DNA from: Xenophilus azovorans DSM 13620
Lineage (GTDB): Bacteria > Pseudomonadota > Gammaproteobacteria > Burkholderiales > Burkholderiaceae_C
Direction of reading: 5' to 3'
DNA length: 64,000 nucleotides
Assembly: GCF_000745855.1 (NCBI RefSeq)
Contig: NZ_KN050766.1
Coordinates: 403,567-467,566 of the forward strand
The notes below the pieces were generated by a model. The model was not told the DNA's origin, did not search any database, and was given only the letters and a program-made list of their open reading frames with translations. Positions within the stretch are counted from its first letter, which is position 1, and each line of letters begins with the position of its first letter. Below, in pieces: positions 1 to 64,000 of the stretch. A program made the position numbers and the translations under genes.

Positions 1-1614
1 AAGCGCACGGGCAGCGAACCGGTCACGCGCATCACGGCCAGCATGTCGTCGAAGTCCGTCCTCGGCGGGCATGTCGACATCGGCCGGCGCTTCGGGCCGG
101 ACGACGCCTTCGGCATACGGGTGAACGCGATGCACCGGGAGGGCGACACGCGGATCAGGGGCCAGTCGACGCGCGAGAGCCTGGGCTCCGTCGGGCTGGA
201 CTACCGCGGGCGGGCGCTGCGCGCCTCGCTGGACCTGCTGTGGCAGAAGGAGCGCATCGACAACGTGGTGCGCCAGTTCCAGGCGGGCCCGACGCTCACC
301 GCCATCCCCCGCGCGCCGGACAACACCCTGCCCTACCCCGGCTACGGCTGGTCCGACGGGCGCCACGGCTCGGCCCTGGCCAAGGTCGAATACGACATCA
401 CCGACCACGTCACCGCCTACGCTGCCTACGGCCGGCGCAAGCTGAACTGGGGCGCGGTGGCGGCCAACCCGGTCATCCTGAACACGGCCGGGGACTATTC
501 GTACTTCGGCGGCTGGCAGCGGATGACGGTGGAAAGCGAGTCGCTGGACGCGGGGCTGCGCGCCGCCTTCTCGACCGGCCCGGTGGGCCACAGCCTCGCG
601 CTCGGCGTCACCCGGCTCGACCTGGAGCAGCAACTGGGCTTCTACACCGGCTTCCCGCCCGGCACGTCCAACCTGTACGCAGGCCTGCTGCCCGTCACCC
701 CCTCGATCGCCGGCATCCACAACCCGCTGCGCCCGATGAACGACAGCAAGCTGAGCAGCGTGGCGCTGGCGGACACCCTGTCGTTCATGAACGACCGGTT
801 GCTGGTGACCCTGGGCCTGCGCCGCCAGAAGGTGGAGGGGCAGAGCTACAACTTCACCACCGGCCTGCCCAGCGGGGCGCGTTACGACGAGAGCGAGACC
901 ACGCCCTTCGCCGGCGTCGTGTTCAAGCTGCGACCCGACATCTCGCTCTACGCCAGCTATGTCGAGGGCCTGTCGCAAGGCGAGACCGCGCCCACCAGCG
1001 CGGCCATCACCAACCCGGGCGAGGTCCTGCCGCCGTACATCTCCAAGCAGAAGGAGATCGGCGCCAAGTTCGACCTGGACAACCGCATGATGGCGACGGT
1101 CAGCCTGTTCGAGCTGACCAAGCCCAGCGCCGGCATCTCCGGCTCGACCTTCGGCGTGTTCGGCGAGCAGCGCAACCGCGGCGTCGAGGCCACCCTGGCC
1201 GGCGAGGTCGCGCGCGGCGTGCGCCTGCTGGGCGGCGTCACCTACATGGACGGCAAGATCACCAAGGCCGCGACCGCGCAGCTCGAAGGCAAGAAGCCGA
1301 TCGGCGTGCCGGAGTGGCAACTGAACCTGGGCGCGGAATGGGACACGCCGTTCGTGCCCGGCCTGACGCTGACGGGGCGCGTGATCCACACCGCCAGCAC
1401 CGCCGTGAACGCGACCAACACGCTGTCGATCCCGGCCTGGAACCGGATCGACGCCGGGGTGCGCTATGCGATGAAGGTCGGCGGCAAGCCCGTCACCCTG
1501 CGCCTGAACGTGGAGAACCTGCTGGACAAGAACTACTGGGGCACCGCGACGGCAGGCTACCTGTTCGTGGGTTCGCCGCGCACCTTCAGCCTGTCGGCCA
1601 GCGTCGATCTCTGA
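1..1614 (+). CDS. TonB-dependent siderophore receptor, 5'-truncated by window edge
   Basis: This is the C-terminal 537 residues of an outer-membrane TonB-dependent receptor. The reading frame is open from base 1, so the signal peptide, TonB box and probably the plug domain lie outside the window. What is visible is a beta-barrel: alternating amphipathic strands with receptor-type runs such as DISLYASYVEG and RLNVENLLDKNYWGTA, and a final strand after GSPRTFSLS. The family imports ferric siderophores or related chelates using TonB energy. The gene is followed after 10 bp by a PepSY membrane protein, the usual partner in iron-uptake operons of this group. The siderophore cannot be told from this part. 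The last residue is Leu rather than the Phe usual for barrel ends. Family assignment is firm. Confidence 0.93.
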   Translation, partial: KRTGSEPVTRITASMSSKSVLGGHVDIGRRFGPDDAFGIRVNAMHREGDTRIRGQSTRESLGSVGLDYRGRALRASLDLLWQKERIDNVVRQFQAGPTLTAIPRAPDNTLPYPGYGWSDGRHGSALAKVEYDITDHVTAYAAYGRRKLNWGAVAANPVILNTAGDYSYFGGWQRMTVESESLDAGLRAAFSTGPVGHSLALGVTRLDLEQQLGFYTGFPPGTSNLYAGLLPVTPSIAGIHNPLRPMNDSKLSSVALADTLSFMNDRLLVTLGLRRQKVEGQSYNFTTGLPSGARYDESETTPFAGVVFKLRPDISLYASYVEGLSQGETAPTSAAITNPGEVLPPYISKQKEIGAKFDLDNRMMATVSLFELTKPSAGISGSTFGVFGEQRNRGVEATLAGEVARGVRLLGGVTYMDGKITKAATAQLEGKKPIGVPEWQLNLGAEWDTPFVPGLTLTGRVIHTASTAVNATNTLSIPAWNRIDAGVRYAMKVGGKPVTLRLNVENLLDKNYWGTATAGYLFVGSPRTFSLSASVDL

Positions 1615-1624
1615 GGCGAAGGCG

Positions 1625-2806
1625 ATGTCCACCCGCGCCTGGACCTGGGTCCACAAGTGGAGCAGCCTGGTCTGCACGCTGTTCATGCTGCTGCTGTGCC
1701 TGACGGGGCTGCCGCTGATCTTCCACGAGGAGATCGAGCACCTGAGCGGCGTGGTCGAGGCGCCGCCCATGTCCGAGGGCACGCCAAACGCCAGCCTCGA
1801 CCGGATCGCGCAGGCGGCGCTGGAGCGGCGCCCCGGCGAGGTGATCCGCTACATGTTCTGGGAGCAGGACGAGCACCCCGACATCACCTACGTGTCGATG
1901 GCCCGCTCGGTCGACGCGCCGCCGGAGGAGAACAACGCCGTCATCGTCGACTCGCGCACCGCCAGGGTGCTGGACGAGCCGAAGACGAACGAGGGCTTCA
2001 TGTACGTCATGCTCAAGCTCCACGTGGACATGTTCGCCGGCCTGCCGGGCATGCTGTTCCTGGGCTTCATGGGGCTGCTGATGGTGGTGGCGATCGTGTC
2101 GGGCGTGGTGCTCTACCACCCCTTCATGCGGCGGCTGAAGTTCGGCGCGCTGCGCACGCAGCGCAGCGCACGCATCAAGTGGCTCGACTGGCACAACCTG
2201 CTGGGCATCGTCACCGTCGTCTGGCTTTGCATCGTCGGCCTGACGGGCACCATCAACACGCTCAACCGCATCATCCTGGGCATCTGGCAGATGGACCAGA
2301 TGGCCGAGATGACGGCGCCGTACAAGGGCCTGCCGCCGGTCACCCGGCCGGCGCATCTGGAGGCGTCCATCCGCGCCGCGCGCGAGGCCGTGCCCGACAT
2401 GGAGGTGCGGCTGGTGGCCTTCCCGGGCACGATGTTCTCCAGTCCGCACCACTACACCTTCTTCCTGAGGGGCGGCACGCCGGTCACCTCGCGCCTGCTC
2501 AAGCCCGCGCTGGTCGATGCCGGCACCGGCCGGCTCACCGATTCGCGCGACATGCCGTGGTACGTGAAGACGCTGTTCCTGTCGCAGCCGCTGCACTTCG
2601 GCGACTACGGCGGCCTGCCGCTGAAACTGCTGTGGGCGCTGCTCGACCTGTTCGCCATCGCCGTGCTGGGCAGCGGGCTGTACCTGTGGCTGCGCAAGCC
2701 CAAGGGCGCCACGGCGCCGGACCCCGCTTCCGACGACCTGGCCGACGCGGGCCCGGTGCCGGCCCACGCGCTGCGCCACGGCGGCGCGAGCGAGGTGACG
2801 TCGTGA
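1625..2806 (+). CDS. PepSY-associated transmembrane protein (siderophore-linked)
   Basis: This is a 393-residue inner-membrane protein of the PepSY-TM family. An N-terminal transmembrane helix (about residues 13-33) is followed by a periplasmic region, helices near residues 140-165 and 190-215, a second soluble PepSY-like region and a final helix near 340-360. Members sit beside TonB receptors and are thought to reduce or process ferric siderophores in the periplasm, but no biochemical role is certain. The gene begins 10 bp after the receptor stop and overlaps the next small gene by 4 bp (GTGA), so the three are probably one transcript. Confidence 0.88.
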   Translation: MSTRAWTWVHKWSSLVCTLFMLLLCLTGLPLIFHEEIEHLSGVVEAPPMSEGTPNASLDRIAQAALERRPGEVIRYMFWEQDEHPDITYVSMARSVDAPPEENNAVIVDSRTARVLDEPKTNEGFMYVMLKLHVDMFAGLPGMLFLGFMGLLMVVAIVSGVVLYHPFMRRLKFGALRTQRSARIKWLDWHNLLGIVTVVWLCIVGLTGTINTLNRIILGIWQMDQMAEMTAPYKGLPPVTRPAHLEASIRAAREAVPDMEVRLVAFPGTMFSSPHHYTFFLRGGTPVTSRLLKPALVDAGTGRLTDSRDMPWYVKTLFLSQPLHFGDYGGLPLKLLWALLDLFAIAVLGSGLYLWLRKPKGATAPDPASDDLADAGPVPAHALRHGGASEVTS

Positions 2807-2997
2807 ACCGCTCGCCCCGCACGGCCCACCCGCAGTCGGCCGGCGAGGTATTCCGCGTGCCCGTGCTGCTGGGCCTGGCCACGGTCGTCGGCCTGGTGTC
2901 GGCACTGCTGGGCGACGGTCCGTGGGATGCGCTGTCCTGGCTCGCCATCCTGGCACCGATCGCCGCGGTGGCCCTGGCCTGGCGGCGGCGCAGCTGA
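2803..2997 (+). CDS. Small two-helix membrane protein in the iron-uptake operon
   Basis: This 64-residue protein starts at a GTG that overlaps the TGA of the PepSY gene by 4 bp, an arrangement typical of translational coupling. It has a short basic N-terminus and two hydrophobic segments, residues about 20-38 and 44-60, ending in an RRR stretch, so it should span the membrane twice. I do not recognise a named family. Its position suggests a small accessory subunit of the PepSY protein. It is easily missed because of its length and GTG start. Confidence 0.72.
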   Translation: MNRSPRTAHPQSAGEVFRVPVLLGLATVVGLVSALLGDGPWDALSWLAILAPIAAVALAWRRRS

Positions 2998-3063
2998 AGC
3001 CGCCTTTCGTCGATCGGGCACATCCCCGGGGCGACGGGCAGCCGCGGGACGCTTCCCCACGTC

Positions 3064-3975
3064 TCAGCGGCCGCGCGCCTGCGCTTCCGCGAGGTCGAGG
3101 AAGGCGGCGATCGGCCGCGAGAACTGCCGCGCGCGCAGGCAGATCACGTGGCTTTGCGTGTAGCTCGGGAAGTCCGAGATGCGCAGCGGATGCAGGTCCG
3201 GGTGCTCCCGGATCTCGGCCTCCGACACGATGCCGATGCCCAGCCCCTCGCGCACGGCCTCGCGCACCGCTTCGCGCGGCACGTCCATGACCACCAGCGG
3301 GCGCACGCCGTGCTCGGCCATCGTCGCCTCGATCGCATCGCGCGTCATCGATCCGGCCTCCCGCATGATCATCGGCTGGCCGTCGAGCTGGCGCAGCTTC
3401 ACCGATTCGAACTGCGCCCATGGGTGATCGCGGTTCACGAAGATCTGGACCTCGTGGGAGCCGAGGCGCACCGAATAGAGCCGGGGGTCGTCGCCGGGGT
3501 TGCCGGTGATCGCGACGTCGGTGACGGCGTCGAGGATCTTGCGCATCACGCCCTGCGAGTTGTCGCTGTCCAGCCGCACCTGGACGAGCGGAAAGGCCTG
3601 CCGGAACTGCGACACCAGCTTCATCACGAAGCTGGGGCCCACCGTGCCGACGCGAAGCTGCCCGGCGACCTCGCCGTTGACCGAGCGCAGCAGCTCGACC
3701 GCCTGCTCCTCGTGCAGGAAGATCTGCTTGGCGATGGCGAACAGCGCCTCGCCGGTGGTGCTCATCTGCAGGCCCCGCGCCGAGCGCAGGAACAGCTCGA
3801 CCCCGTAGCGCTCCTCGAGCGCGCGCACCTGCACGGTCAGCGTCGGCTGGCCGACGTGCAGCAGCTTCGCCGCCTTCGTGAAGCTCATCTCCTGCGCCAC
3901 CGCGTAGAAGGAACGCAGCTGGTTGAAGTTGACGAAGGGCAGGCTGCGTTCGATGTCCCGCTCCACCACTTTCAC
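3064..3975 (-). CDS. LysR-family transcriptional regulator, last gene of the hydroxylase operon
   Basis: This is a 303-residue LysR-type regulator. The N-terminal winged helix-turn-helix covers about residues 14-75, with the typical run NFNQLRSFYAVAQEMSFTKA. An effector-binding domain of the LysR-substrate type fills the rest. The GTG start overlaps the TGA of the upstream hydrolase gene (GTGA), so the regulator is the fifth and last gene of the desaturase-reductase-dehydrogenase-hydrolase operon rather than being divergent as most LysR genes are. That predicts autoregulation and control of this operon, perhaps through the shared promoter boxes near 8258 and 15298. The effector is unknown. 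Similar proteins include CysB/CbbR-like and phosphonate-utilisation-type regulators. Confidence 0.9.
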   Translation of the reverse strand: MKVVERDIERSLPFVNFNQLRSFYAVAQEMSFTKAAKLLHVGQPTLTVQVRALEERYGVELFLRSARGLQMSTTGEALFAIAKQIFLHEEQAVELLRSVNGEVAGQLRVGTVGPSFVMKLVSQFRQAFPLVQVRLDSDNSQGVMRKILDAVTDVAITGNPGDDPRLYSVRLGSHEVQIFVNRDHPWAQFESVKLRQLDGQPMIMREAGSMTRDAIEATMAEHGVRPLVVMDVPREAVREAVREGLGIGIVSEAEIREHPDLHPLRISDFPSYTQSHVICLRARQFSRPIAAFLDLAEAQARGR

Positions 3976-4814
3976 GACGCCTCCACCGTGGCGCGGGTCC
4001 GGGCCAGCAGCGCGCGCATGACGGGCCCGTCCGGGCCGGCCATCTGGCGCAGGATCGAGTAGTGGTCCGCCCCGGGCACGACGAGCATCTGCGCCGCGTC
4101 GGCGCCGCCCTCTCCCGCCGACCAGTGCGCCACGTAGCGGCGCGCCTGGTCGTGGAACGCGGGCGTCTCCTCGGCGCCGACGGCGGCGAGGAGCCAGCCG
4201 GCGCCCGCGGGCCGCGCCAGGGGGCTCAGCCGGCCGGCGAGTGCATCGTCGATGCCCACGTCCGCGCCGATCGAGGTGCGCGCCAGCGGCGCGAGGTCGA
4301 ACAGGCCGCTCAGCGCCAGGCAGCCGGCGATCCGATCGCGCCAGTCCGGGTCCGAGGCGAGCATCGCCGCCAGATGGCCGCCGGCCGAATGGCCCGCGAC
4401 GACGGTGCCGCGCCAGGCCGGCAGCAGCGTGCTGCCCGGCCCGTGCAGCCAGCCCATCGCCGCACGCAGGCTCTGCACGATGTCCGGCATCGGACATTGC
4501 GGCGCCAGCGGATAGCCGATCACCGCCACCGAGAAGCCGTGCTGCCGGAGCGCGCCGACGACGAAGGCGTAGTCGTCCTTGCGCTGGCTGCGCCAGTAGC
4601 CGCCGTGCACGAAGACCAGCAGCGGGCACCCGTCGCGCCCCGGGAAGAGGTCGATGCATTCGCGCGGGTGCGGGCCGTAGGGCTGGTCCAGCCATGCCGG
4701 CGGCTGCGCGCGGGCGGCCGCGCTGGCCGCGGCGATCTCGGCATAGACCGCCGTGCGCGACGGGTACCGATCCGAAAACACATACTGCCGCTCGATCGGC
4801 GGATCGATCTCCAT
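3972..4814 (-). CDS. Alpha/beta-hydrolase, kynurenine formamidase/esterase-like
   Basis: This is a 280-residue alpha/beta-hydrolase of the hormone-sensitive-lipase/arylformamidase type. HGGYW (residues 70-74) forms the oxyanion hole, the nucleophile is Ser143 in GHSAGG, and the C-terminal GADHYSIL run supplies the probable catalytic His. There is no signal peptide, so it should be cytoplasmic. ATG preceded by AAGGAG is a good start. It lies 38 bp after the alcohol dehydrogenase gene and overlaps the LysR start by 4 bp. In this operon it may hydrolyse an ester or amide intermediate. A true kynurenine formamidase role is unlikely because no other kynurenine gene is near. Confidence 0.85.
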   Translation of the reverse strand: MEIDPPIERQYVFSDRYPSRTAVYAEIAAASAAARAQPPAWLDQPYGPHPRECIDLFPGRDGCPLLVFVHGGYWRSQRKDDYAFVVGALRQHGFSVAVIGYPLAPQCPMPDIVQSLRAAMGWLHGPGSTLLPAWRGTVVAGHSAGGHLAAMLASDPDWRDRIAGCLALSGLFDLAPLARTSIGADVGIDDALAGRLSPLARPAGAGWLLAAVGAEETPAFHDQARRYVAHWSAGEGGADAAQMLVVPGADHYSILRQMAGPDGPVMRALLARTRATVEAS

Positions 4815-4852
4815 CGTGTCGTCTCCTTGCTTGTCTTGTCGTGGCCCCGCAG

Positions 4853-5962
4853 CTATTCGAAGTGGATGACGCTGCGCAGCGCGCTGCCGTCCTGCATGCG
4901 GCGGAAGCCCTCGTCGATGTCGGCCAGGTCGAGCCGGTGCGTGATCAACGGGTCGAGTTCGAGTTTGCCATCCATGTAGAGGTCGACAAAGCGGCCCAGG
5001 CCGCTGCGCCCCTTCACGCCGCCGAAGTAACTGCCCTTCAAGGTCCGGCCGTAGCGCACCGCGACCGGCGGCACCGCCATCTCCGCCCCCGCGGGCTCCA
5101 CGCCGAGCAGCACGCAGGTGCCCCAGCCCACCTGGCACACGTCCAGCGCCTGGCGCATCACGCCGGTGTGGCCGGTGCACTCGAAGGCCACGTCCACGCC
5201 GCCCCCGCCGAGCGCGCGGACCTGCTCGGTCACGCGCCCCGGCTCGCGCGAGGCGTCGATGAAGTCGGTCAGCCCGAAGCGCCGCGCCAGAAGCTCCTTC
5301 GAGGCATGCAGGTCCACGCCGATGATGCGGCCGGCGCCGGCGATGCGGGCGCCCTGGACGATGTTCACGCCGATGCCGCCGAGCCCGAAGATCACCACCG
5401 TGTCGCCCTCGCGCACGTCGTCGAGCGCCGCGCCGACGCCGGTGGTCACGCCGCAGCCGAGCAGGCAGACGCGGTCGAGCGGCGCGTCCTGGCGGATCTT
5501 CGCCAGCGCGATCTCGGGCACCACGGTGTAGCGCGAGAAGGTCGAGGTGCCCATGAAGTGGTGCGCCACCTCGCCGCGCCAGCGGAAGCGCGAGGTGCCG
5601 TCGGGCATCACGCCGCGGTCGCGCGTGGGCTTGATCGACCAGCAGAGGTTGGTGCGCCGGCTCAGGCACATGCGGCAGGCGCCGCACTCCGGCCCGTAGA
5701 GCGGGATCACGTGGTCGCCCACCGCGAGGCCGCGCACCTCGGGGCCGACCTCGACCACGCGGCCCGCGCCCTCGTGGCCGAGGATCGCCGGGTAGACGCA
5801 GCTCGCGTTGCTGCCCTCGATCGCGGTCAGGTCGGTGTGGCACAGGCCGCTCGCGGCGATCTCCACCAGCACCTCGCCGGGGCGCGGCGGCGCGACCTCG
5901 ACCGTGTCGACGACGAAGGGGTTGCCCGGCGCCGTGAGGATGGCGGCTCGGCTCGCGATCAC
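4853..5962 (-). CDS. Zinc-dependent alcohol dehydrogenase (class III/aryl-alcohol type)
   Basis: This is a 369-residue medium-chain dehydrogenase. Catalytic zinc ligands are Cys41 and the His63-Glu64 pair. Four structural-zinc cysteines (Cys93, 96, 99, 107) lie in the GPECGACRMCLSRRTNLC segment. The GLGGIGVNIV turn binds NAD. This layout matches the S-hydroxymethylglutathione/benzyl-alcohol dehydrogenase group. The GTG start overlaps the reductase stop by 4 bp. Downstream of a membrane hydroxylase, the simplest role is oxidation of the primary alcohol that enzyme makes, as XylB follows XylM. A formaldehyde-detoxifying role, for example if the hydroxylase demethylates its substrate, is the main alternative. 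Confidence 0.92.
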   Translation of the reverse strand: MIASRAAILTAPGNPFVVDTVEVAPPRPGEVLVEIAASGLCHTDLTAIEGSNASCVYPAILGHEGAGRVVEVGPEVRGLAVGDHVIPLYGPECGACRMCLSRRTNLCWSIKPTRDRGVMPDGTSRFRWRGEVAHHFMGTSTFSRYTVVPEIALAKIRQDAPLDRVCLLGCGVTTGVGAALDDVREGDTVVIFGLGGIGVNIVQGARIAGAGRIIGVDLHASKELLARRFGLTDFIDASREPGRVTEQVRALGGGGVDVAFECTGHTGVMRQALDVCQVGWGTCVLLGVEPAGAEMAVPPVAVRYGRTLKGSYFGGVKGRSGLGRFVDLYMDGKLELDPLITHRLDLADIDEGFRRMQDGSALRSVIHFE

Positions 5963-7173
5963 GTGGCCACCGCCTCGGACAGGGCACGCGCACGCGGCAC
6001 GGGCAGCGCGCCGTCCTCCACCGGCTCGCCGCGCTCGATCAGCTTCATCGCGCGGCGCAGCTCGCGGGCGCAGTCGATGCCGATCGCGCCGCGCAGGCGC
6101 GCCGATCCGTCCAGGTAGCAGGCCAGGCGCGGGCCGTCGTCCGGCGTGTCCAGGACGACGCAGCGGTGGCCGTCGTCCGGCCGGCCGGCGATCTGGATGT
6201 TGCGGCCGTACTGGTCCGTCCAGAACCAGGGCACCGGCGGGCGCGGCGGCGGCAGGCCCAGGATCGAGGCCGCCGCCGCCTGGGCGCCGTCCTCGGCGTT
6301 GCGCCAGGATTCGAGGCGGTGGTCGAGCCCCGCGCCGGCGTCCACGTGCCGGGCCGCGTCGCCGACGGCATGGATCGCCGGGTCGCTGCTGCGGCCCGCG
6401 GCATCGACGACGATGCCGTCGCGCACCGCCAGCCCCGCGGCGGCGGCCAGTTCGTCGTTGGCGCATGCGCCGATGCCGACGACGATCGTGTCGACGTCGA
6501 TGCAGCCGCCATCCGCGAGGCGGATGCGGCCGGGAGCGATGCGCTCGACCGCGTGGCCGAGCAGCACCTGCACGCCCCGCGCGCGGTGCAGCTCGATCTG
6601 CTCGAACGCGAAGGCCGCGGGCAGCAGCCGCGCCAGCGGCCGCGGCGCCGCCTCGACCAGCGTCACCTCGGCGCCGAGCGTGCGCGCCGTGGCGGCGAGT
6701 TCCAGCCCGATGAACCCCGCGCCGACGATGCCGACGCGCTGCCCCGGCGACAGGCGCGGCGCGAGCCGCAGGGCATCGTCGACGGTGCGCAGGTACAGCA
6801 GTTCGGCGCCCGGCTCGACCGGCCCCGGGAACACGCGCGGCCGCGCGCCGGTCGCCAGGACGAGGTGGTCGTAGTCCAGCGTGCTGCCGTCGTCCAGCCG
6901 CACCCGGCGCGCCCCGCGCTCGATCGCCACGGCTCGCGCCGAACGGCGCAGTTCGACGCCGAGCTCGCTCCAGCCCGCCTCCTGCATCAGCAGCAGCGAT
7001 GCGGGCTCGGCGCGGCCGAGCAGCACTTCCTTCGACAGCGGCGGCCGCTCGTAGGGCGGCAGCGCCTCGTCGCCCACGAGCATGACCGGACCGGCATGGC
7101 CGAGCCGCCGCAGCGCCTGCGCGGTGCGCCCGCCCGCCTGGCCGGCGCCGACGATGAGCACGCGCCCGTTCAC
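5959..7173 (-). CDS. NAD(P)H:ferredoxin/rubredoxin reductase (FAD)
   Basis: This is a 404-residue flavoprotein of the BphA4/rubredoxin-reductase family. It has an FAD-binding GAGQAGG at residues 8-14, the ATGAR motif, a second dinucleotide fold GAGFIGLE for NAD(P)H, the HAVGDAA flavin motif, and a C-terminal interface domain. Its likely partner is the Rieske ferredoxin encoded about 7 kb away, since no ferredoxin gene lies in its own operon. It would pass electrons from NADH to that ferredoxin and on to the membrane di-iron enzyme. The GTG start overlaps the desaturase stop (GTGA), which supports stoichiometric synthesis of the two. Confidence 0.92.
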   Translation of the reverse strand: MNGRVLIVGAGQAGGRTAQALRRLGHAGPVMLVGDEALPPYERPPLSKEVLLGRAEPASLLLMQEAGWSELGVELRRSARAVAIERGARRVRLDDGSTLDYDHLVLATGARPRVFPGPVEPGAELLYLRTVDDALRLAPRLSPGQRVGIVGAGFIGLELAATARTLGAEVTLVEAAPRPLARLLPAAFAFEQIELHRARGVQVLLGHAVERIAPGRIRLADGGCIDVDTIVVGIGACANDELAAAAGLAVRDGIVVDAAGRSSDPAIHAVGDAARHVDAGAGLDHRLESWRNAEDGAQAAAASILGLPPPRPPVPWFWTDQYGRNIQIAGRPDDGHRCVVLDTPDDGPRLACYLDGSARLRGAIGIDCARELRRAMKLIERGEPVEDGALPVPRARALSEAVAT

Positions 7174-8147
7174 GGCCGCACGGCCTCGCGTTGCCCGCGC
7201 CGGCCGCGCAGCACCTGGCCGACGATCTCGCGGTGCACCTGCCAATAGCTCGTCGAAAGGCAGCCCAGGTGCGGCCTCAGCTCGCGGTGCAGGCGGCCGA
7301 GCGCATGGAAGGGCACCGACGACGCGACGTGATGCTCCGCGTGGTAGGGCATGTTCCAGTACAGCGTCCTGAACACGGGGTTGGCCAGCGTGGTGCGCGT
7401 GTTGGCGAGCAGGTTCGGGCTTTCCTCGGCACCCGTGTGCTCGGCCATGCGGATGGCGCGCAGCACCGGCTCGCCGATGAAGCGCGGGAAGAGCCAGTAG
7501 AGCACCGCCGCCCACGAATGCAGCGCGATCGAAGCGGCCGCGACCAGCAGGTACACCAGCACCGCACCCCGGATCTCCCAGCTCACGCGGCGCACGTCGC
7601 TGGCCGGGATGAACGACAGCTCCAGCGCGCTGAAGCGCCCCGTCGTCCCGCGCCAGAGGGTGCCCAGCATCTTCGGCCAGAACGAGGCGCCGAGGATCAT
7701 CGCGAAGTAGGCGCGCATCGAGTCCGGGAAGGGCACGATGTCCGGGTCCAGCGCGTCGTGCTGGGTGTAGGTGTGGTGGGCCGTGTGGCGGTACTTGAAG
7801 TACAGGAAGGGCCGCATGCTGATCAGGCCGGCCAGCATGCCGACGGCGGTGTTCAGCCAGCGCGTGCGGAAGGCCGTGCCGTGCGAGCACTCGTGCAGCG
7901 GCGCGAACAGCAGCACGATCACCGTGCCGTGCACGAAGGACGCCAGCAGCCAGGTCCACCAGACGTCCTTCGCCAGGTACACGAGCGTGCCGGTGGCCAG
8001 CAGCGCCAGCGCGTGGATCGCCAGGTGCGCGAGGCCCGGGCCGTTGCTGCGCTCCCGCAGCGCCTTGAGCGTCTGGCGGGGAATCTTCTCCGGCCCGGTC
8101 AGGGACCATTCCTGTGTCCCCATGCGGCCGAACGTGGTGTCGCTCAT
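7170..8147 (-). CDS. Membrane di-iron fatty-acid desaturase/hydroxylase
   Basis: This is a 325-residue integral membrane protein of the fatty acid desaturase superfamily. Three histidine boxes hold the di-iron centre: His85/His89 (HECSH), His121/124/125 (HTAHH) and His269/272/273 (HAEHH). Four or so hydrophobic helices lie around residues 45-80, 100-115 and 190-220. Start is the ATG with GAGGAAG upstream. The family includes lipid desaturases, XylM/AlkB-type methyl hydroxylases and carotenoid hydroxylases. A dedicated ferredoxin reductase and alcohol dehydrogenase in the same operon favour hydroxylation of a small molecule over lipid desaturation. The substrate cannot be read from the sequence. 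It is the first gene of its operon, behind the promoter near 8228. Confidence 0.9.
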   Translation of the reverse strand: MSDTTFGRMGTQEWSLTGPEKIPRQTLKALRERSNGPGLAHLAIHALALLATGTLVYLAKDVWWTWLLASFVHGTVIVLLFAPLHECSHGTAFRTRWLNTAVGMLAGLISMRPFLYFKYRHTAHHTYTQHDALDPDIVPFPDSMRAYFAMILGASFWPKMLGTLWRGTTGRFSALELSFIPASDVRRVSWEIRGAVLVYLLVAAASIALHSWAAVLYWLFPRFIGEPVLRAIRMAEHTGAEESPNLLANTRTTLANPVFRTLYWNMPYHAEHHVASSVPFHALGRLHRELRPHLGCLSTSYWQVHREIVGQVLRGRRGQREAVRP

Positions 8148-8227
8148 CGAATGTCTTCCTCAAAGTGGTGGACTCGTCTTCCGGGGCGCCATGGCCCTGC
8201 GCGGCGCCTCGCCGGCAGACTGGATCG

Positions 8228-8282
8228 ATGCTAGGAGGCGCGCCCGCCGGCGGCCAATTCATTGTGTGAACGTGCCCATTGA
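8228..8282 (-). promoter_or_regulatory. Hydroxylase-operon promoter with activator box (copy 1)
   Basis: On the minus strand a TAGCAT -10-like hexamer (8228-8233) is preceded by a poor -35. Upstream lies a box with two CAATG repeats 17 bp apart, from the TCAATG whose plus-strand complement ends at 8282 to the ACAATGAA near 8258. The block 8221-8286 aligns without gaps to 15261-15326 upstream of the Rieske ferredoxin gene, with about 43 of 66 positions identical by my count. A weak -35 with a conserved upstream box is what an activator-dependent promoter looks like. The regulator is inferred, not shown. Confidence 0.55.
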
Positions 8283-8313
8283 TCGGCGGCGCCTCGCCGG
8301 CCGCCCTGCCCTG

Positions 8314-9819
8314 TCAGGCCGCCACGGCGCAGCGGGCGATGGCGTCGGCGTCGAAGGCCGCGCGCTCGAACTCGCCCGTGATCCGGCCGCGGCTCATGAC
8401 CGCGATGCGGTCGCACAGCCCCATCAGCTCGGGCAGCTCGCTGGAGACCACCAGGATCGCCTTGCCTTCGGCCGAGAGCCCGTGCAGCGCCTCCCAGATG
8501 TGCTGCTTGCCGCCGACGTCGACGCCGCGCGTCGGCTCCTCGACGATCCAGACGTCGGCGCCGCGCGCCATCCACTTGCCGAGCACCACCTTCTGCTGGT
8601 TGCCGCCCGACAGGTTGACCACGCCGCGGTGCGGCGCCGGCGCCTTGATCCGCAACTGCTCGATCAGCGCCCCGCCCCGGCGCTGCTGCCGCTGCCGGGA
8701 CACCAGGCCCAGGCGCGAGAGCGGCGCCAGCGTGCCGAGCGTGAGGTTGTCGTACACCGACATGCCGAGCACCAGCCCCTCGGCCTTGCGGTCGGCCGGC
8801 AGGTAGGCGATGCCGGCCTCGATGGCATCGCCCACGCCGGCGAAGCGCATCGGCCGCCCGCGCACCCGCAGCTCGCCCTCGTCGGGCGCGTGCAGCCCGA
8901 ACAGCGTGCGGATCACGCTCTCGCGCTCGCAGCCCATCAGACCCGCGATGCCGACGATCTCGCCGGCATGCACGGCCAGGTCGATGCCGCGGTAGCGGCC
9001 GCGCAGCCCGAGGCCCACGGCCTCGATGAGCTTCGCGCCGCGCACCGGCGCCTGGCGCGGCGGGAAGCGCTCGCCCAGCTCGCGCCCCACCATCGCGCGG
9101 ATCAGCTTCTGCTCGTTCGCCTCGCCGGCGCCGAAGCGCGCGGCGACCCGGCCGTCGCGCAGCACCGTGATGCGGTCGGCGATGCGAAGCACCTCCTCCA
9201 GCCGGTGCGAGACGTAGACGATGCCGAGGCCTTCGGCGCGCAGCCGCTCCACCGTCTGCAGCAGCAGCGCGACGTGCTCGTCGGTCAGCGAGGCGGTGGG
9301 CTCGTCGAGCACCAGCACCCGCGGCTGGCTGGCCAGCGCCTTGCCGATCTCGACGAGCTGCCGTTCGCTGAGCGACAGCGTCGCGGCGCGCTGCTGCGGC
9401 GAGATCCGCGCGCCGAGGCGCTGCAGCAGCTCCGCGCTGCGCCGGTGCATCAGCGCGCCGTCGACGCGGCCGAGCGCGTTGCGCGGCTCCTGGCCGAGGA
9501 ACAGGTTCTCGGCCACCGTCATGTTCGGGCACAGGGCCAACTCCTGGTGCACCAGCGCGAGGCCGCTGCGGCGCGCCTGCAGCGGGCGGGCCAGCCGGGT
9601 CGGCCGCCCGAGCAGGAAGAGCTCGCCCTCGTCGGGCTGCTGCAGGCCGTTGACGATGGCCAGCAGCGTCGACTTGCCGGCGCCGTTCTCGCCCACCAGC
9701 GCATGCACCTCGCCGGGCCGCACGTCGAAGCTCACGTCCTGCAGCGCGGCCACGGCGCCGAAGCGCTTGCCGATGCCGCGCACCTCCAGCAGCGGGGTCG
9801 CCGCCCCGATGGCCGTCAT
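8314..9819 (-). CDS. Sugar ABC importer ATPase, double-domain RbsA/XylG type
   Basis: This is a 501-residue ATP-binding protein with two fused ABC domains, as in RbsA, XylG and MglA. The first has Walker A GENGAGKST (about residues 46-54), the signature variant LSLSERQ, and Walker B VLVLDEPTA. The second has the degenerate P-loop GLMGCERES usual in this family, the signature LSGGNQQKV and IVEEPTRGVD. ATG lies 2 bp after the kinase stop. It would energise import through the two permeases encoded upstream. It is the last gene of the transport operon, 166 bp before the desaturase gene. An alternative upstream start would overlap the kinase gene and is unlikely. Confidence 0.94.
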   Translation of the reverse strand: MTAIGAATPLLEVRGIGKRFGAVAALQDVSFDVRPGEVHALVGENGAGKSTLLAIVNGLQQPDEGELFLLGRPTRLARPLQARRSGLALVHQELALCPNMTVAENLFLGQEPRNALGRVDGALMHRRSAELLQRLGARISPQQRAATLSLSERQLVEIGKALASQPRVLVLDEPTASLTDEHVALLLQTVERLRAEGLGIVYVSHRLEEVLRIADRITVLRDGRVAARFGAGEANEQKLIRAMVGRELGERFPPRQAPVRGAKLIEAVGLGLRGRYRGIDLAVHAGEIVGIAGLMGCERESVIRTLFGLHAPDEGELRVRGRPMRFAGVGDAIEAGIAYLPADRKAEGLVLGMSVYDNLTLGTLAPLSRLGLVSRQRQQRRGGALIEQLRIKAPAPHRGVVNLSGGNQQKVVLGKWMARGADVWIVEEPTRGVDVGGKQHIWEALHGLSAEGKAILVVSSELPELMGLCDRIAVMSRGRITGEFERAAFDADAIARCAVAA

Positions 9820-9821
9820 CG

Positions 9822-11381
9822 TCAGGCGCCCTGGCCCAGGCGGTAGCGGTCGAGCAGCGCGTGCTGCCGGTCCATCGCGCCCTGCAGGTCCTGGAACACC
9901 GCCTGCCACAGCGCGAAGAACTCGGCGTAGCGCTGGTGCATCGCTGCGTCGGGCTCGATGGTCTGCTTGATGGTCGCGATCTGCGGCACCGGCTCGCAGG
10001 GGTCACGGTAGATGCCCGCGCCCACGCCGGCGAGGATCGCGTCGCCCAGCGGCGCCGCCTCGTTGACGTCGGGGATGTCCAGCGGCAGGTTCACCACGTT
10101 GGCGGTGATCTGGTTCCAGAAGCGGCTCTTGGTCGGGCCGCCGTTGAGGATCAGCCGGTCGAGCTTCACGCCCGCCGACTGGGCGATGCGGACGTTCGAA
10201 TAGAGGTCGAAGGCCACGCCCTCGACCAGCGCGCGGATGAAGTGCGCCCGCGTGGTGCCGGCGCGCACGCCGAAGAAGGTGCCGCAGGCGTTCGAGTTCC
10301 AGTTGGGCGCCAGCGAATTGCCGAGGTACGGCAGGTACAGCAGGCCGTCGGCGTTGGGCGCGACCCGCTCCGCCTCGGCGGTGAACAGGTCGAACACGTT
10401 CTGGCCGACGCGTTCGGCCACCTGCCACTCGACGGAGCCGAAGTTGTCGCGGAACCACTTGAGCGAGGCGCCGGTGAAGGCCATCGGGGCATCGAACATC
10501 GTGAGGCCGGGCAGCACGTGCGGCCACTTCAGGATGCGGAACTCGTCCACGTCCTGCTCGGTCGGGATCATGATCCCGAGGTTGGAGCCGGTGCCCATCG
10601 AATAGTAGGCCTGCCCCGCCTGGGTGACGCCGGCGCCCAGCGCCGCCGAGCTGATGTCGGTGCCGCCCGCAACCACCGGGATGCCGACCGGCAGCCCCGT
10701 CTCCTCCGAGGCCAGGCGCGTGATCTCGCCGACCACCTCGTGCGACTGGTAGATGCGCGGGTACTTGTCGATGGGCACGCCGATGGCGTCGGCCACGGTC
10801 TCGTTCCAGCGGTACTTCTTGTACTCGTAGGGATAGAACAGGCCGGCGTCGCCGGTGTTGATCGAGAAGGTCCCCGTCATGCGGAAGGTGCAGTACCCCG
10901 CGGGCGAGAGGAACTTGTGCGTCGCGTTGAAGACGTGCGGCTGGTGGTTCTTGATCCACAGCGCCTTCGGCTCGATGAACCAGGGCGCGACGCGGTTGCC
11001 GTTGATGCGGTTGATCGTGTCTTCCCCCACGCGCTCGCGGATCTCGGTGCACTCGCGCTCGGAACGCGCGTCCATCCAGATCATCGCGTCGCGCAGCGGC
11101 CGGCCCGCCTGATCCACCGGCAGCGTCACGCCCACCAGGCCCGAGATCGCCACGCCGCCGATCGCATCGGCGAACTGGCCCTTGTCCAGGCACTGGCGGA
11201 TCGACGCGACCACCGCCTTCCAGTAGTTGTTCGGGTCCTGCTCGGCCCAGCCCGGCTGCGGGTGGAAGAGCGGGTGCTCGCGCGAACCGGTGGCGACCAC
11301 CTTGTTCGTCTGCGTGTCCAGCACCACCGCCTTCACGTTGGTGGTGCCGATGTCGATGCCGAGCATCAGGGTGCGGGCCAT
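9822..11381 (-). CDS. FGGY-family carbohydrate kinase (xylulokinase-like)
   Basis: This is a 519-residue sugar or polyol kinase of the FGGY family. The phosphate-1 motif DIGTTNVKAVVLD is at residues 9-21, the probable catalytic base is Asp242 in AGGTDISSAALGAG, and the C-terminal adenosine motif is LNGGPTKSRFWNQI. Length matches xylulokinase and ribulokinase relatives. AAGGAG precedes the ATG. The substrate is unknown; relatives phosphorylate xylulose, erythritol, fuculose or autoinducer-2. It lies 31 bp after the second permease gene and 2 bp before the ATPase gene, so import is probably followed directly by phosphorylation. No isomerase or aldolase gene for a standard pentose route is in the window. 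Confidence 0.93.
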   Translation of the reverse strand: MARTLMLGIDIGTTNVKAVVLDTQTNKVVATGSREHPLFHPQPGWAEQDPNNYWKAVVASIRQCLDKGQFADAIGGVAISGLVGVTLPVDQAGRPLRDAMIWMDARSERECTEIRERVGEDTINRINGNRVAPWFIEPKALWIKNHQPHVFNATHKFLSPAGYCTFRMTGTFSINTGDAGLFYPYEYKKYRWNETVADAIGVPIDKYPRIYQSHEVVGEITRLASEETGLPVGIPVVAGGTDISSAALGAGVTQAGQAYYSMGTGSNLGIMIPTEQDVDEFRILKWPHVLPGLTMFDAPMAFTGASLKWFRDNFGSVEWQVAERVGQNVFDLFTAEAERVAPNADGLLYLPYLGNSLAPNWNSNACGTFFGVRAGTTRAHFIRALVEGVAFDLYSNVRIAQSAGVKLDRLILNGGPTKSRFWNQITANVVNLPLDIPDVNEAAPLGDAILAGVGAGIYRDPCEPVPQIATIKQTIEPDAAMHQRYAEFFALWQAVFQDLQGAMDRQHALLDRYRLGQGA

Positions 11382-11412
11382 GTCTTCGTCTCCTTGGATG
11401 GGGGTTTTCTCT

Positions 11413-12447
11413 TCATGCGCCGCGGCGCTGCATCGCCGAGGCCGCCGCGACGGCGGCGATCAGCACGACGCCGATGATCAGGTCCTGGTACCACGCGCTC
11501 ACATCGTGCAGCGTCAGCAGGTTCAGGCCGGCCGCGAAGACGAACGCGGCGCACAGCGTCCGCCAGGGCGACCCGTGCCCGCCCATCAGGCTGGTGCCGC
11601 CGAGCACCGCGATGGCGATCGCGCTGAGCTCGTAGCCGGTGGCCATGGGCGCATCGACCGAGTTGGCGCGCGAGGTCAGGATCAGCCCGGCCAGCGCGGC
11701 GCACAGCCCGCTCGCGACGTAGACGGCCACCAGCCACCGGCCCACGCGCACGCCCGCGAAGCGCGCCGTCTTCTCGTCGCCGCCGATGGCGTAGATCCGC
11801 TTGCCGGCGAGATGGGCATGCAGCAGCCAGGCGAACACCACGAACACCGCGAGCAGCACGAGCGCCGCCACCGGCACCGGTCCGACCCGGGCCTCGCCGA
11901 GCCAGCGGTAGGCGTCGCTGCGCAGGTAGTACGGGCGGCCGTTGGAGAGCACGTAGCTCAGGCCGCGCAGCGCGCTGAGCGTCACCAGCGTCATGATGAA
12001 CGGCGCGACGCGCCCGCAGGCCACACCCAGCCCGTTGAACAGCCCCACCAGCGCGCCGACGGCCAGCGTCAGCGCCGCCACCGGCGCCACGGGGCCGACG
12101 TAGGTGTTGCCGCGGCCCATCATGCGCACGTCGAGCATGCCGCCGGCCACGACCATGATCTCCACCGCGGCGATCACGCTGAAGACCATCGTCGCGCCGA
12201 CCGACAGGTCGATGCGGCCCGTCAGCATGACGAGGTTCATGCCCAGCGCGAGCAGGCCGAACACCGCCACCTGCCGCAGCAGGTTCGCCATGTTGTCGGC
12301 GCTCAGGAAGTACGGCGAGCTGAGCGCGCCGGCAGCCAGCAACGCGACGAGCAGCCACAGCATCGGCTGGCGCAGCACCGCGGCGGCCGCGGAGCCCGCA
12401 TGCGCGTCGCTGCCGGATTCGGGCCGGGTCAACGGCAGTGCGCTCAT
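11413..12447 (-). CDS. Sugar ABC importer permease 2 (RbsC-like)
   Basis: This 344-residue permease of the ribose/xylose/AraH family (BPD_transp_2) has about nine to ten hydrophobic segments. Family-typical runs include ALGMNLVMLTGRIDLSVGA and YAIGGDEKTARFAGV (EAA-like coupling loop). Its ATG overlaps the stop of the first permease by 4 bp (ATGA). Together with that gene it would make a heterodimeric channel, unlike the homodimer usual for RbsC. It has longer periplasmic loops than its partner. Transported compound unknown. Confidence 0.92.
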   Translation of the reverse strand: MSALPLTRPESGSDAHAGSAAAAVLRQPMLWLLVALLAAGALSSPYFLSADNMANLLRQVAVFGLLALGMNLVMLTGRIDLSVGATMVFSVIAAVEIMVVAGGMLDVRMMGRGNTYVGPVAPVAALTLAVGALVGLFNGLGVACGRVAPFIMTLVTLSALRGLSYVLSNGRPYYLRSDAYRWLGEARVGPVPVAALVLLAVFVVFAWLLHAHLAGKRIYAIGGDEKTARFAGVRVGRWLVAVYVASGLCAALAGLILTSRANSVDAPMATGYELSAIAIAVLGGTSLMGGHGSPWRTLCAAFVFAAGLNLLTLHDVSAWYQDLIIGVVLIAAVAAASAMQRRGA

Positions 12448-13445
12448 GCTTCCCGCTCCTTGCGCTGCAGGCTGTCGGGCAGCACCACGAGCAGGATCAC
12501 GGCGGCGGTGACGATCTGCTGGACGTAGCTGCTCACGCCGGCGATGTTCAGCGCGTTGTTCACCACGCCGATGATCAGCGCCGCGAGCAGGGTCCCCTCG
12601 ATGGTGCCGCGCCCGCCGGCGAGCGACACGCCGCCGAGCGTCGCCACCGCGATCACGCTGAGTTCGATGCCGGTGAAGCCGGCCGGCCCGATGTAGGCCA
12701 GGCGCGCCGTCTCCAGCAGCCCGGCCAGCGCGGCCGCCACGCCGCTGGCGACGAACACCAGCAGCCGCACGCGGTCGACACGGATGCCCGACAGCCCCGC
12801 CGCCGTGGCGTTGCCGCCGACCGCGTACAGCGCGCGGCCGAACCGCGCGTGGCGGGTCAGCACGATCGCCGCCGCGGCGGCGATCGAGAACACCCACACC
12901 GGCACCGGGATGCCCAGCACCGCGCCGCGGCCGAACCACAGGTAGCCCGCGCTGCCCTCCGGGTAGATCGCCTGCCCGCCGGACAGGATGTTGGCCAGCG
13001 CGCGCAGCACGCCGAGCATGCCCAGGGTGACGATCAGCGAAGGCACGCGCAGCCGGGTCACGAGCAGCCCGTTGACCAGGCCGCACGCCACGCCGGTCGC
13101 CAGCACGCCGGCGACGACCAGCGCCACCGAGCCGCTCGGCAGCAGCATGCCGCCGACCACGCCCGAGATCACCGCGACGCCGCCGATCGACAGGTCCAGC
13201 TCGCCGGCCAGCAGGACCAGCGCCATGCCGAGCGCCATCACGCCCACCGTCGAGACGGCGAGCAGCACGGTGCGGGCGTTCTCGGCCGTCGCGAACGCCG
13301 GCTGGAACACCGAGGCGGCCGCGACGAGCAGGACCAGCAGCGCGACGCGGCCCGCGACGGCATCGAGGCTCAGGCGCTGCCGGGGCGATGCCCCGGCCTG
13401 CGCCGCGGCGGCGGGCAGGCGGTCGGCCGGTACGGTGGTTTCCAT
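12444..13445 (-). CDS. Sugar ABC importer permease 1 (RbsC-like)
   Basis: This 333-residue permease has the same fold as its downstream partner, with MALGMALVLLAGELDLSIGG near residue 80 and the coupling loop YAVGGNATAAGLSGI. About nine transmembrane helices are predicted from hydrophobicity. ATG is preceded by a purine-rich GGAAGAAG. It lies 41 bp after the binding-protein gene and overlaps the second permease by 4 bp. A pair of distinct permeases is seen in autoinducer-2 (LsrC/LsrD) and some polyol importers. Confidence 0.92.
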   Translation of the reverse strand: METTVPADRLPAAAAQAGASPRQRLSLDAVAGRVALLVLLVAAASVFQPAFATAENARTVLLAVSTVGVMALGMALVLLAGELDLSIGGVAVISGVVGGMLLPSGSVALVVAGVLATGVACGLVNGLLVTRLRVPSLIVTLGMLGVLRALANILSGGQAIYPEGSAGYLWFGRGAVLGIPVPVWVFSIAAAAAIVLTRHARFGRALYAVGGNATAAGLSGIRVDRVRLLVFVASGVAAALAGLLETARLAYIGPAGFTGIELSVIAVATLGGVSLAGGRGTIEGTLLAALIIGVVNNALNIAGVSSYVQQIVTAAVILLVVLPDSLQRKEREA

Positions 13446-13486
13446 CCTGGCTTCTTCCGGTGTGGCTGGGTGGAACACGGACCCGC

Positions 13487-14797
13487 TTACTGTCCGGCCG
13501 CGGGCTTGTCCGGGCCGAAGGCGTAGGGCCACTCGTCCGGCGTCAGCGTCTGCACGCCCTCGATCGTCATCTTCGTCTTCGTAATCATCGGCAGGTTGGG
13601 CGTGAGGATCAGCTTCGGCGGCGCCTCCTTCAGCAGGCCGGCCTTGAAGCCGATGTGGCGGATGACCGCGCGCACGCCGAGGTCGCCGATCAGCGGCGTG
13701 TAGGGCGCCACCATGTCGATGTTGCCGGCCTTGACCTCGCGCATGATCTCCTTGGAATCGTCGTCCGCGACGATCACGATCTTCTTGCCGCCGGGCGCGC
13801 TGTTCAGGCGCTTGGCCTCGCGGATGGCGTCGAGCGCGCCCATCGCCTCCTCGCCGCCCGCCGTGTAGACCGCGCTGACCTCCTTGAAGGCCTGCATCGC
13901 GTCGGCCGTGGTCTTGAAGGTCAGCGTGCGGTCGCTGTTGACGTGGTAGGAGCCCAGGATCTTGTAGCCGGGGCTGCCGCCGATCACCTGCAGGAAGCCG
14001 CCGGCGCGGATCGAGTCGGCGGTGCTGCCCAGGTCCTTGCGCGTCAGCACCAGGTTGCCCTGCCCCTTCAGCACCTCGTTCAGGTACATGCCCTGCTGCA
14101 CGCCGTTGGCGTAGAAGTTGCCCGTGACCTCGGAGCTGACCTTGTCGGAGGAGGTGCGGCGGTCGACGCTCACCACCGGGATGCCGGCCGCGATCGCGCG
14201 GTCCACCGGCGGCCCCATCGGCGCCTCGCGCTGCGGCCACAGGACGATGCCGTCGTACTTCTTGGTGACCCAGGTGTCGATGACCTGCGCCATCTTGTTG
14301 TCGTCGTACTGGGCGTCGATGACGTCGATCTGCACGTTGGGGTGGCGCGCGGCCTCCCACGCGGCGGTGTCGGCGAGACTGACCAGCCACGAGTGGTTGA
14401 AGCCGTGGAAGACGAAGCCGATGCGGTAGGTCTTCTTCGGATCGAGCACCGGGCCGTCCGGCAGCGGCAGGTAGTCGGTGAACGGTGCCTTGATCGGCAG
14501 CTTGCTGTAGGGCCCGACGAAGGAAGCGCCCATGCCGGGCTTCCACACGAAGCCGTCGGCGAGCTTGCCCACCGGGTAGGCCTCGAGCTCCTGCGCGAAG
14601 CCGTCCTTGGCGAAGATGGCCTTGACGGCGGGATTGGTCATCGACTTCTCGTCGACCTTCGCGTACTTGGCGATCACCGTGTTGAGCTGCTCGTGCACGG
14701 AAGTCTGCGCGGCTGCGCCGGCCGCCACGCCGGCCAGGGCGGCGGCGGACAACGCATGGACGAGGCTGGCCATGCGCACCATGGGCTTGAGGTTCAT
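13487..14797 (-). CDS. Sugar ABC importer periplasmic binding protein
   Basis: This 436-residue secreted protein of the Peripla_BP_4 (ribose/TorT-like) family has a signal peptide at about residues 1-31 ending in AGAAAQ. The mature part opens with an unusual 90-residue segment before the binding-protein core (RIGFVFHGFNHSWLVSLA near residue 130). Core motifs include DAQYDDNKMAQVIDTW and PVVSVDRRT. The GGAGAC before this ATG supports it over an ATG 27 bp upstream that lacks a ribosome site. At 436 residues it is clearly longer than ribose-binding proteins (about 300), so the ligand may be larger or non-standard. First gene of the transport operon, after two strong hairpins. Confidence 0.9.
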   Translation of the reverse strand: MNLKPMVRMASLVHALSAAALAGVAAGAAAQTSVHEQLNTVIAKYAKVDEKSMTNPAVKAIFAKDGFAQELEAYPVGKLADGFVWKPGMGASFVGPYSKLPIKAPFTDYLPLPDGPVLDPKKTYRIGFVFHGFNHSWLVSLADTAAWEAARHPNVQIDVIDAQYDDNKMAQVIDTWVTKKYDGIVLWPQREAPMGPPVDRAIAAGIPVVSVDRRTSSDKVSSEVTGNFYANGVQQGMYLNEVLKGQGNLVLTRKDLGSTADSIRAGGFLQVIGGSPGYKILGSYHVNSDRTLTFKTTADAMQAFKEVSAVYTAGGEEAMGALDAIREAKRLNSAPGGKKIVIVADDDSKEIMREVKAGNIDMVAPYTPLIGDLGVRAVIRHIGFKAGLLKEAPPKLILTPNLPMITKTKMTIEGVQTLTPDEWPYAFGPDKPAAGQ

Positions 14798-14827
14798 TCT
14801 TGTCTCCGGTTGATGGGCTTGCATTCA

Positions 14828-14883
14828 CGCCGCCGCGAAGATGCGGCGGCGCACGCTCGGGAAAGGCCGGGCCGCGCCCGGCC
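14828..14883 (-). terminator. Two tandem GC-rich hairpins between ferredoxin and binding-protein genes
   Basis: Two perfect inverted repeats lie in this 107-bp gap. One has 9-bp arms at 14828-14836 and 14843-14851; the other has 8-bp arms at 14865-14872 and 14876-14883. On the minus strand the second hairpin is followed by TTTCCC, a short weak T run. They could terminate or attenuate the ferredoxin transcript, or protect an mRNA end. Read-through into the transporter genes is possible. Confidence 0.5.
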
Positions 14884-14904
14884 GCAGGCTGGGGCCTGTT
14901 AACG

Positions 14905-15234
14905 CTATGCGTCGAGCGCGATCAGCACCTGTCCGTCCTCGATGCGCAACGGATAGGTCTTCAGGTCCTCCGTCACGGGCGGCGACATGGCGCGGCCGGT
15001 GGGGATGTGGAACAGGCCCTGGTGCAGCGGGCACTCGACCGTGTCGCCGTCGACGTAGCCGTCCGACAGGTGGGCGTGGGCGTGCGTGCAGATGTCGGCC
15101 GTCGCGTACAGCCGGCCGTCGAGGTTGAAGAGCGCGATGCACCGGTCCTCCACCTCGCAGCGACGCACGTCAGACGGCTCCACGTCACCTGTGCGCGCGA
15201 TCGCGATCCAGCGTTGGGTCTCCGGCTTCGACAT
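14905..15234 (-). CDS. Rieske-type [2Fe-2S] ferredoxin
   Basis: This 109-residue soluble Rieske ferredoxin is of the BphF/NirD-like type. Cluster ligands are Cys49 and His51 in the CTHAHAHL segment, and Cys68 and His71 in CPLHQGLF. Length is typical of dioxygenase and hydroxylase electron carriers. GGAGA precedes the ATG. No Rieske oxygenase alpha subunit is nearby. The matching promoter of the di-iron hydroxylase operon (copy 1 near 8228) suggests it carries electrons from the flavoprotein reductase to the membrane hydroxylase. That would be unusual, because such enzymes normally use rubredoxin or plant-type ferredoxin. Confidence 0.93.
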   Translation of the reverse strand: MSKPETQRWIAIARTGDVEPSDVRRCEVEDRCIALFNLDGRLYATADICTHAHAHLSDGYVDGDTVECPLHQGLFHIPTGRAMSPPVTEDLKTYPLRIEDGQVLIALDA

Positions 15235-15267
15235 GTGTCTCCATGCATTGATTGATGCGATGGACCG

Positions 15268-15322
15268 ATCGTAGGAAGCCGCATCGGCGGGGTCGATTTC
15301 ATTGTTTCAATGCCCGCATTGA
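15268..15322 (-). promoter_or_regulatory. Rieske ferredoxin promoter with activator box (copy 2)
   Basis: On the minus strand TACGAT (15268-15273) is the -10 candidate. The upstream box holds CAATG repeats 17 bp apart, plus an extra inverted half-site that makes a perfect TCAATGC-CC-GCATTGA repeat on the plus strand (15307-15322). Spacing to the -10 is identical to copy 1 near 8228. The predicted start of transcription is about 25-30 bp before the ATG. Confidence 0.55.
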
Positions 15323-15391
15323 CACGGCCGCGAAAGATCGAGGGTTTCTACCCATGCTGGTGCCCGGCCGCCCGCTGCCGTGGGGCAGCCA

Positions 15392-15417
15392 TATACTCGT
15401 TGTTATTGGTCAACCGA
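15392..15417 (+). promoter_or_regulatory. TetR gene promoter and imperfect operator
   Basis: TATACT (15392-15397) is a good -10 hexamer for the plus-strand regulator gene. An imperfect inverted repeat TTGGT-CA-ACCGA (15406-15417) follows, a plausible autoregulatory site. There is no clear ribosome-binding site before the ATG at 15426. Confidence 0.4.
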
Positions 15418-15425
15418 TTAATTTC

Positions 15426-16112
15426 ATGGCGACGACGACGGACACTCCCAACCGCGCAACGCGCGTCAAGCAAAGAGGACCGGGCCGGCCGGGGGGAACG
15501 AGCGCCGTCCGCGACGAGATCATGGACGCCGCCGAGGCGCAGTTCGCGGAGCTGGGCTATGCCGGCACCACGCTGCGCGAGGTCGCCGCGGCCACCAACG
15601 TGACGCAGGCGCTGATCAGCTACTACTTCGGCTCGAAGTACGGGCTGTTCGAGGAAACCTTCCTGCGCCGCGGCCAGGTCATCTCGCGTCAGCGGACCGA
15701 GCTGCTGGAGGCGCTGCTGGCCCGCAAGGGCAAGCCCACGGTGCGCGAGATCGTGCACGCCTTCCTCTCGCCCACGCTGGCCCTGCGCTCCACGCCGCAG
15801 GGCCGGGCCTTCCTGCGCCTGCAGGCCCGGCTGCACACCGAGCCGCCGGAGATCTCGTACAAGCTGCGCACGCACGCCTACGGCTCGTCGACGCAGCGCT
15901 ACGTGGATGCCTTCCGGCTGGCGCTGCCGCAACTGGGCGAGCTGGACGCCTACTGGCGCGTGACGCTGATGGTCGGCACCTACCTCTACGCCTTCTCGGA
16001 CACGCATCGCATGGAGGAGATGACGCCCAAGGGGCTGTACGACCCCGAGGACACCGAGGCGCTGATCGACCAGGTGAGCCGCTTCGTGGTGGGCGGCTTC
16101 CAGGCGCGCTGA
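15426..16112 (+). CDS. TetR/AcrR-family transcriptional regulator
   Basis: This 228-residue regulator has an N-terminal helix-turn-helix at about residues 32-75, including YAGTTLREVAAATNVTQALISYYFGSKYGLFEE, where the recognition helix ends in the typical YYFGSK. The variable C-terminal domain binds the effector. It is divergent from the Rieske ferredoxin gene, and its promoter region abuts the ferredoxin promoter, so it may control ferredoxin and possibly the distant hydroxylase operon. An in-frame upstream codon exists but would cover the promoter. The ligand is unknown. Confidence 0.9.
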   Translation: MATTTDTPNRATRVKQRGPGRPGGTSAVRDEIMDAAEAQFAELGYAGTTLREVAAATNVTQALISYYFGSKYGLFEETFLRRGQVISRQRTELLEALLARKGKPTVREIVHAFLSPTLALRSTPQGRAFLRLQARLHTEPPEISYKLRTHAYGSSTQRYVDAFRLALPQLGELDAYWRVTLMVGTYLYAFSDTHRMEEMTPKGLYDPEDTEALIDQVSRFVVGGFQAR

Positions 16113-16140
16113 GGCACCCTCCCCGCCCCCTGCCGCGCAG

Positions 16141-16761
16141 CTAGGCGGGCAGCAGCCCGCGCAGCGCCTCCAGGCCCAGCACGTCCGCGTACTTCTGCCG
16201 CATGTCGAACAGGCTGGCCTCGTGCGGGCCGATGGCGCGGTCGCCCACGCAGTCCTCCACCACCACCGGGCGGAAGCCCCAGCACATGGCGTCGACCACG
16301 CTGGCGCGCACGCAGCCGCTGGTGACGCAGCCCGCCACCAGCAGCGTGCGCACGCCGCGCTGCGTGAGCCAGGGCGCCAGGTCGGTGCCGAAGAAGGCCG
16401 AGGGCACGTTCTTGCGCACCACCCGCTCGCCCGCCGCGGGCGCGAGCGCATCGACGATGGCGCTCGCGGGCGAATGCTCCTTCAGGCCCAGCATGCCGGG
16501 CACCTTGGCGCTGAAGATGTTGGCGTCGCTGTCGTCGTCGGCGTAGACGATGCGGCTGTGCGCCACCGGCCACCCGCGCTCGCGCGCGGTCGCCAGCAGG
16601 CCCACGGTGCGGTCGATCGCGGCCGGGATGTTGCCGCCGCCGAAGGTGCCGGGGTCGGTGAAGCCGTTCACGAAGTCCACGACCAGGAGGCCGATGGGCG
16701 GCTGCACGCCCAGCCCGGCGCCGAAGCCCTGGCGCCGGTAGACCTGCGACTCGTCACGCAT
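16141..16761 (-). CDS. nicF: Maleamate amidohydrolase (isochorismatase family)
   Basis: This 206-residue cysteine hydrolase of the isochorismatase superfamily converts maleamate to maleate and ammonia in the nicotinate pathway. The triad is visible as Asp29 (VVDFVNGF), Lys117 (RKNVPSAF) and Cys150 (VTSGCVRASVVDA). A strong GGAGGAG precedes the ATG, which overlaps the nicX stop by 8 bp. It is the last gene of the nic operon. N-carbamoylsarcosine amidase is the nearest alternative, but the surrounding genes settle the role. Confidence 0.93.
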   Translation of the reverse strand: MRDESQVYRRQGFGAGLGVQPPIGLLVVDFVNGFTDPGTFGGGNIPAAIDRTVGLLATARERGWPVAHSRIVYADDDSDANIFSAKVPGMLGLKEHSPASAIVDALAPAAGERVVRKNVPSAFFGTDLAPWLTQRGVRTLLVAGCVTSGCVRASVVDAMCWGFRPVVVEDCVGDRAIGPHEASLFDMRQKYADVLGLEALRGLLPA

Positions 16762-17836
16762 GGGCGGGCTCCTCCTGCGCCGGCGCCTTCTGCGGCTGCA
16801 TCAGCGACTCCACCACCTTGCCGTCGTTCACCACCTGCAGGCCGTCGACGAAGACGTTGCAACGCCGCATCGGGATGTCGATGTGGCACGCCGTGGTGCG
16901 GCTGCCGCCGGCCTCGTTGTTGGGGCCGAGCGAGAACAGGAAGTTGCCGCTGACGGCGCGCGCGTCCATGCCCAGCGTGGCCTCGCGGTCGTACAGGCCG
17001 AGGGTGGACCAGAAGGCGCGCTTCTGCAGGCCCCAGCCCACGTGCGAGATGGCATAGGCCTCGGGGTCGGCGAAGGACTCGATGTACTCGCGCAGCAGCT
17101 CGGCCTCGGCGTCGCCCTCGATGGCGGTGACGAAGCCGTCCTTCACCGTGAGCGTGATGGGCTCGCCCACGTAGTTCTTCATCGGCAGCAGCACGTCGCC
17201 CTTGGCCAGCACGATGCGGCCCTGCGCCCCGCCCTCGTTCGGCCAGGTGAAGGCGAAACCGCTGGGCCAGTGGTCCCATCGGCCCGGCTGGTCGACGAAG
17301 CCGTACTCGGCCGTCACCGGGTACTCGCCCAGCGGCAGGCGCAGGTCGGTGCCGGCGGCGGAGGTCACGTGCATCTCGCGCCTGCCCTCGAGCAGCGCGA
17401 CGCCGGCCTGCACGCGGTGATAGTCCTCCATGGTGGGCACCATGCGCGCCAGCACCTCGGGCGGCTCCATCGCCAGCAGGATCCTGGTGCCGGAGGCCAG
17501 GATCTCGTGCTGCTCGGGCGAGAACAGCAGCGTCATCAGGTCCAGCACCAGGTCGCTGGCCTTGAGCGCCGCGATGGCGGCGCGGTTGCCGGTGAGCGGC
17601 GTGGTGCCCAGGTAGGCGAGCGTGTCGCGGCTGAGCGCCTTCTCGCCGTTGACCGGCGGCAGGTCCAGCCGGCTCACGCAGGCGCCCATCATGGTGGCGG
17701 CGGTGATCGCGCAGCGCAGCGTCTGCGGGTGCGTGTGGTCGCTGGTCAGCACGGTGACGGCGTCGCCGGCCTCGAGCCTGGACAGCGTGAGCACCTGGGT
17801 CCAGGCGCGGATCAGTTCGGTATCGCAGATGGCCAT
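16754..17836 (-). CDS. nicX: 2,5-dihydroxypyridine 5,6-dioxygenase
   Basis: This 360-residue mononuclear Fe(II) dioxygenase opens the ring of 2,5-dihydroxypyridine to give N-formylmaleamate. The metal ligands His265 (AISHVGWG), His318 and Asp320 (ACHIDIPM) fall at the positions I recall for the Pseudomonas putida enzyme. The fold is related to M29 aminopeptidases rather than to ordinary extradiol enzymes. GGAGA lies before the ATG. The gene follows nicD by 25 bp. Substrate assignment is strongly supported by nicC, nicD, nicE and nicF beside it. Confidence 0.95.
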   Translation of the reverse strand: MAICDTELIRAWTQVLTLSRLEAGDAVTVLTSDHTHPQTLRCAITAATMMGACVSRLDLPPVNGEKALSRDTLAYLGTTPLTGNRAAIAALKASDLVLDLMTLLFSPEQHEILASGTRILLAMEPPEVLARMVPTMEDYHRVQAGVALLEGRREMHVTSAAGTDLRLPLGEYPVTAEYGFVDQPGRWDHWPSGFAFTWPNEGGAQGRIVLAKGDVLLPMKNYVGEPITLTVKDGFVTAIEGDAEAELLREYIESFADPEAYAISHVGWGLQKRAFWSTLGLYDREATLGMDARAVSGNFLFSLGPNNEAGGSRTTACHIDIPMRRCNVFVDGLQVVNDGKVVESLMQPQKAPAQEEPAHA

Positions 17837-17861
17837 GGCAAAAATCTCCAGCGTGACGGGT

Positions 17862-18695
17862 TCAGGTCAGGGGGGCGCCGAGGAAGTCGCCGAAGGCCCG
17901 GTAGAAGCCCTCCTCGTTGTCCCAGGGAATCATGTGGCCGGCGCCGGCCACGCGGTGCTCGTGCAGGCCGGGCACCAGGGCGCGGATCTCGCGCACGTCC
18001 TCCTCGCGGACCACATCGCCGCGCTCGGCGCTCATCAGCATCAGCGGCACCGCGATGCGCGGCAGGTCGGCATGGATGTCGTCCGTCTGGAAGGCATCGA
18101 AGCTGGTGACGATGGCGCGTTCGTCGCAGGTGTGCAGCCACTGGGCGCGCAGGCGCAGTTGCGCCTCGGTCCAGGTGGGGCAGAACGCGCGCATCTGCTC
18201 CAGGCTGATGCCGCGGCGGGCCTGGCGGATCGAGTCCACGTACCACGGCAGTTGTGCCGGGTAGGGGCGGCGGCCCGGGCCGGAGACCGGCGGGTCGACC
18301 GCCACCAGCCGGGTCAGGCCGGCCGGCTGCCTCGATGCCGCGCGGATCGCGATGCGCCCGCCCATCGAGTGGCCGACGAAGGCGTAGCGGTGAAGGCCCA
18401 GCGCGCCGGCGAAGGCGTTGAGGTCGGCTGCCTGCGCGTCGAGGCTGTAGTCCAGCGCGTCGGAGGCCTCGCTCAGCCCGCGGCCGCGGATGTCGAGCAC
18501 GTAGGTGTCGAAGTGGCGCCCGAAGCGCTCGGCCACGAAGCCCCAGGTGACCGCCGGGCTGGTGATGCCCGGGATCAGGACGATGGCGTCGCGGCCCGGC
18601 ACCGCCGCCTCGCCGGGGCAGAAGCGCAGGTAGTGCTGGCGGATACCGTTGGCATGCACGTGCGCGCCGTAGAGGAAAGTGCTGGCACCGCTCAT
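17862..18695 (-). CDS. nicD: N-formylmaleamate deformylase (alpha/beta-hydrolase)
   Basis: This 277-residue alpha/beta-hydrolase removes the formyl group from N-formylmaleamate, giving maleamate and formate. The probable triad is Ser110 (VGHSMGG), Asp134 (VAVDPPVSG) and His254 (GAGHMIP), with the same spacing as the Ser-Asp-His triad I recall for the Pseudomonas putida enzyme. AAGGAGG precedes the ATG, which overlaps the nicE stop by 4 bp. Cytoplasmic; no signal peptide. Confidence 0.93.
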   Translation of the reverse strand: MSGASTFLYGAHVHANGIRQHYLRFCPGEAAVPGRDAIVLIPGITSPAVTWGFVAERFGRHFDTYVLDIRGRGLSEASDALDYSLDAQAADLNAFAGALGLHRYAFVGHSMGGRIAIRAASRQPAGLTRLVAVDPPVSGPGRRPYPAQLPWYVDSIRQARRGISLEQMRAFCPTWTEAQLRLRAQWLHTCDERAIVTSFDAFQTDDIHADLPRIAVPLMLMSAERGDVVREEDVREIRALVPGLHEHRVAGAGHMIPWDNEEGFYRAFGDFLGAPLT

Positions 18696-19471
18696 GCCGT
18701 GCCTCCTTTCTTCGGATACGCGCCCGACAGCAGTGCGCCGGCGCCTGGCACCACCGGCTCGAGCCCCAGGGCGGTGAGCATGGCGTAGGTGGTGGCCACC
18801 GCCGCGGTGACGACCGGCTTGCCGGTGGCCGCCTCGACCTGCGCGATGGCCGGCAGCGAGGGCATCTGCACGCAGGCCGACAGCACGATGGCGTCCACGT
18901 CGCCGGTCTTCATCCCGGCGACGATGCCGGGCAGCTTCGCCGGGTCGTGGCGGCCGACCTCCAGGTTGTCGGGGATCTCCAGCGCGCGCCAGTCGGCCAC
19001 CTCGAAGCCCTCGTGCTCGATGTAGTCGATCACCAGCCGGGTCAGCGGCACCATGTAGGGCGCCACCAGCGCGATGCGCTTCACGCCCATCGCCTTGAGC
19101 GCATCGACCAGCGCGCCGGCGCTGGTGATGACCGGCGCCTCGCCCTGGTTGCCCGCGGTGGCGGCGCTCAGGCGCGACTGCGACTGGCGGTGGTAGCCCC
19201 GGCCCATGGCCATGATGGCCACCAGGCAGGCGTAGCCCAGCACGTCCACGCGCGCGTCGCTCAGTTCCAGCGCGCAGCGGTCGGACTCGGCGTCCATCGC
19301 CGCCAGCTCCTCCTTGTTGACGTGCTTCATGCGCATGCGCGCCGAGTGGAAGGTGAAGCGCTCGGGCCGCACCTGCTCGCGCAGGCGCAGCATGGCGGGA
19401 ATCTCGGTCTCCATCGTCGTGTTGGAACTGGGCACGATCTGCCCGATGCGGAAGTAGGTCCTGCTCGTCAT
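18692..19471 (-). CDS. nicE: Maleate cis-trans isomerase
   Basis: This 259-residue member of the Asp/Glu racemase superfamily isomerises maleate to fumarate, the last pathway step. Two catalytic cysteines are visible: Cys82 (GYACLVAIMAMG) and Cys200 (VLSACVQMPS). These match the numbering I recall for Pseudomonas maleate isomerase when translation starts at the second ATG. That start has GGGAG at proper spacing, whereas an ATG 6 bp upstream sits directly against it. It begins 16 bp after the nicC stop. Confidence 0.93.
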   Translation of the reverse strand: MTSRTYFRIGQIVPSSNTTMETEIPAMLRLREQVRPERFTFHSARMRMKHVNKEELAAMDAESDRCALELSDARVDVLGYACLVAIMAMGRGYHRQSQSRLSAATAGNQGEAPVITSAGALVDALKAMGVKRIALVAPYMVPLTRLVIDYIEHEGFEVADWRALEIPDNLEVGRHDPAKLPGIVAGMKTGDVDAIVLSACVQMPSLPAIAQVEAATGKPVVTAAVATTYAMLTALGLEPVVPGAGALLSGAYPKKGGTA

Positions 19472-19487
19472 GTCCATGCTCCCGGGC

Positions 19488-20723
19488 TCAGGCCACCGCC
19501 GGTTCCGCGCTTTCGTCGAAGCGCTCGATGCAGCGGGTGGCGTCGTAGGAATAGACCCATTCGGCCTTGATGCCGACCGCGTTCGGGTCCTTGGCCTGGG
19601 CTTTCTGGAATTCCTCGTCGCGCTTCTTCTGCTCCTCCGGCGTCGAGAGGTGGTAGGTGCGGCCGCGCTCGCGCGCCTCCAGCTGCACGCGGGCGGTGCG
19701 GGGGCGGCGCTCGGACTCGTAGGCGCGCAGGGCGCCGTCCAGGTCGCCGCCGAAGTGCGACAGCGCGGCGGCCAGCACGTAGGCGTCCTCGATGGCCATG
19801 GCGGCGCCCTGCGACAGGAAGGGCAGCATCGGGTGCGCGGCGTCGCCCAGCAGCGTGACGCGGCCCTGCGACCACTGCGCCATCGGGTCGCGGTCGAACA
19901 GGCCCCACTTGAAGATCTGCTGCGCGTCGGTCTTCTCGAACAGGCGCACGATGTTCTCGTGCCAGCCCTCGTAGGCGGCCAGCAGCTCCTCGCGCGTGCT
20001 GGGCTCGGTCCACGACTCGGTCACCCAGTCGGCGCTCTCGTTGACGGCGACGATGTTCACCGCGGCGCCGCCTTTCACGTAGTAGGTGACGATGTGCGCC
20101 TTGGGGCCCATCCAGAACGAGGCGTCGGGGCTCACGAAGGGCAAGGGATGCTGCTCGACCGGCACCAGCGCGCGCCAGCACATGTGGCCGGTGTACTGCG
20201 ACGCCGTCCTGCCCCACAGCGCGTCGCGCACCGCCGAGTGGATGCCGTCGGCGCCCACGATGAGGTCGGCCTCGAAGCGCGTGCCGTCGTCGAAGTGCGC
20301 CACGGCCTTGCCGGCGTCCTGCGTCACGCCGGTGCACGACACATCGAAGCGCACACGGTCGGCCGGGATGCCCTCGCAGAGGATGGCATGCAGGTCCGCG
20401 CGGTGCACGTGCCAGAAGTCGGCGCCGAACAGGTTCGGGCACACCTCGCGCAGCGGCGTGCGGAACAGCTCGCGCGCGTCGTCCCAGTTGCGGCCGACCA
20501 TGGCCTCGGGCAGGAAGCCGATGCGCGCCAGCGCGTCGCCCAGGCCCAGTGCCCGCAACACCTTGGCGGCATTGGGCGTCATCTGCACGCCCGCACCGAT
20601 CTCGCCGAAGGCGCCCGCACGCTCGAACACCCAGGCGTCGATGCCGCGCAGGCGCAGCGCGCGCGCCAGGGCCACGCCGCCGATGCCGCCGCCGACGATC
20701 CCCACTCGCATTGTCTTGGTCAT
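19488..20723 (-). CDS. nicC: 6-hydroxynicotinate 3-monooxygenase (FAD)
   Basis: This 411-residue class A flavin monooxygenase decarboxylates and hydroxylates 6-hydroxynicotinate to 2,5-dihydroxypyridine using NADH and O2. The N-terminal FAD fold is GIVGGGIGG, the DG motif is VGADGIHSAVR, and the second FAD motif is GRVTLLGDAAHPMLP. AAGGAG lies 13 bp upstream. Salicylate hydroxylase relatives look similar, but the adjacent nicE, nicD, nicX and nicF define the substrate. First gene of the nic operon, with its own promoter region containing a TCAATTAATTGA palindrome. Confidence 0.93.
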   Translation of the reverse strand: MTKTMRVGIVGGGIGGVALARALRLRGIDAWVFERAGAFGEIGAGVQMTPNAAKVLRALGLGDALARIGFLPEAMVGRNWDDARELFRTPLREVCPNLFGADFWHVHRADLHAILCEGIPADRVRFDVSCTGVTQDAGKAVAHFDDGTRFEADLIVGADGIHSAVRDALWGRTASQYTGHMCWRALVPVEQHPLPFVSPDASFWMGPKAHIVTYYVKGGAAVNIVAVNESADWVTESWTEPSTREELLAAYEGWHENIVRLFEKTDAQQIFKWGLFDRDPMAQWSQGRVTLLGDAAHPMLPFLSQGAAMAIEDAYVLAAALSHFGGDLDGALRAYESERRPRTARVQLEARERGRTYHLSTPEEQKKRDEEFQKAQAKDPNAVGIKAEWVYSYDATRCIERFDESAEPAVA

Positions 20724-20785
20724 GTCCTTGCTACTCCTTGATTCGGGGGCCGGCAGTTCGCTCGGCCTGTTTGTTAAATAACTGT

Positions 20786-20797
20786 TCAATTAATTGA
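20786..20797. promoter_or_regulatory. Palindromic operator candidate upstream of nicC
   Basis: TCAATTAATTGA is a perfect 12-bp palindrome 63 bp before the nicC start. On the minus strand it falls between a weak -35 and a TATTTA -10 candidate, a natural repressor position. The same TCAATTAATT core occurs twice before the liv operon (25509-25523 and 25576-25590), suggesting that one regulator links import and catabolism. Confidence 0.55.
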
Positions 20798-20810
20798 GAG
20801 GCTCAGGAAA

Positions 20811-20828
20811 AGGGTGCACAAGCACCCT
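20811..20828 (-). terminator. Terminator after the liv operon
   Basis: Perfect 7-bp stem (AGGGTGC/GCACCCT) with an ACAA loop on the plus strand. On the minus strand it lies 11 bp after the livF stop and is followed by TTTTCC. It separates the transporter operon from nicC, which then needs its own promoter. Confidence 0.65.
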
Positions 20829-20838
20829 CCTCCATCGC

Positions 20839-21608
<770 letters not shown>

Positions 21609-21612
<4 letters not shown>

Positions 21613-22406
21613 GCCTTCCTTCCTCCGCCGAGATACGCCTCGACCACCTTGCTGTCGGACTGCACCTGGGCCGGCGTTCCCTCGGCCAGCTTCTGGCCGA
21701 AATGCATCACCACCACCCGGTCCGACACGCCCATCACCAGCCCCATGTTGTGCTCCACGATCAGGATCGACTCCACCAGCGTGCCGCGCACCGTCTTCAG
21801 GATCTCGCCGAACAGGCGCGCCTCCTGGCTGTTCAGGCCGGCCGCCGGCTCGTCGAGCATCAGGATCTCGGGTTTGGCGGCCAGCGCCAGCGCCACCTCG
21901 AGCAGGCGCAGCTCGCCGCACGACAGCACCGAGGCCGGCGCGTCCATGCGGTGCGCCAGGCCCATGGTGCGCACGATGTGCTCGGCGCTCTCGCGCGCCG
22001 CCGCTTCCGCGGCGCGCACCGCGCGGCCCGGGAAGAAGGTGCGCCACAGCGGCTGGCGCGCCTCCATGTAGTGCCCGGTGAGCACGTTCTCGAACACCGT
22101 GAGCGACTTCAGGATGTTGGTCTTCTGGAAGCTGCGCACGATGCCCATCCGGGCCATGTGGTAGGGCTTGCGGCCCGTCACGTCCGTGCCGCCGAAGCGC
22201 ACGCGGCCGGCGCTGGGCGCGTAGAAGCCGGTGATCAGGTTGAAGCAGGTGGTCTTGCCGGCGCCGTTGGGGCCGATCAGGCCGACGATCTCGCCGGGCT
22301 GCACCTCGAAGCTGATGTCCCTGACCGCATGGATGCCGCCGAAGGACTTGCCCAGGCCGCGCACTTCGAGCGCGCGCGGCGTCTTCCTGGCCTGGATCGC
22401 GTTCAT
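21609..22406 (-). CDS. livG: Liv-type ABC importer ATPase
   Basis: This 265-residue ATPase is of the LivG type. It has Walker A GPNGAGKTT (about residues 43-51), Walker B ILMLDEPAAGLN and the extended C-terminal tail typical of the family. The signature reads LSCGE rather than the LSYG/LSGG forms, a change tolerated in LivG relatives. ATG overlaps the livM stop by 4 bp. Pairs with livF as the ATPase heterodimer. Confidence 0.92.
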
Positions 22407-23395
22407 GCCACCCTCCTCTCGGCCTGCGAAGGCGCCACCGCGACCTTGGGCGCGTCGGCCCTGCGCGACGCGCGCCACTGGACGACGAAGCCCATCAGCC
22501 CGCGCGGCAGGAACAGCACGATCGCGATCACGGCCAGGCCGAAGATCGACAGGCGCAGCTCCTTGGCCTCGCGCAGGTATTCCTCCAGGAAGGTCACCAG
22601 CAGCGCGCCGATCAGCGGCCCCACCAGCGTGCCCTTGCCGCCGACGAGCACCATGATGATCATGCTCACCATGAAGGCGAAGCGGAACACTTCGGGCCCG
22701 ACGAAGGAGATGTAGTGGGCATAGAAGCCGCCGGCCATGCCCGACAACAGGGCGCCCAGCACCAGCGCGAGCATCGAGTAGTGCAGCGGCTGGATGCCGA
22801 TGGACTGCGCCACGTAGCGGTTCTCGCGCACCGCCACCGCCGCGCGGCCGGCGTTCGAGTACACGAAGCGGAAGCTCAGGTAGAGCGTGAGCGCCAGCAG
22901 CAGCCACGCCACCGTGTAGTAGAACTGCTTGGCGCCCAGGTTGCCCGCCTCGGCCAGCAGCGCAGGCTGCGGGACGCCTGCGATGCCCATCGGGCCGTTG
23001 GTCAGGGCGATCCAGTTGTCGGCCGCCAGGCGCAGCACCTCGGCGAACGAGAGCGTCACGATCACGAAGAACGGGCCCTGCAGCCGCAGCGTGATGCCGC
23101 CGATCACCACGCCCACGAGCATGGCCAGCAGCCCCGCCGCCGGCACGGTGGCCCACATCGGCCAGCCGTACTGCGTGGAAAGGATCGCCGCCGTGTAGGC
23201 GCCGGTGCCGAGGAAGGCCGTGTGCCCCAGCGAGAACTCGCCCACGTAGCCGACCACCAGGTTCAGGCTGCTCGCCAGCACCGCGTAGAACAGCACCATG
23301 ATGGCGATGTGCAGCACGTACTGGTCGCGCACCAGCAGGGGGAGCAGCGCGGCCAGCGCCATCAGGCCCCAGAGACAGTGTTTCTCGAACTTCAT
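22403..23395 (-). CDS. livM: Liv-type ABC importer permease
   Basis: This 330-residue LivM-like inner-membrane permease has about nine hydrophobic helices. Family hallmarks are GYVGEFSLGHTAFLGTGAY near residue 50 and the coupling helix region VRENRYVAQSIGI. Its ATG overlaps the livH stop by 4 bp, and it overlaps livG likewise. It would form the channel with LivH. Confidence 0.92.
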   Translation of the reverse strand: MKFEKHCLWGLMALAALLPLLVRDQYVLHIAIMVLFYAVLASSLNLVVGYVGEFSLGHTAFLGTGAYTAAILSTQYGWPMWATVPAAGLLAMLVGVVIGGITLRLQGPFFVIVTLSFAEVLRLAADNWIALTNGPMGIAGVPQPALLAEAGNLGAKQFYYTVAWLLLALTLYLSFRFVYSNAGRAAVAVRENRYVAQSIGIQPLHYSMLALVLGALLSGMAGGFYAHYISFVGPEVFRFAFMVSMIIMVLVGGKGTLVGPLIGALLVTFLEEYLREAKELRLSIFGLAVIAIVLFLPRGLMGFVVQWRASRRADAPKVAVAPSQAERRVA

Positions 23396-24264
23396 GCCCG
23401 CTCCGCCCGCTTCGAAAAGAGCCCGTAGGGCCGGAAGACCAGCGTGAGGATCACCAGCGCGAAGCCGATGATGTCCACCCACCCGGTGGCCACGTAGCCG
23501 CCCCACAGCGCCTCGACCACGCCCAGCAGCAGGCCGCCCGCGACGGCGCCGGCGAAGCTGCCCATGCCGCCGAGGATCACCACCACGAAGGCCTTCATGC
23601 TGACCAGGCCGCCGATGGCGACCTGCGCCGAGTAGATGGAGCCGAGCAGCATGCCGGCCATCGAGGCGATCACCGTGCCCATGGCGAAGGTCGCCGCGTA
23701 CACGTTGGCGGTGCGCACGCCCGCCAGCTGCGCCGCCATCGGGTCCTGGAAGGTCGCGCGCATCGCGCGGCCCAGGCGCGTCTTGTGGATGACCACCCAG
23801 GCCGCCACGATCAGCAGCGCGCACACCAGCACCGCGAACACGCGCAGCTTGGTGAGCACCACCGGGCCGAGGAACATCGGGCCGGCGGAGATCGGCGCCT
23901 CCACCTTCAGCGGCGCGGTGCCCACGGCCAGCAGGGCCGTGTTGGCCAGGAAGATCGACAGGCCGATGGTCAGCAGGATGCCGGGCTCCTCGCCCTGGTG
24001 GCGGATGCGCTCGATCAGGAAGCGGTCGACCAGCCAGCCGAAGGCGCCCATGACCACGGCCACCAGCACCAGGCCGGTGAAGAAGTCCAGGCCGAGCCGG
24101 GTGGTGGCCCACCAGCCCATCACGCCGCCGAGCATGTAGAGCTCGCCGTGGGCGAAGTTGACCACGCGCATCAGGCCGAGGATGAGGGTCAGCCCCAGCG
24201 CCGAGAGCGCATAGAACGAACCGGTCACCAGGCCGTTGGCGAGGTACTGTGGGAGTAGTTCCAT
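23392..24264 (-). CDS. livH: Liv-type ABC importer permease
   Basis: This 290-residue LivH-like permease has about eight transmembrane helices. Typical family runs are GLTLILGLMRVVNFAHGELYMLGG at the N-terminus and RAMRATFQDPMAAQLAGV in the cytoplasmic coupling loop. It lies 34 bp after the binding-protein gene and overlaps livM by 4 bp. Confidence 0.92.
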   Translation of the reverse strand: MELLPQYLANGLVTGSFYALSALGLTLILGLMRVVNFAHGELYMLGGVMGWWATTRLGLDFFTGLVLVAVVMGAFGWLVDRFLIERIRHQGEEPGILLTIGLSIFLANTALLAVGTAPLKVEAPISAGPMFLGPVVLTKLRVFAVLVCALLIVAAWVVIHKTRLGRAMRATFQDPMAAQLAGVRTANVYAATFAMGTVIASMAGMLLGSIYSAQVAIGGLVSMKAFVVVILGGMGSFAGAVAGGLLLGVVEALWGGYVATGWVDIIGFALVILTLVFRPYGLFSKRAERA

Positions 24265-24298
24265 CGTCGGATGTCCCGTTTTTCAGTGGCTCCGTGGC

Positions 24299-25432
24299 TC
24301 AGGGCTTCTCGGTGGCCGACTGCGCGACCACGTTCGGCTCGCGGTTGCTGATCTGCACCAGCACCACGTCGAAGCCGTAGCCCTCGCCCTTGTCGGTGAA
24401 GCGGTAGCGGCCGTTGGGCGCGGCGTAGTCGGTCTTGCGCAGCGCGTCGCGGATGGCCTCCGGCTCGGCCTTGCCGGCCCGCGCGACGGCGTCGAGCAGG
24501 ATGTTCATGGCGTTGTAGCCGGCGGCGCCGTACTTGCCCGGCTTCTCCTTGTAGGCCTTGCTGTAGAGCTCGACGAAGGCCTTGTTGCGCTCGCTGGGCA
24601 GGCTGGAGGCATAGGGCACGGCGGCGTAGATGCCTTCCGAGGCGTCGCCGGTCAGGCCGATGAAGTCGGCGGTGGCCCAGGAACCCACCCCGAAGATCTT
24701 GGTCTTCAGGCCGAACTCCTTGAACTGCTTGACCAGGATGGAGCCGTCCTGCGTCTCGGCGGCCACGAACACGCCGTCGGCCTTGCTCGCGCGCAGCTTG
24801 GTCAGCAGCGTGTAGAAGTCGGTGGCGCCGTGGTCGAAATACTCCTTCATCACGGTCTTCACGCCGAGCGCCTCCAGGTCCTTGGAGAAGTCCTCCACGC
24901 CGCCGCGGCCCCAGTCGTCGTTGACGCCGATGTAGGCCACCGACTTGAGCTGCAGCTTGTCCGCGAGGATCTTGCTGAAGGTCCTGGACATGAGCCGGTC
25001 GGTCTCGGCCGAGCGGAAGAAGTACTGCATGCCCTTCTCCGTGAGGTCGGCCTTGGACGACACGCCGCTCAGGAACGGCACCTTGTACTTCTCCGCCACC
25101 GGCATCACCGCCGCGGTGGCCGAGCTGCAGAAGGCGCCCGACAGCGCCACCACCTTGTCGCGCTGGACCAGCTTCTCGGCGGCGTTCACCGAGTTGGCGG
25201 GCCGGCACTGGCCGTCCTCGATCACCAGCTCGACCTTGCGGCCGAGCACGCCGCCGGCGGCGTTGCGCTGCTCCACCGCCAGCTTGGCGCCGTTGACCGA
25301 GGCCAGGCCGTTGTAGGCGACCGAGCCGGTCAGCGGCTCGATCACGCCGATCTTCACCGTCTCCTGTGCGCTTGCCAGCGCCGACACGGCGAACAGGCCG
25401 GCCAGGGACATCACTTGGGACCACTTGTGCAT
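24299..25432 (-). CDS. Liv-type ABC importer periplasmic binding protein
   Basis: This 377-residue secreted binding protein of the Peripla_BP_6 family starts at an ATG with GGAGA, giving a clean signal peptide of about 22 residues (MHKWSQVMSLAG to ASA-QE). The mature protein opens with TVKIGVIEPLTGSVAYNG, the standard family start. Relatives bind branched amino acids, urea, benzoate-type acids or phenylpropanoids. As first gene of an importer placed directly before the nic genes and sharing their palindromic motif, it probably binds a pyridine carboxylate. An in-frame upstream codon would spoil the signal peptide. Confidence 0.9.
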   Translation of the reverse strand: MHKWSQVMSLAGLFAVSALASAQETVKIGVIEPLTGSVAYNGLASVNGAKLAVEQRNAAGGVLGRKVELVIEDGQCRPANSVNAAEKLVQRDKVVALSGAFCSSATAAVMPVAEKYKVPFLSGVSSKADLTEKGMQYFFRSAETDRLMSRTFSKILADKLQLKSVAYIGVNDDWGRGGVEDFSKDLEALGVKTVMKEYFDHGATDFYTLLTKLRASKADGVFVAAETQDGSILVKQFKEFGLKTKIFGVGSWATADFIGLTGDASEGIYAAVPYASSLPSERNKAFVELYSKAYKEKPGKYGAAGYNAMNILLDAVARAGKAEPEAIRDALRKTDYAAPNGRYRFTDKGEGYGFDVVLVQISNREPNVVAQSATEKP

Positions 25433-25508
25433 TTCATTCTCCAGTTGAACGAGACCCACCCGAGGCGCGGCCACCGTGGGCGCTGCGCGTCGGCTCTAAT
25501 AAATTAAA

Positions 25509-25590
25509 CGATCAATTAATTTCTAGCGAAAGAATAGTGCCTTGACTTCGATCACACGCTGGGGTTAACCCTTGAGAAATTAATTGATCG
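25509..25590. promoter_or_regulatory. Paired inverted operator sites before the liv operon
   Basis: CGATCAATTAATTTC (25509-25523) and its exact reverse complement (25576-25590) face each other across 52 bp in the divergent region between the liv operon and the CoA-transferase gene. Both carry the TCAATTAATT core found before nicC. Two sites at this spacing could allow looping or cooperative repression of the minus-strand liv promoter. Confidence 0.55.
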
Positions 25591-25673
25591 ACTGATAAGC
25601 AACTTCGATGCCAGCGCGGCGCGCGATTGCCCCTCCTCCGCGCCGCTTTACCTCGCCGCCGCCCAGTGGAATA

Positions 25674-25695
25674 ATCAACCCACCGTTTGGTTGAT
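25674..25695. promoter_or_regulatory. TetR-type operator, copy 1
   Basis: The inverted repeat ATCAACC-N8-GGTTGAT lies 12 bp before the start of the CoA-transferase gene, whose neighbour is a TetR gene. Its central 20 bases, including the asymmetric CACCGTTT spacer, are identical to the copy at 28855-28886. The position would block transcription or initiation of the CoA-transferase-TetR pair, consistent with autorepression. Confidence 0.7.
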
Positions 25696-25707
25696 ATTTT
25701 GAAAAGC

Positions 25708-26928
25708 ATGATGCCCACTGGTGCCCTCAAAGGTCTGCGAGTCCTCGATCTCACACACGCGCTCGCCGGGCCCTTCTGCTCGCAGGTCCTGGCCGACCAC
25801 GGTGCCGACGTCATCAAGGTCGAGCCGCTGGACGGCGACTTCTTCCGCAGGATGGGCCCTTTCCGGGACGACGACCGCCAGCGGCAACTCGGCGGCCTGT
25901 TCCAGGCATGCAACCGCAACAAGCAGTCCCTGGCGCTGAACCTCAAGCACCCGGAAGGCCAGGCGCTGCTCAGGCAGTTGGCCGGTACGGCGGACGCCCT
26001 GGTGGAGAACTACCGCGCCGGCGTGCTGGAGAAGCTGGGGCTGGGCTACGAGCAGCTGCGCAGCATCAACCCGGCCCTGGTCTATACCTCCGTGCGCGGC
26101 TTCGGCGACCGCGTGGGCGGCGCCAGCCCCTACATGGACTGGCCCGCCTTCGACATCGTCGCGCAGGCGATGGGCGGATGGATGGGCATCACGGGCACCG
26201 ACCCCGAGCACCCGGTCAAGGTGGGCGGCGGCGCCGGCGACACCGTCTCGGGCCTGTTCGCGGCCTTCGGCACCATGGCCGCGCTGTGGCACGCCCGCGC
26301 GACCGGCCAGGGCCAGTACGTCGACGTGGCCATGACCGACAGCATCCTCGCCCTGTCCGAGCTGGTCGTGAGCCAGTACAGCTTCCGCGGCGTGTCGCCC
26401 GTGCCCGTCGGCAACGGCATCCCCGGCATGGCGCCCTTCGACACCGTCCGCGTCAAGGACGGCGTGATCGCGCTGGCCGCGCCGCACGATCCGCAGTTCC
26501 GCGAACTGGCCGCGCTCATCGGCCGGCCCGAGCTGCCGCAGGACCCGCGCTTCGCCGACGAGGAATCGCGCTGGACGCACCGCGCCGCGCTGATGGAGGA
26601 GATCGAGCGCTTCACCACCGCGCGCACCAAGGCCGAGCTGCGCGAGCTGTTCGGCAACCGCATCCCCTTCAGCCCGATCTACACGGCCGAGGACATCTTC
26701 GCCGACCCGCACTTCGCGGCCCGCCAGATGCTGCCCGAGGTCGAGCAGCCCGGCAGCGCACGCCCCGCCGTGGTGCCGGGCGTGCCGGTCAAGCTCTCGT
26801 CCACGCCCGGCGCGGTGCGCCACCGCGCACCGCTGCTGGGCGAGCACACGCGCGAGATCCTCGGCCGGATCGGGCTGTCGGCGGCGAAGATCGACGAACT
26901 CGTGGCGGCACGGGTGGTTTCCGGATAA
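25708..26928 (+). CDS. Family III CoA-transferase (CaiB/BaiF)
   Basis: This 406-residue family III CoA-transferase starts at the first of two ATGs after the operator; an upstream TTG in frame would lie inside the operator. The N-terminal LRVLDLTHALAGPFCSQ is the CoA-binding start typical of the family. The acyl-carrying aspartate is probably Asp178 in GGGAGDTVSGLF. The racemase-type His is absent (PAFDIVAQ), so this should be a transferase rather than a racemase. It would activate a carboxylic acid with CoA from a donor such as succinyl-CoA. The acid is unknown. The TetR gene follows after 9 bp. Confidence 0.9.
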   Translation: MMPTGALKGLRVLDLTHALAGPFCSQVLADHGADVIKVEPLDGDFFRRMGPFRDDDRQRQLGGLFQACNRNKQSLALNLKHPEGQALLRQLAGTADALVENYRAGVLEKLGLGYEQLRSINPALVYTSVRGFGDRVGGASPYMDWPAFDIVAQAMGGWMGITGTDPEHPVKVGGGAGDTVSGLFAAFGTMAALWHARATGQGQYVDVAMTDSILALSELVVSQYSFRGVSPVPVGNGIPGMAPFDTVRVKDGVIALAAPHDPQFRELAALIGRPELPQDPRFADEESRWTHRAALMEEIERFTTARTKAELRELFGNRIPFSPIYTAEDIFADPHFAARQMLPEVEQPGSARPAVVPGVPVKLSSTPGAVRHRAPLLGEHTREILGRIGLSAAKIDELVAARVVSG

Positions 26929-26937
26929 TCGCAGGCC

Positions 26938-27618
26938 ATGAAATCGAAGGCCCTCAGCCTGCCCCCGGCGGCCGCCAGCCGCACGCCCGCCAGCGCGCGC
27001 CCCGCCACGGGCCGCAAGAAGACGGGGATGGGCACCAAGCACGACGACAAGCGGATCGCCATCCTGCGCACGGCGGCGCAACTGTTCGCCGAGAGAGGCT
27101 ACGAGTCGACCTCGCTGGACAACATCGCCGAACGGCTCGGCATGCACAAGGCGACGCTCTACCACTACGTCGCCAACAAGGAGAGCATCCTCTACCAGTG
27201 CCAGATGCTCTCGTTCAGCGACCTGGACAACGTGATCGAGAAGACCCGCGACCGCAGCGTGCCCGTGCTGCAGCGCCTGCGCGACTTCGTGCGCAGCCTG
27301 GCGGTGGCGCAGAACAGCGACTTCGGCCGCTGCCTGGTGCTGGTCGGCCAGCGGCCGCTGGAGATGAGCAGCGGCAGCGACGGCGACATCCGCCAGTTCC
27401 AGCGCCGGCTGGACAGTACCGTGCGCGCCCTCGTCACCGAGGGCATCGCCGACGGCAGCGTCCGCCCCTGCGATCCGGGGATGTTCTCTGCGCTGCTGTT
27501 CGGCGCCCTGAACTGGGTGCCGCGCTGGTACAGCGAGAGCGGCAAGCTGTCGATCCCGCAGGTGGCCGACAACTTCATGGACACGCTGATCGACGGCATC
27601 GCGGCCCAGCGGCGCTGA
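26938..27618 (+). CDS. TetR-family regulator of the CoA-transferase/dehydrogenase module
   Basis: This 226-residue TetR regulator has a basic, low-complexity N-terminal tail of about 30 residues before the helix-turn-helix (YESTSLDNIAERLGMHKATLYHYVANKES, about residues 53-83). A second Met 30 residues in is an alternative start. It is cotranscribed with the CoA-transferase gene and probably binds the two identical TCAACC-N8-GGTTGA operators, one before its own operon and one between the acyl-CoA and aldehyde dehydrogenase genes. The effector is probably a CoA ester or the free acid. Confidence 0.9.
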   Translation: MKSKALSLPPAAASRTPASARPATGRKKTGMGTKHDDKRIAILRTAAQLFAERGYESTSLDNIAERLGMHKATLYHYVANKESILYQCQMLSFSDLDNVIEKTRDRSVPVLQRLRDFVRSLAVAQNSDFGRCLVLVGQRPLEMSSGSDGDIRQFQRRLDSTVRALVTEGIADGSVRPCDPGMFSALLFGALNWVPRWYSESGKLSIPQVADNFMDTLIDGIAAQRR

Positions 27619-27642
27619 GCGCCTGCCGGCCGCCCTGCCCGC

Positions 27643-28815
27643 TCACATCGAGCGCGCGATCACGTCCTTGAGCGTCTCGTTCGACCCGCCGTAGATCTTC
27701 GCCACGCGGGCGTCCATGTAGAGCTGGGCGATCGGGTACTCGGTGCAGTAGCCGTAGCCGCCGAACAGCTGCAGGCAGCGGTCGATGATCTGGCACTGCT
27801 TCTCGCTGCCCCACCACTTGGCCATCAGGGCGTCGTTGGGCTGCAGGGGCTTGCCGTCGACGATGTCCTTGACGATCTGGTCCAGGAAGACGCGGCCGAT
27901 GCGCGCTTCGGTCAGGCATTCGGCCAGCGTGAACCTGGTGTTCTGGAAGTCCCACAGCGTCTGGCCCAGCATCCTGCGGTCCTTGGCGTGCGCCAGCGTC
28001 AGCTCGATGGCGCGCTCGGCGCAGCTGATGCCGACCAGCCCGATGGACAGCCGCTCACGCGTGAACACGTCCATCAACTGGAAGAAGCCCTTGCCCTCCT
28101 CGCCGCCGATCAGGTTCCCGGCCGGCACGCGTGCGTCTTCCAGGAAGATCTCCGCCGTGTTCAGCGCGTTCTGGCCGATCTTGTCGATGATCTTGTTGAC
28201 CTTGAAGCCCGGGCAGTCGGCCTTCTCGACCAGGAACAGCGAAATGCCGCGCGCCCCCGAACCGGCGCCGCCGGTGCGCGCCGCCACCAGCACCAGATCG
28301 GCCTGCTGGCCCAGGGTGCAGAAGATCTTGTTGCCGTTGAGCACGTACTCGTCGCCCTCGCGGCGGGCGGTGGTGCGCAGCGCCTTCACGTCGGTGCCGG
28401 CGTCCGGCTCGGTGATGGCCACGGCGATCATCTTCCTGCCGGCGGCGATGTCGGGCATCCACTTGCGCAGCTGCTCGGGCGAGGCCGTGCCGTGGAAGAA
28501 GCCGGGGCTGTTGAGCGCGCCGGGGATGAACGGGAAGGTCGTGTCGCAGATGCGCGCCTGCTCTTCGATCATGACCACTTCGTGCGCGAAGCTGGCCCCC
28601 TGCCCGCCGAACTCCTCGGGAATGCTCATGCACAGCAGGCCCAGCTCGCCGGCGCGCTCCCACACCTCGCGGTCGATGCAGTGCTGGCTGCGGAACTTGT
28701 CGGCCTTGGGTGCCACCTCGTCTTCGAAGAAGCGTCTGGCCGTGGACCGGAGCATGTCCAGCTCGTCGGTCATCCAGGGGGATCGGTAGGGAACGTTCAC
28801 GGGGGTCATCTCCAT
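27643..28815 (-). CDS. Acyl-CoA dehydrogenase
   Basis: This 390-residue flavoprotein of the acyl-CoA dehydrogenase family has an N-terminal helical domain, the FAD-binding AVAITEPDAGTDVKAL in the middle, and the C-terminal QLFGGYGYCTEYPIAQLYMDARVAKIYGGSNE run. The YGGSNE form lacks the medium-chain type glutamate at that site, as in isovaleryl-CoA and long-chain relatives whose base lies on helix G. It would introduce an alpha-beta double bond into the CoA ester made by the neighbouring transferase. It is divergent from the aldehyde dehydrogenase gene across operator copy 2. A start 6 bp downstream is equally possible. Confidence 0.92.
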   Translation of the reverse strand: MEMTPVNVPYRSPWMTDELDMLRSTARRFFEDEVAPKADKFRSQHCIDREVWERAGELGLLCMSIPEEFGGQGASFAHEVVMIEEQARICDTTFPFIPGALNSPGFFHGTASPEQLRKWMPDIAAGRKMIAVAITEPDAGTDVKALRTTARREGDEYVLNGNKIFCTLGQQADLVLVAARTGGAGSGARGISLFLVEKADCPGFKVNKIIDKIGQNALNTAEIFLEDARVPAGNLIGGEEGKGFFQLMDVFTRERLSIGLVGISCAERAIELTLAHAKDRRMLGQTLWDFQNTRFTLAECLTEARIGRVFLDQIVKDIVDGKPLQPNDALMAKWWGSEKQCQIIDRCLQLFGGYGYCTEYPIAQLYMDARVAKIYGGSNETLKDVIARSM

Positions 28816-28854
28816 GCTTGAAGCGGAATGCGGCGATTGTGGAAACGACCCTTC

Positions 28855-28886
28855 AAAAAGTCAACCCACCGTTTGGTTGACTTTTT
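28855..28886. promoter_or_regulatory. TetR-type operator, copy 2
   Basis: Perfect inverted repeat with 12-bp arms AAAAAGTCAACC and GGTTGACTTTTT around the 8-bp spacer CACCGTTT, the same spacer as copy 1. It lies in the 128-bp gap between the divergent acyl-CoA dehydrogenase and aldehyde dehydrogenase genes, 39 and 57 bp from the two starts, so one site could control both directions. Confidence 0.72.
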
Positions 28887-28943
28887 TAGGATGGCGAAAT
28901 AAAGTCCGCCTCAACGCCCCCCAACCCCCTCCACGGAGACGAC

Positions 28944-30407
28944 ATGAGTGTGAGCTTGCTGGCAGATTACGAATGGACAGGCTGCGGACTGGCCGAAAGC
29001 TGGAAACCGCTTTCCGGCGGAACGATCGACGTGGTCGAGCCCGCGACGGGCCAACCGATGAGTAGAGTTTCCTGCGCGCTCGCCCCGGACGTCAGGGCCA
29101 GCGCCGCGGCGGCGCGCCAGGCCCAGGGCGCCTGGGCCCGGGCGCCCTACGGCGAGCGGGCCGGGGTCTTCCGCCGGGCCGCGGCGCTGCTGGAAGCGCA
29201 CCGCGCCGAATACGCCGAATGGATCGTGCGCGAGACCGGCGGCATTCCCCCCAAGGCGATGTTCGAGATCGACTCCGTGCTGCACCTGTGCCACGAGGCG
29301 GCCGCCATGCTGACCCAGCCTTCCGGCCTGGTGCTGCCCAGCCAGCCGGGCGTGTCCAGCATCGCGCGCCGGGTGCCGCATGGCGTGGTCGGCGTGATCT
29401 CTCCGTTCAACTTCCCCTTCCTGCTGTCGAGCCGGGCCGTGCTGCCGGCGCTGGCTGCGGGCAACGCCGTGGTGCTCAAGCCCGACCCGCGCACGCCCGT
29501 CAGCGGCGGCGTGCTGCTGGCGGTGCTGCTGCAGGCCGCCGGGCTGCCTCCGTCGGTGCTGCACATGCTGCCGGGTGGGGCCGAGGCCGGCGAGGCGCTG
29601 GCGACCGATCCCGACGTCGCGATGGTCTCCTTCACCGGCTCCACCGCCGTCGGCTGCCGCGTGGGCGAGCTCGCCGGCAGGCACCTCAAGAAGGTGGCGC
29701 TGGAACTGGGCGGCAAGAACGCCCTGATCCTCCTGGCCGACGCCGACCTGGACGCGGCCGTCATGGGCGGCGCCTGGGCCTCGTGGCTGCACCAGGGGCA
29801 GATCTGCATGAGCGCCGGGCGGCACCTGGTGCACGAATCCATCGCCGAGGACTACGCGCAGCGCATGGCCGCCAAGGCCCGTGCGCTGCCCGCCGGCGAC
29901 CCGCACCGCCAGCAGGTGGCGCTGGGCCCCGTCATCACCGAGGCGCAGCTGCAGCGGGTGAAGCGCATCGTCGACGAATCGGTGGCCATGGGCGCGCGGC
30001 TGCTGGCCGGCGGCACGCACGAGGGGCCCTTCTACGCCGCCACCGTGCTGGCCGACGTCACGCCGCAGATGCCCGCCTTCCGCGAGGAGATCTTCGGCCC
30101 GGTGGTCTCGATCACGCGCTTCGGCAGCGACGCCGAGGCCGTCGCCCTGGCCAACGACACCGAGTACGGCCTGTCCGCCGGCATCTACGCCCGCGACGTC
30201 GGCCGCGCCATGGAACTCGCGCAGCAGCTGCACGTGGGCCTGGTGCACGTCAACGACCAGACCGTCAACGACGACGGGACCATGCCCATGGGCGGCCGCG
30301 GCGCCTCGGGCAACGGCTCGCGCCACGGCGGGCCCGCCAACTGGGACGAATTCACGCAATGGCAGTGGATGACGGTACGCGCCACGCCGCCGGCCTATCC
30401 GCTCTGA
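28944..30407 (+). CDS. Aldehyde dehydrogenase (benzaldehyde/vanillin-type)
   Basis: This 487-residue NAD(P)-dependent aldehyde dehydrogenase shows the nucleotide-site run GVISPFNFPF, the catalytic Glu in LELGGKN and the catalytic Cys in GQICMS. It resembles aryl-aldehyde (benzaldehyde, vanillin) dehydrogenases. GGAG lies about 10 bp before the ATG. It starts the operon with the Bug receptor, enolase-family and racemase genes, and would supply the carboxylic acid that is then activated to CoA. The aldehyde is unknown. Confidence 0.92.
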   Translation: MSVSLLADYEWTGCGLAESWKPLSGGTIDVVEPATGQPMSRVSCALAPDVRASAAAARQAQGAWARAPYGERAGVFRRAAALLEAHRAEYAEWIVRETGGIPPKAMFEIDSVLHLCHEAAAMLTQPSGLVLPSQPGVSSIARRVPHGVVGVISPFNFPFLLSSRAVLPALAAGNAVVLKPDPRTPVSGGVLLAVLLQAAGLPPSVLHMLPGGAEAGEALATDPDVAMVSFTGSTAVGCRVGELAGRHLKKVALELGGKNALILLADADLDAAVMGGAWASWLHQGQICMSAGRHLVHESIAEDYAQRMAAKARALPAGDPHRQQVALGPVITEAQLQRVKRIVDESVAMGARLLAGGTHEGPFYAATVLADVTPQMPAFREEIFGPVVSITRFGSDAEAVALANDTEYGLSAGIYARDVGRAMELAQQLHVGLVHVNDQTVNDDGTMPMGGRGASGNGSRHGGPANWDEFTQWQWMTVRATPPAYPL

Positions 30408-30437
30408 TCCTCAGCACCTTCCGACAGGAGACACGAC

Positions 30438-31421
30438 ATGACATCGATCCGCACACTGCTGTCCCGCGCCTGCGGGCTGGGGCTGGCGGCGGCCGTGCTG
30501 GCCGGCACCGCCCTCCCCCTGGCCGCGCAGGACAAGCCCGTCATCCGCGTGCTGGTGGGCTTCCCGCCCGGCGCCGGCACCGACACGCTGGCCCGCATCT
30601 ACGCCGAGGCGCTGGGCGAGCGGCTGAACGCCACCGTGGTGGTCGACAACAAGCCCGGCGCCGGCGGCCAGATCGCCGCGCAGGCGCTCAAGCAGGCCAC
30701 GCCGGAGAGCAACTCCATCATGTTCGTGGTGGACCACCAGGTGGTCATGGTGCCGCTGATCAACAAGACGCCCGGCTTCGACGTGAAGAAGGACATGCTG
30801 CCGGTGGCGCGCATCGTCAACTTCTACACCTGCCTGGCCGTGCCTTCGGCCTCGCCGGCGAAGAGCTTCCAGGAGTACCTGGAGCTGGTGCGCAGGAGCC
30901 CCGACCAGGGCGGCTTCGGCATCCCCGCGCCGGGTTCGCAGGCGCAGTTCGTCGGCTACGTGATGGGCCAGCACTACAAGGTCACGATGACGCCGGTGGC
31001 CTACCGCGGGGCGGCCCCCGCCATCACCGACCTGGTCGGCGGCCAGGTGCCGGCCGCCATCGTGCCGTGCGACGGCCTCATCGAGTACCGCAAGGCGGGC
31101 AAGGTCCGGGTGCTGGCGATGGCCGCCGCCAAGCGCTACGGCGCCATGCCCGACGTGCCCACCTTCGCCGAGATGGGGCTGCAGATGCCCGCCGACGCCT
31201 TCCTCGGCGTCTACGCCTCCACCACCCTCCGGCCCGAGCTGCGCCAGCGCATCACCGACGCGACGCGCGGCATGTTCGACGACCCGAAGCTGGTCGCCCG
31301 CTTCGCCTCGACCAACATGGAGCCGGCCTACGCCGGCCCCGAGGAGCTGGCCCGCTTCGTCGACACCGCCACCGCCTTCTGGTCGGAGCAGGTCCGCAAA
31401 TCCAACTTCCAGGCCCAGTAG
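30438..31421 (+). CDS. Bug-family tripartite transporter solute receptor
   Basis: This 327-residue periplasmic receptor of the Bug/TctC family, expanded in Burkholderiales, has a signal peptide ending near residue 31 (GTALPLAAQ-D). The mature start VIRVLVGFPPGAGTDTLAR and the later VVVDNKPGAGGQIAAQALK are family hallmarks. AGGAG precedes the ATG. No TctA/TctB membrane subunits are nearby, which is common for Bug genes. It probably binds the acid or aldehyde precursor used by this operon. Confidence 0.92.
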   Translation: MTSIRTLLSRACGLGLAAAVLAGTALPLAAQDKPVIRVLVGFPPGAGTDTLARIYAEALGERLNATVVVDNKPGAGGQIAAQALKQATPESNSIMFVVDHQVVMVPLINKTPGFDVKKDMLPVARIVNFYTCLAVPSASPAKSFQEYLELVRRSPDQGGFGIPAPGSQAQFVGYVMGQHYKVTMTPVAYRGAAPAITDLVGGQVPAAIVPCDGLIEYRKAGKVRVLAMAAAKRYGAMPDVPTFAEMGLQMPADAFLGVYASTTLRPELRQRITDATRGMFDDPKLVARFASTNMEPAYAGPEELARFVDTATAFWSEQVRKSNFQAQ

Positions 31422-31426
31422 TCATC

Positions 31427-32602
31427 ATGACCAAGATCATCCAGGTGGAATGCCTGCCCGTCTCCACGCCGCTGAAGAAGCCGGTGATCATGCCCAACAC
31501 GCGGATCACCTCGATCGACAGCGTGGTCCTGAAGATCACCGCGGACGACGGCACGGTGGGCTTCTCCGACTCCGGCGACACCTCCTCGTGGTACCGCGGC
31601 GAGCTGCAGGAATCGATCATCGCCATGATCGCCAACGTGATCGCGCCGCGCATCCTGCTGGGCGAGGACCCGCGCCACATCGAGAAGATCGTGGCGAAGA
31701 TGGACCTGCTGGTGCGCGACAACAACCAGGCCAAGGCCACGGTCGACTTCGCGCTGCACGACCTCAAGGGCAAGCTGCTGGGCGTGCCGGTGTACGAGCT
31801 GCTGGGCGGGCGCACGCTGGAGGCCGCGCGCCAGGGCTGGGTGCTGTCTGCCGGCAGGCCCGACGACGTGGCGGCGGAAGCGAAGAAGGCCAAGGACGTC
31901 GGCTTCCACCTGTTCAAGATGAAGATCGGCTACGGCAGCCTGCAGGACGACATCGACATGGTGCACGCCGTGCGCGAGACCGTCGGCCCCGACGCCTACC
32001 TGACCATCGACGCCAACGGCTTCTGGAGCTACGAGAAGGCGCTGCACATCATCCGCAGGATCGACTCCGCCGGGCTGGACCTGATCGAGCAGCCGCTGGC
32101 GCACTGGGACATCGAGGGCATGGCACGCCTGCGCGCCGCCGTGAAGACGCCCATCTACGCCGACGAGTCGGCGCAGGAGCTGCACAACCTGAAGGAGATC
32201 ATCGACCGCCGCGCGGCCGATGGCCTGTTCCTCAAGCTGCAGAAGGCCGGCGGCATCGTCAAGTCGCAGCGCTGGCTGACGCTGGCGCGCCTGGCCGGCC
32301 TGCCGGTGCACTGCGGCTGCATGATCGGCTCCGGCCTGGAGCACAGCCCCTCGGCCCACCTGTGGACCAGCAACGAGTGGGCGACCCAGGGGCTCAACGA
32401 GTCGATCGGCCCGCTGATGATCCACGGCACGATGGAGAGCAGGGACATCGCGCCCGGCACCGACATCGCCCTGAACATCCCCCGATTCGAGGGCGGGCTG
32501 TGCTACCCCAACGAGGGCCCGGGCTTCGGCGTGGAGCTGAACGAGGCCTTCATCGCCGGCCATGCCACGCCGGAAAGGCTGTCGCGTGTCGTCGGGCTCT
32601 GA
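31427..32602 (+). CDS. Enolase-superfamily enzyme, muconate-lactonizing subgroup
   Basis: This 391-residue enzyme of the mandelate racemase/muconate lactonizing family has the acid-base pair Lys164 and Lys166 (FKMKIG), metal ligands Asp195 (TIDANG), Glu221 (LIEQPL) and Glu247 (ADES), and Lys270 (LFLKLQKAGG) on the opposite face. The KxK plus second Lys pattern defines the muconate-lactonizing subgroup, which includes cycloisomerases, epimerases and racemases. It would remove an alpha proton from a carboxylate. The ATG lies 5 bp after the receptor stop, and the next gene overlaps its end. The reaction is unknown. Confidence 0.9.
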   Translation: MTKIIQVECLPVSTPLKKPVIMPNTRITSIDSVVLKITADDGTVGFSDSGDTSSWYRGELQESIIAMIANVIAPRILLGEDPRHIEKIVAKMDLLVRDNNQAKATVDFALHDLKGKLLGVPVYELLGGRTLEAARQGWVLSAGRPDDVAAEAKKAKDVGFHLFKMKIGYGSLQDDIDMVHAVRETVGPDAYLTIDANGFWSYEKALHIIRRIDSAGLDLIEQPLAHWDIEGMARLRAAVKTPIYADESAQELHNLKEIIDRRAADGLFLKLQKAGGIVKSQRWLTLARLAGLPVHCGCMIGSGLEHSPSAHLWTSNEWATQGLNESIGPLMIHGTMESRDIAPGTDIALNIPRFEGGLCYPNEGPGFGVELNEAFIAGHATPERLSRVVGL

Positions 32603-33761
32603 CCCGGCCGCCGAAGGCCGCCGGGGCCCGCTCGCCCACCTGACCGTGGTGGAGTTCGCCGGGCTGGGCCCGGCGCCCTTCGCCGGGATGATGCTGGCCG
32701 ACCATGGCGCCCGCGTCATCCGCATCGAGCGCTTCGCGTCGGGCCGGGCGCAGGGCGGCATGGCCGCGCTGACGGCCCGGCGCAGCGACGTGCTCGCGCG
32801 CGGGCGCGAGTGCGTGGCGCTGGACCTGAAGTCCGACGCCGGCCGGCAGGCGGCGCTGGCGCTGATCGACCATGCCGACGTGCTCATCGAGGGCTTCCGG
32901 CCCGGCGTGATGGAGTCGCTCGGCCTCGGGCCCGAGGTCTGCCTGGCGCGCCGGCCGGCACTGGTCTACGGCCGGGTCACGGGCTGGGGGCAGGACGGGC
33001 CGCTGGCCCGCGCCGCGGGCCACGACATCAACTACGTGGCGCTGTCAGGCGCCCTGCACTCCAGCGCCCGCCGCGGCCAGCCGCCGACACCGACGCCGGG
33101 CCTCATCGGCGACTTCGGCGGCGGCGGCATGCTGCTGGCCTTCGGCGTGCTCGCGGCGCAGGCCCACGCGCAGCGGACGGGCCAGGGCCAGGTCGTCGAC
33201 GCGTCTATCTGCGAAGGCGCGGCGCTGCTGTCTTCCCTGATCTACGGCTGGCGCTCGGCGGGCCTGTGGCGGGCCGAGGCCGGCACCAACAACGGCGACG
33301 GCGGGGCGCACTTCTACGACGTCTACGCCTGCGCGGACGGCAGGTACATCAGCATCGGCTCGATGGAGCCCCAGTTCTACGCGCTGCTGCGCGCCAGGTG
33401 CGGCCTGGACGACCCGGACTTCGACGCGCAGTGGGACGCGGCCCGCTGGCCGGCGCTCAAGGAGAAGGTGGCGCAGGTCTTCCGCACGCGCACCCGGGAG
33501 GCGTGGTGCGAGCTGCTGGAAGGTACGGACGTGTGCTTCGCGCCGGTGCTGGACCTGGACGAGGCACCCACGCATCCGCACCACCGCGCACGCGGCGCCT
33601 TCGCCGAGGTGGACGGCATCGTGCAGCCGGCGCCCGCGCCGCGCTTCAGTGCCTTTCCTCCTGCGCCGTGCCACCCGGTGCGTCCGCGCACCGGCGACGT
33701 GGCGGCCGTGCTGGCCGATCTGGCAGCCGGCGCTTCGGCTTCCGGGCGAACTTCTCCCTGA
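32586..33761 (+). CDS. Alpha-methylacyl-CoA racemase
   Basis: This 391-residue family III protein carries the racemase catalytic pair His146 (GHDINYVALSG) and Asp176 (GDFGGGGM), 30 residues apart as in alpha-methylacyl-CoA racemase. The downstream VVDASICEGAALLSS matches the racemase rather than transferase form. GTG preceded by GGAAAGG is the preferred start and overlaps the enolase-family gene by 17 bp; an ATG 24 bp upstream is possible. It would interconvert 2-methylacyl-CoA epimers before dehydrogenation, which implies a methyl-branched substrate for this module. Confidence 0.87.
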   Translation: MSSGSDPAAEGRRGPLAHLTVVEFAGLGPAPFAGMMLADHGARVIRIERFASGRAQGGMAALTARRSDVLARGRECVALDLKSDAGRQAALALIDHADVLIEGFRPGVMESLGLGPEVCLARRPALVYGRVTGWGQDGPLARAAGHDINYVALSGALHSSARRGQPPTPTPGLIGDFGGGGMLLAFGVLAAQAHAQRTGQGQVVDASICEGAALLSSLIYGWRSAGLWRAEAGTNNGDGGAHFYDVYACADGRYISIGSMEPQFYALLRARCGLDDPDFDAQWDAARWPALKEKVAQVFRTRTREAWCELLEGTDVCFAPVLDLDEAPTHPHHRARGAFAEVDGIVQPAPAPRFSAFPPAPCHPVRPRTGDVAAVLADLAAGASASGRTSP

Positions 33762-33772
33762 TCCCCTCAGGG
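33756..33772. terminator. Hairpin between convergent genes
   Basis: CCCTGA-TCCCC-TCAGGG overlaps the stop codons of the racemase gene and the convergent small gene. A 6-bp stem without a T run is a weak terminator in either direction. Confidence 0.35.
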
Positions 33773-33946
33773 CTGGCGCGGCGGCGGACCGCGGCGCGCC
33801 AGACCCTGGTTGTACCCGCCGCGATGGTCCTCGCGGTCGCTGCGGCTGCGCGGCGTGCGCCGGGCCTCGTTGCGCTGCGTGGGCGGCTGGCGGCCCGCAG
33901 CGTTGTGTTCGGTGTGGCCGGGACGGCCGTTCTGCGAATTGGACAT
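33767..33946 (-). CDS. Small Arg/Gly/Pro-rich hydrophilic protein (59 residues)
   Basis: This short gene has a strong GAAGGAG ribosome site 8 bp before its ATG. The 59-residue product is highly polar, rich in Arg, Asn, Gly, Gln and Pro, with no hydrophobic segment, and ends in RRGPPPRQP. Such composition suggests a disordered, nucleic-acid-binding or stress-associated peptide. I recognise no family. It lies 30 bp after another small gene on the same strand, so they are probably cotranscribed. Confidence 0.6.
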   Translation of the reverse strand: MSNSQNGRPGHTEHNAAGRQPPTQRNEARRTPRSRSDREDHRGGYNQGLARRGPPPRQP

Positions 33947-33976
33947 GGCTTGGACTCCTTCGTCGGTCCGGCGGCG

Positions 33977-34102
33977 TCAGCCGATACGGAAATAGGCGTT
34001 GAGCGCCAGGGCGCCGAGCGCGACCACGACCGCGATCAGCGCGGCCCACAGCATCACGCGGTGGTCTTCCTTGTCGTCCGGGCCCTTCTTCATTGCCTTC
34101 AT
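33977..34102 (-). CDS. Single-pass membrane miniprotein (41 residues)
   Basis: This 41-residue product has a charged N-terminus (about residues 1-15) and one hydrophobic helix (about residues 17-37). It starts at an ATG with AGGAG about 10 bp upstream. First gene of a two-miniprotein unit beginning downstream of a GTCCTACA element (34200-34207). Its position next to the stress-type block suggests a membrane-stress peptide, but there is no recognised family. Confidence 0.62.
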   Translation of the reverse strand: MKAMKKGPDDKEDHRVMLWAALIAVVVALGALALNAYFRIG

Positions 34103-34199
34103 GGATGGTTGCTCCTGTGGGGTTCGACGGGCCGCACGGCCCACGTTCAGCGAAGGCCGCACGGCGTTCATCCATGCTGCGCCTCCTGCGCCGCAGCGA

Positions 34200-34207
34200 T
34201 GTAGGAC
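34200..34207 (-). promoter_or_regulatory. (T/A)CCTAC(A/G) element, copy a
   Basis: On the minus strand this reads GGTCCTACAT, 98 bp before the miniprotein gene. It belongs to a group of five similar elements upstream of stress-type genes at 34200, 39327, 41708, 44191 and 44287, lying 86-108 bp from their start codons. Role inferred only. Confidence 0.35.
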
Positions 34208-34411
34208 CGGCCGCACCCCGCGCGCAGGAAGCCCCCGCGCCGGGCATGGCCCCTGCGATGGTCCCGGCCGGCTGACAGCGCCGGAGGATGCCGGCTGACG
34301 CTCGCGCGGCCGATCCGGTCGCAGCCTGTGGCCATTCGCCATCCGCTGCGATCCCTCCGCCCTGCCGCACATGCCGGAGGGCGGGCGCGCAGTTCACCGG
34401 AGCAGCATTCC

Positions 34412-36877
34412 ATGGCACGCATCACCGGCGGCATCCTCGTCCTGTTGGGCCTGATCCTGGCCGCGGCGGGCGGCTGGCTCGCCGCGCTCGGCGGCAGCCT
34501 CTACTACGTGGCCGCGGGCCTCGCACTGCTGGCCGTGGGCGGCCTGCTGCTACGCGGCTCGCCCGCGGCCCTGTGGCTGCATGCGGTGCTGCTGGTCGCC
34601 TCGCTGTGGTGGGCCGTGTGGGAAGTCGGCGTCGACTGGTGGCCGCTGGCCGCGCGCCTGGACCTGCTGTTCCTGCTCGGGCTGTGGCTGATCACGCCCT
34701 GGGTGCGCCGTTCGCTGCAGCAGGCCGACGGCGGCGCGCGCACCTGGGGCGCCGGCCTGGCGCCGGCGCGCGCGGTGCTGAGCCTGGCGCTCGCGGTGTC
34801 GGCGGCGCTGGCGGTGCTGTCCTGGTTCCGCGCGCCGCACGAACTCGCCGGACGCCTCGAAAGCCGGCCCGCCGCGGATGCGGTGCCGGAGACGGCCGCG
34901 CCCGTGCCGCCAGGGGAATGGCATGCCTACGGCCGCACCGGCGAGGGCCAGCGCCACTCGCCGCTGGCGCAGATCACGCCGGCCAACGCCAACCAGTTGC
35001 GGCTGGCGTGGGAGTTCCGCACTGGCGACCGGCGCGGCCGGCCCGGCGACCCGGAGGAGACGACCTACGAAGTCACGCCGCTGAAGATCGGCAACCGCCT
35101 GTTCCTGTGCACGCCCCACCAGTCCGTGATCGCGCTGGACGCCACCACCGGCCGCCAGCTCTGGCGCTTCGATCCGCAGATCGCCGGCGATCTGGCGCTC
35201 CAGCACCTGACCTGCCGTGGCCTGTCCTACCAGCCGCCGCGCGCGGTGCCTGCGCCCTCCCCCGCGCCCACGGCCGGCGAAGGCCGGGCGGAGCCCGCAA
35301 CCGAGCGCCCGCCGCTGCCGGTCGCGGCGAGCCAGGGCGCGACCGACCCGGCCTGCCGCAGCCGGCTCTTCATGCCCACCGCGGACGGCCGCCTGATCGC
35401 GCTGAACCCCGACTCGGGCGCGGTGTGCACCGATTTCGGCAACGGCACCGGCCAGATCGACCTGTGGCAGCACATGCCCAACGTGCGCCCCGGCGCCTAC
35501 TACTCGACCTCGCCGCCGGTCGTCACCGAGCGGCTGCTCATCGTGGGCGGCACGGTGCTGGACAACGCATCGGTCAAGGAACAGTCGGGTGTGATCCGCG
35601 CCTTCGACATCGACAGCGGCGCGCTGGTGTGGAACTGGGACTCGGGCAACCCCGACGACACGGCGCCGCTGCCGCCCGGCCGCACCTACACCGCCAACTC
35701 GCCCAACAGCTGGTCGGTCTCCAGCGTGGACGAGGCGCTGGGCATGGTCTACGTACCGATGGGCAACCAGCCGCCCGACCAGTGGGGCGGCCACCGCAGC
35801 CCGGCGGTGGAGCGCTATGCCTCGTCGGTGGTGGCGCTCGACCTGGCCAGCGGCCGCGTGCGCTGGCACTTCCAGACAGTGCACCACGACCTGTGGGACT
35901 ACGACGTGCCGGCCCAGCCCACGCTGCTGGACATGGAGGTGGGCGGCCGGCGCGTGCCCGCGCTGGTGCAGCCGACCAAGCAGGGCGAGCTCTTCGTGCT
36001 GGACCGCCGCGACGGTACGCCGCTCCTGCCGGTGAGCGAGCAGCCGGCGCCGCAGGGCGCCGCCGCCGGCGACCACACGGCGCCGACCCAGCCCGCCTCG
36101 GCGCTGTCCTTCGCGCCGCCGCCGCTGCGCGAGCGGGACATGTGGGGCGCCACGCTGCTGGACCAGCTCGCCTGCCGCATCGCCTTCCGGCAGTTGCGCT
36201 ACGAGGGGCGCTTCACCCCGCCCTCGGAGCGCGGCTCGATCGTCTACCCCGGCAACTTCGGCGTCTTCAACTGGGGCGGCATCGCGGTCGACCCGGCGCG
36301 CGGCTGGGCCTTCACCACGCCGACGTATCTCGCCTTCGTCTCGCGGCTCGTGGCGCGCCGCGACGACATCAGCCTGCTGGTGCAGGAGGGCGGTCCGCCC
36401 AAGGGCAGCCTGCCGGCGCTGAACGAGAACTTCGGCGCGCCCTACGCCGCGTCGATGAAGCCCTTCATGTCGCCCGTCGGCCTGCCCTGCCAGGCGCCGC
36501 CCTGGGGCTACGTGGCCGGCGTGGACCTGCGCACCGGCCAGGTGGCGTGGAAGCACCGCAACGGCACCGTGCGCGACCTCTCGCCGCTGCCGCTGCCCTT
36601 CCGTATGGGCGTGCCCGGCATCGGCGGCCCGATGGTGACCGCGGGCGGCGTGGCCTTCTACTCCGGCGCGCTCGACAACTACGTGCGCGCCTACGACATG
36701 GCCAGCGGCCGCGTGCTGTGGAGCGACCGCCTGCCCGCCGGCGGCCAGGCCACGCCGATGACCTACAGCGGCGAGGACGGCCGGCAGTACGTGCTGGTGG
36801 TCGCCGGCGGCCACGGCTCCACCGGCACGAAGCCCGGCGACGCCATCCGCGCCTACGCCCTGCCCGCGCGGCGCTGA
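34412..36877 (+). CDS. gcd: Membrane-bound PQQ-dependent glucose/polyol dehydrogenase
   Basis: This 821-residue quinoprotein matches membrane glucose dehydrogenase in length (about 800). The N-terminal 145 residues contain four to five transmembrane helices. From about residue 165 there is an eight-bladed PQQ propeller with family runs EWHAYGRTGEGQRHSPL, YYSTSPPVV, TVHHDLWDYDVPAQPT and GGPMVTAGGV. It oxidises aldoses or related polyols in the periplasm and passes electrons to ubiquinone. GGAG precedes the chosen ATG. No pqq synthesis genes are in the window. The symbol is by family; related quinate or other sugar dehydrogenases are possible. Confidence 0.88.
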   Translation: MARITGGILVLLGLILAAAGGWLAALGGSLYYVAAGLALLAVGGLLLRGSPAALWLHAVLLVASLWWAVWEVGVDWWPLAARLDLLFLLGLWLITPWVRRSLQQADGGARTWGAGLAPARAVLSLALAVSAALAVLSWFRAPHELAGRLESRPAADAVPETAAPVPPGEWHAYGRTGEGQRHSPLAQITPANANQLRLAWEFRTGDRRGRPGDPEETTYEVTPLKIGNRLFLCTPHQSVIALDATTGRQLWRFDPQIAGDLALQHLTCRGLSYQPPRAVPAPSPAPTAGEGRAEPATERPPLPVAASQGATDPACRSRLFMPTADGRLIALNPDSGAVCTDFGNGTGQIDLWQHMPNVRPGAYYSTSPPVVTERLLIVGGTVLDNASVKEQSGVIRAFDIDSGALVWNWDSGNPDDTAPLPPGRTYTANSPNSWSVSSVDEALGMVYVPMGNQPPDQWGGHRSPAVERYASSVVALDLASGRVRWHFQTVHHDLWDYDVPAQPTLLDMEVGGRRVPALVQPTKQGELFVLDRRDGTPLLPVSEQPAPQGAAAGDHTAPTQPASALSFAPPPLRERDMWGATLLDQLACRIAFRQLRYEGRFTPPSERGSIVYPGNFGVFNWGGIAVDPARGWAFTTPTYLAFVSRLVARRDDISLLVQEGGPPKGSLPALNENFGAPYAASMKPFMSPVGLPCQAPPWGYVAGVDLRTGQVAWKHRNGTVRDLSPLPLPFRMGVPGIGGPMVTAGGVAFYSGALDNYVRAYDMASGRVLWSDRLPAGGQATPMTYSGEDGRQYVLVVAGGHGSTGTKPGDAIRAYALPARR

Positions 36878-36996
36878 ACGCGCGCGCCCTGCCGCCCAGG
36901 CCGACGCACCGCATCGGCGCTGTCTCACAGACCCGGCGCCCAGGCCGTTCCACAGTGGACGGGAACGCACGCATTCACTCATCCGGAGGTGGCCTC

Positions 36997-37371
36997 ATGG
37001 CAAACAGCAGCATCCTGGGCGGCGCACCGGCGCCGGCCGAACCCACGGGCAAGGACGTGGACGCGCTCGGCCCGAGCGACAGCAGCGACAGCGGCAGCGA
37101 CGTGCAGACCGACCTGAACCGGTCGGCCATGCCCGACGAGGCGTCGGAAGGCGCCTTCCCCATCGCCCACGGCAGCACCAGCGACGCCGCCGGCACCGGC
37201 GAGCGCGCTGCCGCCGATCCCGCGGCGCCCGTCGTCGATGCCGACCTGCTGCCGGACCGCACCGGCACCCTGCCGCCAGGTGGCGGCCGCCGTCGCGATG
37301 CGGCCGATCCCACGCCGGTGGACGTCGATGCGATCGCGCAGGAAGAAGACGAGGATGAGGACGAAGGCTGA
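36997..37371 (+). CDS. Acidic low-complexity protein (124 residues)
   Basis: A good CCGGAGG ribosome site precedes the ATG. The 124-residue product is rich in Asp, Ser, Ala and Pro, has no hydrophobic segment and ends in an EEDEDEDEG run, so it is probably disordered and strongly acidic. No family is recognised. It sits 6 bp before the DUF3182 gene and may be cotranscribed with it. Confidence 0.65.
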   Translation: MANSSILGGAPAPAEPTGKDVDALGPSDSSDSGSDVQTDLNRSAMPDEASEGAFPIAHGSTSDAAGTGERAAADPAAPVVDADLLPDRTGTLPPGGGRRRDAADPTPVDVDAIAQEEDEDEDEG

Positions 37372-37377
37372 GCGCCG

Positions 37378-38526
37378 ATGCCTCCTGATCCCACCGGCCG
37401 CCCGACGGGCCGGCCCCGCGCCGTCATGACGTGGACGGTCGACCCGCAGTCGTTCAACGCTCCGCACGAGCGGGAGACCCGCGGCGCCATCGCGCGCCGC
37501 GCGGCACGGCTGCTGGGCGTGCCCTTCGCGGGGGAATTCGATCCCGCCAGGCCCGCGGGCGCCGCGCACGCCTACCTGGTGCCCAGCGACACGCTGAACC
37601 CCGAGGCCGCCCGCGCGGCCGGTGTGCGGGGGCCGGAAGACCTGCTCGGCGGCGTCGTGCCGCACGGCTTCGTGGCGACCAAGGCGATCACCCATCCGCT
37701 GGTGGCGGCGGACGCCCCGAGGCCGCCTGGGTGGTCCGACCGCTTCGGCGAGGCCGTGAAGGACGCCACCCTGCGCGGCTTCACCGCCTTCTCGCACCAG
37801 GACGCCATGCAGGCGGCGCGCCGGCTGCTGCCGCGCGGCCCCGTGCGCGTAAAGGCAGCCCAGGGCGCCGGCGGCGCGGGCCAGTTCGTGGCGCGCAGCC
37901 CGTCGCAGTTCATCCACGGCCTGGCCGACCTTACGCCGCGGGACGTGGAGGCGCACGGCGTGTGCATCGAGGAGAACATCGAACGCCCGCTCGTGCTGTG
38001 CGTCGGCCAGATCCGCGTCGGCGATGCGCTGGCCAGCTACCACGGCACCCAGCGCGAGACGCACGACCGGCAGGGCGCCGTCACCTACGGCGGCTCGGAC
38101 CTCGTGGTCGTGCGCGGCGGCTTCGAGCAGCTCGCGCGGCTTCACCTGCCACCGCACGTGCGGCGGGCGGTCGAGCAGGTGCTGCGCTACCACCGCGCCG
38201 TGCTCGACTGCTACCCCGGCATGTTCGCCTCGCGCATCAACTACGACGTGGTGCAGGGCGAGGCGGCGGACGGCAGCGCGTGCAGCGGCGTCCTCGAGCA
38301 ATCCTGGCGGATCGGCGGCGCGACCAGCGCCGAGATCACGGCGCTGGAAGCCTTCCGCGCACAGCCAGGGCGCCGCTGCGTCGCCGCCTCCTGCATGGAG
38401 GTGCACGGCCAGGCCCAGCCGCCGCCGCAGGCCTGCGTCTACTTCCACGGCACCGACGCCGAACTCGGCCCCCTTCTCAAATACGCATTCATCCAGCCCG
38501 GTGACGATCCAGCTATCAGCCGTTGA
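37378..38526 (+). CDS. DUF3182 family protein, ATP-grasp-like
   Basis: This 382-residue protein resembles the DUF3182 family of beta- and gammaproteobacteria. Segments such as RVKAAQGAGGAGQFVARS and GVCIEENIERPLVL look like the nucleotide-binding strands of ATP-grasp ligases. An inner Met 16 residues in (MTWTVDP) may be the true start. It overlaps a hydrolase gene by 26 bp at its 3' end. Function unknown; in this stress-type block a peptide or amide ligase role is conceivable. Confidence 0.75.
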   Translation: MPPDPTGRPTGRPRAVMTWTVDPQSFNAPHERETRGAIARRAARLLGVPFAGEFDPARPAGAAHAYLVPSDTLNPEAARAAGVRGPEDLLGGVVPHGFVATKAITHPLVAADAPRPPGWSDRFGEAVKDATLRGFTAFSHQDAMQAARRLLPRGPVRVKAAQGAGGAGQFVARSPSQFIHGLADLTPRDVEAHGVCIEENIERPLVLCVGQIRVGDALASYHGTQRETHDRQGAVTYGGSDLVVVRGGFEQLARLHLPPHVRRAVEQVLRYHRAVLDCYPGMFASRINYDVVQGEAADGSACSGVLEQSWRIGGATSAEITALEAFRAQPGRRCVAASCMEVHGQAQPPPQACVYFHGTDAELGPLLKYAFIQPGDDPAISR

Positions 38527-39277
38527 AATTCCCGTAGCCGACCAGCGCATCGAAGGCAGCTTCGTGACCACCTCCGCGCTGCTTCCCGGCGTGCTGCTCG
38601 TGCACGGCTGGGACGGCAGCCAGGCGCAGTACATCGCGCGCGCGCACGAACTCGCCGCGCTGGGCTGCATCTGCCTGACGATCGACCTGCGCGGCCATGC
38701 CCGTCACCGCGCCCAGCGCATGGAGGTGACGCCGGAGGACAACCTCCAGGACGTGCTGGCGGGCCTGGACACGCTGCGCAGCCATCCGGGCGTCGACGAG
38801 CGCGCCATCGCCATCGTCGGCAGCAGCTACGGCGGTTACCTGGCGGCGCTGGCGACCGCGCTGCGCCCCGTGCGCTGGCTGGCGCTGCGGGCGCCGGCCA
38901 TCTACGAAGACCCGGACTGGCAGCGCCCCAAGGGCCTGCTCGACCGCGAGAAGCTCAACACCTACCGGCGCGGCCTGATCCCCGCCGAGAGCAACCGCGC
39001 GCTGCGCGCCTGCGGCGAGTTCCGCGGCGACGTGCTGGTGGTGGAATCGGAGACCGACAACATGGTGCCGCACGAGGTGATCCGCAGCTACGTGAACGCC
39101 TTCAAGCAGGCGCATTCGCTTACCTACAGGGTGCTGTCGGGGGCCGACCATGCCCTGTCCGCCGACGAGATGCGGCAGGCCTACGGGCTGCAGCTCGTGA
39201 ACTGGATGACGGAGATGCTGCTCGGCGCCAAGGCGGCATCCGCCAGCGTGCGGCCGGTGCCGCGGGCTCCCGCATGA
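38501..39277 (+). CDS. Alpha/beta-hydrolase (dienelactone hydrolase/peptidase-like)
   Basis: This 258-residue hydrolase starts at a GTG inside the 3' end of the DUF3182 gene. It has the oxyanion HGWDGSQ, the nucleophile Ser in GSSYGGY, the acid in ESETDNMVP and the His in GADHALS. It has no signal peptide. The overlap with the DUF3182 gene suggests linked function. Substrate unknown. Confidence 0.83.
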   Translation: MTIQLSAVEIPVADQRIEGSFVTTSALLPGVLLVHGWDGSQAQYIARAHELAALGCICLTIDLRGHARHRAQRMEVTPEDNLQDVLAGLDTLRSHPGVDERAIAIVGSSYGGYLAALATALRPVRWLALRAPAIYEDPDWQRPKGLLDREKLNTYRRGLIPAESNRALRACGEFRGDVLVVESETDNMVPHEVIRSYVNAFKQAHSLTYRVLSGADHALSADEMRQAYGLQLVNWMTEMLLGAKAASASVRPVPRAPA

Positions 39278-39326
39278 AGCGCTGCGACGGCATTCGCAGC
39301 AGCATTCCCATCGTCTTCCTCGCGAC

Positions 39327-39334
39327 GTCCTACA
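39327..39334 (+). promoter_or_regulatory. (T/A)CCTAC(A/G) element, copy b
   Basis: CGTCCTACAC lies 100 bp before the CBS gene. A second TACA run follows 20 bp later, a spacing that could represent -35 and -10 elements of an alternative sigma factor. Inference only. Confidence 0.35.
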
Positions 39335-39434
39335 CAACGCGCCGACCCCGCCCGTACAGTGGATCGAACAGCGCAGCGCGGCGCGCATCGGCCGCCCTGC
39401 GTTCATCCACATTCGCACACGCAAGGAGTTTGAA

Positions 39435-39860
39435 ATGCACAGCATCAGGAACCTCATGAGCCGGGACGTGCAGGTGATCGGCCCCGACGACACCATCGCC
39501 GAGGCGGCGCGCTGCATGCGCGACGGCAACTTCGGCATGATGCCGGTCGGCGAGAACGACCGGATGATCGGCGCCATCTCCGACCGCGACATCGCCGTGC
39601 GCGGCGTCGCGCAGGGCCTGGACGGCAGCGCGACGGTGCGCGAGGTCATGTCCGACGGCGTGTGCTGGGTCTACGACGACGAATCGGTCGAGCGCGCGGC
39701 GCTGGTCATGGCGCAGTACCAGGTGCGGCGCCTGCCCGTCGTGAACCGCGACAAGCGGCTGGTCGGCATCCTCGCGCTGGGCGACGTCGCCGTGAAGGAA
39801 AGCGACAGGGAGCCGGCCGCCGAGGCGCTGTGCGGCGTGTCCGAGCCGGTCGCGGCCTGA
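39435..39860 (+). CDS. Tandem CBS-domain protein
   Basis: This 141-residue protein consists of two CBS motifs (about residues 8-60 and 72-130). CBS pairs bind adenine nucleotides and sense energy status. The motifs GMMPVGENDRMIGAISDRDIAVR and RRLPVVNRDKRLVGILALGD are typical. AAGGAG lies upstream. Stand-alone CBS proteins of this size are often stress-induced, in keeping with the surrounding genes. Target unknown. Confidence 0.9.
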   Translation: MHSIRNLMSRDVQVIGPDDTIAEAARCMRDGNFGMMPVGENDRMIGAISDRDIAVRGVAQGLDGSATVREVMSDGVCWVYDDESVERAALVMAQYQVRRLPVVNRDKRLVGILALGDVAVKESDREPAAEALCGVSEPVAA

Positions 39861-39892
39861 GCGGCGCACGCCGGCGCGCCGGACCTGCATCC

Positions 39893-40225
39893 ATGAGAAG
39901 GCGGGCATCGACGCTGCGCGAACGCCGCGAGGCGCAGTACCTGGACCTGCTGCTGGCGCTCTCGCGCCAGCCGTTGCCGGTCGTGTGCACGGCGCCGGAG
40001 GACATCGACCGCATCCTGGCCCTGCGAAGCGCCGCGCTGGTCGAGGCGTCGACCGATCCGCCGGTGCTGCTACGCACCGGCGAGCGCTTCATCCCGCGCG
40101 CCGTGGTGCTGGGCATCACCCCGGCCGGGCGCGCGGCCCTGGCCCGGATGCGCTCGACGAGAAAGCCGTCCGAGCAGGACGAGCAGGGCCCGCCGCAGGC
40201 CGCCTCCCGGCCCGGGCCACGCTAG
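39893..40225 (+). CDS. Hypothetical protein with helical, Arg-rich N-terminus
   Basis: This 110-residue, basic, soluble protein begins MRRRAS and ends in a polar tail. The segment VLGITPAGRAALARMR resembles the recognition region of small winged-helix proteins, but I cannot assign a family. It follows the CBS gene by 32 bp on the same strand. A ribosome site is not obvious. Confidence 0.5.
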   Translation: MRRRASTLRERREAQYLDLLLALSRQPLPVVCTAPEDIDRILALRSAALVEASTDPPVLLRTGERFIPRAVVLGITPAGRAALARMRSTRKPSEQDEQGPPQAASRPGPR

Positions 40226-40232
40226 GGCCTTC

Positions 40233-40436
40233 TCAGGCCGGCTCGACCACCGGCGTGTGCAGCTCGCGCCCCATCATGCCGCGCGCGAACAGGTAGTTGG
40301 CACGCGCGCGCTCGCTCAGCGCGTCGAGGTCCACCTGCCCCGCCGCATCGCACGGAAAGCAGTAGCCGCGCCCCGGATCGAAGAGCGAGCGGAAGCGAAG
40401 CCGGTAGCGCTGCGGCGATGACCTGTGCAGGACCAT
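40233..40436 (-). CDS. Small conserved-looking hypothetical protein (67 residues)
   Basis: GGGGAG 8 bp before the ATG supports this start over longer in-frame options. The 67-residue product carries YRLRFRSLFDPGRGYCFPCDAAGQVDLDALSERAR, whose CxxxC-like FPCD segment and following helix look like a compact folded domain. No family is recognised with certainty. It is convergent with the preceding gene. Confidence 0.6.
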   Translation of the reverse strand: MVLHRSSPQRYRLRFRSLFDPGRGYCFPCDAAGQVDLDALSERARANYLFARGMMGRELHTPVVEPA

Positions 40437-40566
40437 GGCGAACTCCCCGAATGAAGTGGCTCCAGCATGAGCCTGCGGCTTCGCCGCGCCCACCGGCGCG
40501 CAGCGGGTGCGGCCGTCGGCCGGCGTCATCCACGGGTGCAGTGCATGTCCGACAGCCGAAGCCGCC

Positions 40567-41034
40567 TCACTTCCCCTCGGGCGCCTCGGACGCGTCGGCG
40601 CGCCGGATGAAACTGATCTTGCCGTTGGGCTCGAGCACGGCCCAGGCCACGTCGCCGAGCGAGGCGATGCCGGCCAGCCGCATCTCGGACTCGATCTCCG
40701 CGCGCGTGAGCCGGTCGCGCCGCAGGCTGTCCGTCAGCACCCGGCCGTGATGGACGATCACGCGCGGCTCGCCCTCCAGCAGGCGGGCGGCGCGCGGCGA
40801 CAGGTAGGACATCCAGCTCAGCACCAGGCCCCAGAAGGCGAAGGTGCCGATGGCCAGCGCCGCGCCGGTCAGGCTGAAGTCGTTCTGCGTCACGCCCTGC
40901 TGGATGAGGTCGCCGATGACCACCATCACGATGAACTCGAAGGGCGTCATCTGCCCGAGCTCGCGCTTGCCGAGCATGCGCACCAGCAGGTACACGATCG
41001 CGAACATCGCGGTGGCGCGCAGGACGACTTCCAT
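40567..41034 (-). CDS. DUF421/YetF-like membrane protein
   Basis: This 155-residue protein of the DUF421 (YetF) family has two to three N-terminal transmembrane helices (about residues 5-80), including VYLLVRMLGKRELGQMTPFEFIVMVVIGD, followed by a soluble domain with RVIVHHGRVLTDSLRRDRLT. Relatives are linked to envelope stress and spore coats. The ATG overlaps the stop of the upstream gene (TGATG), showing coupling. Confidence 0.9.
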   Translation of the reverse strand: MEVVLRATAMFAIVYLLVRMLGKRELGQMTPFEFIVMVVIGDLIQQGVTQNDFSLTGAALAIGTFAFWGLVLSWMSYLSPRAARLLEGEPRVIVHHGRVLTDSLRRDRLTRAEIESEMRLAGIASLGDVAWAVLEPNGKISFIRRADASEAPEGK

Positions 41035-41594
41035 CAGGGCAGCACCTTCATGGCGCGGTCGGCCTCGACGAGCGGCCGGCCGCCGTCCAGCACGCGGATG
41101 CGGCCTTCCACGCGGCCGTTCAGGCGCGGGTTCACCTGGGCCGCGATCTTGAACAGCATGGATTCGCCGGCGCCGAGCGCGCCGAAGTCGAAGCGGAAGC
41201 GCTCGCCGTCCGAGTGCTCCGACTCGGGCGCCGGGACCATCGAGTTGACGGTGATCTCGCGCCACAGCGAGGCCGGCATCTCGATCTGCAGTTGCCGGAT
41301 CTCGCGCGTCGCATGCACGCGCAGCAGCGTCTCGTAGAAGTCGCCCGTGCGGATCACCGCAGGCATCTCCACCACCAGTTCGGCCGCCGCGCCGCCATGC
41401 ACGCTGCGGTGCGGCTGCGGATGGCCGAGCAGCCCCGACATGCCGGCCGCGAGCAAAGCCCCGAGCACCAGCAGCGCCAGCGGGCTGGCATGGCGCGACG
41501 GGCCCCTGCGCGGCTGCAGGTGCACGGGGCGGATGCCTTCCGGCGCAGGCGATCGGATTTCTTCCAAGACGCGCTTCCTTCGGCGGCGCGGCAT
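41034..41594 (-). CDS. Membrane-anchored hypothetical protein upstream of DUF421
   Basis: This protein of about 186 residues has a basic N-terminus, one transmembrane helix (about residues 38-58, LALLVLGALLAAGMSGLLG) and a beta-rich C-terminal domain that should lie outside the membrane. No named family is recognised. Start is uncertain: the ATG used lacks a strong ribosome site, and a TTG 33 bp downstream preceded by AAGGAA is an alternative. It is translationally coupled to the DUF421 gene. Confidence 0.6.
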   Translation of the reverse strand: MPRRRRKRVLEEIRSPAPEGIRPVHLQPRRGPSRHASPLALLVLGALLAAGMSGLLGHPQPHRSVHGGAAAELVVEMPAVIRTGDFYETLLRVHATREIRQLQIEMPASLWREITVNSMVPAPESEHSDGERFRFDFGALGAGESMLFKIAAQVNPRLNGRVEGRIRVLDGGRPLVEADRAMKVLP

Positions 41595-41707
41595 GCCGCC
41601 TGCGCCGAGCATGTCGCGGAAGCCCTTCGCTGCCTGTCGTCGTTCCCCGCGCAGTGCAGTCAGCCGAAGGCCACGGCCGGGCAAGGCGCAAGCCCACAGT
41701 AGTCCCG

Positions 41708-41715
41708 GACCTACG
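41708..41715 (+). promoter_or_regulatory. (T/A)CCTAC(A/G) element, copy e
   Basis: GGACCTACGC lies 86 bp before the start of the TPP-enzyme gene, at the spacing seen for the other four copies. Weakest match of the group. Confidence 0.3.
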
Positions 41716-41800
41716 CCCGCATGCCCCCTGAGACGGCACCGCCCAGCCGCCGCGGAGACGACCCTGTGAAGTCCCCTGCCCCACCTCGTCCCGTCACGCC

Positions 41801-43573
41801 ATGAACGTCAGCGAATACGTCTGGAAGCGCCTGCAGGCCTGGGGCCTGCACAGGGTCTACGGCTATCCCGGAGACGGCGCCGGCGGCCTGGACGTGGCGC
41901 TGGAGCACGACCCCGGCATGGAGATGATCCAGGTCCGGCACGAGGAGATGGCGGCCTTCATGGCCTGCGCGCATGCCAAGTTCACCGGCCGCATCGGCCT
42001 GTGCTACGCCACCTCGGGCCCCGGCGCCGTGCACCTGCTCAACGGCCTGTACGACGCGCGCATGGACCACGTGCCGGTGGTCGCCATCGTCGGGCAGACG
42101 ATGCGCGGCGCGCTCGGCTCCGCCTTCCAGCAGGAGGTGGACCTGGTGACGCTGTTCAAGGACGTGGCGAGCGACTTCGTCGCGCAGGCCACCGTGCCCT
42201 CGCAGGTGCGCCACCTGATCGACCGCGCGGTGCGCATCGCGCACGACCGCCGCACCGTCACCTGCGTGGTGCTGCCCAACGACCTGCAGCAGATGCCCTG
42301 CGAGGAGCCGCCGATGGCGCACGGCAGCACGCACACCGGCGTGGGCCTGCCGCTCGACGCCGCCGTGCCGCCGGCCGAGGAGCTGCAGCACGCCGCGGAC
42401 GTGCTCAACGAGGGCCGGCGCGTCGCCATCCTGGCTGGCGCCGGCGCGCTCGGCGCGGCCGGCGAGCTGATCGACGTCGCCGATACCCTGCAGGCCTGCT
42501 GCGCCAAGGCGCTGCTCGGCAAGGCGGTGCTGCCCGACGACCTGCCCTGGGTGACGGGCACCATCGGGCTGCTGGGCACCCGCCCGAGCTGGGACATGAT
42601 GCAGGAGTGCGACACGCTGCTGATGGTGGGCAGCTCCTTCCCCTACACCGAGTTCCTGCCGCCGCCGGGCCGTGCGCGGGGCGTGCAGATCGACCGCGAC
42701 GGCGGCGCGCTGAGCCTGCGCTATCCCATGGACGTCGGCCTGCGCGGCGATGCCGCGCGCACGCTGCGGGCGCTGCGTCCGCTGCTGCGCCCCAGGCCGC
42801 CGGCAGAGTGGCGTGTGCGGATGGAGCAGCGCGTGGCCGACTGGTGGGCCCAGGCCGAGCGGGCGGCGATGCAGCCGGCCCGGCCGCTGAACCCGCAGCG
42901 GGTGTTCCACGAACTCTCCGCGCGCATGCCCGGTGACGCCATCCTGACCGCCGACGCCGGCACGGTCGCGAACTGGTACGCACAGCAGGTGCGCATGCGC
43001 CGCGGCATGATGGGCTCGCTGTCGGGCACTCTGGCCTCGATGGGATCGGCCACGCCCTACGCGATCGCGGCCAAGATGGCCTACCCGCACCGGCCGGTCA
43101 TCGCGCTGATCGGCGACGGCGCCATGCAGATGAACGGCCTGAACGAGATGATCACCATCGCCCGGTACTGGCGGCAATGGGCCGACCCGCGGCTGGTGGT
43201 GATGGTGCTCAACAACGGCGACCTGGCACAGGTGACGTGGGAGGAGCGCATCCGCATGGGCGAGGCCAGGACGCCCTCGACGCAGCATGTGCCGGACATG
43301 CCGTACCACCGCTATGCCGAATTGCTGGGCCTCCAGGGCCTGTACGTCGACGATCCCGACCAGGTCGGCGCCGCCTGGGACGCCGCGCTGGCCGCGCCCA
43401 TGCCGGTGATCCTGGAATGCCGCACCGACCCGGACGTCGCGCCGCTGCCGCCGCACTTCACCCAGGAGCAGGTGCGCCACTTCGCCGTGGCCGCGGCACG
43501 CGACCCGCAGCGCGGCCTGGTGCTGCGCAACACCTTCCGCCAGCTCATGGCGCGGCTGCTCGGGCGGCGCTGA
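41801..43573 (+). CDS. Thiamine-pyrophosphate enzyme, pyruvate oxidase/acetolactate synthase-like
   Basis: This 590-residue enzyme has the three-domain fold of the pyruvate oxidase (PoxB)/acetolactate synthase family. The N-terminal pyrimidine-binding domain has the catalytic Glu in RHEEMAAFMACAHAK, a middle domain follows, and the C-terminal TPP motif runs from GDGAMQMNGLNE to NNGDL. It most resembles the pyruvate oxidase-like group often found with catalase and hemerythrin genes in stress regulons. It probably decarboxylates a 2-oxo acid; the electron acceptor cannot be read. Confidence 0.88.
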   Translation: MNVSEYVWKRLQAWGLHRVYGYPGDGAGGLDVALEHDPGMEMIQVRHEEMAAFMACAHAKFTGRIGLCYATSGPGAVHLLNGLYDARMDHVPVVAIVGQTMRGALGSAFQQEVDLVTLFKDVASDFVAQATVPSQVRHLIDRAVRIAHDRRTVTCVVLPNDLQQMPCEEPPMAHGSTHTGVGLPLDAAVPPAEELQHAADVLNEGRRVAILAGAGALGAAGELIDVADTLQACCAKALLGKAVLPDDLPWVTGTIGLLGTRPSWDMMQECDTLLMVGSSFPYTEFLPPPGRARGVQIDRDGGALSLRYPMDVGLRGDAARTLRALRPLLRPRPPAEWRVRMEQRVADWWAQAERAAMQPARPLNPQRVFHELSARMPGDAILTADAGTVANWYAQQVRMRRGMMGSLSGTLASMGSATPYAIAAKMAYPHRPVIALIGDGAMQMNGLNEMITIARYWRQWADPRLVVMVLNNGDLAQVTWEERIRMGEARTPSTQHVPDMPYHRYAELLGLQGLYVDDPDQVGAAWDAALAAPMPVILECRTDPDVAPLPPHFTQEQVRHFAVAAARDPQRGLVLRNTFRQLMARLLGRR

Positions 43574-43600
43574 GCCGCCCGCGCCCCGCCGCCGCGGGCC

Positions 43601-44083
43601 TCAGGCGGTGGCCTCCATCTCGGCCATCAGTTCCGCCTTGCGCGCGGCGAGCGGCTCCTTGAGCGCCACCAGGTCCATGCCGGAGCGGCGCGCCTTCTGG
43701 AACATCTCCTCGCGCTCTTCCGTCACGTGGTGGTCGATGTACTCGCCCAGCACGATGACCTTGGCGTCGTACATGGGCTCGTCGGCGCCCATCGACTCGA
43801 TCTGGGCGATCAGGTCCTTCGCGGACGCGTGCTCCACCGTCGCCTCGTCCATCAGTTCCTCGTCGTCGATGGCGGCGCGCGCGGCCGGATAGAAGATCTC
43901 CTCCTCGAGCTGCGCGTGCACCGTCAGCTCGGTGCAGATCCGGGCGGCCAGCGCCTGACGCTCGCCGGCCGGCGCCTTCTCCTCGGCCAGCTTGTTGTAC
44001 TGCTGGAAGAGCTTCTTGACGGCGATGTGATCCGCGTCCAGCAGGTCGACGGCGTCGTTCTTCTTGGGGGGTGCTTTGCTCAT
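43601..44083 (-). CDS. Hemerythrin HHE-domain protein
   Basis: This 160-residue four-helix protein with a hemerythrin-like iron site has candidate ligands His19 (DADHIAVKKLF), the His of LTVHAQLEEEIFYP, the His of EHASAKDL and the pair in YIDHHVTEE. It probably binds a di-iron centre and acts in O2, NO or peroxide handling. It is divergent from the catalase gene, with a (T/A)CCTAC(A/G) element on each side of the shared region. Confidence 0.92.
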   Translation of the reverse strand: MSKAPPKKNDAVDLLDADHIAVKKLFQQYNKLAEEKAPAGERQALAARICTELTVHAQLEEEIFYPAARAAIDDEELMDEATVEHASAKDLIAQIESMGADEPMYDAKVIVLGEYIDHHVTEEREEMFQKARRSGMDLVALKEPLAARKAELMAEMEATA

Positions 44084-44190
44084 GGGGACTCCTTCGTGGG
44101 GTTTCGGGCGATGGCGGCGCGGTCGCGCGCCGCAGGAGACACGATCCCTCTTCCGGCCATCGGCGGCTGTCGGTCTCGTTCATGCGCGCG

Positions 44191-44294
44191 TGTAGGTCGG
44201 CCAAGCACCTCCGGCCGGCGCCGGCGCGAAGCGCGTTCGCCGGCCGTTCGTATCGCTGCCGTGCAACTACGGCCGTTCTGCGAAGCGTCCTACA
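44191..44294. promoter_or_regulatory. Divergent hemerythrin-catalase control region with two (T/A)CCTAC(A/G) elements
   Basis: The 297-bp gap holds ACCTACA on the minus strand (44191-44197), 108 bp before the hemerythrin start, and GTCCTACA on the plus strand (44287-44294), 86 bp before the catalase start. A second CTACAC follows the latter by about 20 bp. The mirrored arrangement suggests one regulator or sigma factor for both genes. No other gene is visible here. Confidence 0.4.
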
Positions 44295-44380
44295 GGGCGC
44301 CTCCGGACGCTGGACTACACCAGAGACCTTCAGACCCCCGCACGAGCCCCACGCTCGTTTTCCACCCCACGAGGACGCCC

Positions 44381-46816
<2,436 letters not shown>

Positions 46817-46829
46817 ACCGGGAGGCTCC

Positions 46830-47255
46830 ATGAACCGCTCCCTCTGGAAACGCTACGGCTACGGCTGGGTGACGCTGGGCTTCTTCCTGGTCTCGCTGGT
46901 CGGCCACTGGCTGTTCGGCTGGTTCGCCTACGTGGACGAGCAGCAGCAGTTCGGCGCGCCGGTGGAGGTCTCCGGCTACACCGTGCAGATGCTGCGCGAC
47001 ACGCTGGAGAACTGGCAGTCCGAGTTCCTGCAGCTGCTGTGGCAGATCGGCGGGCTGGCCTTCCTGCTGTACGTCGGCTCGCCGCAGTCCAAGGAGGGCG
47101 ACGACCGCCTGGAGGCCAAGATCGACGCCATCCTCGCCGCGGTGGACCCGAAGAGCGCCGACGCCCTGCTCGACGAGATCGACCGCGAGTACGCAGGCCG
47201 GCACACCGACCCGCGCTGGATGCGCATGGCGCGCGGCGGCCGGCAGCGCGGCTAG
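46830..47255 (+). CDS. DUF6766-like membrane protein
   Basis: This 141-residue protein starts at an ATG with GGAGG. There are two hydrophobic helices (about residues 12-33 and 66-84) separated by YVDEQQQFGAPVE, and a charged cytoplasmic tail. It resembles small membrane proteins filed under DUF6766 and is probably cotranscribed with the catalase. Function unknown. Confidence 0.72.
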   Translation: MNRSLWKRYGYGWVTLGFFLVSLVGHWLFGWFAYVDEQQQFGAPVEVSGYTVQMLRDTLENWQSEFLQLLWQIGGLAFLLYVGSPQSKEGDDRLEAKIDAILAAVDPKSADALLDEIDREYAGRHTDPRWMRMARGGRQRG

Positions 47256-47274
47256 CGGTCGGCGGCGCGCGGGG

Positions 47275-47607
47275 TCAGCCCGCCGCCATCGCCCGGCATT
47301 CCTGCGCGCAGTCGCGGCAGGCGGCGGCGCAGGCCTGACAGTGCGCGTGCGGGTGCTTCTCGCATTCGCCGGCGCAGGCGCTGCAGATGTCGGCGCACAG
47401 CCGGCATGCCTGCGCGGCGTGCACGCTGTCGCGCCCCATCAGCGCGGCGGCGAAGCGGCAGGCGCTCGCGCAGTCGATGTCCAGCGCGATGCAGGTGCGC
47501 ATCGAGGCGCAGTCCTGCTCGCGCAGGCAGGCGGTGGCGCAGCGCTCGCAGGCCAGCGCGCAGGCGTTGCAGGCGGCGATGCAGCGGTCGAAGAGGTCTC
47601 GGGTCAT
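47275..47607 (-). CDS. Cys-rich four-helix copper-storage protein (Csp/DUF326)
   Basis: This 110-residue protein contains 20 cysteines, mostly in CxxxC and CxxC spacing along helices (CIAACNACALACERCATAC). This is the pattern of cytosolic Csp copper-storage proteins, whose four-helix bundles bind many Cu(I) ions in the core. No signal peptide is present, so a cytosolic Csp3-like role is inferred. It lies convergent to the catalase unit. Two GTCCGACA variants of the stress element occur 62 and 98 bp upstream. Confidence 0.88.
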   Translation of the reverse strand: MTRDLFDRCIAACNACALACERCATACLREQDCASMRTCIALDIDCASACRFAAALMGRDSVHAAQACRLCADICSACAGECEKHPHAHCQACAAACRDCAQECRAMAAG

Positions 47608-47750
47608 GGCGGCGGCTTCCTTTCGGTCCAGGGGGACGAAAGGGGCGGCAGGCGCCCCTTCCGGCATGTGTCGGACCACTCTGGAAGGAAGCGGACGGCC
47701 CGGCTGTCGGACTCCGCGCCGAGCGGCTGTATCCGCCGCGCGGAACCCGG

Positions 47751-48692
47751 CTACACCCGCGTGCGCCGGCTGAGCGACAGGTTGCCGTCGAGCGTGTTGA
47801 AGGAGATGGTCGGTGCGCTGAGTTCGCTCAGGGGCGCGCCCAGGCCGATCTCTCCACTGCCGTGCAGCACGCACTCCTCGCGCCGCAGCGCGATCTCGCT
47901 GCTCGCGCCGATGCGGTTGTGGAAGCGCACCCAGGTGCCATAGGTGCTCACGTCGATCAGCACGCAGCTGCCGTTGCGCGCCTCCAGCCGCGCATGCAGC
48001 CGGGACACCCGCGGGTCGTTGACGACGAACTCCGCCTCGTCCACCCGGCCCAGGTGGATGGGCAGTTGCTCCGCGGTGAACATGCTGCGCACGTCCAGCC
48101 ACGACAGCTCGATCTGCCCGAAGCTGGAATCGGCGCTGCGCGGCGGCGGCACCAGCGGCGAGGGGACGGTGAGGAACTCGGTCACCTCCTCCTGCCAGTC
48201 CACGCGATGGATCACGGGCATCTCGGTGCGGCCGCGGATGTTGATCGGGCCCAGGCTGCGGTGCTGCACGTCGCTGTCCTGCAGCTGTGCGATGGCGGAG
48301 TCGGTGGCCCAGATCTGGCTCGGGCCGGCCAGGTCGCTCAGGCGGGAGGCCACGTTGACGGCGTCGCCGTAGCTGTCGCCGTCCACCTGCAGCACCTCGC
48401 CGCTGGCGACGCCGATCTGCAGTTCCATGCGCAGCGGCGCGGGCCAGTTCTGCAGGCGCTTGTGGTGGCTGCGCTGCATCTCCAGCACGGCGGCGATGGC
48501 GGAAGGCCCGTCGTTGAAGATCGCCAGGACGCCGTCGCCCAGCGTCTTGACCACCCGGCCCTCGTGCGCCTCGCACACGTTGCCGATCCACTGGATCAGG
48601 CGCGTCACCGTCTCGGTGGCGCGCGCGTTGCCCATGATCTCGAAGACCCGCGTGCTCCCGGTGAGATCCGCAAAGACGACGGTGGTGGTCAT
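47751..48692 (-). CDS. Adenylate/guanylate cyclase domain fused to FHA domain
   Basis: This 313-residue two-domain signalling protein has an N-terminal class III cyclase domain (about residues 1-165) with metal-binding Asp in VVFADLTGSTRVFE and KTLGDGVLAIFN and the NVASRL run. The C-terminal FHA domain has LGRVDEAEF, VSRLHARLE and STYGTWVRFHN and should bind phosphothreonine partners. A GTG 12 bp upstream is an alternative start. The fusion suggests that cyclic nucleotide synthesis, or a degenerate regulatory version of it, is controlled by Ser/Thr phosphorylation. Confidence 0.9.
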   Translation of the reverse strand: MTTTVVFADLTGSTRVFEIMGNARATETVTRLIQWIGNVCEAHEGRVVKTLGDGVLAIFNDGPSAIAAVLEMQRSHHKRLQNWPAPLRMELQIGVASGEVLQVDGDSYGDAVNVASRLSDLAGPSQIWATDSAIAQLQDSDVQHRSLGPINIRGRTEMPVIHRVDWQEEVTEFLTVPSPLVPPPRSADSSFGQIELSWLDVRSMFTAEQLPIHLGRVDEAEFVVNDPRVSRLHARLEARNGSCVLIDVSTYGTWVRFHNRIGASSEIALRREECVLHGSGEIGLGAPLSELSAPTISFNTLDGNLSLSRRTRV

Positions 48693-48998
48693 GGAGTCAC
48701 GCACATGGGCAGGTTCGGGTGATTATGGCAATGGGGTGCGCGAAGCCCGGCGCACGCCCGTGACGATCTCTGAACGCTTGCTCCCGACAAGATACGCCCG
48801 CTCACATCCTGCTCCCGAAGTGTTATTGGCAGTATGCGTCGCATCTAAGACTTTGGTTTCTGTTTTCGGGAATCCGCTCCAGGAAAGCGCGAAATACTGT
48901 TGTTTTTAAACATGAATAATTGTTTCCCGCTTGCCGCCGCCGAGGGGGCTGCGTATGGTTCCGTTCCATCACTGTTCCGCTGTGTTCCGATCCAAGCC
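48693..48998. other. AT-richer intergenic stretch
   Basis: This 306-bp gap separates divergent genes. It is clearly less GC-rich than its surroundings, especially 48830-48920 (runs such as TTGTTTTTAAAC and ATGAATAATTG). It probably holds the promoter of the downstream gene. I see no repeat, tRNA or convincing small gene; an in-frame ATG at 48912 could extend the next protein by 29 residues. Confidence 0.4.
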
Positions 48999-49337
48999 AT
49001 GGCGTTTCCCAACAGCCTGCTGCGTTTCCTCTCCTTCTCGGCGTCGCGCCAGCCCGTGGCCAGCGAGCGGACGGTGCAGCGCATCCGCGAATCGATGCTG
49101 GCGCTGCTGCAGTCCCACCAGGGCGAACGCTTCCACCGCGTCGCCCAGCGGGTGCGCTATGCCGACGAGCTGGAATCCCTGTGGTACCTGCGCCAGGACA
49201 TGCTGGCCGCCCTGAGCGACGTGTACGGCGAGCGGGGTGCGCGCCAGCACATGGCCGCGGTGACGCGGATGTTCAGGGGCGCCCTGCCCCAGTCGATGGC
49301 GCCGCGCACGCACGGACAGCGCTACGCGCGCGGATGA
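48999..49337 (+). CDS. Hypothetical helical protein (112 residues)
   Basis: This 112-residue, basic, probably all-helical protein contains QRIRESMLALLQSHQGERFHRVAQRVRYADELESLWYLRQDMLAALSD. No family is recognised. It is followed by a strong terminator, which supports it as a real transcription unit. The start is uncertain, with an in-frame ATG at 48912 possible. Confidence 0.62.
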   Translation: MAFPNSLLRFLSFSASRQPVASERTVQRIRESMLALLQSHQGERFHRVAQRVRYADELESLWYLRQDMLAALSDVYGERGARQHMAAVTRMFRGALPQSMAPRTHGQRYARG

Positions 49338-49365
49338 TGAACCGGGCCTTGCGCCCGAAGGAATG

Positions 49366-49391
49366 AAAAGAGCGCCTCTGGCGCTCTTTTT
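49366..49391. terminator. Strong bidirectional rho-independent terminator
   Basis: A 10-bp stem AAAAGAGCGC/GCGCTCTTTT with a CTCTG loop, followed by a T run on the plus strand and preceded by an A run. It can serve the preceding plus-strand gene and the convergent LD-carboxypeptidase gene. Confidence 0.88.
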
Positions 49392-49415
49392 CGTTGGGGC
49401 GCAGCCGGCGGGCGG

Positions 49416-50387
49416 CTAGGCGTGGTCGTGGTCGTGCCCATGGCCGTGGTGGTGGCGGCTGCCCCCCACGCCGTGGCCCCACACGAGGAAGACCTCGCGC
49501 TCCTGCGCCGCCATCTCGACCGGGGCGCCGACGGGCAGCAGCACCTTGGTCGGCACATGGCCGAACGGCAGGCCGGCCAGCACCGGCACCTTGAGCAGCG
49601 AGCGCAGCCGGTCGATCACCGTCTGCAGCTTGAAGCCGCGGTCGTGCGGCACCGCCCGGAAGCCGGTGAACTGGCCCAGCACGACGGCCTTCTGGCGGCC
49701 GAGCACGCCGGCATGGCGCAACTGGTCGAGCATGCGCTCGATGCGGTAGGGATGCTCGCCCAAGTCCTCCAGGAACAGCACGCCCTTGTCGACAGCCGGG
49801 AAGTACGGCGTGCCCAGCAGGCTGACCAGCACGCGCAGGTTGCCGCCCCACAGCGTGGCGCCGTGGATGGACTTCAGGGCCACCTCCGCATCGCGCGCCG
49901 GCATGCGCCAGCCGGTGCCCTCGCCCTGCCCTTCGAGCAGGTCGTCGAAGCAGGCCTCCATGATGTCGTCCGGCCCGGCCTCGGCGCCGAAGTCCTCGCC
50001 CAGCGCGGGGCCGGCCCAGCTCACCTGGCCCGTTTTGGCCAGCAGCGCCAGCTGGAAGGCGGTGAAGTCGCTCAGGCCGACGAAGGCCGTGCCCCTGTCG
50101 ATCGCCTTGGCCACGGCCTTGTAGGGCAAGGCGTCGAGGATGCGCGTCAGTCCGTAGCCGCCGCGCGTGATCAGCGCGACGTCGGCGCCGCTGGCGGCCG
50201 CGCGCCCGATGGCGGCCAGCCGGGTGGCATCGTCGCCCGCGAAGCGCTGCCAGCTCTTCAGCGCGGCCTCGTCGATCTCGACCTCGTGGCCCAGCGCCTT
50301 CAGCCGCGCCACGCCGCGCCGGAAGGCGACCTTGTCGCGCACGGCGCCGGAGGGGGAATAGATGTAGATGTGTCGTCGATGGCTCAC
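49416..50387 (-). CDS. ldcA: Muramoyltetrapeptide (LD-) carboxypeptidase with His-rich tail
   Basis: This 323-residue S66-family cytoplasmic LD-carboxypeptidase is used in murein recycling. The family run TRGGYGLTRILD, the nucleophile Ser in FVGLSDFTAF, the Glu of LFLEDLGEHPYRIERM and the His of GLPFGHVP make up the expected triad. The last 13 residues (RHHHGHGHDHDHA) are an unusual His tail that could bind Ni or Zn. GTG is the likely start, 13 bp after the tadA stop; an upstream ATG would overlap tadA. Confidence 0.9.
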   Translation of the reverse strand: MSHRRHIYIYSPSGAVRDKVAFRRGVARLKALGHEVEIDEAALKSWQRFAGDDATRLAAIGRAAASGADVALITRGGYGLTRILDALPYKAVAKAIDRGTAFVGLSDFTAFQLALLAKTGQVSWAGPALGEDFGAEAGPDDIMEACFDDLLEGQGEGTGWRMPARDAEVALKSIHGATLWGGNLRVLVSLLGTPYFPAVDKGVLFLEDLGEHPYRIERMLDQLRHAGVLGRQKAVVLGQFTGFRAVPHDRGFKLQTVIDRLRSLLKVPVLAGLPFGHVPTKVLLPVGAPVEMAAQEREVFLVWGHGVGGSRHHHGHGHDHDHA

Positions 50388-50400
50388 GGCGCGCAGTATC

Positions 50401-51492
50401 TCAGGCGCGCCGCAGGACATCGGCCAGCGCCTGCGCCGCATCGGGCGGCAGGTCGTCGGCCGGCGGCGCGCGCCGGCCCAGGGCGCGCAGGACCGCCTCG
50501 TGCCCCCGGTCGGGAAAGGGCGCGTGCCACGCGGCCCGGGCGTGGGGCGATGCGGCCTGCGGCGTGAACACATCGGCCCGCAGGACGCGCAGCCCCGGCC
50601 GGCAGGCCAGTTCCGCCGCCACGTCCGCGCTGCCCGGGTGGTGCAGCAGCGCGACCTGCCCGATGCCCAGGCGCGCTAGCCACTGCGCCAGCACTTCGGC
50701 CTGCACGGCAGGCGTCAGAGCGTCGGACCGCTTGGGCTTGTCGCTGCGGCCGCAGCCGATCAGGTCGGGCGCCAGCACCCGGCGCGCCGGCAGCAGGGGC
50801 AGCAGTTCGCGGAACAGCCAGCCCCACTGGCCAGGGCCGTGCAGGCACAGCAGCGGCGCGGGATCGCCGCGCTCTTCGCCTGATTCAACCCAGGCCAGGC
50901 GCCATCCGCCCGGCGCCGGCAGACCGGCCATGTGGCGCACCGGCGGCAGCGCGGCGGCGAAGGGCTCGAAGCAGGCGTCCGGCGTGCGCAGGGCGTCGTC
51001 GCGCAGCGGCTCGGCGCGCTCGCGCGCCGCCTGCCGACGGCCCTGGAAGAAGTCCTGCAGCAGGGCGCCGCACGCGGCGGCGCACACGCCGCCCGTCACC
51101 CGGGTGTGGTGGTTGAGCTGCGGCTGCGCGAACAGGTCGAGCACGGAGCCGGCCGCGCCGGTGCGCGGGTCGGCCGCACCGAAGACGACCCGGGCCAGCC
51201 GCGCATGCAGCATCGCCCCGGCGCACATCGGGCAGGGTTCGAGGGTGACGAAGAGTTCGCAGCCGTCGAGGCGGTAGTTGCCCAGCGCCTGCGCGGCGGC
51301 GCGCAGCGCGTTGATCTCGGCATGGGCGCTCGGGTCGTGGCCGGCGACGGGGCTGTTGCGGCCCGCAGCCAGCAGCCGGCCGTCCCGGACGACGACGGCG
51401 CCCACCGGCACCTCGCCGGCCTCAGCGGCATCGCGGGCCTGGGCCAGCGCCAGGGCCATCCAGTGGGCGTCGTCGGGGGAGGAAGAAGGCAT
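50401..51492 (-). CDS. tadA: tRNA adenosine deaminase TadA fused to a degenerate alpha/beta-hydrolase
   Basis: This is a 363-residue fusion. Residues 1-165 are TadA, with zinc ligands His57, Cys87 and Cys90, catalytic Glu59 (HAE) and PCPMCAGAMLHAR; it makes inosine-34 in tRNA-Arg. Residues about 200-363 resemble haloalkane-dehalogenase-like hydrolases (LCLHGPGQWGW, APDLIGCGRSDKP). The nucleophile elbow reads LLHHPGSAD in place of GHSxGG, so this half is probably not a normal hydrolase. There is no frameshift between the halves. Confidence 0.9.
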   Translation of the reverse strand: MPSSSPDDAHWMALALAQARDAAEAGEVPVGAVVVRDGRLLAAGRNSPVAGHDPSAHAEINALRAAAQALGNYRLDGCELFVTLEPCPMCAGAMLHARLARVVFGAADPRTGAAGSVLDLFAQPQLNHHTRVTGGVCAAACGALLQDFFQGRRQAARERAEPLRDDALRTPDACFEPFAAALPPVRHMAGLPAPGGWRLAWVESGEERGDPAPLLCLHGPGQWGWLFRELLPLLPARRVLAPDLIGCGRSDKPKRSDALTPAVQAEVLAQWLARLGIGQVALLHHPGSADVAAELACRPGLRVLRADVFTPQAASPHARAAWHAPFPDRGHEAVLRALGRRAPPADDLPPDAAQALADVLRRA

Positions 51493-51544
51493 GGCGCGGC
51501 GTGAGGGGCGCCATTGTCCCTCACGCCCCCGCCTTGGGCCGGCT

Positions 51545-52051
51545 TCAGCCGAGCTGCGCGCGCACCTTCTCGATGGCGGCGTTGGCGCACTGCTCGTCGA
51601 GGTGGCCGCCCGGTGCACCGCCGACGCCGACCGCGCCGATCACCTCGTTGCCGGCCTTGATCGGCACGCCGCCGCCCAGCAGCAGGAAGCCGGGCAGGTG
51701 CACGAGGTTGGCCGCGCCGGGGTTCTTCTGCGCGTTCTCCATCATGGCCTGGGTGGGTGCCTTGGCCGAGGCGGAGGTCCACGCCTTGCGCTCGCTGGCG
51801 CCCAGGGTGTGCGGGCCGGCGTTGTCGGCACGCTGCACGGCGCGCACGCCGCCGGCACGGTCCACCACGGTGGCGGCGACGGCATAGCCGTTGGCGGCGC
51901 AGGAGGCCACGGCGCCGGCGGCGATCTGGTTGGCCAGGTCGAGGCCGATGTTGCGTTCGGCCCGCACGGGGGCGGCCTGCTGGGCCTGGGCGCCGCAGGC
52001 GGCGGCGAGGAGTGCGAGGGCGCCGATGCGGCGCAGGGACGATGCGGTCAT
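51545..52051 (-). CDS. Secreted GlcG/HbpS-family haem-binding-like protein
   Basis: This 168-residue protein has a signal peptide (about residues 1-24, ending in ACGAQAQ). The mature GlcG/HbpS domain shows AAGAVASCAANGYAVAATVVDRAGGVRAVQRADNA and the Gly-rich GGGVPIKAGNEVIGAVGVGGAPGG. Relatives bind haem or small ligands in the periplasm. GGAGA supports the start. It lies between tadA and a two-component system and may be controlled by it. Confidence 0.88.
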   Translation of the reverse strand: MTASSLRRIGALALLAAACGAQAQQAAPVRAERNIGLDLANQIAAGAVASCAANGYAVAATVVDRAGGVRAVQRADNAGPHTLGASERKAWTSASAKAPTQAMMENAQKNPGAANLVHLPGFLLLGGGVPIKAGNEVIGAVGVGGAPGGHLDEQCANAAIEKVRAQLG

Positions 52052-52169
52052 GAGGGTCTCTCCAGGAGTTTGTCGAGGGGGCGCGCCAGGCTCGGCCGGC
52101 GACCACGTCACTCTAGGAAAGCGCCCGCCCGCGGGCCATTCGTGCGGCTACGCGCGGCCGTCCGTAGAA

Positions 52170-52808
52170 CTACGCAGCGCCCTCTTCCTCGGCCAGTGCC
52201 GCATAGCCGCGGATGAGCTGCGCCAGCGACTCGCAGCCCAGCTTGGCGAACACGTTGGCGCGGTGCGTCTCGACGGTGCGCGGCGACAGCGTGAGCGCCC
52301 GCGCGATCTCCTTGTTGCTCAGGCCGGCGACGATCAGGCCCAGCACCTCGCGCTCGCGCTCGGAGAGCTGGGCGTAGCGGCGCCGCGCCGCCTGGTCGGC
52401 CTGGCTGCGCTCGCGCGAGCGCACGTGCTGGCGCACGGCGTTCTGCAGCGCCTCCAGCAGCTGCTCGTCGTCCACCGGCTTTTCCAGGAACTCGGCCGCC
52501 CCGGCCTTGAAGGCGCGCCGGCACATCTCCACCGTGCCGTGGCCGGTGAGCATGACGACGGGCTGGTCCACGCCCTCGGCGATCAGCCGGTCGAGCACGG
52601 CGAGGCCGCCGATGCCCGGCATGCGCACGTCCAGCACGATGGCGCCGACGGCGGCGCGGTCGAACTCGGCGAGGAAGCGCTGCGGCGCCTCCCAGGCCTG
52701 CACGCGCAGGCCGATGGTGCCGATCAGCAGCGCCAGGCTGTCGCGCACGGCGGCATCGTCGTCGACGAGGTGGACGAGGGGCGACTGGGGCGTGGAGGGG
52801 GCGGTCAT
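52170..52808 (-). CDS. FixJ/LuxR-type response regulator
   Basis: This 212-residue regulator has a receiver domain (acidic pocket VDDDAAVRDS, phospho-Asp in VLDVRMPG, Thr in MLTGHG, Lys in LEKPVDD) and a LuxR-type helix-turn-helix (LSEREREVLGLIVAGLSNKEIARALTLSPRTVETHRANVFAKLG). It resembles FixJ, TtrR and DctR-like regulators. Its gene begins 16 bp after the sensor kinase stop. Confidence 0.93.
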   Translation of the reverse strand: MTAPSTPQSPLVHLVDDDAAVRDSLALLIGTIGLRVQAWEAPQRFLAEFDRAAVGAIVLDVRMPGIGGLAVLDRLIAEGVDQPVVMLTGHGTVEMCRRAFKAGAAEFLEKPVDDEQLLEALQNAVRQHVRSRERSQADQAARRRYAQLSEREREVLGLIVAGLSNKEIARALTLSPRTVETHRANVFAKLGCESLAQLIRGYAALAEEEGAA

Positions 52809-52824
52809 GCGGTGATGCGGGCGG

Positions 52825-54276
52825 TCATGCCAGCGGCAGGCTCAGCACGAAGCAGGCGCCCTGCCCCGGCGCGGCGCCCTCGGCGAGCGCGCCGCCCATG
52901 CCGGCGGCCAGCGTCTCGCTCAGGCTCAGGCCCAGGCCCAGCCCGCCGCGGCGGGTGCTGAAGAAGGGCTGGAACACGCGCGAGCGCAGCTCGGCGGGGA
53001 TGCCTGGCCCCGTGTCGCTGACCGACAGCAGCGCCTGCCCGTCCTGCGCCCGCACGCGCAGCAGCACCTCGCGGCGCGCCGGCGGCACCTCCTCCAGGGC
53101 CTGCAGGGCGTTCATCAGCAGGTTGTGCACGATCTGCTCCAGCGCCACGGGGTCGGCCAGCGCGCGCACCGGCTGCTCCGGCGCCTCCAGGCGCATCGCG
53201 GTGTGGCGGCGCTCGCCCTCGGGCTCCAGCAGGTGCAGGGCGCGGCGCGCGGCCTGCCGCAGGTCGACCGGCTCGCGGCGCGCGGCGTCCGGGCGCTCCA
53301 GCGTGCCGCGCAGGCGGCCCAGCACGTCGGCCGCGCGGCGCGCCTGCAGCGCGGCCTGGGCCATGGCGTCGCGGGCGGCGCCGGTCTCGGGCGGCTCCTC
53401 GTCCAGCAGGCGGCGCGCGGCCTGGGTGCTGGCGAGCACCGCCGTCAACGGCTGGTTCAGCTCGTGCGCCATGCCGGCGGCCAGTTCGCCCAGCGTGTTC
53501 AGGCGCGCCACCTGGCCCAGGCGCAGCAGTTCCTCGGCGCGCCGGCGCTCGGTGCGCTGGCGCCGCAGCAGGCGCGCGCCGGCCAGCAGCACGGCCATGC
53601 CGGCCGCCCACGCCAGCATCCGGGCCCAGGGCAGCTCGCCCCAGCCGACGCGGCGCTCGGCATCCACCTCGAAGGGCTGGCTGGCAGAGGCCAGCGGCTT
53701 GCGGAAGCGGAAGTGCCAGCCGCCCGGCGCCTCCGCGTCGCGGCCGCCCTGCAGCTCGAAGCGCTGGCCCTGGTGCACCAGCGCCATGCGGGCAGGCGCG
53801 GTCTTCGGGTCGGCCGGCCAGTCGCGCCAGGGCACGGCGGCGGCCAGGTCGATGTCCAGCGCGAAGCTGGCCGGTGCGGCGCCGATCACCAGGCGGTAGC
53901 GGCCGCGCGCCAGGTCGGCATCGGCCAGCACCGGGCCGCGCTGCGCGCGCGAGCGCACCTCGGCCTGGGCCAGCGCGGCGTCGTTCCACGCCTCGCCGGG
54001 GGCGCGCCGCTGCACACGCAGGATCGAGGGATAGACCGCCGGCAGGCGCGCCTCGCCGCCCGCCGCGCCCTCGCCGCCGGCCAGCGCGAGCGTGGCCAGC
54101 ACGGCGTCGTTCTGCACCACCTGCTGGCTGAGGATGCGGTGGACGATGCGGCCGTCGGTGTCGAAGGCGGCCTGCAGCGCCTCCAGCTGCGCGTGCGCCA
54201 GCCAGGCGGCGCCGGCGGCCGACAGCAGCAGCCAGCCGAGCATCCAGCCGCCGAGGGCGCGCAGGCGATGGGTCAT
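52825..54276 (-). CDS. Membrane sensor histidine kinase, FixL/DctB-like
   Basis: This 483-residue sensor has transmembrane helices near residues 8-30 and 225-243 enclosing a periplasmic sensing domain of about 190 residues. The cytoplasmic kinase has the phospho-His in GMAHELNQPLTAVLAS, the N box HNLLMNALQAL, the G1 box VSDTGPGIP and the GLGLGLSLSE box. It is paired with the FixJ-type regulator encoded downstream. Signal unknown; periplasmic domains of this kind often sense organic acids. Confidence 0.92.
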   Translation of the reverse strand: MTHRLRALGGWMLGWLLLSAAGAAWLAHAQLEALQAAFDTDGRIVHRILSQQVVQNDAVLATLALAGGEGAAGGEARLPAVYPSILRVQRRAPGEAWNDAALAQAEVRSRAQRGPVLADADLARGRYRLVIGAAPASFALDIDLAAAVPWRDWPADPKTAPARMALVHQGQRFELQGGRDAEAPGGWHFRFRKPLASASQPFEVDAERRVGWGELPWARMLAWAAGMAVLLAGARLLRRQRTERRRAEELLRLGQVARLNTLGELAAGMAHELNQPLTAVLASTQAARRLLDEEPPETGAARDAMAQAALQARRAADVLGRLRGTLERPDAARREPVDLRQAARRALHLLEPEGERRHTAMRLEAPEQPVRALADPVALEQIVHNLLMNALQALEEVPPARREVLLRVRAQDGQALLSVSDTGPGIPAELRSRVFQPFFSTRRGGLGLGLSLSETLAAGMGGALAEGAAPGQGACFVLSLPLA

Positions 54277-54332
54277 GGCGGGCGATTGTGCCCGCCGGGG
54301 CTGGCGGAGAATGCGCGGCGCACCGATTCGCC

Positions 54333-55391
54333 ATGCAGGACGCCCTCTTCGAAGACCCCGACGACACGCCGCCCGAGCCCGCCCGCCAGCCCGCGCCGGC
54401 GCGCCGCGCTCGCGCCAGGGCGGCGGCGAAGGTGCTGCCCGCGCCGGCGGACGACGGGCTGCGCGCGCTGGCCGAGCGGCTTGCGCCGCGGCTGCACATG
54501 GGCACCTCGTCCTGGCACTTCCCCGGCTGGGCTGGCCTGGTCTGGGACGGCGAGCACGCGCAGCCCACGCTGTCGCGCCACGGCCTGGCCGCCTACGCAC
54601 AGCACCCGCTGCTGCGCGGCGTGAGCCTGGACCGCGGCTTCTACCGGCCGCTGACGGCCAGCCAGTACGCCGCCTACGCGGCGCAGGTGCCGCCGGACTT
54701 CCGCTTCATCGTCAAGGCCCCCGCGCTGGTGACCGATGCGCTGGTGCGCGCCGAGGACGGACGCGGCCAGCAGCCGAACCCGGCCTTCCTCGATCCGGTG
54801 CTGGCGGTGGAGCAGTTCGTACAGCCGGCGCTGGAGGGCCTGGGTTCGCGCATCGGCGCGCTGGTGTTCCAGCTCAGCCCGCTGCCGGCACACCTGCTCG
54901 CCCGCCTGCCGGAGGTGCTGGAACGGCTGCGCACCCTGCTCGCCGCCCTGCCCCCGCTGAAGCCGCAGGCGCCGGACGGCGTGGTGGCCGTCGAGGTGCG
55001 CAACCCCGAGTTCCTCACGCCCGCCTTCGCCGAGGTGCTGCGCGGCGCCGGCGCCACCTACTGCCTGGGCCTGCATGCCAAGCTGCCGCCGATCGAGGCG
55101 CAACTGCCGCTGCTGCGCGCCCTGTGGCCCGGCCCGCTGGTGTGCCGCTGGAGCCTGCACCGGCGCCACGGCGCCTACGGCTACGAGACGGCCAAGGGCC
55201 TGTACGAGCCCTTCGACAGGCTGGTGGACCCCGATCCCGAGACCCGCGAGGTGTTGTCGAAGGTGATCGCCGGCACCGTGGGCGCGGGCTGGCCGGCCTA
55301 CGTGGCGATCAACAACAAGGCGGAAGGCTCGGCGCCGCTGAGCGTGCAGGCGCTGGCGCAGGCCGTGGCGGCGCGCGCCGCCGGCGGCTGA
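54333..55391 (+). CDS. DUF72 family protein (YecE-like)
   Basis: This 352-residue TIM-barrel-like DUF72 protein has an N-terminal disordered extension (about residues 1-45, Pro/Ala/Arg-rich) before the domain start LHMGTSSWHFPGW. Further family runs are FYRPLTASQYAAYAAQVPPDFRFIVKAP and VAVEVRNPEF. It is divergent from the sensor kinase gene. Function unknown despite wide distribution. Confidence 0.9.
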   Translation: MQDALFEDPDDTPPEPARQPAPARRARARAAAKVLPAPADDGLRALAERLAPRLHMGTSSWHFPGWAGLVWDGEHAQPTLSRHGLAAYAQHPLLRGVSLDRGFYRPLTASQYAAYAAQVPPDFRFIVKAPALVTDALVRAEDGRGQQPNPAFLDPVLAVEQFVQPALEGLGSRIGALVFQLSPLPAHLLARLPEVLERLRTLLAALPPLKPQAPDGVVAVEVRNPEFLTPAFAEVLRGAGATYCLGLHAKLPPIEAQLPLLRALWPGPLVCRWSLHRRHGAYGYETAKGLYEPFDRLVDPDPETREVLSKVIAGTVGAGWPAYVAINNKAEGSAPLSVQALAQAVAARAAGG

Positions 55392-55404
55392 TGAAGGCCG
55401 GCCG

Positions 55405-56739
55405 TCAGTCCTTCGCCACCAGGGCCTTGTTCAGCCCCAGGGCGGCCAGCGTGCAGGCGGCGCCCGACAGCAGGTACAGGCTCAGGTAGCCCAGCCCGAA
55501 GTGGGCCGACAGGCCCAGCGCCACCACCGGCGCGAAGGCGGCGCCGATCAGCCAGGCGAAGTCCTGCGTGAGCGCCGCGCCGGTGTAGCGGAAGCGCGGC
55601 GTGAAGTTGGACGTCACCGCGCCGGCCGCCTGCCCGTACGACAGGCCCAGCAGCGTGCAGCCCAGCAGGATGAACACGTCCTGGCCCAGCGTGCCGCCGT
55701 TGAGCAGCGTCGGCGCAAAGCCGCTGAAGACCGCGATCATGCCGGCCAGCGTGCCCAGCGTGCGGCGGCGGCCGTAGCGGTCGGCCACCAGGCCGGAGAC
55801 GACCACGCCCACGGCGATCAGGAAGCCGCCGACGATCTGCACGCCGAGGAAGCCGGTGATCGACTGCTCGGTATACAGGTGGATCCACGACAGCGGGAAC
55901 ACCGTCACCAGGTGGAACAGCGCATAGCTGGCCAGCGCGGCGAAGGCGCCGATGAACAGGTTGTAGCCCTGGGTGCGCACCAGCTCGCCGGCCGGCACCG
56001 GCTCGAGCTCGCTGCGCTCCAGCAGCCGCTCGTACTCGGGCGTCACCACCAGCCGCAGGCGGGCGAACAGCGCCACCACGTTGATGGCGAAGGCGACGAA
56101 GAAGGGATAGCGCCAGCCCCAGGAGAGGAAGTCGTCCTGCGACAGGCTGCCATAGAGGAAGGCGAACAGCGCGCTGGCCAGGATGAAGCCCACCGGCGCG
56201 CCGAGCTGGCCCAGCATCGCGTACCAGCCGCGGCGGTTGGGGGGCGCGCTCAGCGCGAGCAGCGAGGGCAGCCCGTCCCACGAGCCGCCCAGCGCCAGCC
56301 CCTGCCCGACGCGCAGCACCGCCAGCAGCAGCACGGCCTTGGTGCCGAGCGTCTCGTAGCCGGGCAGGAAGGCGATGCCCACCGTGCAGGTGCCGAGTAG
56401 GAACAGCGCGATGGTCAGCTTGGTGGCACGCCCCCAGCGGCGCTGGATCGCCATCGAGATCGCGGTGCCGACGGGCCGCGCGATGAAGGCGAAGGCGAAG
56501 ATGGTGAAGGCGAACAGCACGCCCTCCAGCCGCTGGTGCAGCGGGAAGAACAGCTGCGGGAACACCAGCACCGAGGCGATGCCGTAGACGAAGAAGTCGA
56601 AATACTCGGAGGCGCGGCCGATCACCACCCCGACGGCGATGTCGCCCGGCGACACGCTGTGGTCGCCGTGGACCTCGTGCGGTTGTGCATCGGCGTCCGG
56701 CGCCGGCGGGAAGGAAGGCGGATAGGTGATGCTGGACAT
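55405..56739 (-). CDS. MFS transporter, metabolite:H+ symporter type
   Basis: This 444-residue major facilitator has about twelve helices and resembles MHS-family symporters (ASEYFDFFVYGIASVLVFPQLFFP, RPVGTAISMAIQRRWGR, VADRYGRRRTLGTLAG). It probably imports an organic acid or compatible solute. GGAGA about 9 bp upstream supports the chosen ATG. It is divergent from the cyo operon; a TATAGT -10 candidate lies at 56797-56802 on the minus strand. Confidence 0.88.
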   Translation of the reverse strand: MSSITYPPSFPPAPDADAQPHEVHGDHSVSPGDIAVGVVIGRASEYFDFFVYGIASVLVFPQLFFPLHQRLEGVLFAFTIFAFAFIARPVGTAISMAIQRRWGRATKLTIALFLLGTCTVGIAFLPGYETLGTKAVLLLAVLRVGQGLALGGSWDGLPSLLALSAPPNRRGWYAMLGQLGAPVGFILASALFAFLYGSLSQDDFLSWGWRYPFFVAFAINVVALFARLRLVVTPEYERLLERSELEPVPAGELVRTQGYNLFIGAFAALASYALFHLVTVFPLSWIHLYTEQSITGFLGVQIVGGFLIAVGVVVSGLVADRYGRRRTLGTLAGMIAVFSGFAPTLLNGGTLGQDVFILLGCTLLGLSYGQAAGAVTSNFTPRFRYTGAALTQDFAWLIGAAFAPVVALGLSAHFGLGYLSLYLLSGAACTLAALGLNKALVAKD

Positions 56740-56818
56740 CAGGACAGGTCTCCTGCGCGCGGCCCCGCGGCACTGGACGAGGCGCAGCAAGGGGCACTAT
56801 AAGGTGGCGGGCGGCGCA

Positions 56819-56842
56819 TTGACATAGGACAAAACGTCCTAT
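56819..56842. promoter_or_regulatory. cyo control region: TTGACA plus ATAGGAC/GTCCTAT operator
   Basis: A consensus TTGACA (56819-56824) leads into the perfect inverted repeat ATAGGAC-AAAAC-GTCCTAT (56824-56842), 82 bp before cyoA. The repeat would occupy the promoter spacer, a typical repressor or redox-regulator position. Which protein binds is not known; the RoxR-like regulator encoded at the operon end is a candidate. Confidence 0.5.
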
Positions 56843-56923
56843 CGCCTCCGGGCCGGCCGCGCGTTAGATTCGTCCCGTTCGCAACCCGTACCAACCCGGA
56901 GCGACCGTGCCGTCGCCGCCGAG

Positions 56924-57940
56924 ATGCCCAGCATGCGTCTACCCAATCCTCTTCGGGCCCTGCCCCTGCTCGCCGCGACCAGCCTGCTGGCCGGCTGCAA
57001 CCTGGTGGTGCTCAACCCTGCCGGCGACGTGGCCGCCCAGCAGGGGCAGATGGTGGTGATCTCCACCCTGCTCATGCTGCTGATCATCGTGCCGGTGATC
57101 ATCCTGATCCTGCTGTTCGCCTGGCGCTACCGCCAGGGCAGCCGGCATGCCGAGACCGACTACGCCCCCGACTGGGACCACTCGACCAAGCTGGAGCTGG
57201 TGATCTGGGCCGCGCCCCTGGTCATCATCATCGCGCTGGGCGCGCTGACCTGGATCGGCACCCATAAGCTCGACCCCTACCGCCCGCTGGACCGCATCGC
57301 CTCCGGCAAGCCGGTGCCGGAGGGCATCAAGCCGCTGGAGGTCGAGGTGGTCTCGCTGGACTGGAAGTGGCTGTTCATCCTGCCCGAGCAGGGCATCGCC
57401 ACCGTCAACGAGCTGGCGGCGCCGGTGGACCGGCCGATCCGCTTCAGGCTCACCTCCAGCTCGACCATGAACGCGTTCTACGTGCCCGACCTGGCCGGCA
57501 TGATCTACACGATGCCCGGCATGCAGACCGAGCTGAACGCCGTCATCAACCGGCCGGGCGTGTTCCACGGCATGTCGTCCCACTACAGCGGCACCGGCTT
57601 CTCGGGCATGACCTTCAAGTTCCACGGCCTGAGCGAGCAGGACTTCGCCCGGTGGGTGGCCCGGGCCAAGGCCGAGGGCAAGCCGCTGACGCGCGACGCC
57701 TACCGCGACCTCGCCCGCCCCAGCGAGCGCCATCCGGTCGAGCGCTTCGCCTCGGTCGATCCGAACCTGTACCAGCGCGTGCTCAACCTGTGCGTCGAGG
57801 ACGGCCAGCGCTGCATGCACGAGACGATGGCCTCGGACGCGCTGCGCGGCCGCGCCCGCGTCAACGGGGCGCTGTTCGCCAAGGCCCAGGCGCAATCGAT
57901 CTGCACGCCCGGCATGCCGGTCGCGCTGGCGGACAACTGA
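56924..57940 (+). CDS. cyoA: Cytochrome bo3 quinol oxidase subunit II
   Basis: This 338-residue lipoprotein subunit has a signal peptide with lipobox SLLAGC (Cys about residue 25), two transmembrane helices (about residues 43-66 and 88-108) and a periplasmic cupredoxin-like domain with SLDWKWLFILPEQGIATVNELAAPV. It lacks the CuA Cys-His set, as expected for a quinol rather than cytochrome c oxidase. The C-terminal 60 residues contain extra cysteines. A second ATG 9 bp downstream is also possible. First gene of the cyoABCD-SURF1 operon. Confidence 0.93.
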   Translation: MPSMRLPNPLRALPLLAATSLLAGCNLVVLNPAGDVAAQQGQMVVISTLLMLLIIVPVIILILLFAWRYRQGSRHAETDYAPDWDHSTKLELVIWAAPLVIIIALGALTWIGTHKLDPYRPLDRIASGKPVPEGIKPLEVEVVSLDWKWLFILPEQGIATVNELAAPVDRPIRFRLTSSSTMNAFYVPDLAGMIYTMPGMQTELNAVINRPGVFHGMSSHYSGTGFSGMTFKFHGLSEQDFARWVARAKAEGKPLTRDAYRDLARPSERHPVERFASVDPNLYQRVLNLCVEDGQRCMHETMASDALRGRARVNGALFAKAQAQSICTPGMPVALADN

Positions 57941-57986
57941 GGCACGCGCGCCGCCGCTGCCAACCTGAGTGTGAGTGACAAGAACC

Positions 57987-59990
57987 ATGTCTGAACCTTC
58001 TTCGGCGCCGACCCACTGGCTCCTGGGCCGGCTGACCTGGGACTCGGTGCCCATGGCGCACGAGCCCATCCTGCTGTGGACCTTCGTGGCCGTCGTGCTG
58101 GGCGGCATCGCCCTGCTGGCCCTGATCACCCGCTACCGGCTCTGGGGCCCGCTGTGGCGCGACTGGTTCTGCAGCATCGACCACAAGAAGATCGGCATCA
58201 TGTACATGGTGCTGGGCGTGGTGATGCTGCTGCGCGGCTTCTCCGACGCGATCATGATGCGCCTGCAGCAGGCCATGGCCTTCGGCGACAACATGGGCTA
58301 CCTGCCGCCGCACCACTACGACCAGATCTTCACCGCCCACGGCGTGATCATGATCTTCTTCGTGGCCATGCCCTTCGTCACGGGCCTGATGAACTACGTG
58401 GTGCCGCTGCAGATCGGCGCGCGCGACGTGTCCTTCCCCTTCCTGAACAACTTCAGCTTCTGGATGACCACCGCCGGCGCGGTGCTGGTGATGCTGTCGC
58501 TGTTCCTCGGCGAGTTCTCCACCTCCGGCTGGCTGGCGCTGTCGAACCTGGGCAACCAGAACCCGGGCGTGGGGCTGGACTACTACATATGGTCATTGCA
58601 GATCGCGGGGGTGGGCACCACGCTCTCGGGCATCAACCTGCTGGTGACCATCATCAAGATGCGCGCGCCCGGCATGAACCTGATGAAGATGCCCATCTTC
58701 ACCTGGACCGCGCTGTGCACCAACGCGCTGATCGTGGCGACCTTCCCCATCCTCACCGCCGCGCTGGCGCTGATGACGATGGACCGCTACCTGGGCACGC
58801 ACTTCTTCACCAACATCGACGGCGGCAACCCGATGCTGTACGTCAACCTCATCTGGATCTGGGGCCACCCCGAGGTCTACATCCTGGTGCTGCCGGCCTT
58901 CGGCGTGTATTCGGAGGTGGTCGCCACCTTCTGCGGCAAGCGCCTGTTCGGCTACGCGTCGATGGTCTACGCCACCGTGTGCATCACCATCCTGTCGTAC
59001 CTGGTGTGGCTGCACCACTTCTTCACCATGGGCTCGGGCGCCAGCGTGAACTCCTTCTTCGGGATCACGACCATGATCATCTCGATCCCGACAGGGGCGA
59101 AGATCTTCAACTGGCTGTTCACCATGTACCGCGGGCGCATCCGCTTCACGGTGCCGATGCTGTGGACGGTGGGCTTCATGATCACCTTCGTCATCGGCGG
59201 CATGACGGGCGTGCTGCTGGCCGTGCCGCCGGCCGACTTCGTGCTGCACAACAGCCTGTTCCTGGTGGCGCACTTCCACAACGTCATCATCGGCGGCGTG
59301 GTGTTCGCGGTGTTCGCCGCCATCAACTACTGGTTCCCCAAGGCCTTCGGCTTCCGGCTGGACGAGTTCTGGGGCAAGTGCTCCTTCTGGTTCTGGCTGG
59401 CGGGCTTCTGGTTCGCGTTCACGCCGCTGTACGTGCTGGGCCTGATGGGCGTGACGCGCCGCGTGAGCCACTTCGAGGACGCCTCGCTGCAGATCTGGTT
59501 CCAGATCGCCGCCTTCGGCGCCCTGCTGGTGGCGCTGGGCATCGGCTGCTTCCTGGTGCAACTGGTGGTGAGCTTCATGCGCCGCGAACAGCTGCGCGAC
59601 GCCGACGGCGACCCGTGGAACGGCCGCACGCTCGAGTGGGCCACCTCCTCGCCGCCGCCGCAGTACAACTTCGCCTTCACCCCCGTCGTGCATGACGCCG
59701 ACGCCTGGTGGGACATGAAGCGGCACGGCTACAAGCGCCCGCTGGGCGGCTTCCAGCCGATCCACATGCCGGCCAACACCGCCTCGGGCGTCGTCATCTC
59801 GGTGCTGTCCCTGGTCTGCGGCTTCGCGCTGATCTGGCACATGTGGCCGCTGGCGGCCGCTTCCTTCGCCGCCACCGTGCTGGCCGCCATCGTCCACACC
59901 TTCAACTACCAGCGCGACTACCACATCCCCGCGGCCGAAGTGGCGGCCACGGAGGAAGCGCGCACCCGACTGCTGGCCCGCCATGTCTGA
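57987..59990 (+). CDS. cyoB: Cytochrome bo3 quinol oxidase subunit I
   Basis: This 667-residue haem-copper oxidase subunit I has about 15 helices. Visible are the CuB and cross-link region [15 protein letters not shown], the CuB His pair in [11 protein letters not shown], and the haem ligands in the [19 protein letters not shown] segment. The GHPEVY glutamate marks the A-type family. It pumps protons while oxidising ubiquinol. A GTG 12 bp upstream is an alternative start. It overlaps cyoC by 8 bp. Confidence 0.95.
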
Positions 59991-60615
59991 GCTCGTCCAT
60001 CCCGCCGCCGTGCAGGCCGGCGCCGCCGCGCGCGACTACCACCTCGCGCACGACCCGCATCCGGAGAGCGGCACCGCGCTGGGCTTCTGGCTCTACCTGA
60101 TGAGCGACTGCCTCATCTTCGCCGCGCTGTTCGCGACCTACGGCGTGATGGGCCGCAGCTACGCGGGCGGCCCCACCGGCGGCGAGCTGTTCGACCTGAA
60201 GCTGGTGGCGATCAACACCGCCTTCCTGCTGCTGTCGTCCATCACCTTCGGCTTCGCCATGCTGCAAAAGCAGATGGGCAAGGTCGGCGGCACGCTGGGC
60301 TGGCTGGCCGTCACCCTGGTCTTCGGCCTGTGCTTCCTCGGGCTGGAGCTGTACGAGTTCCACCACCTGATCCAGGAAGGCGCGGGCCCCGGGCGCAGCG
60401 CTTTCCTGTCGGCCTTCTTCACGCTGGTCGGCACGCACGGCCTGCACGTCACCTTCGGCTCGATCTGGCTGGTGGTGCTGATGATCCAGATCGGCCGGCA
60501 CGGCCTGATCCGCGAGAACAAGCGCCGCCTGATGTGCCTGTCCATGTTCTGGCACTTCCTGGACGTGGTCTGGATCGGCGTCTTCACCTTTGTCTACCTG
60601 ATGGGAGTGCTGTGA
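59983..60615 (+). CDS. cyoC: Cytochrome bo3 quinol oxidase subunit III
   Basis: This 210-residue subunit has five transmembrane helices. Family runs are [22 protein letters not shown] and [14 protein letters not shown]. The start overlaps the cyoB end by 8 bp, and cyoD begins 1 bp after its stop, so expression is coupled. Confidence 0.94.
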
Positions 60616-60616
60616 G

Positions 60617-61027
60617 ATGAGCGCGCACGACGTACCGATGCCCGCCGGCGGGCACGACCACCACCACGACGACCACGCCCAGGACGAGGGCCCGCACAGC
60701 ACCTTCTCCGGCTACATGATCGGCTTCGTGCTGTCCGTCGTCCTCACCGCCATCCCCTTCTGGCTGGTGATGTCGAACGTGATCAGTGACCGCACCGTCG
60801 CCGTGCTGGTGCTCGGCGGCATGGCGGTGGTGCAGGTGCTGGTGCACATGGTCTGCTTCCTGCACATGAACGGCAAGGTCCAGGGCGGCTGGACCATGCT
60901 GTCCACTCTCTTCACCATCGTCTTCGTGGCCATCGCCGTCGCCGGCACGCTGTGGGTGATGTTCCACATGAACGTCAACATGATGCCGGGCCACGACGGG
61001 CAGGTGCACCACCTCGGCCAATCCTGA
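60617..61027 (+). CDS. cyoD: Cytochrome bo3 quinol oxidase subunit IV
   Basis: This 136-residue subunit has three helices and a His/Asp-rich N-terminus (GGHDHHHDDH) that is longer than in Escherichia coli (109 residues). Core motifs are YMIGFVLSVVLTAIPFWLV and HMVCFLHMNGK. The His stretch may help collect copper for the oxidase, an inference from composition. The SURF1 gene follows after 2 bp. Confidence 0.92.
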   Translation: MSAHDVPMPAGGHDHHHDDHAQDEGPHSTFSGYMIGFVLSVVLTAIPFWLVMSNVISDRTVAVLVLGGMAVVQVLVHMVCFLHMNGKVQGGWTMLSTLFTIVFVAIAVAGTLWVMFHMNVNMMPGHDGQVHHLGQS

Positions 61028-61029
61028 CG

Positions 61030-61788
61030 GTGCGCGCCGCGCCGACCGGCCCTGCCGCCGCCTCCCGCGGCCGCCGTGCCGCGCTGCTGGCCGGCGTGGC
61101 GGTGGGCATCGCCGGCTTCGTGCTGCTGGGCAACTGGCAGGTGCAGCGCCTGGCCTGGAAGCGCGACCTGATCGCCCGCGTGGATGCGCGCATCCACGCC
61201 CCGCCGGTGGCGGCGCCCGGCCCCGCCGAGTGGCCCGCGATCGACCGCACGCGCCACGAATACCTGCGGGTGCAGGCCGACGGCCGCTACCTGCACGACA
61301 AGGAGGCGCTGGTGCAGGCCAGCACCGCGCTGGGCGCCGGCTACTGGGTGCTGACGCCGCTGGCGACGGCCGACGGCCACCGGATCTGGATCAACCGCGG
61401 CTTCGTGCCCACCGAGGCGCGCGATCCGGCGCGCCGCGGCCGGCCGGCACCGGAAGGCACCGTCCACGTGCAGGGCCTGCTGCGCCTGAGCGAACCCGGG
61501 GGCGCCTTCCTGCGCGACAACGACCCGGCCGCACAGCGCTGGCACTCGCGCGACGTGGCCGCCCTTTCGGCCGCCCACGGCCTGCCGGCGGGCAGCGTGG
61601 CGCCGTACTTCATCGACGCGCAGGCCGAGCCCGGCACGCCCGCCGGCACCTGGCCGGCCGCCGGCCTGACGGTGGTGCGCTTCTCCAACAGCCACCTCGT
61701 GTATGCCATCACCTGGTACGGTCTGGCCGCATTGCTGCTGGGCGCCACCGTGTACCTGCTGCGCAGCGAGCGGCGGCATGGACAATGA
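61030..61788 (+). CDS. SURF1 family oxidase assembly protein
   Basis: This 252-residue SURF1 protein has two transmembrane helices, near residues 16-36 and 225-245, enclosing a periplasmic domain. Signatures are GNWQVQRLAWKRDLIARVDARIHAPP, GYWVLTPLATADGHRIWINRGFVP and the terminal NSHLVYAITWYGLA. SURF1 assists haem insertion into haem-copper oxidases. Its place here in a quinol-oxidase operon, with no cyoE haem O synthase gene, is notable. GTG start; the end overlaps the sensor kinase by 4 bp. Confidence 0.9.
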   Translation: MRAAPTGPAAASRGRRAALLAGVAVGIAGFVLLGNWQVQRLAWKRDLIARVDARIHAPPVAAPGPAEWPAIDRTRHEYLRVQADGRYLHDKEALVQASTALGAGYWVLTPLATADGHRIWINRGFVPTEARDPARRGRPAPEGTVHVQGLLRLSEPGGAFLRDNDPAAQRWHSRDVAALSAAHGLPAGSVAPYFIDAQAEPGTPAGTWPAAGLTVVRFSNSHLVYAITWYGLAALLLGATVYLLRSERRHGQ

Positions 61789-63152
61789 CCGGCCGGCGCC
61801 GCCCGGCGACCGCCCCGACGATGCCACCCGCCCTCCCCGCCCCTGAGCTCGCCGCCGCGCGCACCGCCTCCGCGGCCACCGGGCTGAAGAACCTGCAGCA
61901 GCTCATCCAGTTGCGCTGGATCGCCGTCTTCGGGCAGATCGTCACCATCGAGGTCGTCCACTACGGCTTCGGCATCCCCATCCCGGTGCGCAGCATGCTG
62001 GCCGTGCTGGCCGCCCTGGTGCTGTTCAACATCGCCAGCCTGCTGCGCTGGCGCACCCGCCGCGAGGTGACCAACGCCGAACTGCTGTTCGCCCTGCTGG
62101 TGGACGTGGGCATGCTCACGGCGCAGCTCTACCTGGCCGGCGGCGCCGCCAACCCCTTCGTCTTCCTGTACCTGCTGCAGGTGATCCTCGGCGCGGTGTT
62201 GCTGCCGGCCTGGGCCACCTGGACGATGGTGGCCGTCACCAGCGCCTGCTTCGCGGGGCTGGCGCTGTTCGCGCAGCCGCTGCCGCTGCGCCCGGACCAC
62301 GACCGCGGCCTGGCCAGCCCCTACGTGCTGGGCATGCTGGTGTGCTTCGCCCTCAACGCCGCACTGCTGGTCACCTTCATCGGCCGCATCGCCGCCAACC
62401 TGCGCGAACGCGACACGCGGCTGGCCGCGCTGCGCCAGCGCGCCGCGGAGGAAGAGCACATCGTGCGCATGGGCCTGCTGGCCTCCGGCGCGGCGCACGA
62501 GCTGGGCACGCCCCTTTCCACGCTGGACGTGATCCTGGGCGACTGGCAGCACCTGCCGCACTTCAGCTCCGACCCCGAACTGGCGCAGGACGTCGCCGAG
62601 ATGCAGACGCAGGTGCGGCGCTGCAAGTCGATCGTCAGCGGCATCCTGCTGTCAGCCGGCGAGACGCGCGGCGAATCCTCCAGCGCCACCACCGTCTGCA
62701 CCTTCCTGGACGACGTGGTGGCCGACTGGCGCCGCCGGCGGCCCGACAACCGGCTGAGCTACCTCAACCGCTTCGGACAGGACCTGCCCATGGTGTCGGA
62801 CTCCGCACTCAAGCAGATGATCGGCAACGTGCTGGACAACGCCTTCGAGGCCTCGCCCGGCATGCAGGAATTCGAGGCCACGCGCACCGACGACGCGCTG
62901 CTGCTGGCGGTGCGCGACCAGGGCCCCGGCTTCGCGCCCGCCATGCTCCAGCACATCGGCAAGCCCTACCAATCGACCAAGGGCCGGCCGGGCGGCGGGC
63001 TCGGCCTGTTCCTGGTCGTCAACGTGGCGCGCACCCTGGGCGGCAGCGTGGCGGCGCGCAACCGCGCCGAGGGTGGCGCCGAGCTGCTGATCACCCTGCC
63101 GCTGACGGCGATCGTGCTGCCGGCGGATGATGCGGAGGATGCGCATGGATGA
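61785..63152 (+). CDS. roxS: Redox-sensing histidine kinase, RoxS/RegB/PrrB family
   Basis: This 455-residue sensor has six N-terminal transmembrane helices, including the quinone-linked GGAANPF heptapeptide of RegB proteins. The kinase core has the phospho-His in GAAHELGTPLST, the N box GNVLDNAFEA, and DQGPGF and GGGLGLFLV boxes. The family monitors the quinone-pool and oxidase state and controls terminal oxidases. It overlaps the SURF1 stop by 4 bp (ATGA), so it is made together with the oxidase it probably regulates. Confidence 0.92.
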   Translation: MTGRRRPATAPTMPPALPAPELAAARTASAATGLKNLQQLIQLRWIAVFGQIVTIEVVHYGFGIPIPVRSMLAVLAALVLFNIASLLRWRTRREVTNAELLFALLVDVGMLTAQLYLAGGAANPFVFLYLLQVILGAVLLPAWATWTMVAVTSACFAGLALFAQPLPLRPDHDRGLASPYVLGMLVCFALNAALLVTFIGRIAANLRERDTRLAALRQRAAEEEHIVRMGLLASGAAHELGTPLSTLDVILGDWQHLPHFSSDPELAQDVAEMQTQVRRCKSIVSGILLSAGETRGESSSATTVCTFLDDVVADWRRRRPDNRLSYLNRFGQDLPMVSDSALKQMIGNVLDNAFEASPGMQEFEATRTDDALLLAVRDQGPGFAPAMLQHIGKPYQSTKGRPGGGLGLFLVVNVARTLGGSVAARNRAEGGAELLITLPLTAIVLPADDAEDAHG

Positions 63153-63699
63153 AGAAGACGCCCCCGCCCGCCGGCTGGTCCTCGTCGAGGACGACGACGC
63201 CTTCGCGCGCACCCTGGCCCGCTCCTTCGAGCGGCGCGGCTACCAGGTGCGCGTGGCCGCCAGCCTGGAGGCGATGCAGGCGGTGCTGCAGGAGGGCAGC
63301 TTCGCGCCCACCCACGCCGTGGTCGACCTCAAGCTGCAGGGCGAGGCCTCCGGCCTGGCCTGCGTGCAGGCGCTGCACGCCCACGACGAGGACATGCTCA
63401 TCGTCGTGCTCACCGGCTTCGCCAGCATCGCCACCGCCGTGGAGGCCATCAAGCTCGGCGCCTGCCACTACCTCGCCAAGCCTTCCAACACCGACGACAT
63501 CGAGGCCGCCTTCGGCCGCGCCGAGGGCACCACCGAGGTCGAGCTGACCAACCGCGCCAGCTCCATCAAGACGCTGGAGTGGGAGCGCATCCACCAGACC
63601 CTGGCCGAGACCGGCTTCAACATCTCCGAGACCGCGCGGCGCCTGGGCATGCACCGCCGCACGCTGGCGCGCAAGCTGGGCAAGCAGCAGGTGAAGTGA
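63145..63699 (+). CDS. roxR: Response regulator, RoxR/RegA/PrrA family
   Basis: This 184-residue regulator has a receiver domain (VEDDDAF, phospho-Asp in VVDLKLQG, VVLTGF, Lys in YLAKPSNT), a proline-free linker and a Fis-type helix-turn-helix (WERIHQTLAETGFNISETARRLGMHRRTLARKLGK). Of four close ATGs, this one has GGAGG at correct spacing. It overlaps the sensor gene by 8 bp. Inferred target: the cyo promoter palindrome, in a feedback loop. Confidence 0.92.
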   Translation: MDEEDAPARRLVLVEDDDAFARTLARSFERRGYQVRVAASLEAMQAVLQEGSFAPTHAVVDLKLQGEASGLACVQALHAHDEDMLIVVLTGFASIATAVEAIKLGACHYLAKPSNTDDIEAAFGRAEGTTEVELTNRASSIKTLEWERIHQTLAETGFNISETARRLGMHRRTLARKLGKQQVK

Positions 63700-63717
63700 G
63701 GCGCGGGCGGGCCGCCG

Positions 63718-64000
63718 TCAGCGTCTGGCCGGTGCGCGCTGCGTGCCGTCCGGGCGCCGGGCGGCGGCCGCCCGCTTGCGCGGCGCCGCGGCCGCGCCCG
63801 CCTCGCCGGCGCGCGCCGTGCGCATGAAGCGGCTTTCGGTCGAGGTCACCCCCACGATGCGCGCGAGCTGCCTGCTGGTGCTGACGTAGGCGTGGCCGAT
63901 GCGGCTGTCGAAGTACAGCGAGTCGCCGCGCCCGAGGCGCACCACCTCGCCCGTCTCGAAATGCACCTCGATCGTGCCCGAGAGCACGTAGGCGAATTCC
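63718..64000 (-). CDS. Cupin-domain transcriptional regulator, 5' end outside window
   Basis: Only the C-terminal 93 residues are visible, open to the window edge. They form a cupin domain (EFAYVLSGTIEVHF, LGRGDSLYFDSRIGHAYVS) followed by a basic, Ala/Arg-rich tail. The cupin-at-C-terminus arrangement is typical of XRE-family regulators with a sensory cupin, but the helix-turn-helix is not in view. Confidence 0.75.
   Translation of the reverse strand, partial: EFAYVLSGTIEVHFETGEVVRLGRGDSLYFDSRIGHAYVSTSRQLARIVGVTSTESRFMRTARAGEAGAAAAPRKRAAAARRPDGTQRAPARR

Follow-up and report, generated by a model that had tools for sequence, protein, structure and literature searches.

Membrane di-iron hydroxylases of the XylM/XylA and AlkB/AlkG/AlkT systems act on hydrocarbons and are fed by a plant-type ferredoxin or a rubredoxin, not by a Rieske protein. 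In the MocDEF system, which serves the catabolism of rhizopine (L-3-O-methyl-scyllo-inosamine) in Sinorhizobium meliloti and Rhizobium leguminosarum, MocD is a demethylase of the desaturase family. Reports of 1998 and 2000 present MocDEF in their titles as a 'ferredoxin oxygenase complex', and the moc literature describes separate units whose mocB and mocD promoters are inducible. A 64,000-nucleotide stretch of the Xenophilus azovorans DSM 13620 genome (hereafter the window) encodes a membrane di-iron enzyme and a Rieske ferredoxin whose combination a sequence-only reading had considered distinct from known systems; that view is not supported, as MocDEF is the same in kind. A moc-type locus (L044), which from its gene order we infer to be mocDEF, encodes a desaturase-family protein, a MocE-family ferredoxin (CTH..CPKH) and an HcaD-like FAD reductase. 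The window differs in that its desaturase is 33% identical to that of L044, its ferredoxin scores 96.0 bits against the MocE model TIGR02377 (cut-off 136.15; L044 protein, 179.4), its carrier gene lies in a transporter operon, its regulator is of the LysR type rather than MocR or LacI, and its cluster adds an FGGY kinase, an alcohol dehydrogenase (ADH) and a hydrolase. Wiring of this kind was already described in rhizobia, for the breakdown of rhizopine, and the surrounding pathway looks uncharacterised; what is new is the set of partners, namely an FGGY kinase, a CUT2 importer, an ADH without glutathione-binding residues and an HGGXW hydrolase.

Eleven genes, all on the minus strand, form one 12-kb cluster of two operons. 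Operon 1 starts with the Rieske [2Fe-2S] ferredoxin (14905..15234; PF00355, 67.4 bits; CTHAHAHLSDGYVDGDTVECPLH), which carries the motif CTH..CPLH, and continues with a CUT2-type periplasmic binding protein (13487..14797; PF13407, 143.7 bits), ABC permease 1 (12444..13445; BPD_transp_2, 122.5 bits), ABC permease 2 (11413..12447; BPD_transp_2, 130.9 bits), an FGGY carbohydrate kinase (9822..11381; PF00370/PF02782) and an ABC transporter ATP-binding protein of the AraG/RbsA type (8314..9819; PF00005). Operon 2 comprises a membrane di-iron hydroxylase of the fatty-acid-desaturase superfamily (7170..8147), an NAD(P)H:ferredoxin reductase of the BphA4/HcaD type (5959..7173; Pyr_redox_2 and Reductase_C), a class-III-like zinc ADH (4853..5962), an alpha/beta hydrolase (3972..4814) and a LysR-type regulator (3064..3975; LysR_substrate, 139 bits; TIGR03339, 287 bits, below the cut-off of 341). 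GTGA overlaps occur at the desaturase/reductase, reductase/ADH and hydrolase/LysR junctions, and an ATGA overlap links permease 2 and permease 1. Starts, stops and open frames of the named genes were checked, the starts of the binding protein and the ATP-binding protein being picked by reading. Pfam matches and frames confirmed that every gene named in the sequence-only reading is present on the minus strand, and that the five genes of the desaturase operon include no electron carrier. That reading had further described a lone Rieske gene and a system split over two loci; the gene in fact heads the binding protein–permease–permease–kinase–ATPase operon that occupies the 7-kb gap, so the locus is better described as one cluster with two promoters.

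The matching promoters that had been noticed are real. Both consist of CAATGAA, 24 bases, TANNNT and then a TCG.TCC-like stretch, and the whole pattern occurs at only these two places when both strands of the window are searched. Upstream of the Rieske gene, the operator of operon 1 (CATTGAAACAATGAAAT; 15296..15312, minus strand) is a perfect CATTG-N3-CAATG dyad; upstream of the desaturase gene, that of operon 2 (CGTTCACACAATGAATT; 8256..8272, minus strand) was recovered with one mismatch in a scan of the organism's own genome, which at up to one mismatch found four places, including both of these promoters (control, 0). A matrix built from other genomes only ranked the operon 1 promoter first and the operon 2 promoter second in the window. 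Among the relatives, 18 of 19 promoter regions, which include near-duplicate pairs, scored at least 14 on the 17 operator positions (three of them free), as against 9 of 1118 control segments. From these motif comparisons we consider it very likely that regulation is shared by both operons, with the LysR protein as the probable binder of both predicted operators.

A scan for close relatives that covered 84,980 species genomes yielded 15 loci with a gene for a desaturase relative, and the cluster appears to be rare among bacteria. A Rieske gene is present in 14 of these loci, the other (L016) being a 4.1-kb contig; a LysR regulator is present in 13, and the full order Rieske–binding protein–permease–permease–kinase–ATPase–desaturase–reductase–ADH–hydrolase–LysR in eight. 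In Streptomyces, three loci (one a 7.2-kb contig) carry the unit desaturase–kinase–Rieske–LysR, and no reductase, ADH or hydrolase lies near it in the two that have full flanks (L021 and L022). A second desaturase copy in one genome (G053, locus L050) has no Rieske gene nearby. Rieske and desaturase distances are correlated (r=0.757 over 20 loci; no permutation out of 2000 reached this value), more strongly than those of reductase and desaturase (0.54; 4 of 2000 permutations). Kept synteny, correlated trees and the shared conserved operator bear out the proposed association of the ferredoxin with the desaturase, and together they point with good confidence to the Rieske protein as the physiological electron carrier of the membrane di-iron hydroxylase.

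The hydroxylase belongs to the desaturase superfamily (PF00487, 130.8 bits; cut-off 29.7) and carries histidine boxes HECSH (85-89), HTAHH (121-125) and HAEHH (269-273), with His 85, 89, 121, 124, 125, 237, 269, 272 and 273 invariant in 15 aligned sequences. Its predicted model (pLDDT 85.3) matches the AlkB/desaturase fold (FtAlkB 8sbb, TM 0.52, Foldseek E 6.4e-3; 8f6t, TM 0.50), so that it shares a membrane di-iron fold and histidine boxes with the XylM/XylA and AlkB/AlkG/AlkT systems; the top fold matches, ahead of AlkB, are chains of Ycf2- and Orf2971-FtsHi complexes (TM 0.66). Desaturase-family enzyme, Rieske ferredoxin and BphA4-type reductase stand in one cluster, as expected of a MocDEF-type three-component system. 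The latter two are of the same families as AndAb/AndAa and HcaC/HcaD, with the ferredoxin under the cut-offs of the AndAb, HcaC, MocE and NirD models and the reductase under that of its best NCBIfam model, HcaD (343 bits; cut-off 450). Unlike those systems, and as had been claimed, the window holds no Rieske oxygenase subunit; the ferredoxin is its only match to PF00355.

PF13407 matches residues 135-393 of the longer binding-protein reading frame (13487-14824), and the N-terminal extension of about 100 residues is kept in 10 aligned proteins, the window copy included. Relatives have homologues of both permeases at the same position (43-59% for permease 1, 46-56% for permease 2), and the kinase is strongly conserved across cluster loci (61-72% identity). 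The kinase falls within the FGGY superfamily but below the XylB cut-off (TIGR01312, 341.7 bits; cut-off 380.25), the ATP-binding protein scores below that of AraG (499 bits; cut-off 689) and the binding protein below that of the rhizopine-binding model (NF052284, 51.7 bits; cut-off 420); no gene in the cluster marks the substrate. Together, kinase and CUT2 importer indicate a sugar-like substrate, and a sugar- or polyol-like compound is likely.

As an explanation of the whole, we lean towards a catabolic cluster that is induced by its substrate, a small compound resembling a sugar or polyol and probably O- or N-methylated. Import would fall, judging from protein families, to the binding protein with its two permeases and ATPase; electrons would pass from NAD(P)H through the BphA4-type reductase and the Rieske ferredoxin to the hydroxylase, which would act on the substrate, most likely at a methyl group. 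The class-III-like ADH could then oxidise the hydroxymethyl group to a formyl group directly on the substrate, after which the hydrolase would free formate and the FGGY kinase would phosphorylate the freed polyol, while LysR, acting at the CATTG-N3-CAATG-type site that the two operons share, would probably activate both. Oxidative demethylation via a formyl intermediate is put forward tentatively. It is rather doubtful that an uncharacterised pathway, using no glutathione and forming no free formaldehyde, strips the methyl group from a polyol or amino-polyol and releases it as formate, with an ADH whose ancestor was the glutathione-dependent formaldehyde dehydrogenase. Since hemiacetals and carbinolamines tend to decompose spontaneously, direct oxidation of the hydroxymethyl intermediate would be chemically demanding.

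The ADH aligns over its full length with the FrmA/ADH5 type, human ADH5 included, and keeps C44, T46, H66 and C173 of class III, but its score against TIGR02818 (447.6 bits) is below the cut-off of 543.95 and it has N55, S57 and K114 in place of D55, E57 and R114, which are retained in human ADH5 and in a separate FrmA-like protein of this genome (722.9 bits). N55, S/T/K57 and W111 are found in the window enzyme and in 13 of 13 cluster homologues from 12 genomes; by this residue comparison the cluster ADH is class-III-like without the glutathione-binding residues. The hydrolase (BD-FAE, 54 bits, matched on 4062-4850 without the last 30 residues) has the HGGYW motif and GHSAGG serine-hydrolase elbow looked for in kynurenine formamidases, with HGGYW or HGGFW also in all 12 others examined, and we take HGGXW to be typical of that family. 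The whole protein, when searched against the PDB, is nevertheless nearer to 9n8r 'Lipase 1' (E 7.2e-39) and 2pbl (E 7.4e-21) than to the kynurenine formamidase 4e11 (E 2.6e-16), and its best NCBIfam model, under cut-off, is the hormone-sensitive-lipase family; the formamidase reading is weak because these best relatives are lipases.

An ADH without the S-hydroxymethylglutathione residues may act on an ordinary alcohol, and it is possible that the same electron chain serves C-hydroxylation with no demethylation at all: the substrate would be a deoxy- or methyl-branched polyol hydroxylated at a methyl or methylene carbon, the ADH would oxidise the new primary alcohol, and the kinase would trap the product once the hydrolase had opened a lactone or ester. 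The lipase and esterase relatives of the hydrolase suit such a course, and XylM/AlkB-type enzymes hydroxylate carbon. The absence of ADH and hydrolase genes near L021 and L022 also means that these two enzymes need not act on the product of the hydroxylase. On the other side, the HGGXW motif and the derivation of the ADH from an enzyme that converts S-hydroxymethyl to S-formyl groups fit a C1 unit better, though neither is proof.

It is improbable that free formaldehyde is released and that ADH and hydrolase are a local glutathione-dependent detoxification pair resembling FrmA/FrmB. The TIGR02818 match and full-length alignment with ADH5 speak for such a pair, but the score lies below the family cut-off, none of the cluster ADHs compared has D55 or E57, lysine stands in place of R114 in all except L023, the genome has its separate FrmA-like protein, and the hydrolase matches belong to other types than FrmB/esterase D. 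The ADH is, moreover, conserved in the actinobacterial loci L019 and L023; it also occurs at 71% identity in a metagenome-assembled genome of the Pseudonocardiaceae, a lineage that is not known to have glutathione.

Still less probable is that the ferredoxin lies here by chance and serves a Rieske oxygenase elsewhere, with another carrier feeding the di-iron enzyme. The genome is rich in Rieske proteins (46 matches of PF00355), and general-family Rieske ferredoxins are common in relatives, occurring in 23 of 60 (E<=1e-18; the cluster kinase, in 1 of 60) and in 13 of 397 Hyphomicrobiales (E<=1e-24). Ten of the Hyphomicrobiales loci were fetched and two left out as repeats of loci already included; in the remaining eight a desaturase homologue lay in the fetched stretch in three and in none of the other five. 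Same-genus ferredoxins with no desaturase close by share 50-53% identity with that of the window, as much as many cluster ferredoxins do. Ferredoxins of the general family do occur apart from the desaturase operon, the pattern that the sequence-only reading had named as a refutation if consistent in relatives, but this does not hold for the lineage grouping with the window ferredoxin, at a node with an ultrafast-bootstrap support of only 72. Against chance placement stand the synteny kept in 14 of 15 loci from both Alphaproteobacteria and Actinobacteria, the shared operator and the correlated trees. A true fatty-acid or lipid desaturase is very improbable, since beyond the Pfam family name the DesA and DesB matches are weak (36.7 and 44.8 bits; cut-offs, 500) and the neighbouring genes are for import and phosphorylation, not lipid metabolism.

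These results suggest that a Rieske ferredoxin with a desaturase-family hydroxylase is a recurring redox unit and not a rhizobial oddity, conserved together with one kinase and one regulator family in Alphaproteobacteria, in this member of the phylum from outside that class, and in Actinobacteria. Should the demethylation reading be true, the cluster would represent a new means of dealing with methyl groups without setting formaldehyde free. The defined 11-gene module and its regulatory site provide a handle for finding the substrate of the kinase and importer.

All genes of the cluster lie on the minus strand, running from 15234 to 3064 of the window in the order Rieske ferredoxin, binding protein, two permeases, FGGY kinase, ABC ATPase, desaturase-family enzyme, reductase, alcohol dehydrogenase (ADH), hydrolase and LysR regulator. 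Gene starts were set by reading the sequence, with all frames checked, and the identifications made in the sequence-only reading proved correct. GTGA overlaps occur at the desaturase/reductase, reductase/ADH and hydrolase/LysR junctions. The same reading had divided the system between two loci; two promoters are indeed present, but because the transporter/kinase operon begins with the Rieske gene, the arrangement is a single 12-kb cluster with two promoters. Within the window, no Rieske-domain match other than this ferredoxin was found; the genome as a whole is Rieske-rich (46 matches in total at E≤0.001).

A TetR-type regulator gene (15426-16112, plus strand, start set by reading) diverges from the Rieske gene; used as a query, it found no match in the loci encoding desaturase relatives, and so it may be part of the neighbouring pathway. 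The stretch 16141-20789 (minus strand) encodes an isochorismatase-like hydrolase, a NicX-like protein, an alpha/beta hydrolase, an Asp/Glu-racemase-type protein and an FAD monooxygenase, which resemble a nicotinate degradation set (nicF-X-D-E-C). No NCBIfam model exceeded its cut-off for this set, the EutA model for the racemase-type protein (100.9 bits) and the match to the FAD monooxygenase (314 bits) both falling short. At 43-2806 (plus strand), reading alone identified the end of a TonB-dependent receptor together with a PepSY-type membrane protein.

A related site, CAATGAA followed by 24 bases and then TANNNT, is present in both window promoters. The matching promoters noticed for the Rieske and desaturase genes are real: the longer pattern occurs at these two places of the window only. 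Among regions upstream of the relatives' Rieske or desaturase genes, 18 of 19 score at least 14 of 17 on CATTNNNACAATGAATT (three positions free), the single low-scoring region being that of the L018 Rieske gene, which lies inside an operon; 9 of 1118 control segments from the same loci reach 14. With a matrix built from 16 sites in other genomes (the L012 site and the failing L018 site excluded), the two highest scores over all window positions, 28.8 and 22.9, fall on the two promoters, and the third is 18.8. This ranking is partly circular, since the pattern was first recognised by eye in those very promoters; the control segments limit the circularity without removing it. In the organism's own genome, four places lie within one mismatch of the pattern, two of them these promoters, and a reversed control pattern gave none. 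The conserved LysR protein encoded at the end of the second operon is the natural candidate for regulator of both promoters.

A scan for close relatives, with one genome per species, yielded 15 loci encoding a desaturase relative, nine alphaproteobacterial (62-66% identity), one from Nioella (47%) and five actinobacterial (45-52%). The complete eleven-gene order, including both permeases, is found in eight of them (L009-L015, L017), and the Rieske gene in 14 of the 15, as is the kinase gene. The remainder vary: L018 (20.9 kb) has two divergent units with all cluster genes save the ADH and hydrolase; L023 holds all save LysR within 13 kb; L019-L022 share the order desaturase, kinase, Rieske, LysR, to which L019 adds a reductase, an ADH and an alpha/beta hydrolase nearby; and L016 is a 4.1-kb fragment. 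Remoter desaturase homologues also adjoin a Rieske ferredoxin (L043, L090 and L091 at 42-43%, L092 at 41%, L044 at 33% and L051 at 30%). A genome of the window's own order carries two desaturase copies: one of 45% identity adjoins Rieske and FGGY kinase genes, the latter at 30% identity (L049), and the other (46%) has no Rieske gene nearby (L050). In the stretch L049:8404-16926 the desaturase, Rieske and kinase genes were identified by homology search, and an SDR, a glycerol-dehydrogenase-like protein, an FAD-linked oxidase and an enolase-superfamily protein were named by reading.

The cluster is rare. Of 398 genomes sampled across the phylum, 3 have a kinase match at E≤1e-140, the organism's own and two taken as those of L011 and L018; at E≤1e-100 the kinase is matched in 1 of 60 relatives, the organism's own genome alone. 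Desaturase matches at E≤0.001 occur in 21 of the 60 relatives, those below 1e-60 being confined to its own genome and that of L049/L050; in Hyphomicrobiales, 4 of 397 genomes match at E≤1e-60, with an identity of 65% in one case and of 42-43% in the other three.

Does the ferredoxin belong with the desaturase-family enzyme? Rieske ferredoxins unlinked to a desaturase are common: matches at E≤1e-18 occur in 23 of 60 relatives, and 13 of 397 Hyphomicrobiales match at E≤1e-24, with no desaturase in five of the eight loci examined from these. Cluster ferredoxins are 41-58% identical to the window protein and other desaturase-linked ones 35-46%, while ferredoxins with no desaturase in the fetched stretch reach 53%; judged from identity alone, the coupling would appear weak. 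In a tree of 37 sequences the window ferredoxin groups with seven alphaproteobacterial cluster ferredoxins (support 72). With the near-duplicates L012, L015 and L042 left out, Rieske and desaturase tree distances correlate at 0.757 over 20 loci, a value reached by 0 of 2000 permutations and inflated by shared genome ancestry; over 13 loci, the correlation is 0.746 for Rieske and reductase (0 of 2000 as high) and 0.542 for reductase and desaturase (4 of 2000). It is synteny and the operator that bear the argument, and they support the proposed coupling, in which the ferredoxin would serve the desaturase-family enzyme.

That enzyme keeps every histidine ligand, and its predicted model resembles alkane monooxygenase; a PDB sequence search returned no matches at E≤10. 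The ADH aligns over its full length with human ADH5 and has N55, S57, W111 and K114 where ADH5 has D55, E57, Q111 and R114. Thirteen other cluster ADHs (12 genomes, L057 repeating L011) share N55 and W111, with S, T or K at 57 and K114 in all but L023, which has R114. D55, E57 and R114, the glutathione-binding residues, are retained in the genome's own FrmA-like protein. The hydrolase has HGGYW in the window; this motif or HGGFW is found there and in 12 further copies, of which L057 is once more a repeat. Eleven of the 12 show the GHSAGG elbow, L010 having GHSAGA. HGGYW is typical of kynurenine formamidases, but the closest PDB relative bears the name 'Lipase 1', which counts against a formamidase reading. 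The kinase is of the FGGY family, below the xylulokinase cut-off, and the binding protein, aligned with 2ioy, keeps residues that are sugar contacts in ribose-binding protein. Ahead of its periplasmic binding domain, the binding protein (13487-14797) also carries an N-terminal extension of roughly 100 residues, conserved with many invariant positions in 10 of 10 aligned proteins.

From these families and their co-conservation, electrons would pass from NAD(P)H through the reductase and the Rieske protein to the di-iron enzyme. The reaction may then lead from methyl through formyl to formate, a route that would account for the class-III-derived ADH and the HGGXW hydrolase travelling together. 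Nearly as likely is C-hydroxylation followed by oxidation of the alcohol. Glutathione-dependent formaldehyde detoxification by the ADH was rejected on the replacement of D55, E57 and R114, and a true lipid desaturase on lipid-desaturase model scores far under the cut-offs. Flanks of relatives, checked for substrate hints, yielded none; of ten proteins, seven had no Pfam match at E≤1e-5, and those named were the L019 hydrolase, a dehydratase next to L014 and, next to L021, an anthranilate-synthase-type protein. In Ruegeria (L043:2561-24861), a 42-43% desaturase-Rieske pair lies amid sarcosine oxidase, ring-hydroxylating oxygenase and trimethylamine-methyltransferase-family genes, surroundings that hint at N-methyl substrates.

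The arrangement had been proposed as distinct from known systems, a novelty now reduced, as MocDEF of rhizopine catabolism is most likely a system of the same kind. We take MocD to be a desaturase and MocE a Rieske protein, in line with an annotated Rhizobium locus (L044) encoding a LacI regulator, a TIM barrel, a desaturase-family protein, a MocE-family ferredoxin (179.4 on TIGR02377, Rieske motif present) and an FAD oxidoreductase. On this basis, together with the L044 gene order, the supply of electrons to a desaturase-family enzyme by a Rieske ferredoxin is most likely a finding more than two decades old. The window ferredoxin would work like MocE, yet it scores under the MocE cut-off and by this measure falls outside the family. 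The mocDEF genes are described in PMC10107442, PMC5132102 and PMC3538637, passages of which cite titles from Bahar (1998, 2000) naming a 'ferredoxin oxygenase complex' and report that mocD has a rhizopine-inducible promoter of its own, separate from mocBA. None of these passages calls MocD a desaturase or MocE a Rieske protein; the L044 gene order fits the loci described in passages of PMC3538637. The rhizopine pathway proper was rejected for the window, the NF052284 cut-off being missed. In fourteen Hyphomicrobiales genomes a rhizopine-type binding protein exceeds the cut-off; ten became loci and nine regions were compared, none matching the window desaturase, Rieske or reductase or their L044 counterparts. 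These regions thus supplied no authentic moc locus, and L044 was therefore used for comparison.

A word search of a review of AlkB electron-transfer proteins found 'Rieske' nowhere, and no description of the module was recognised among the matches listed from the open-access literature searched. The interest of the cluster is as a conserved catabolic module, apparently undescribed.
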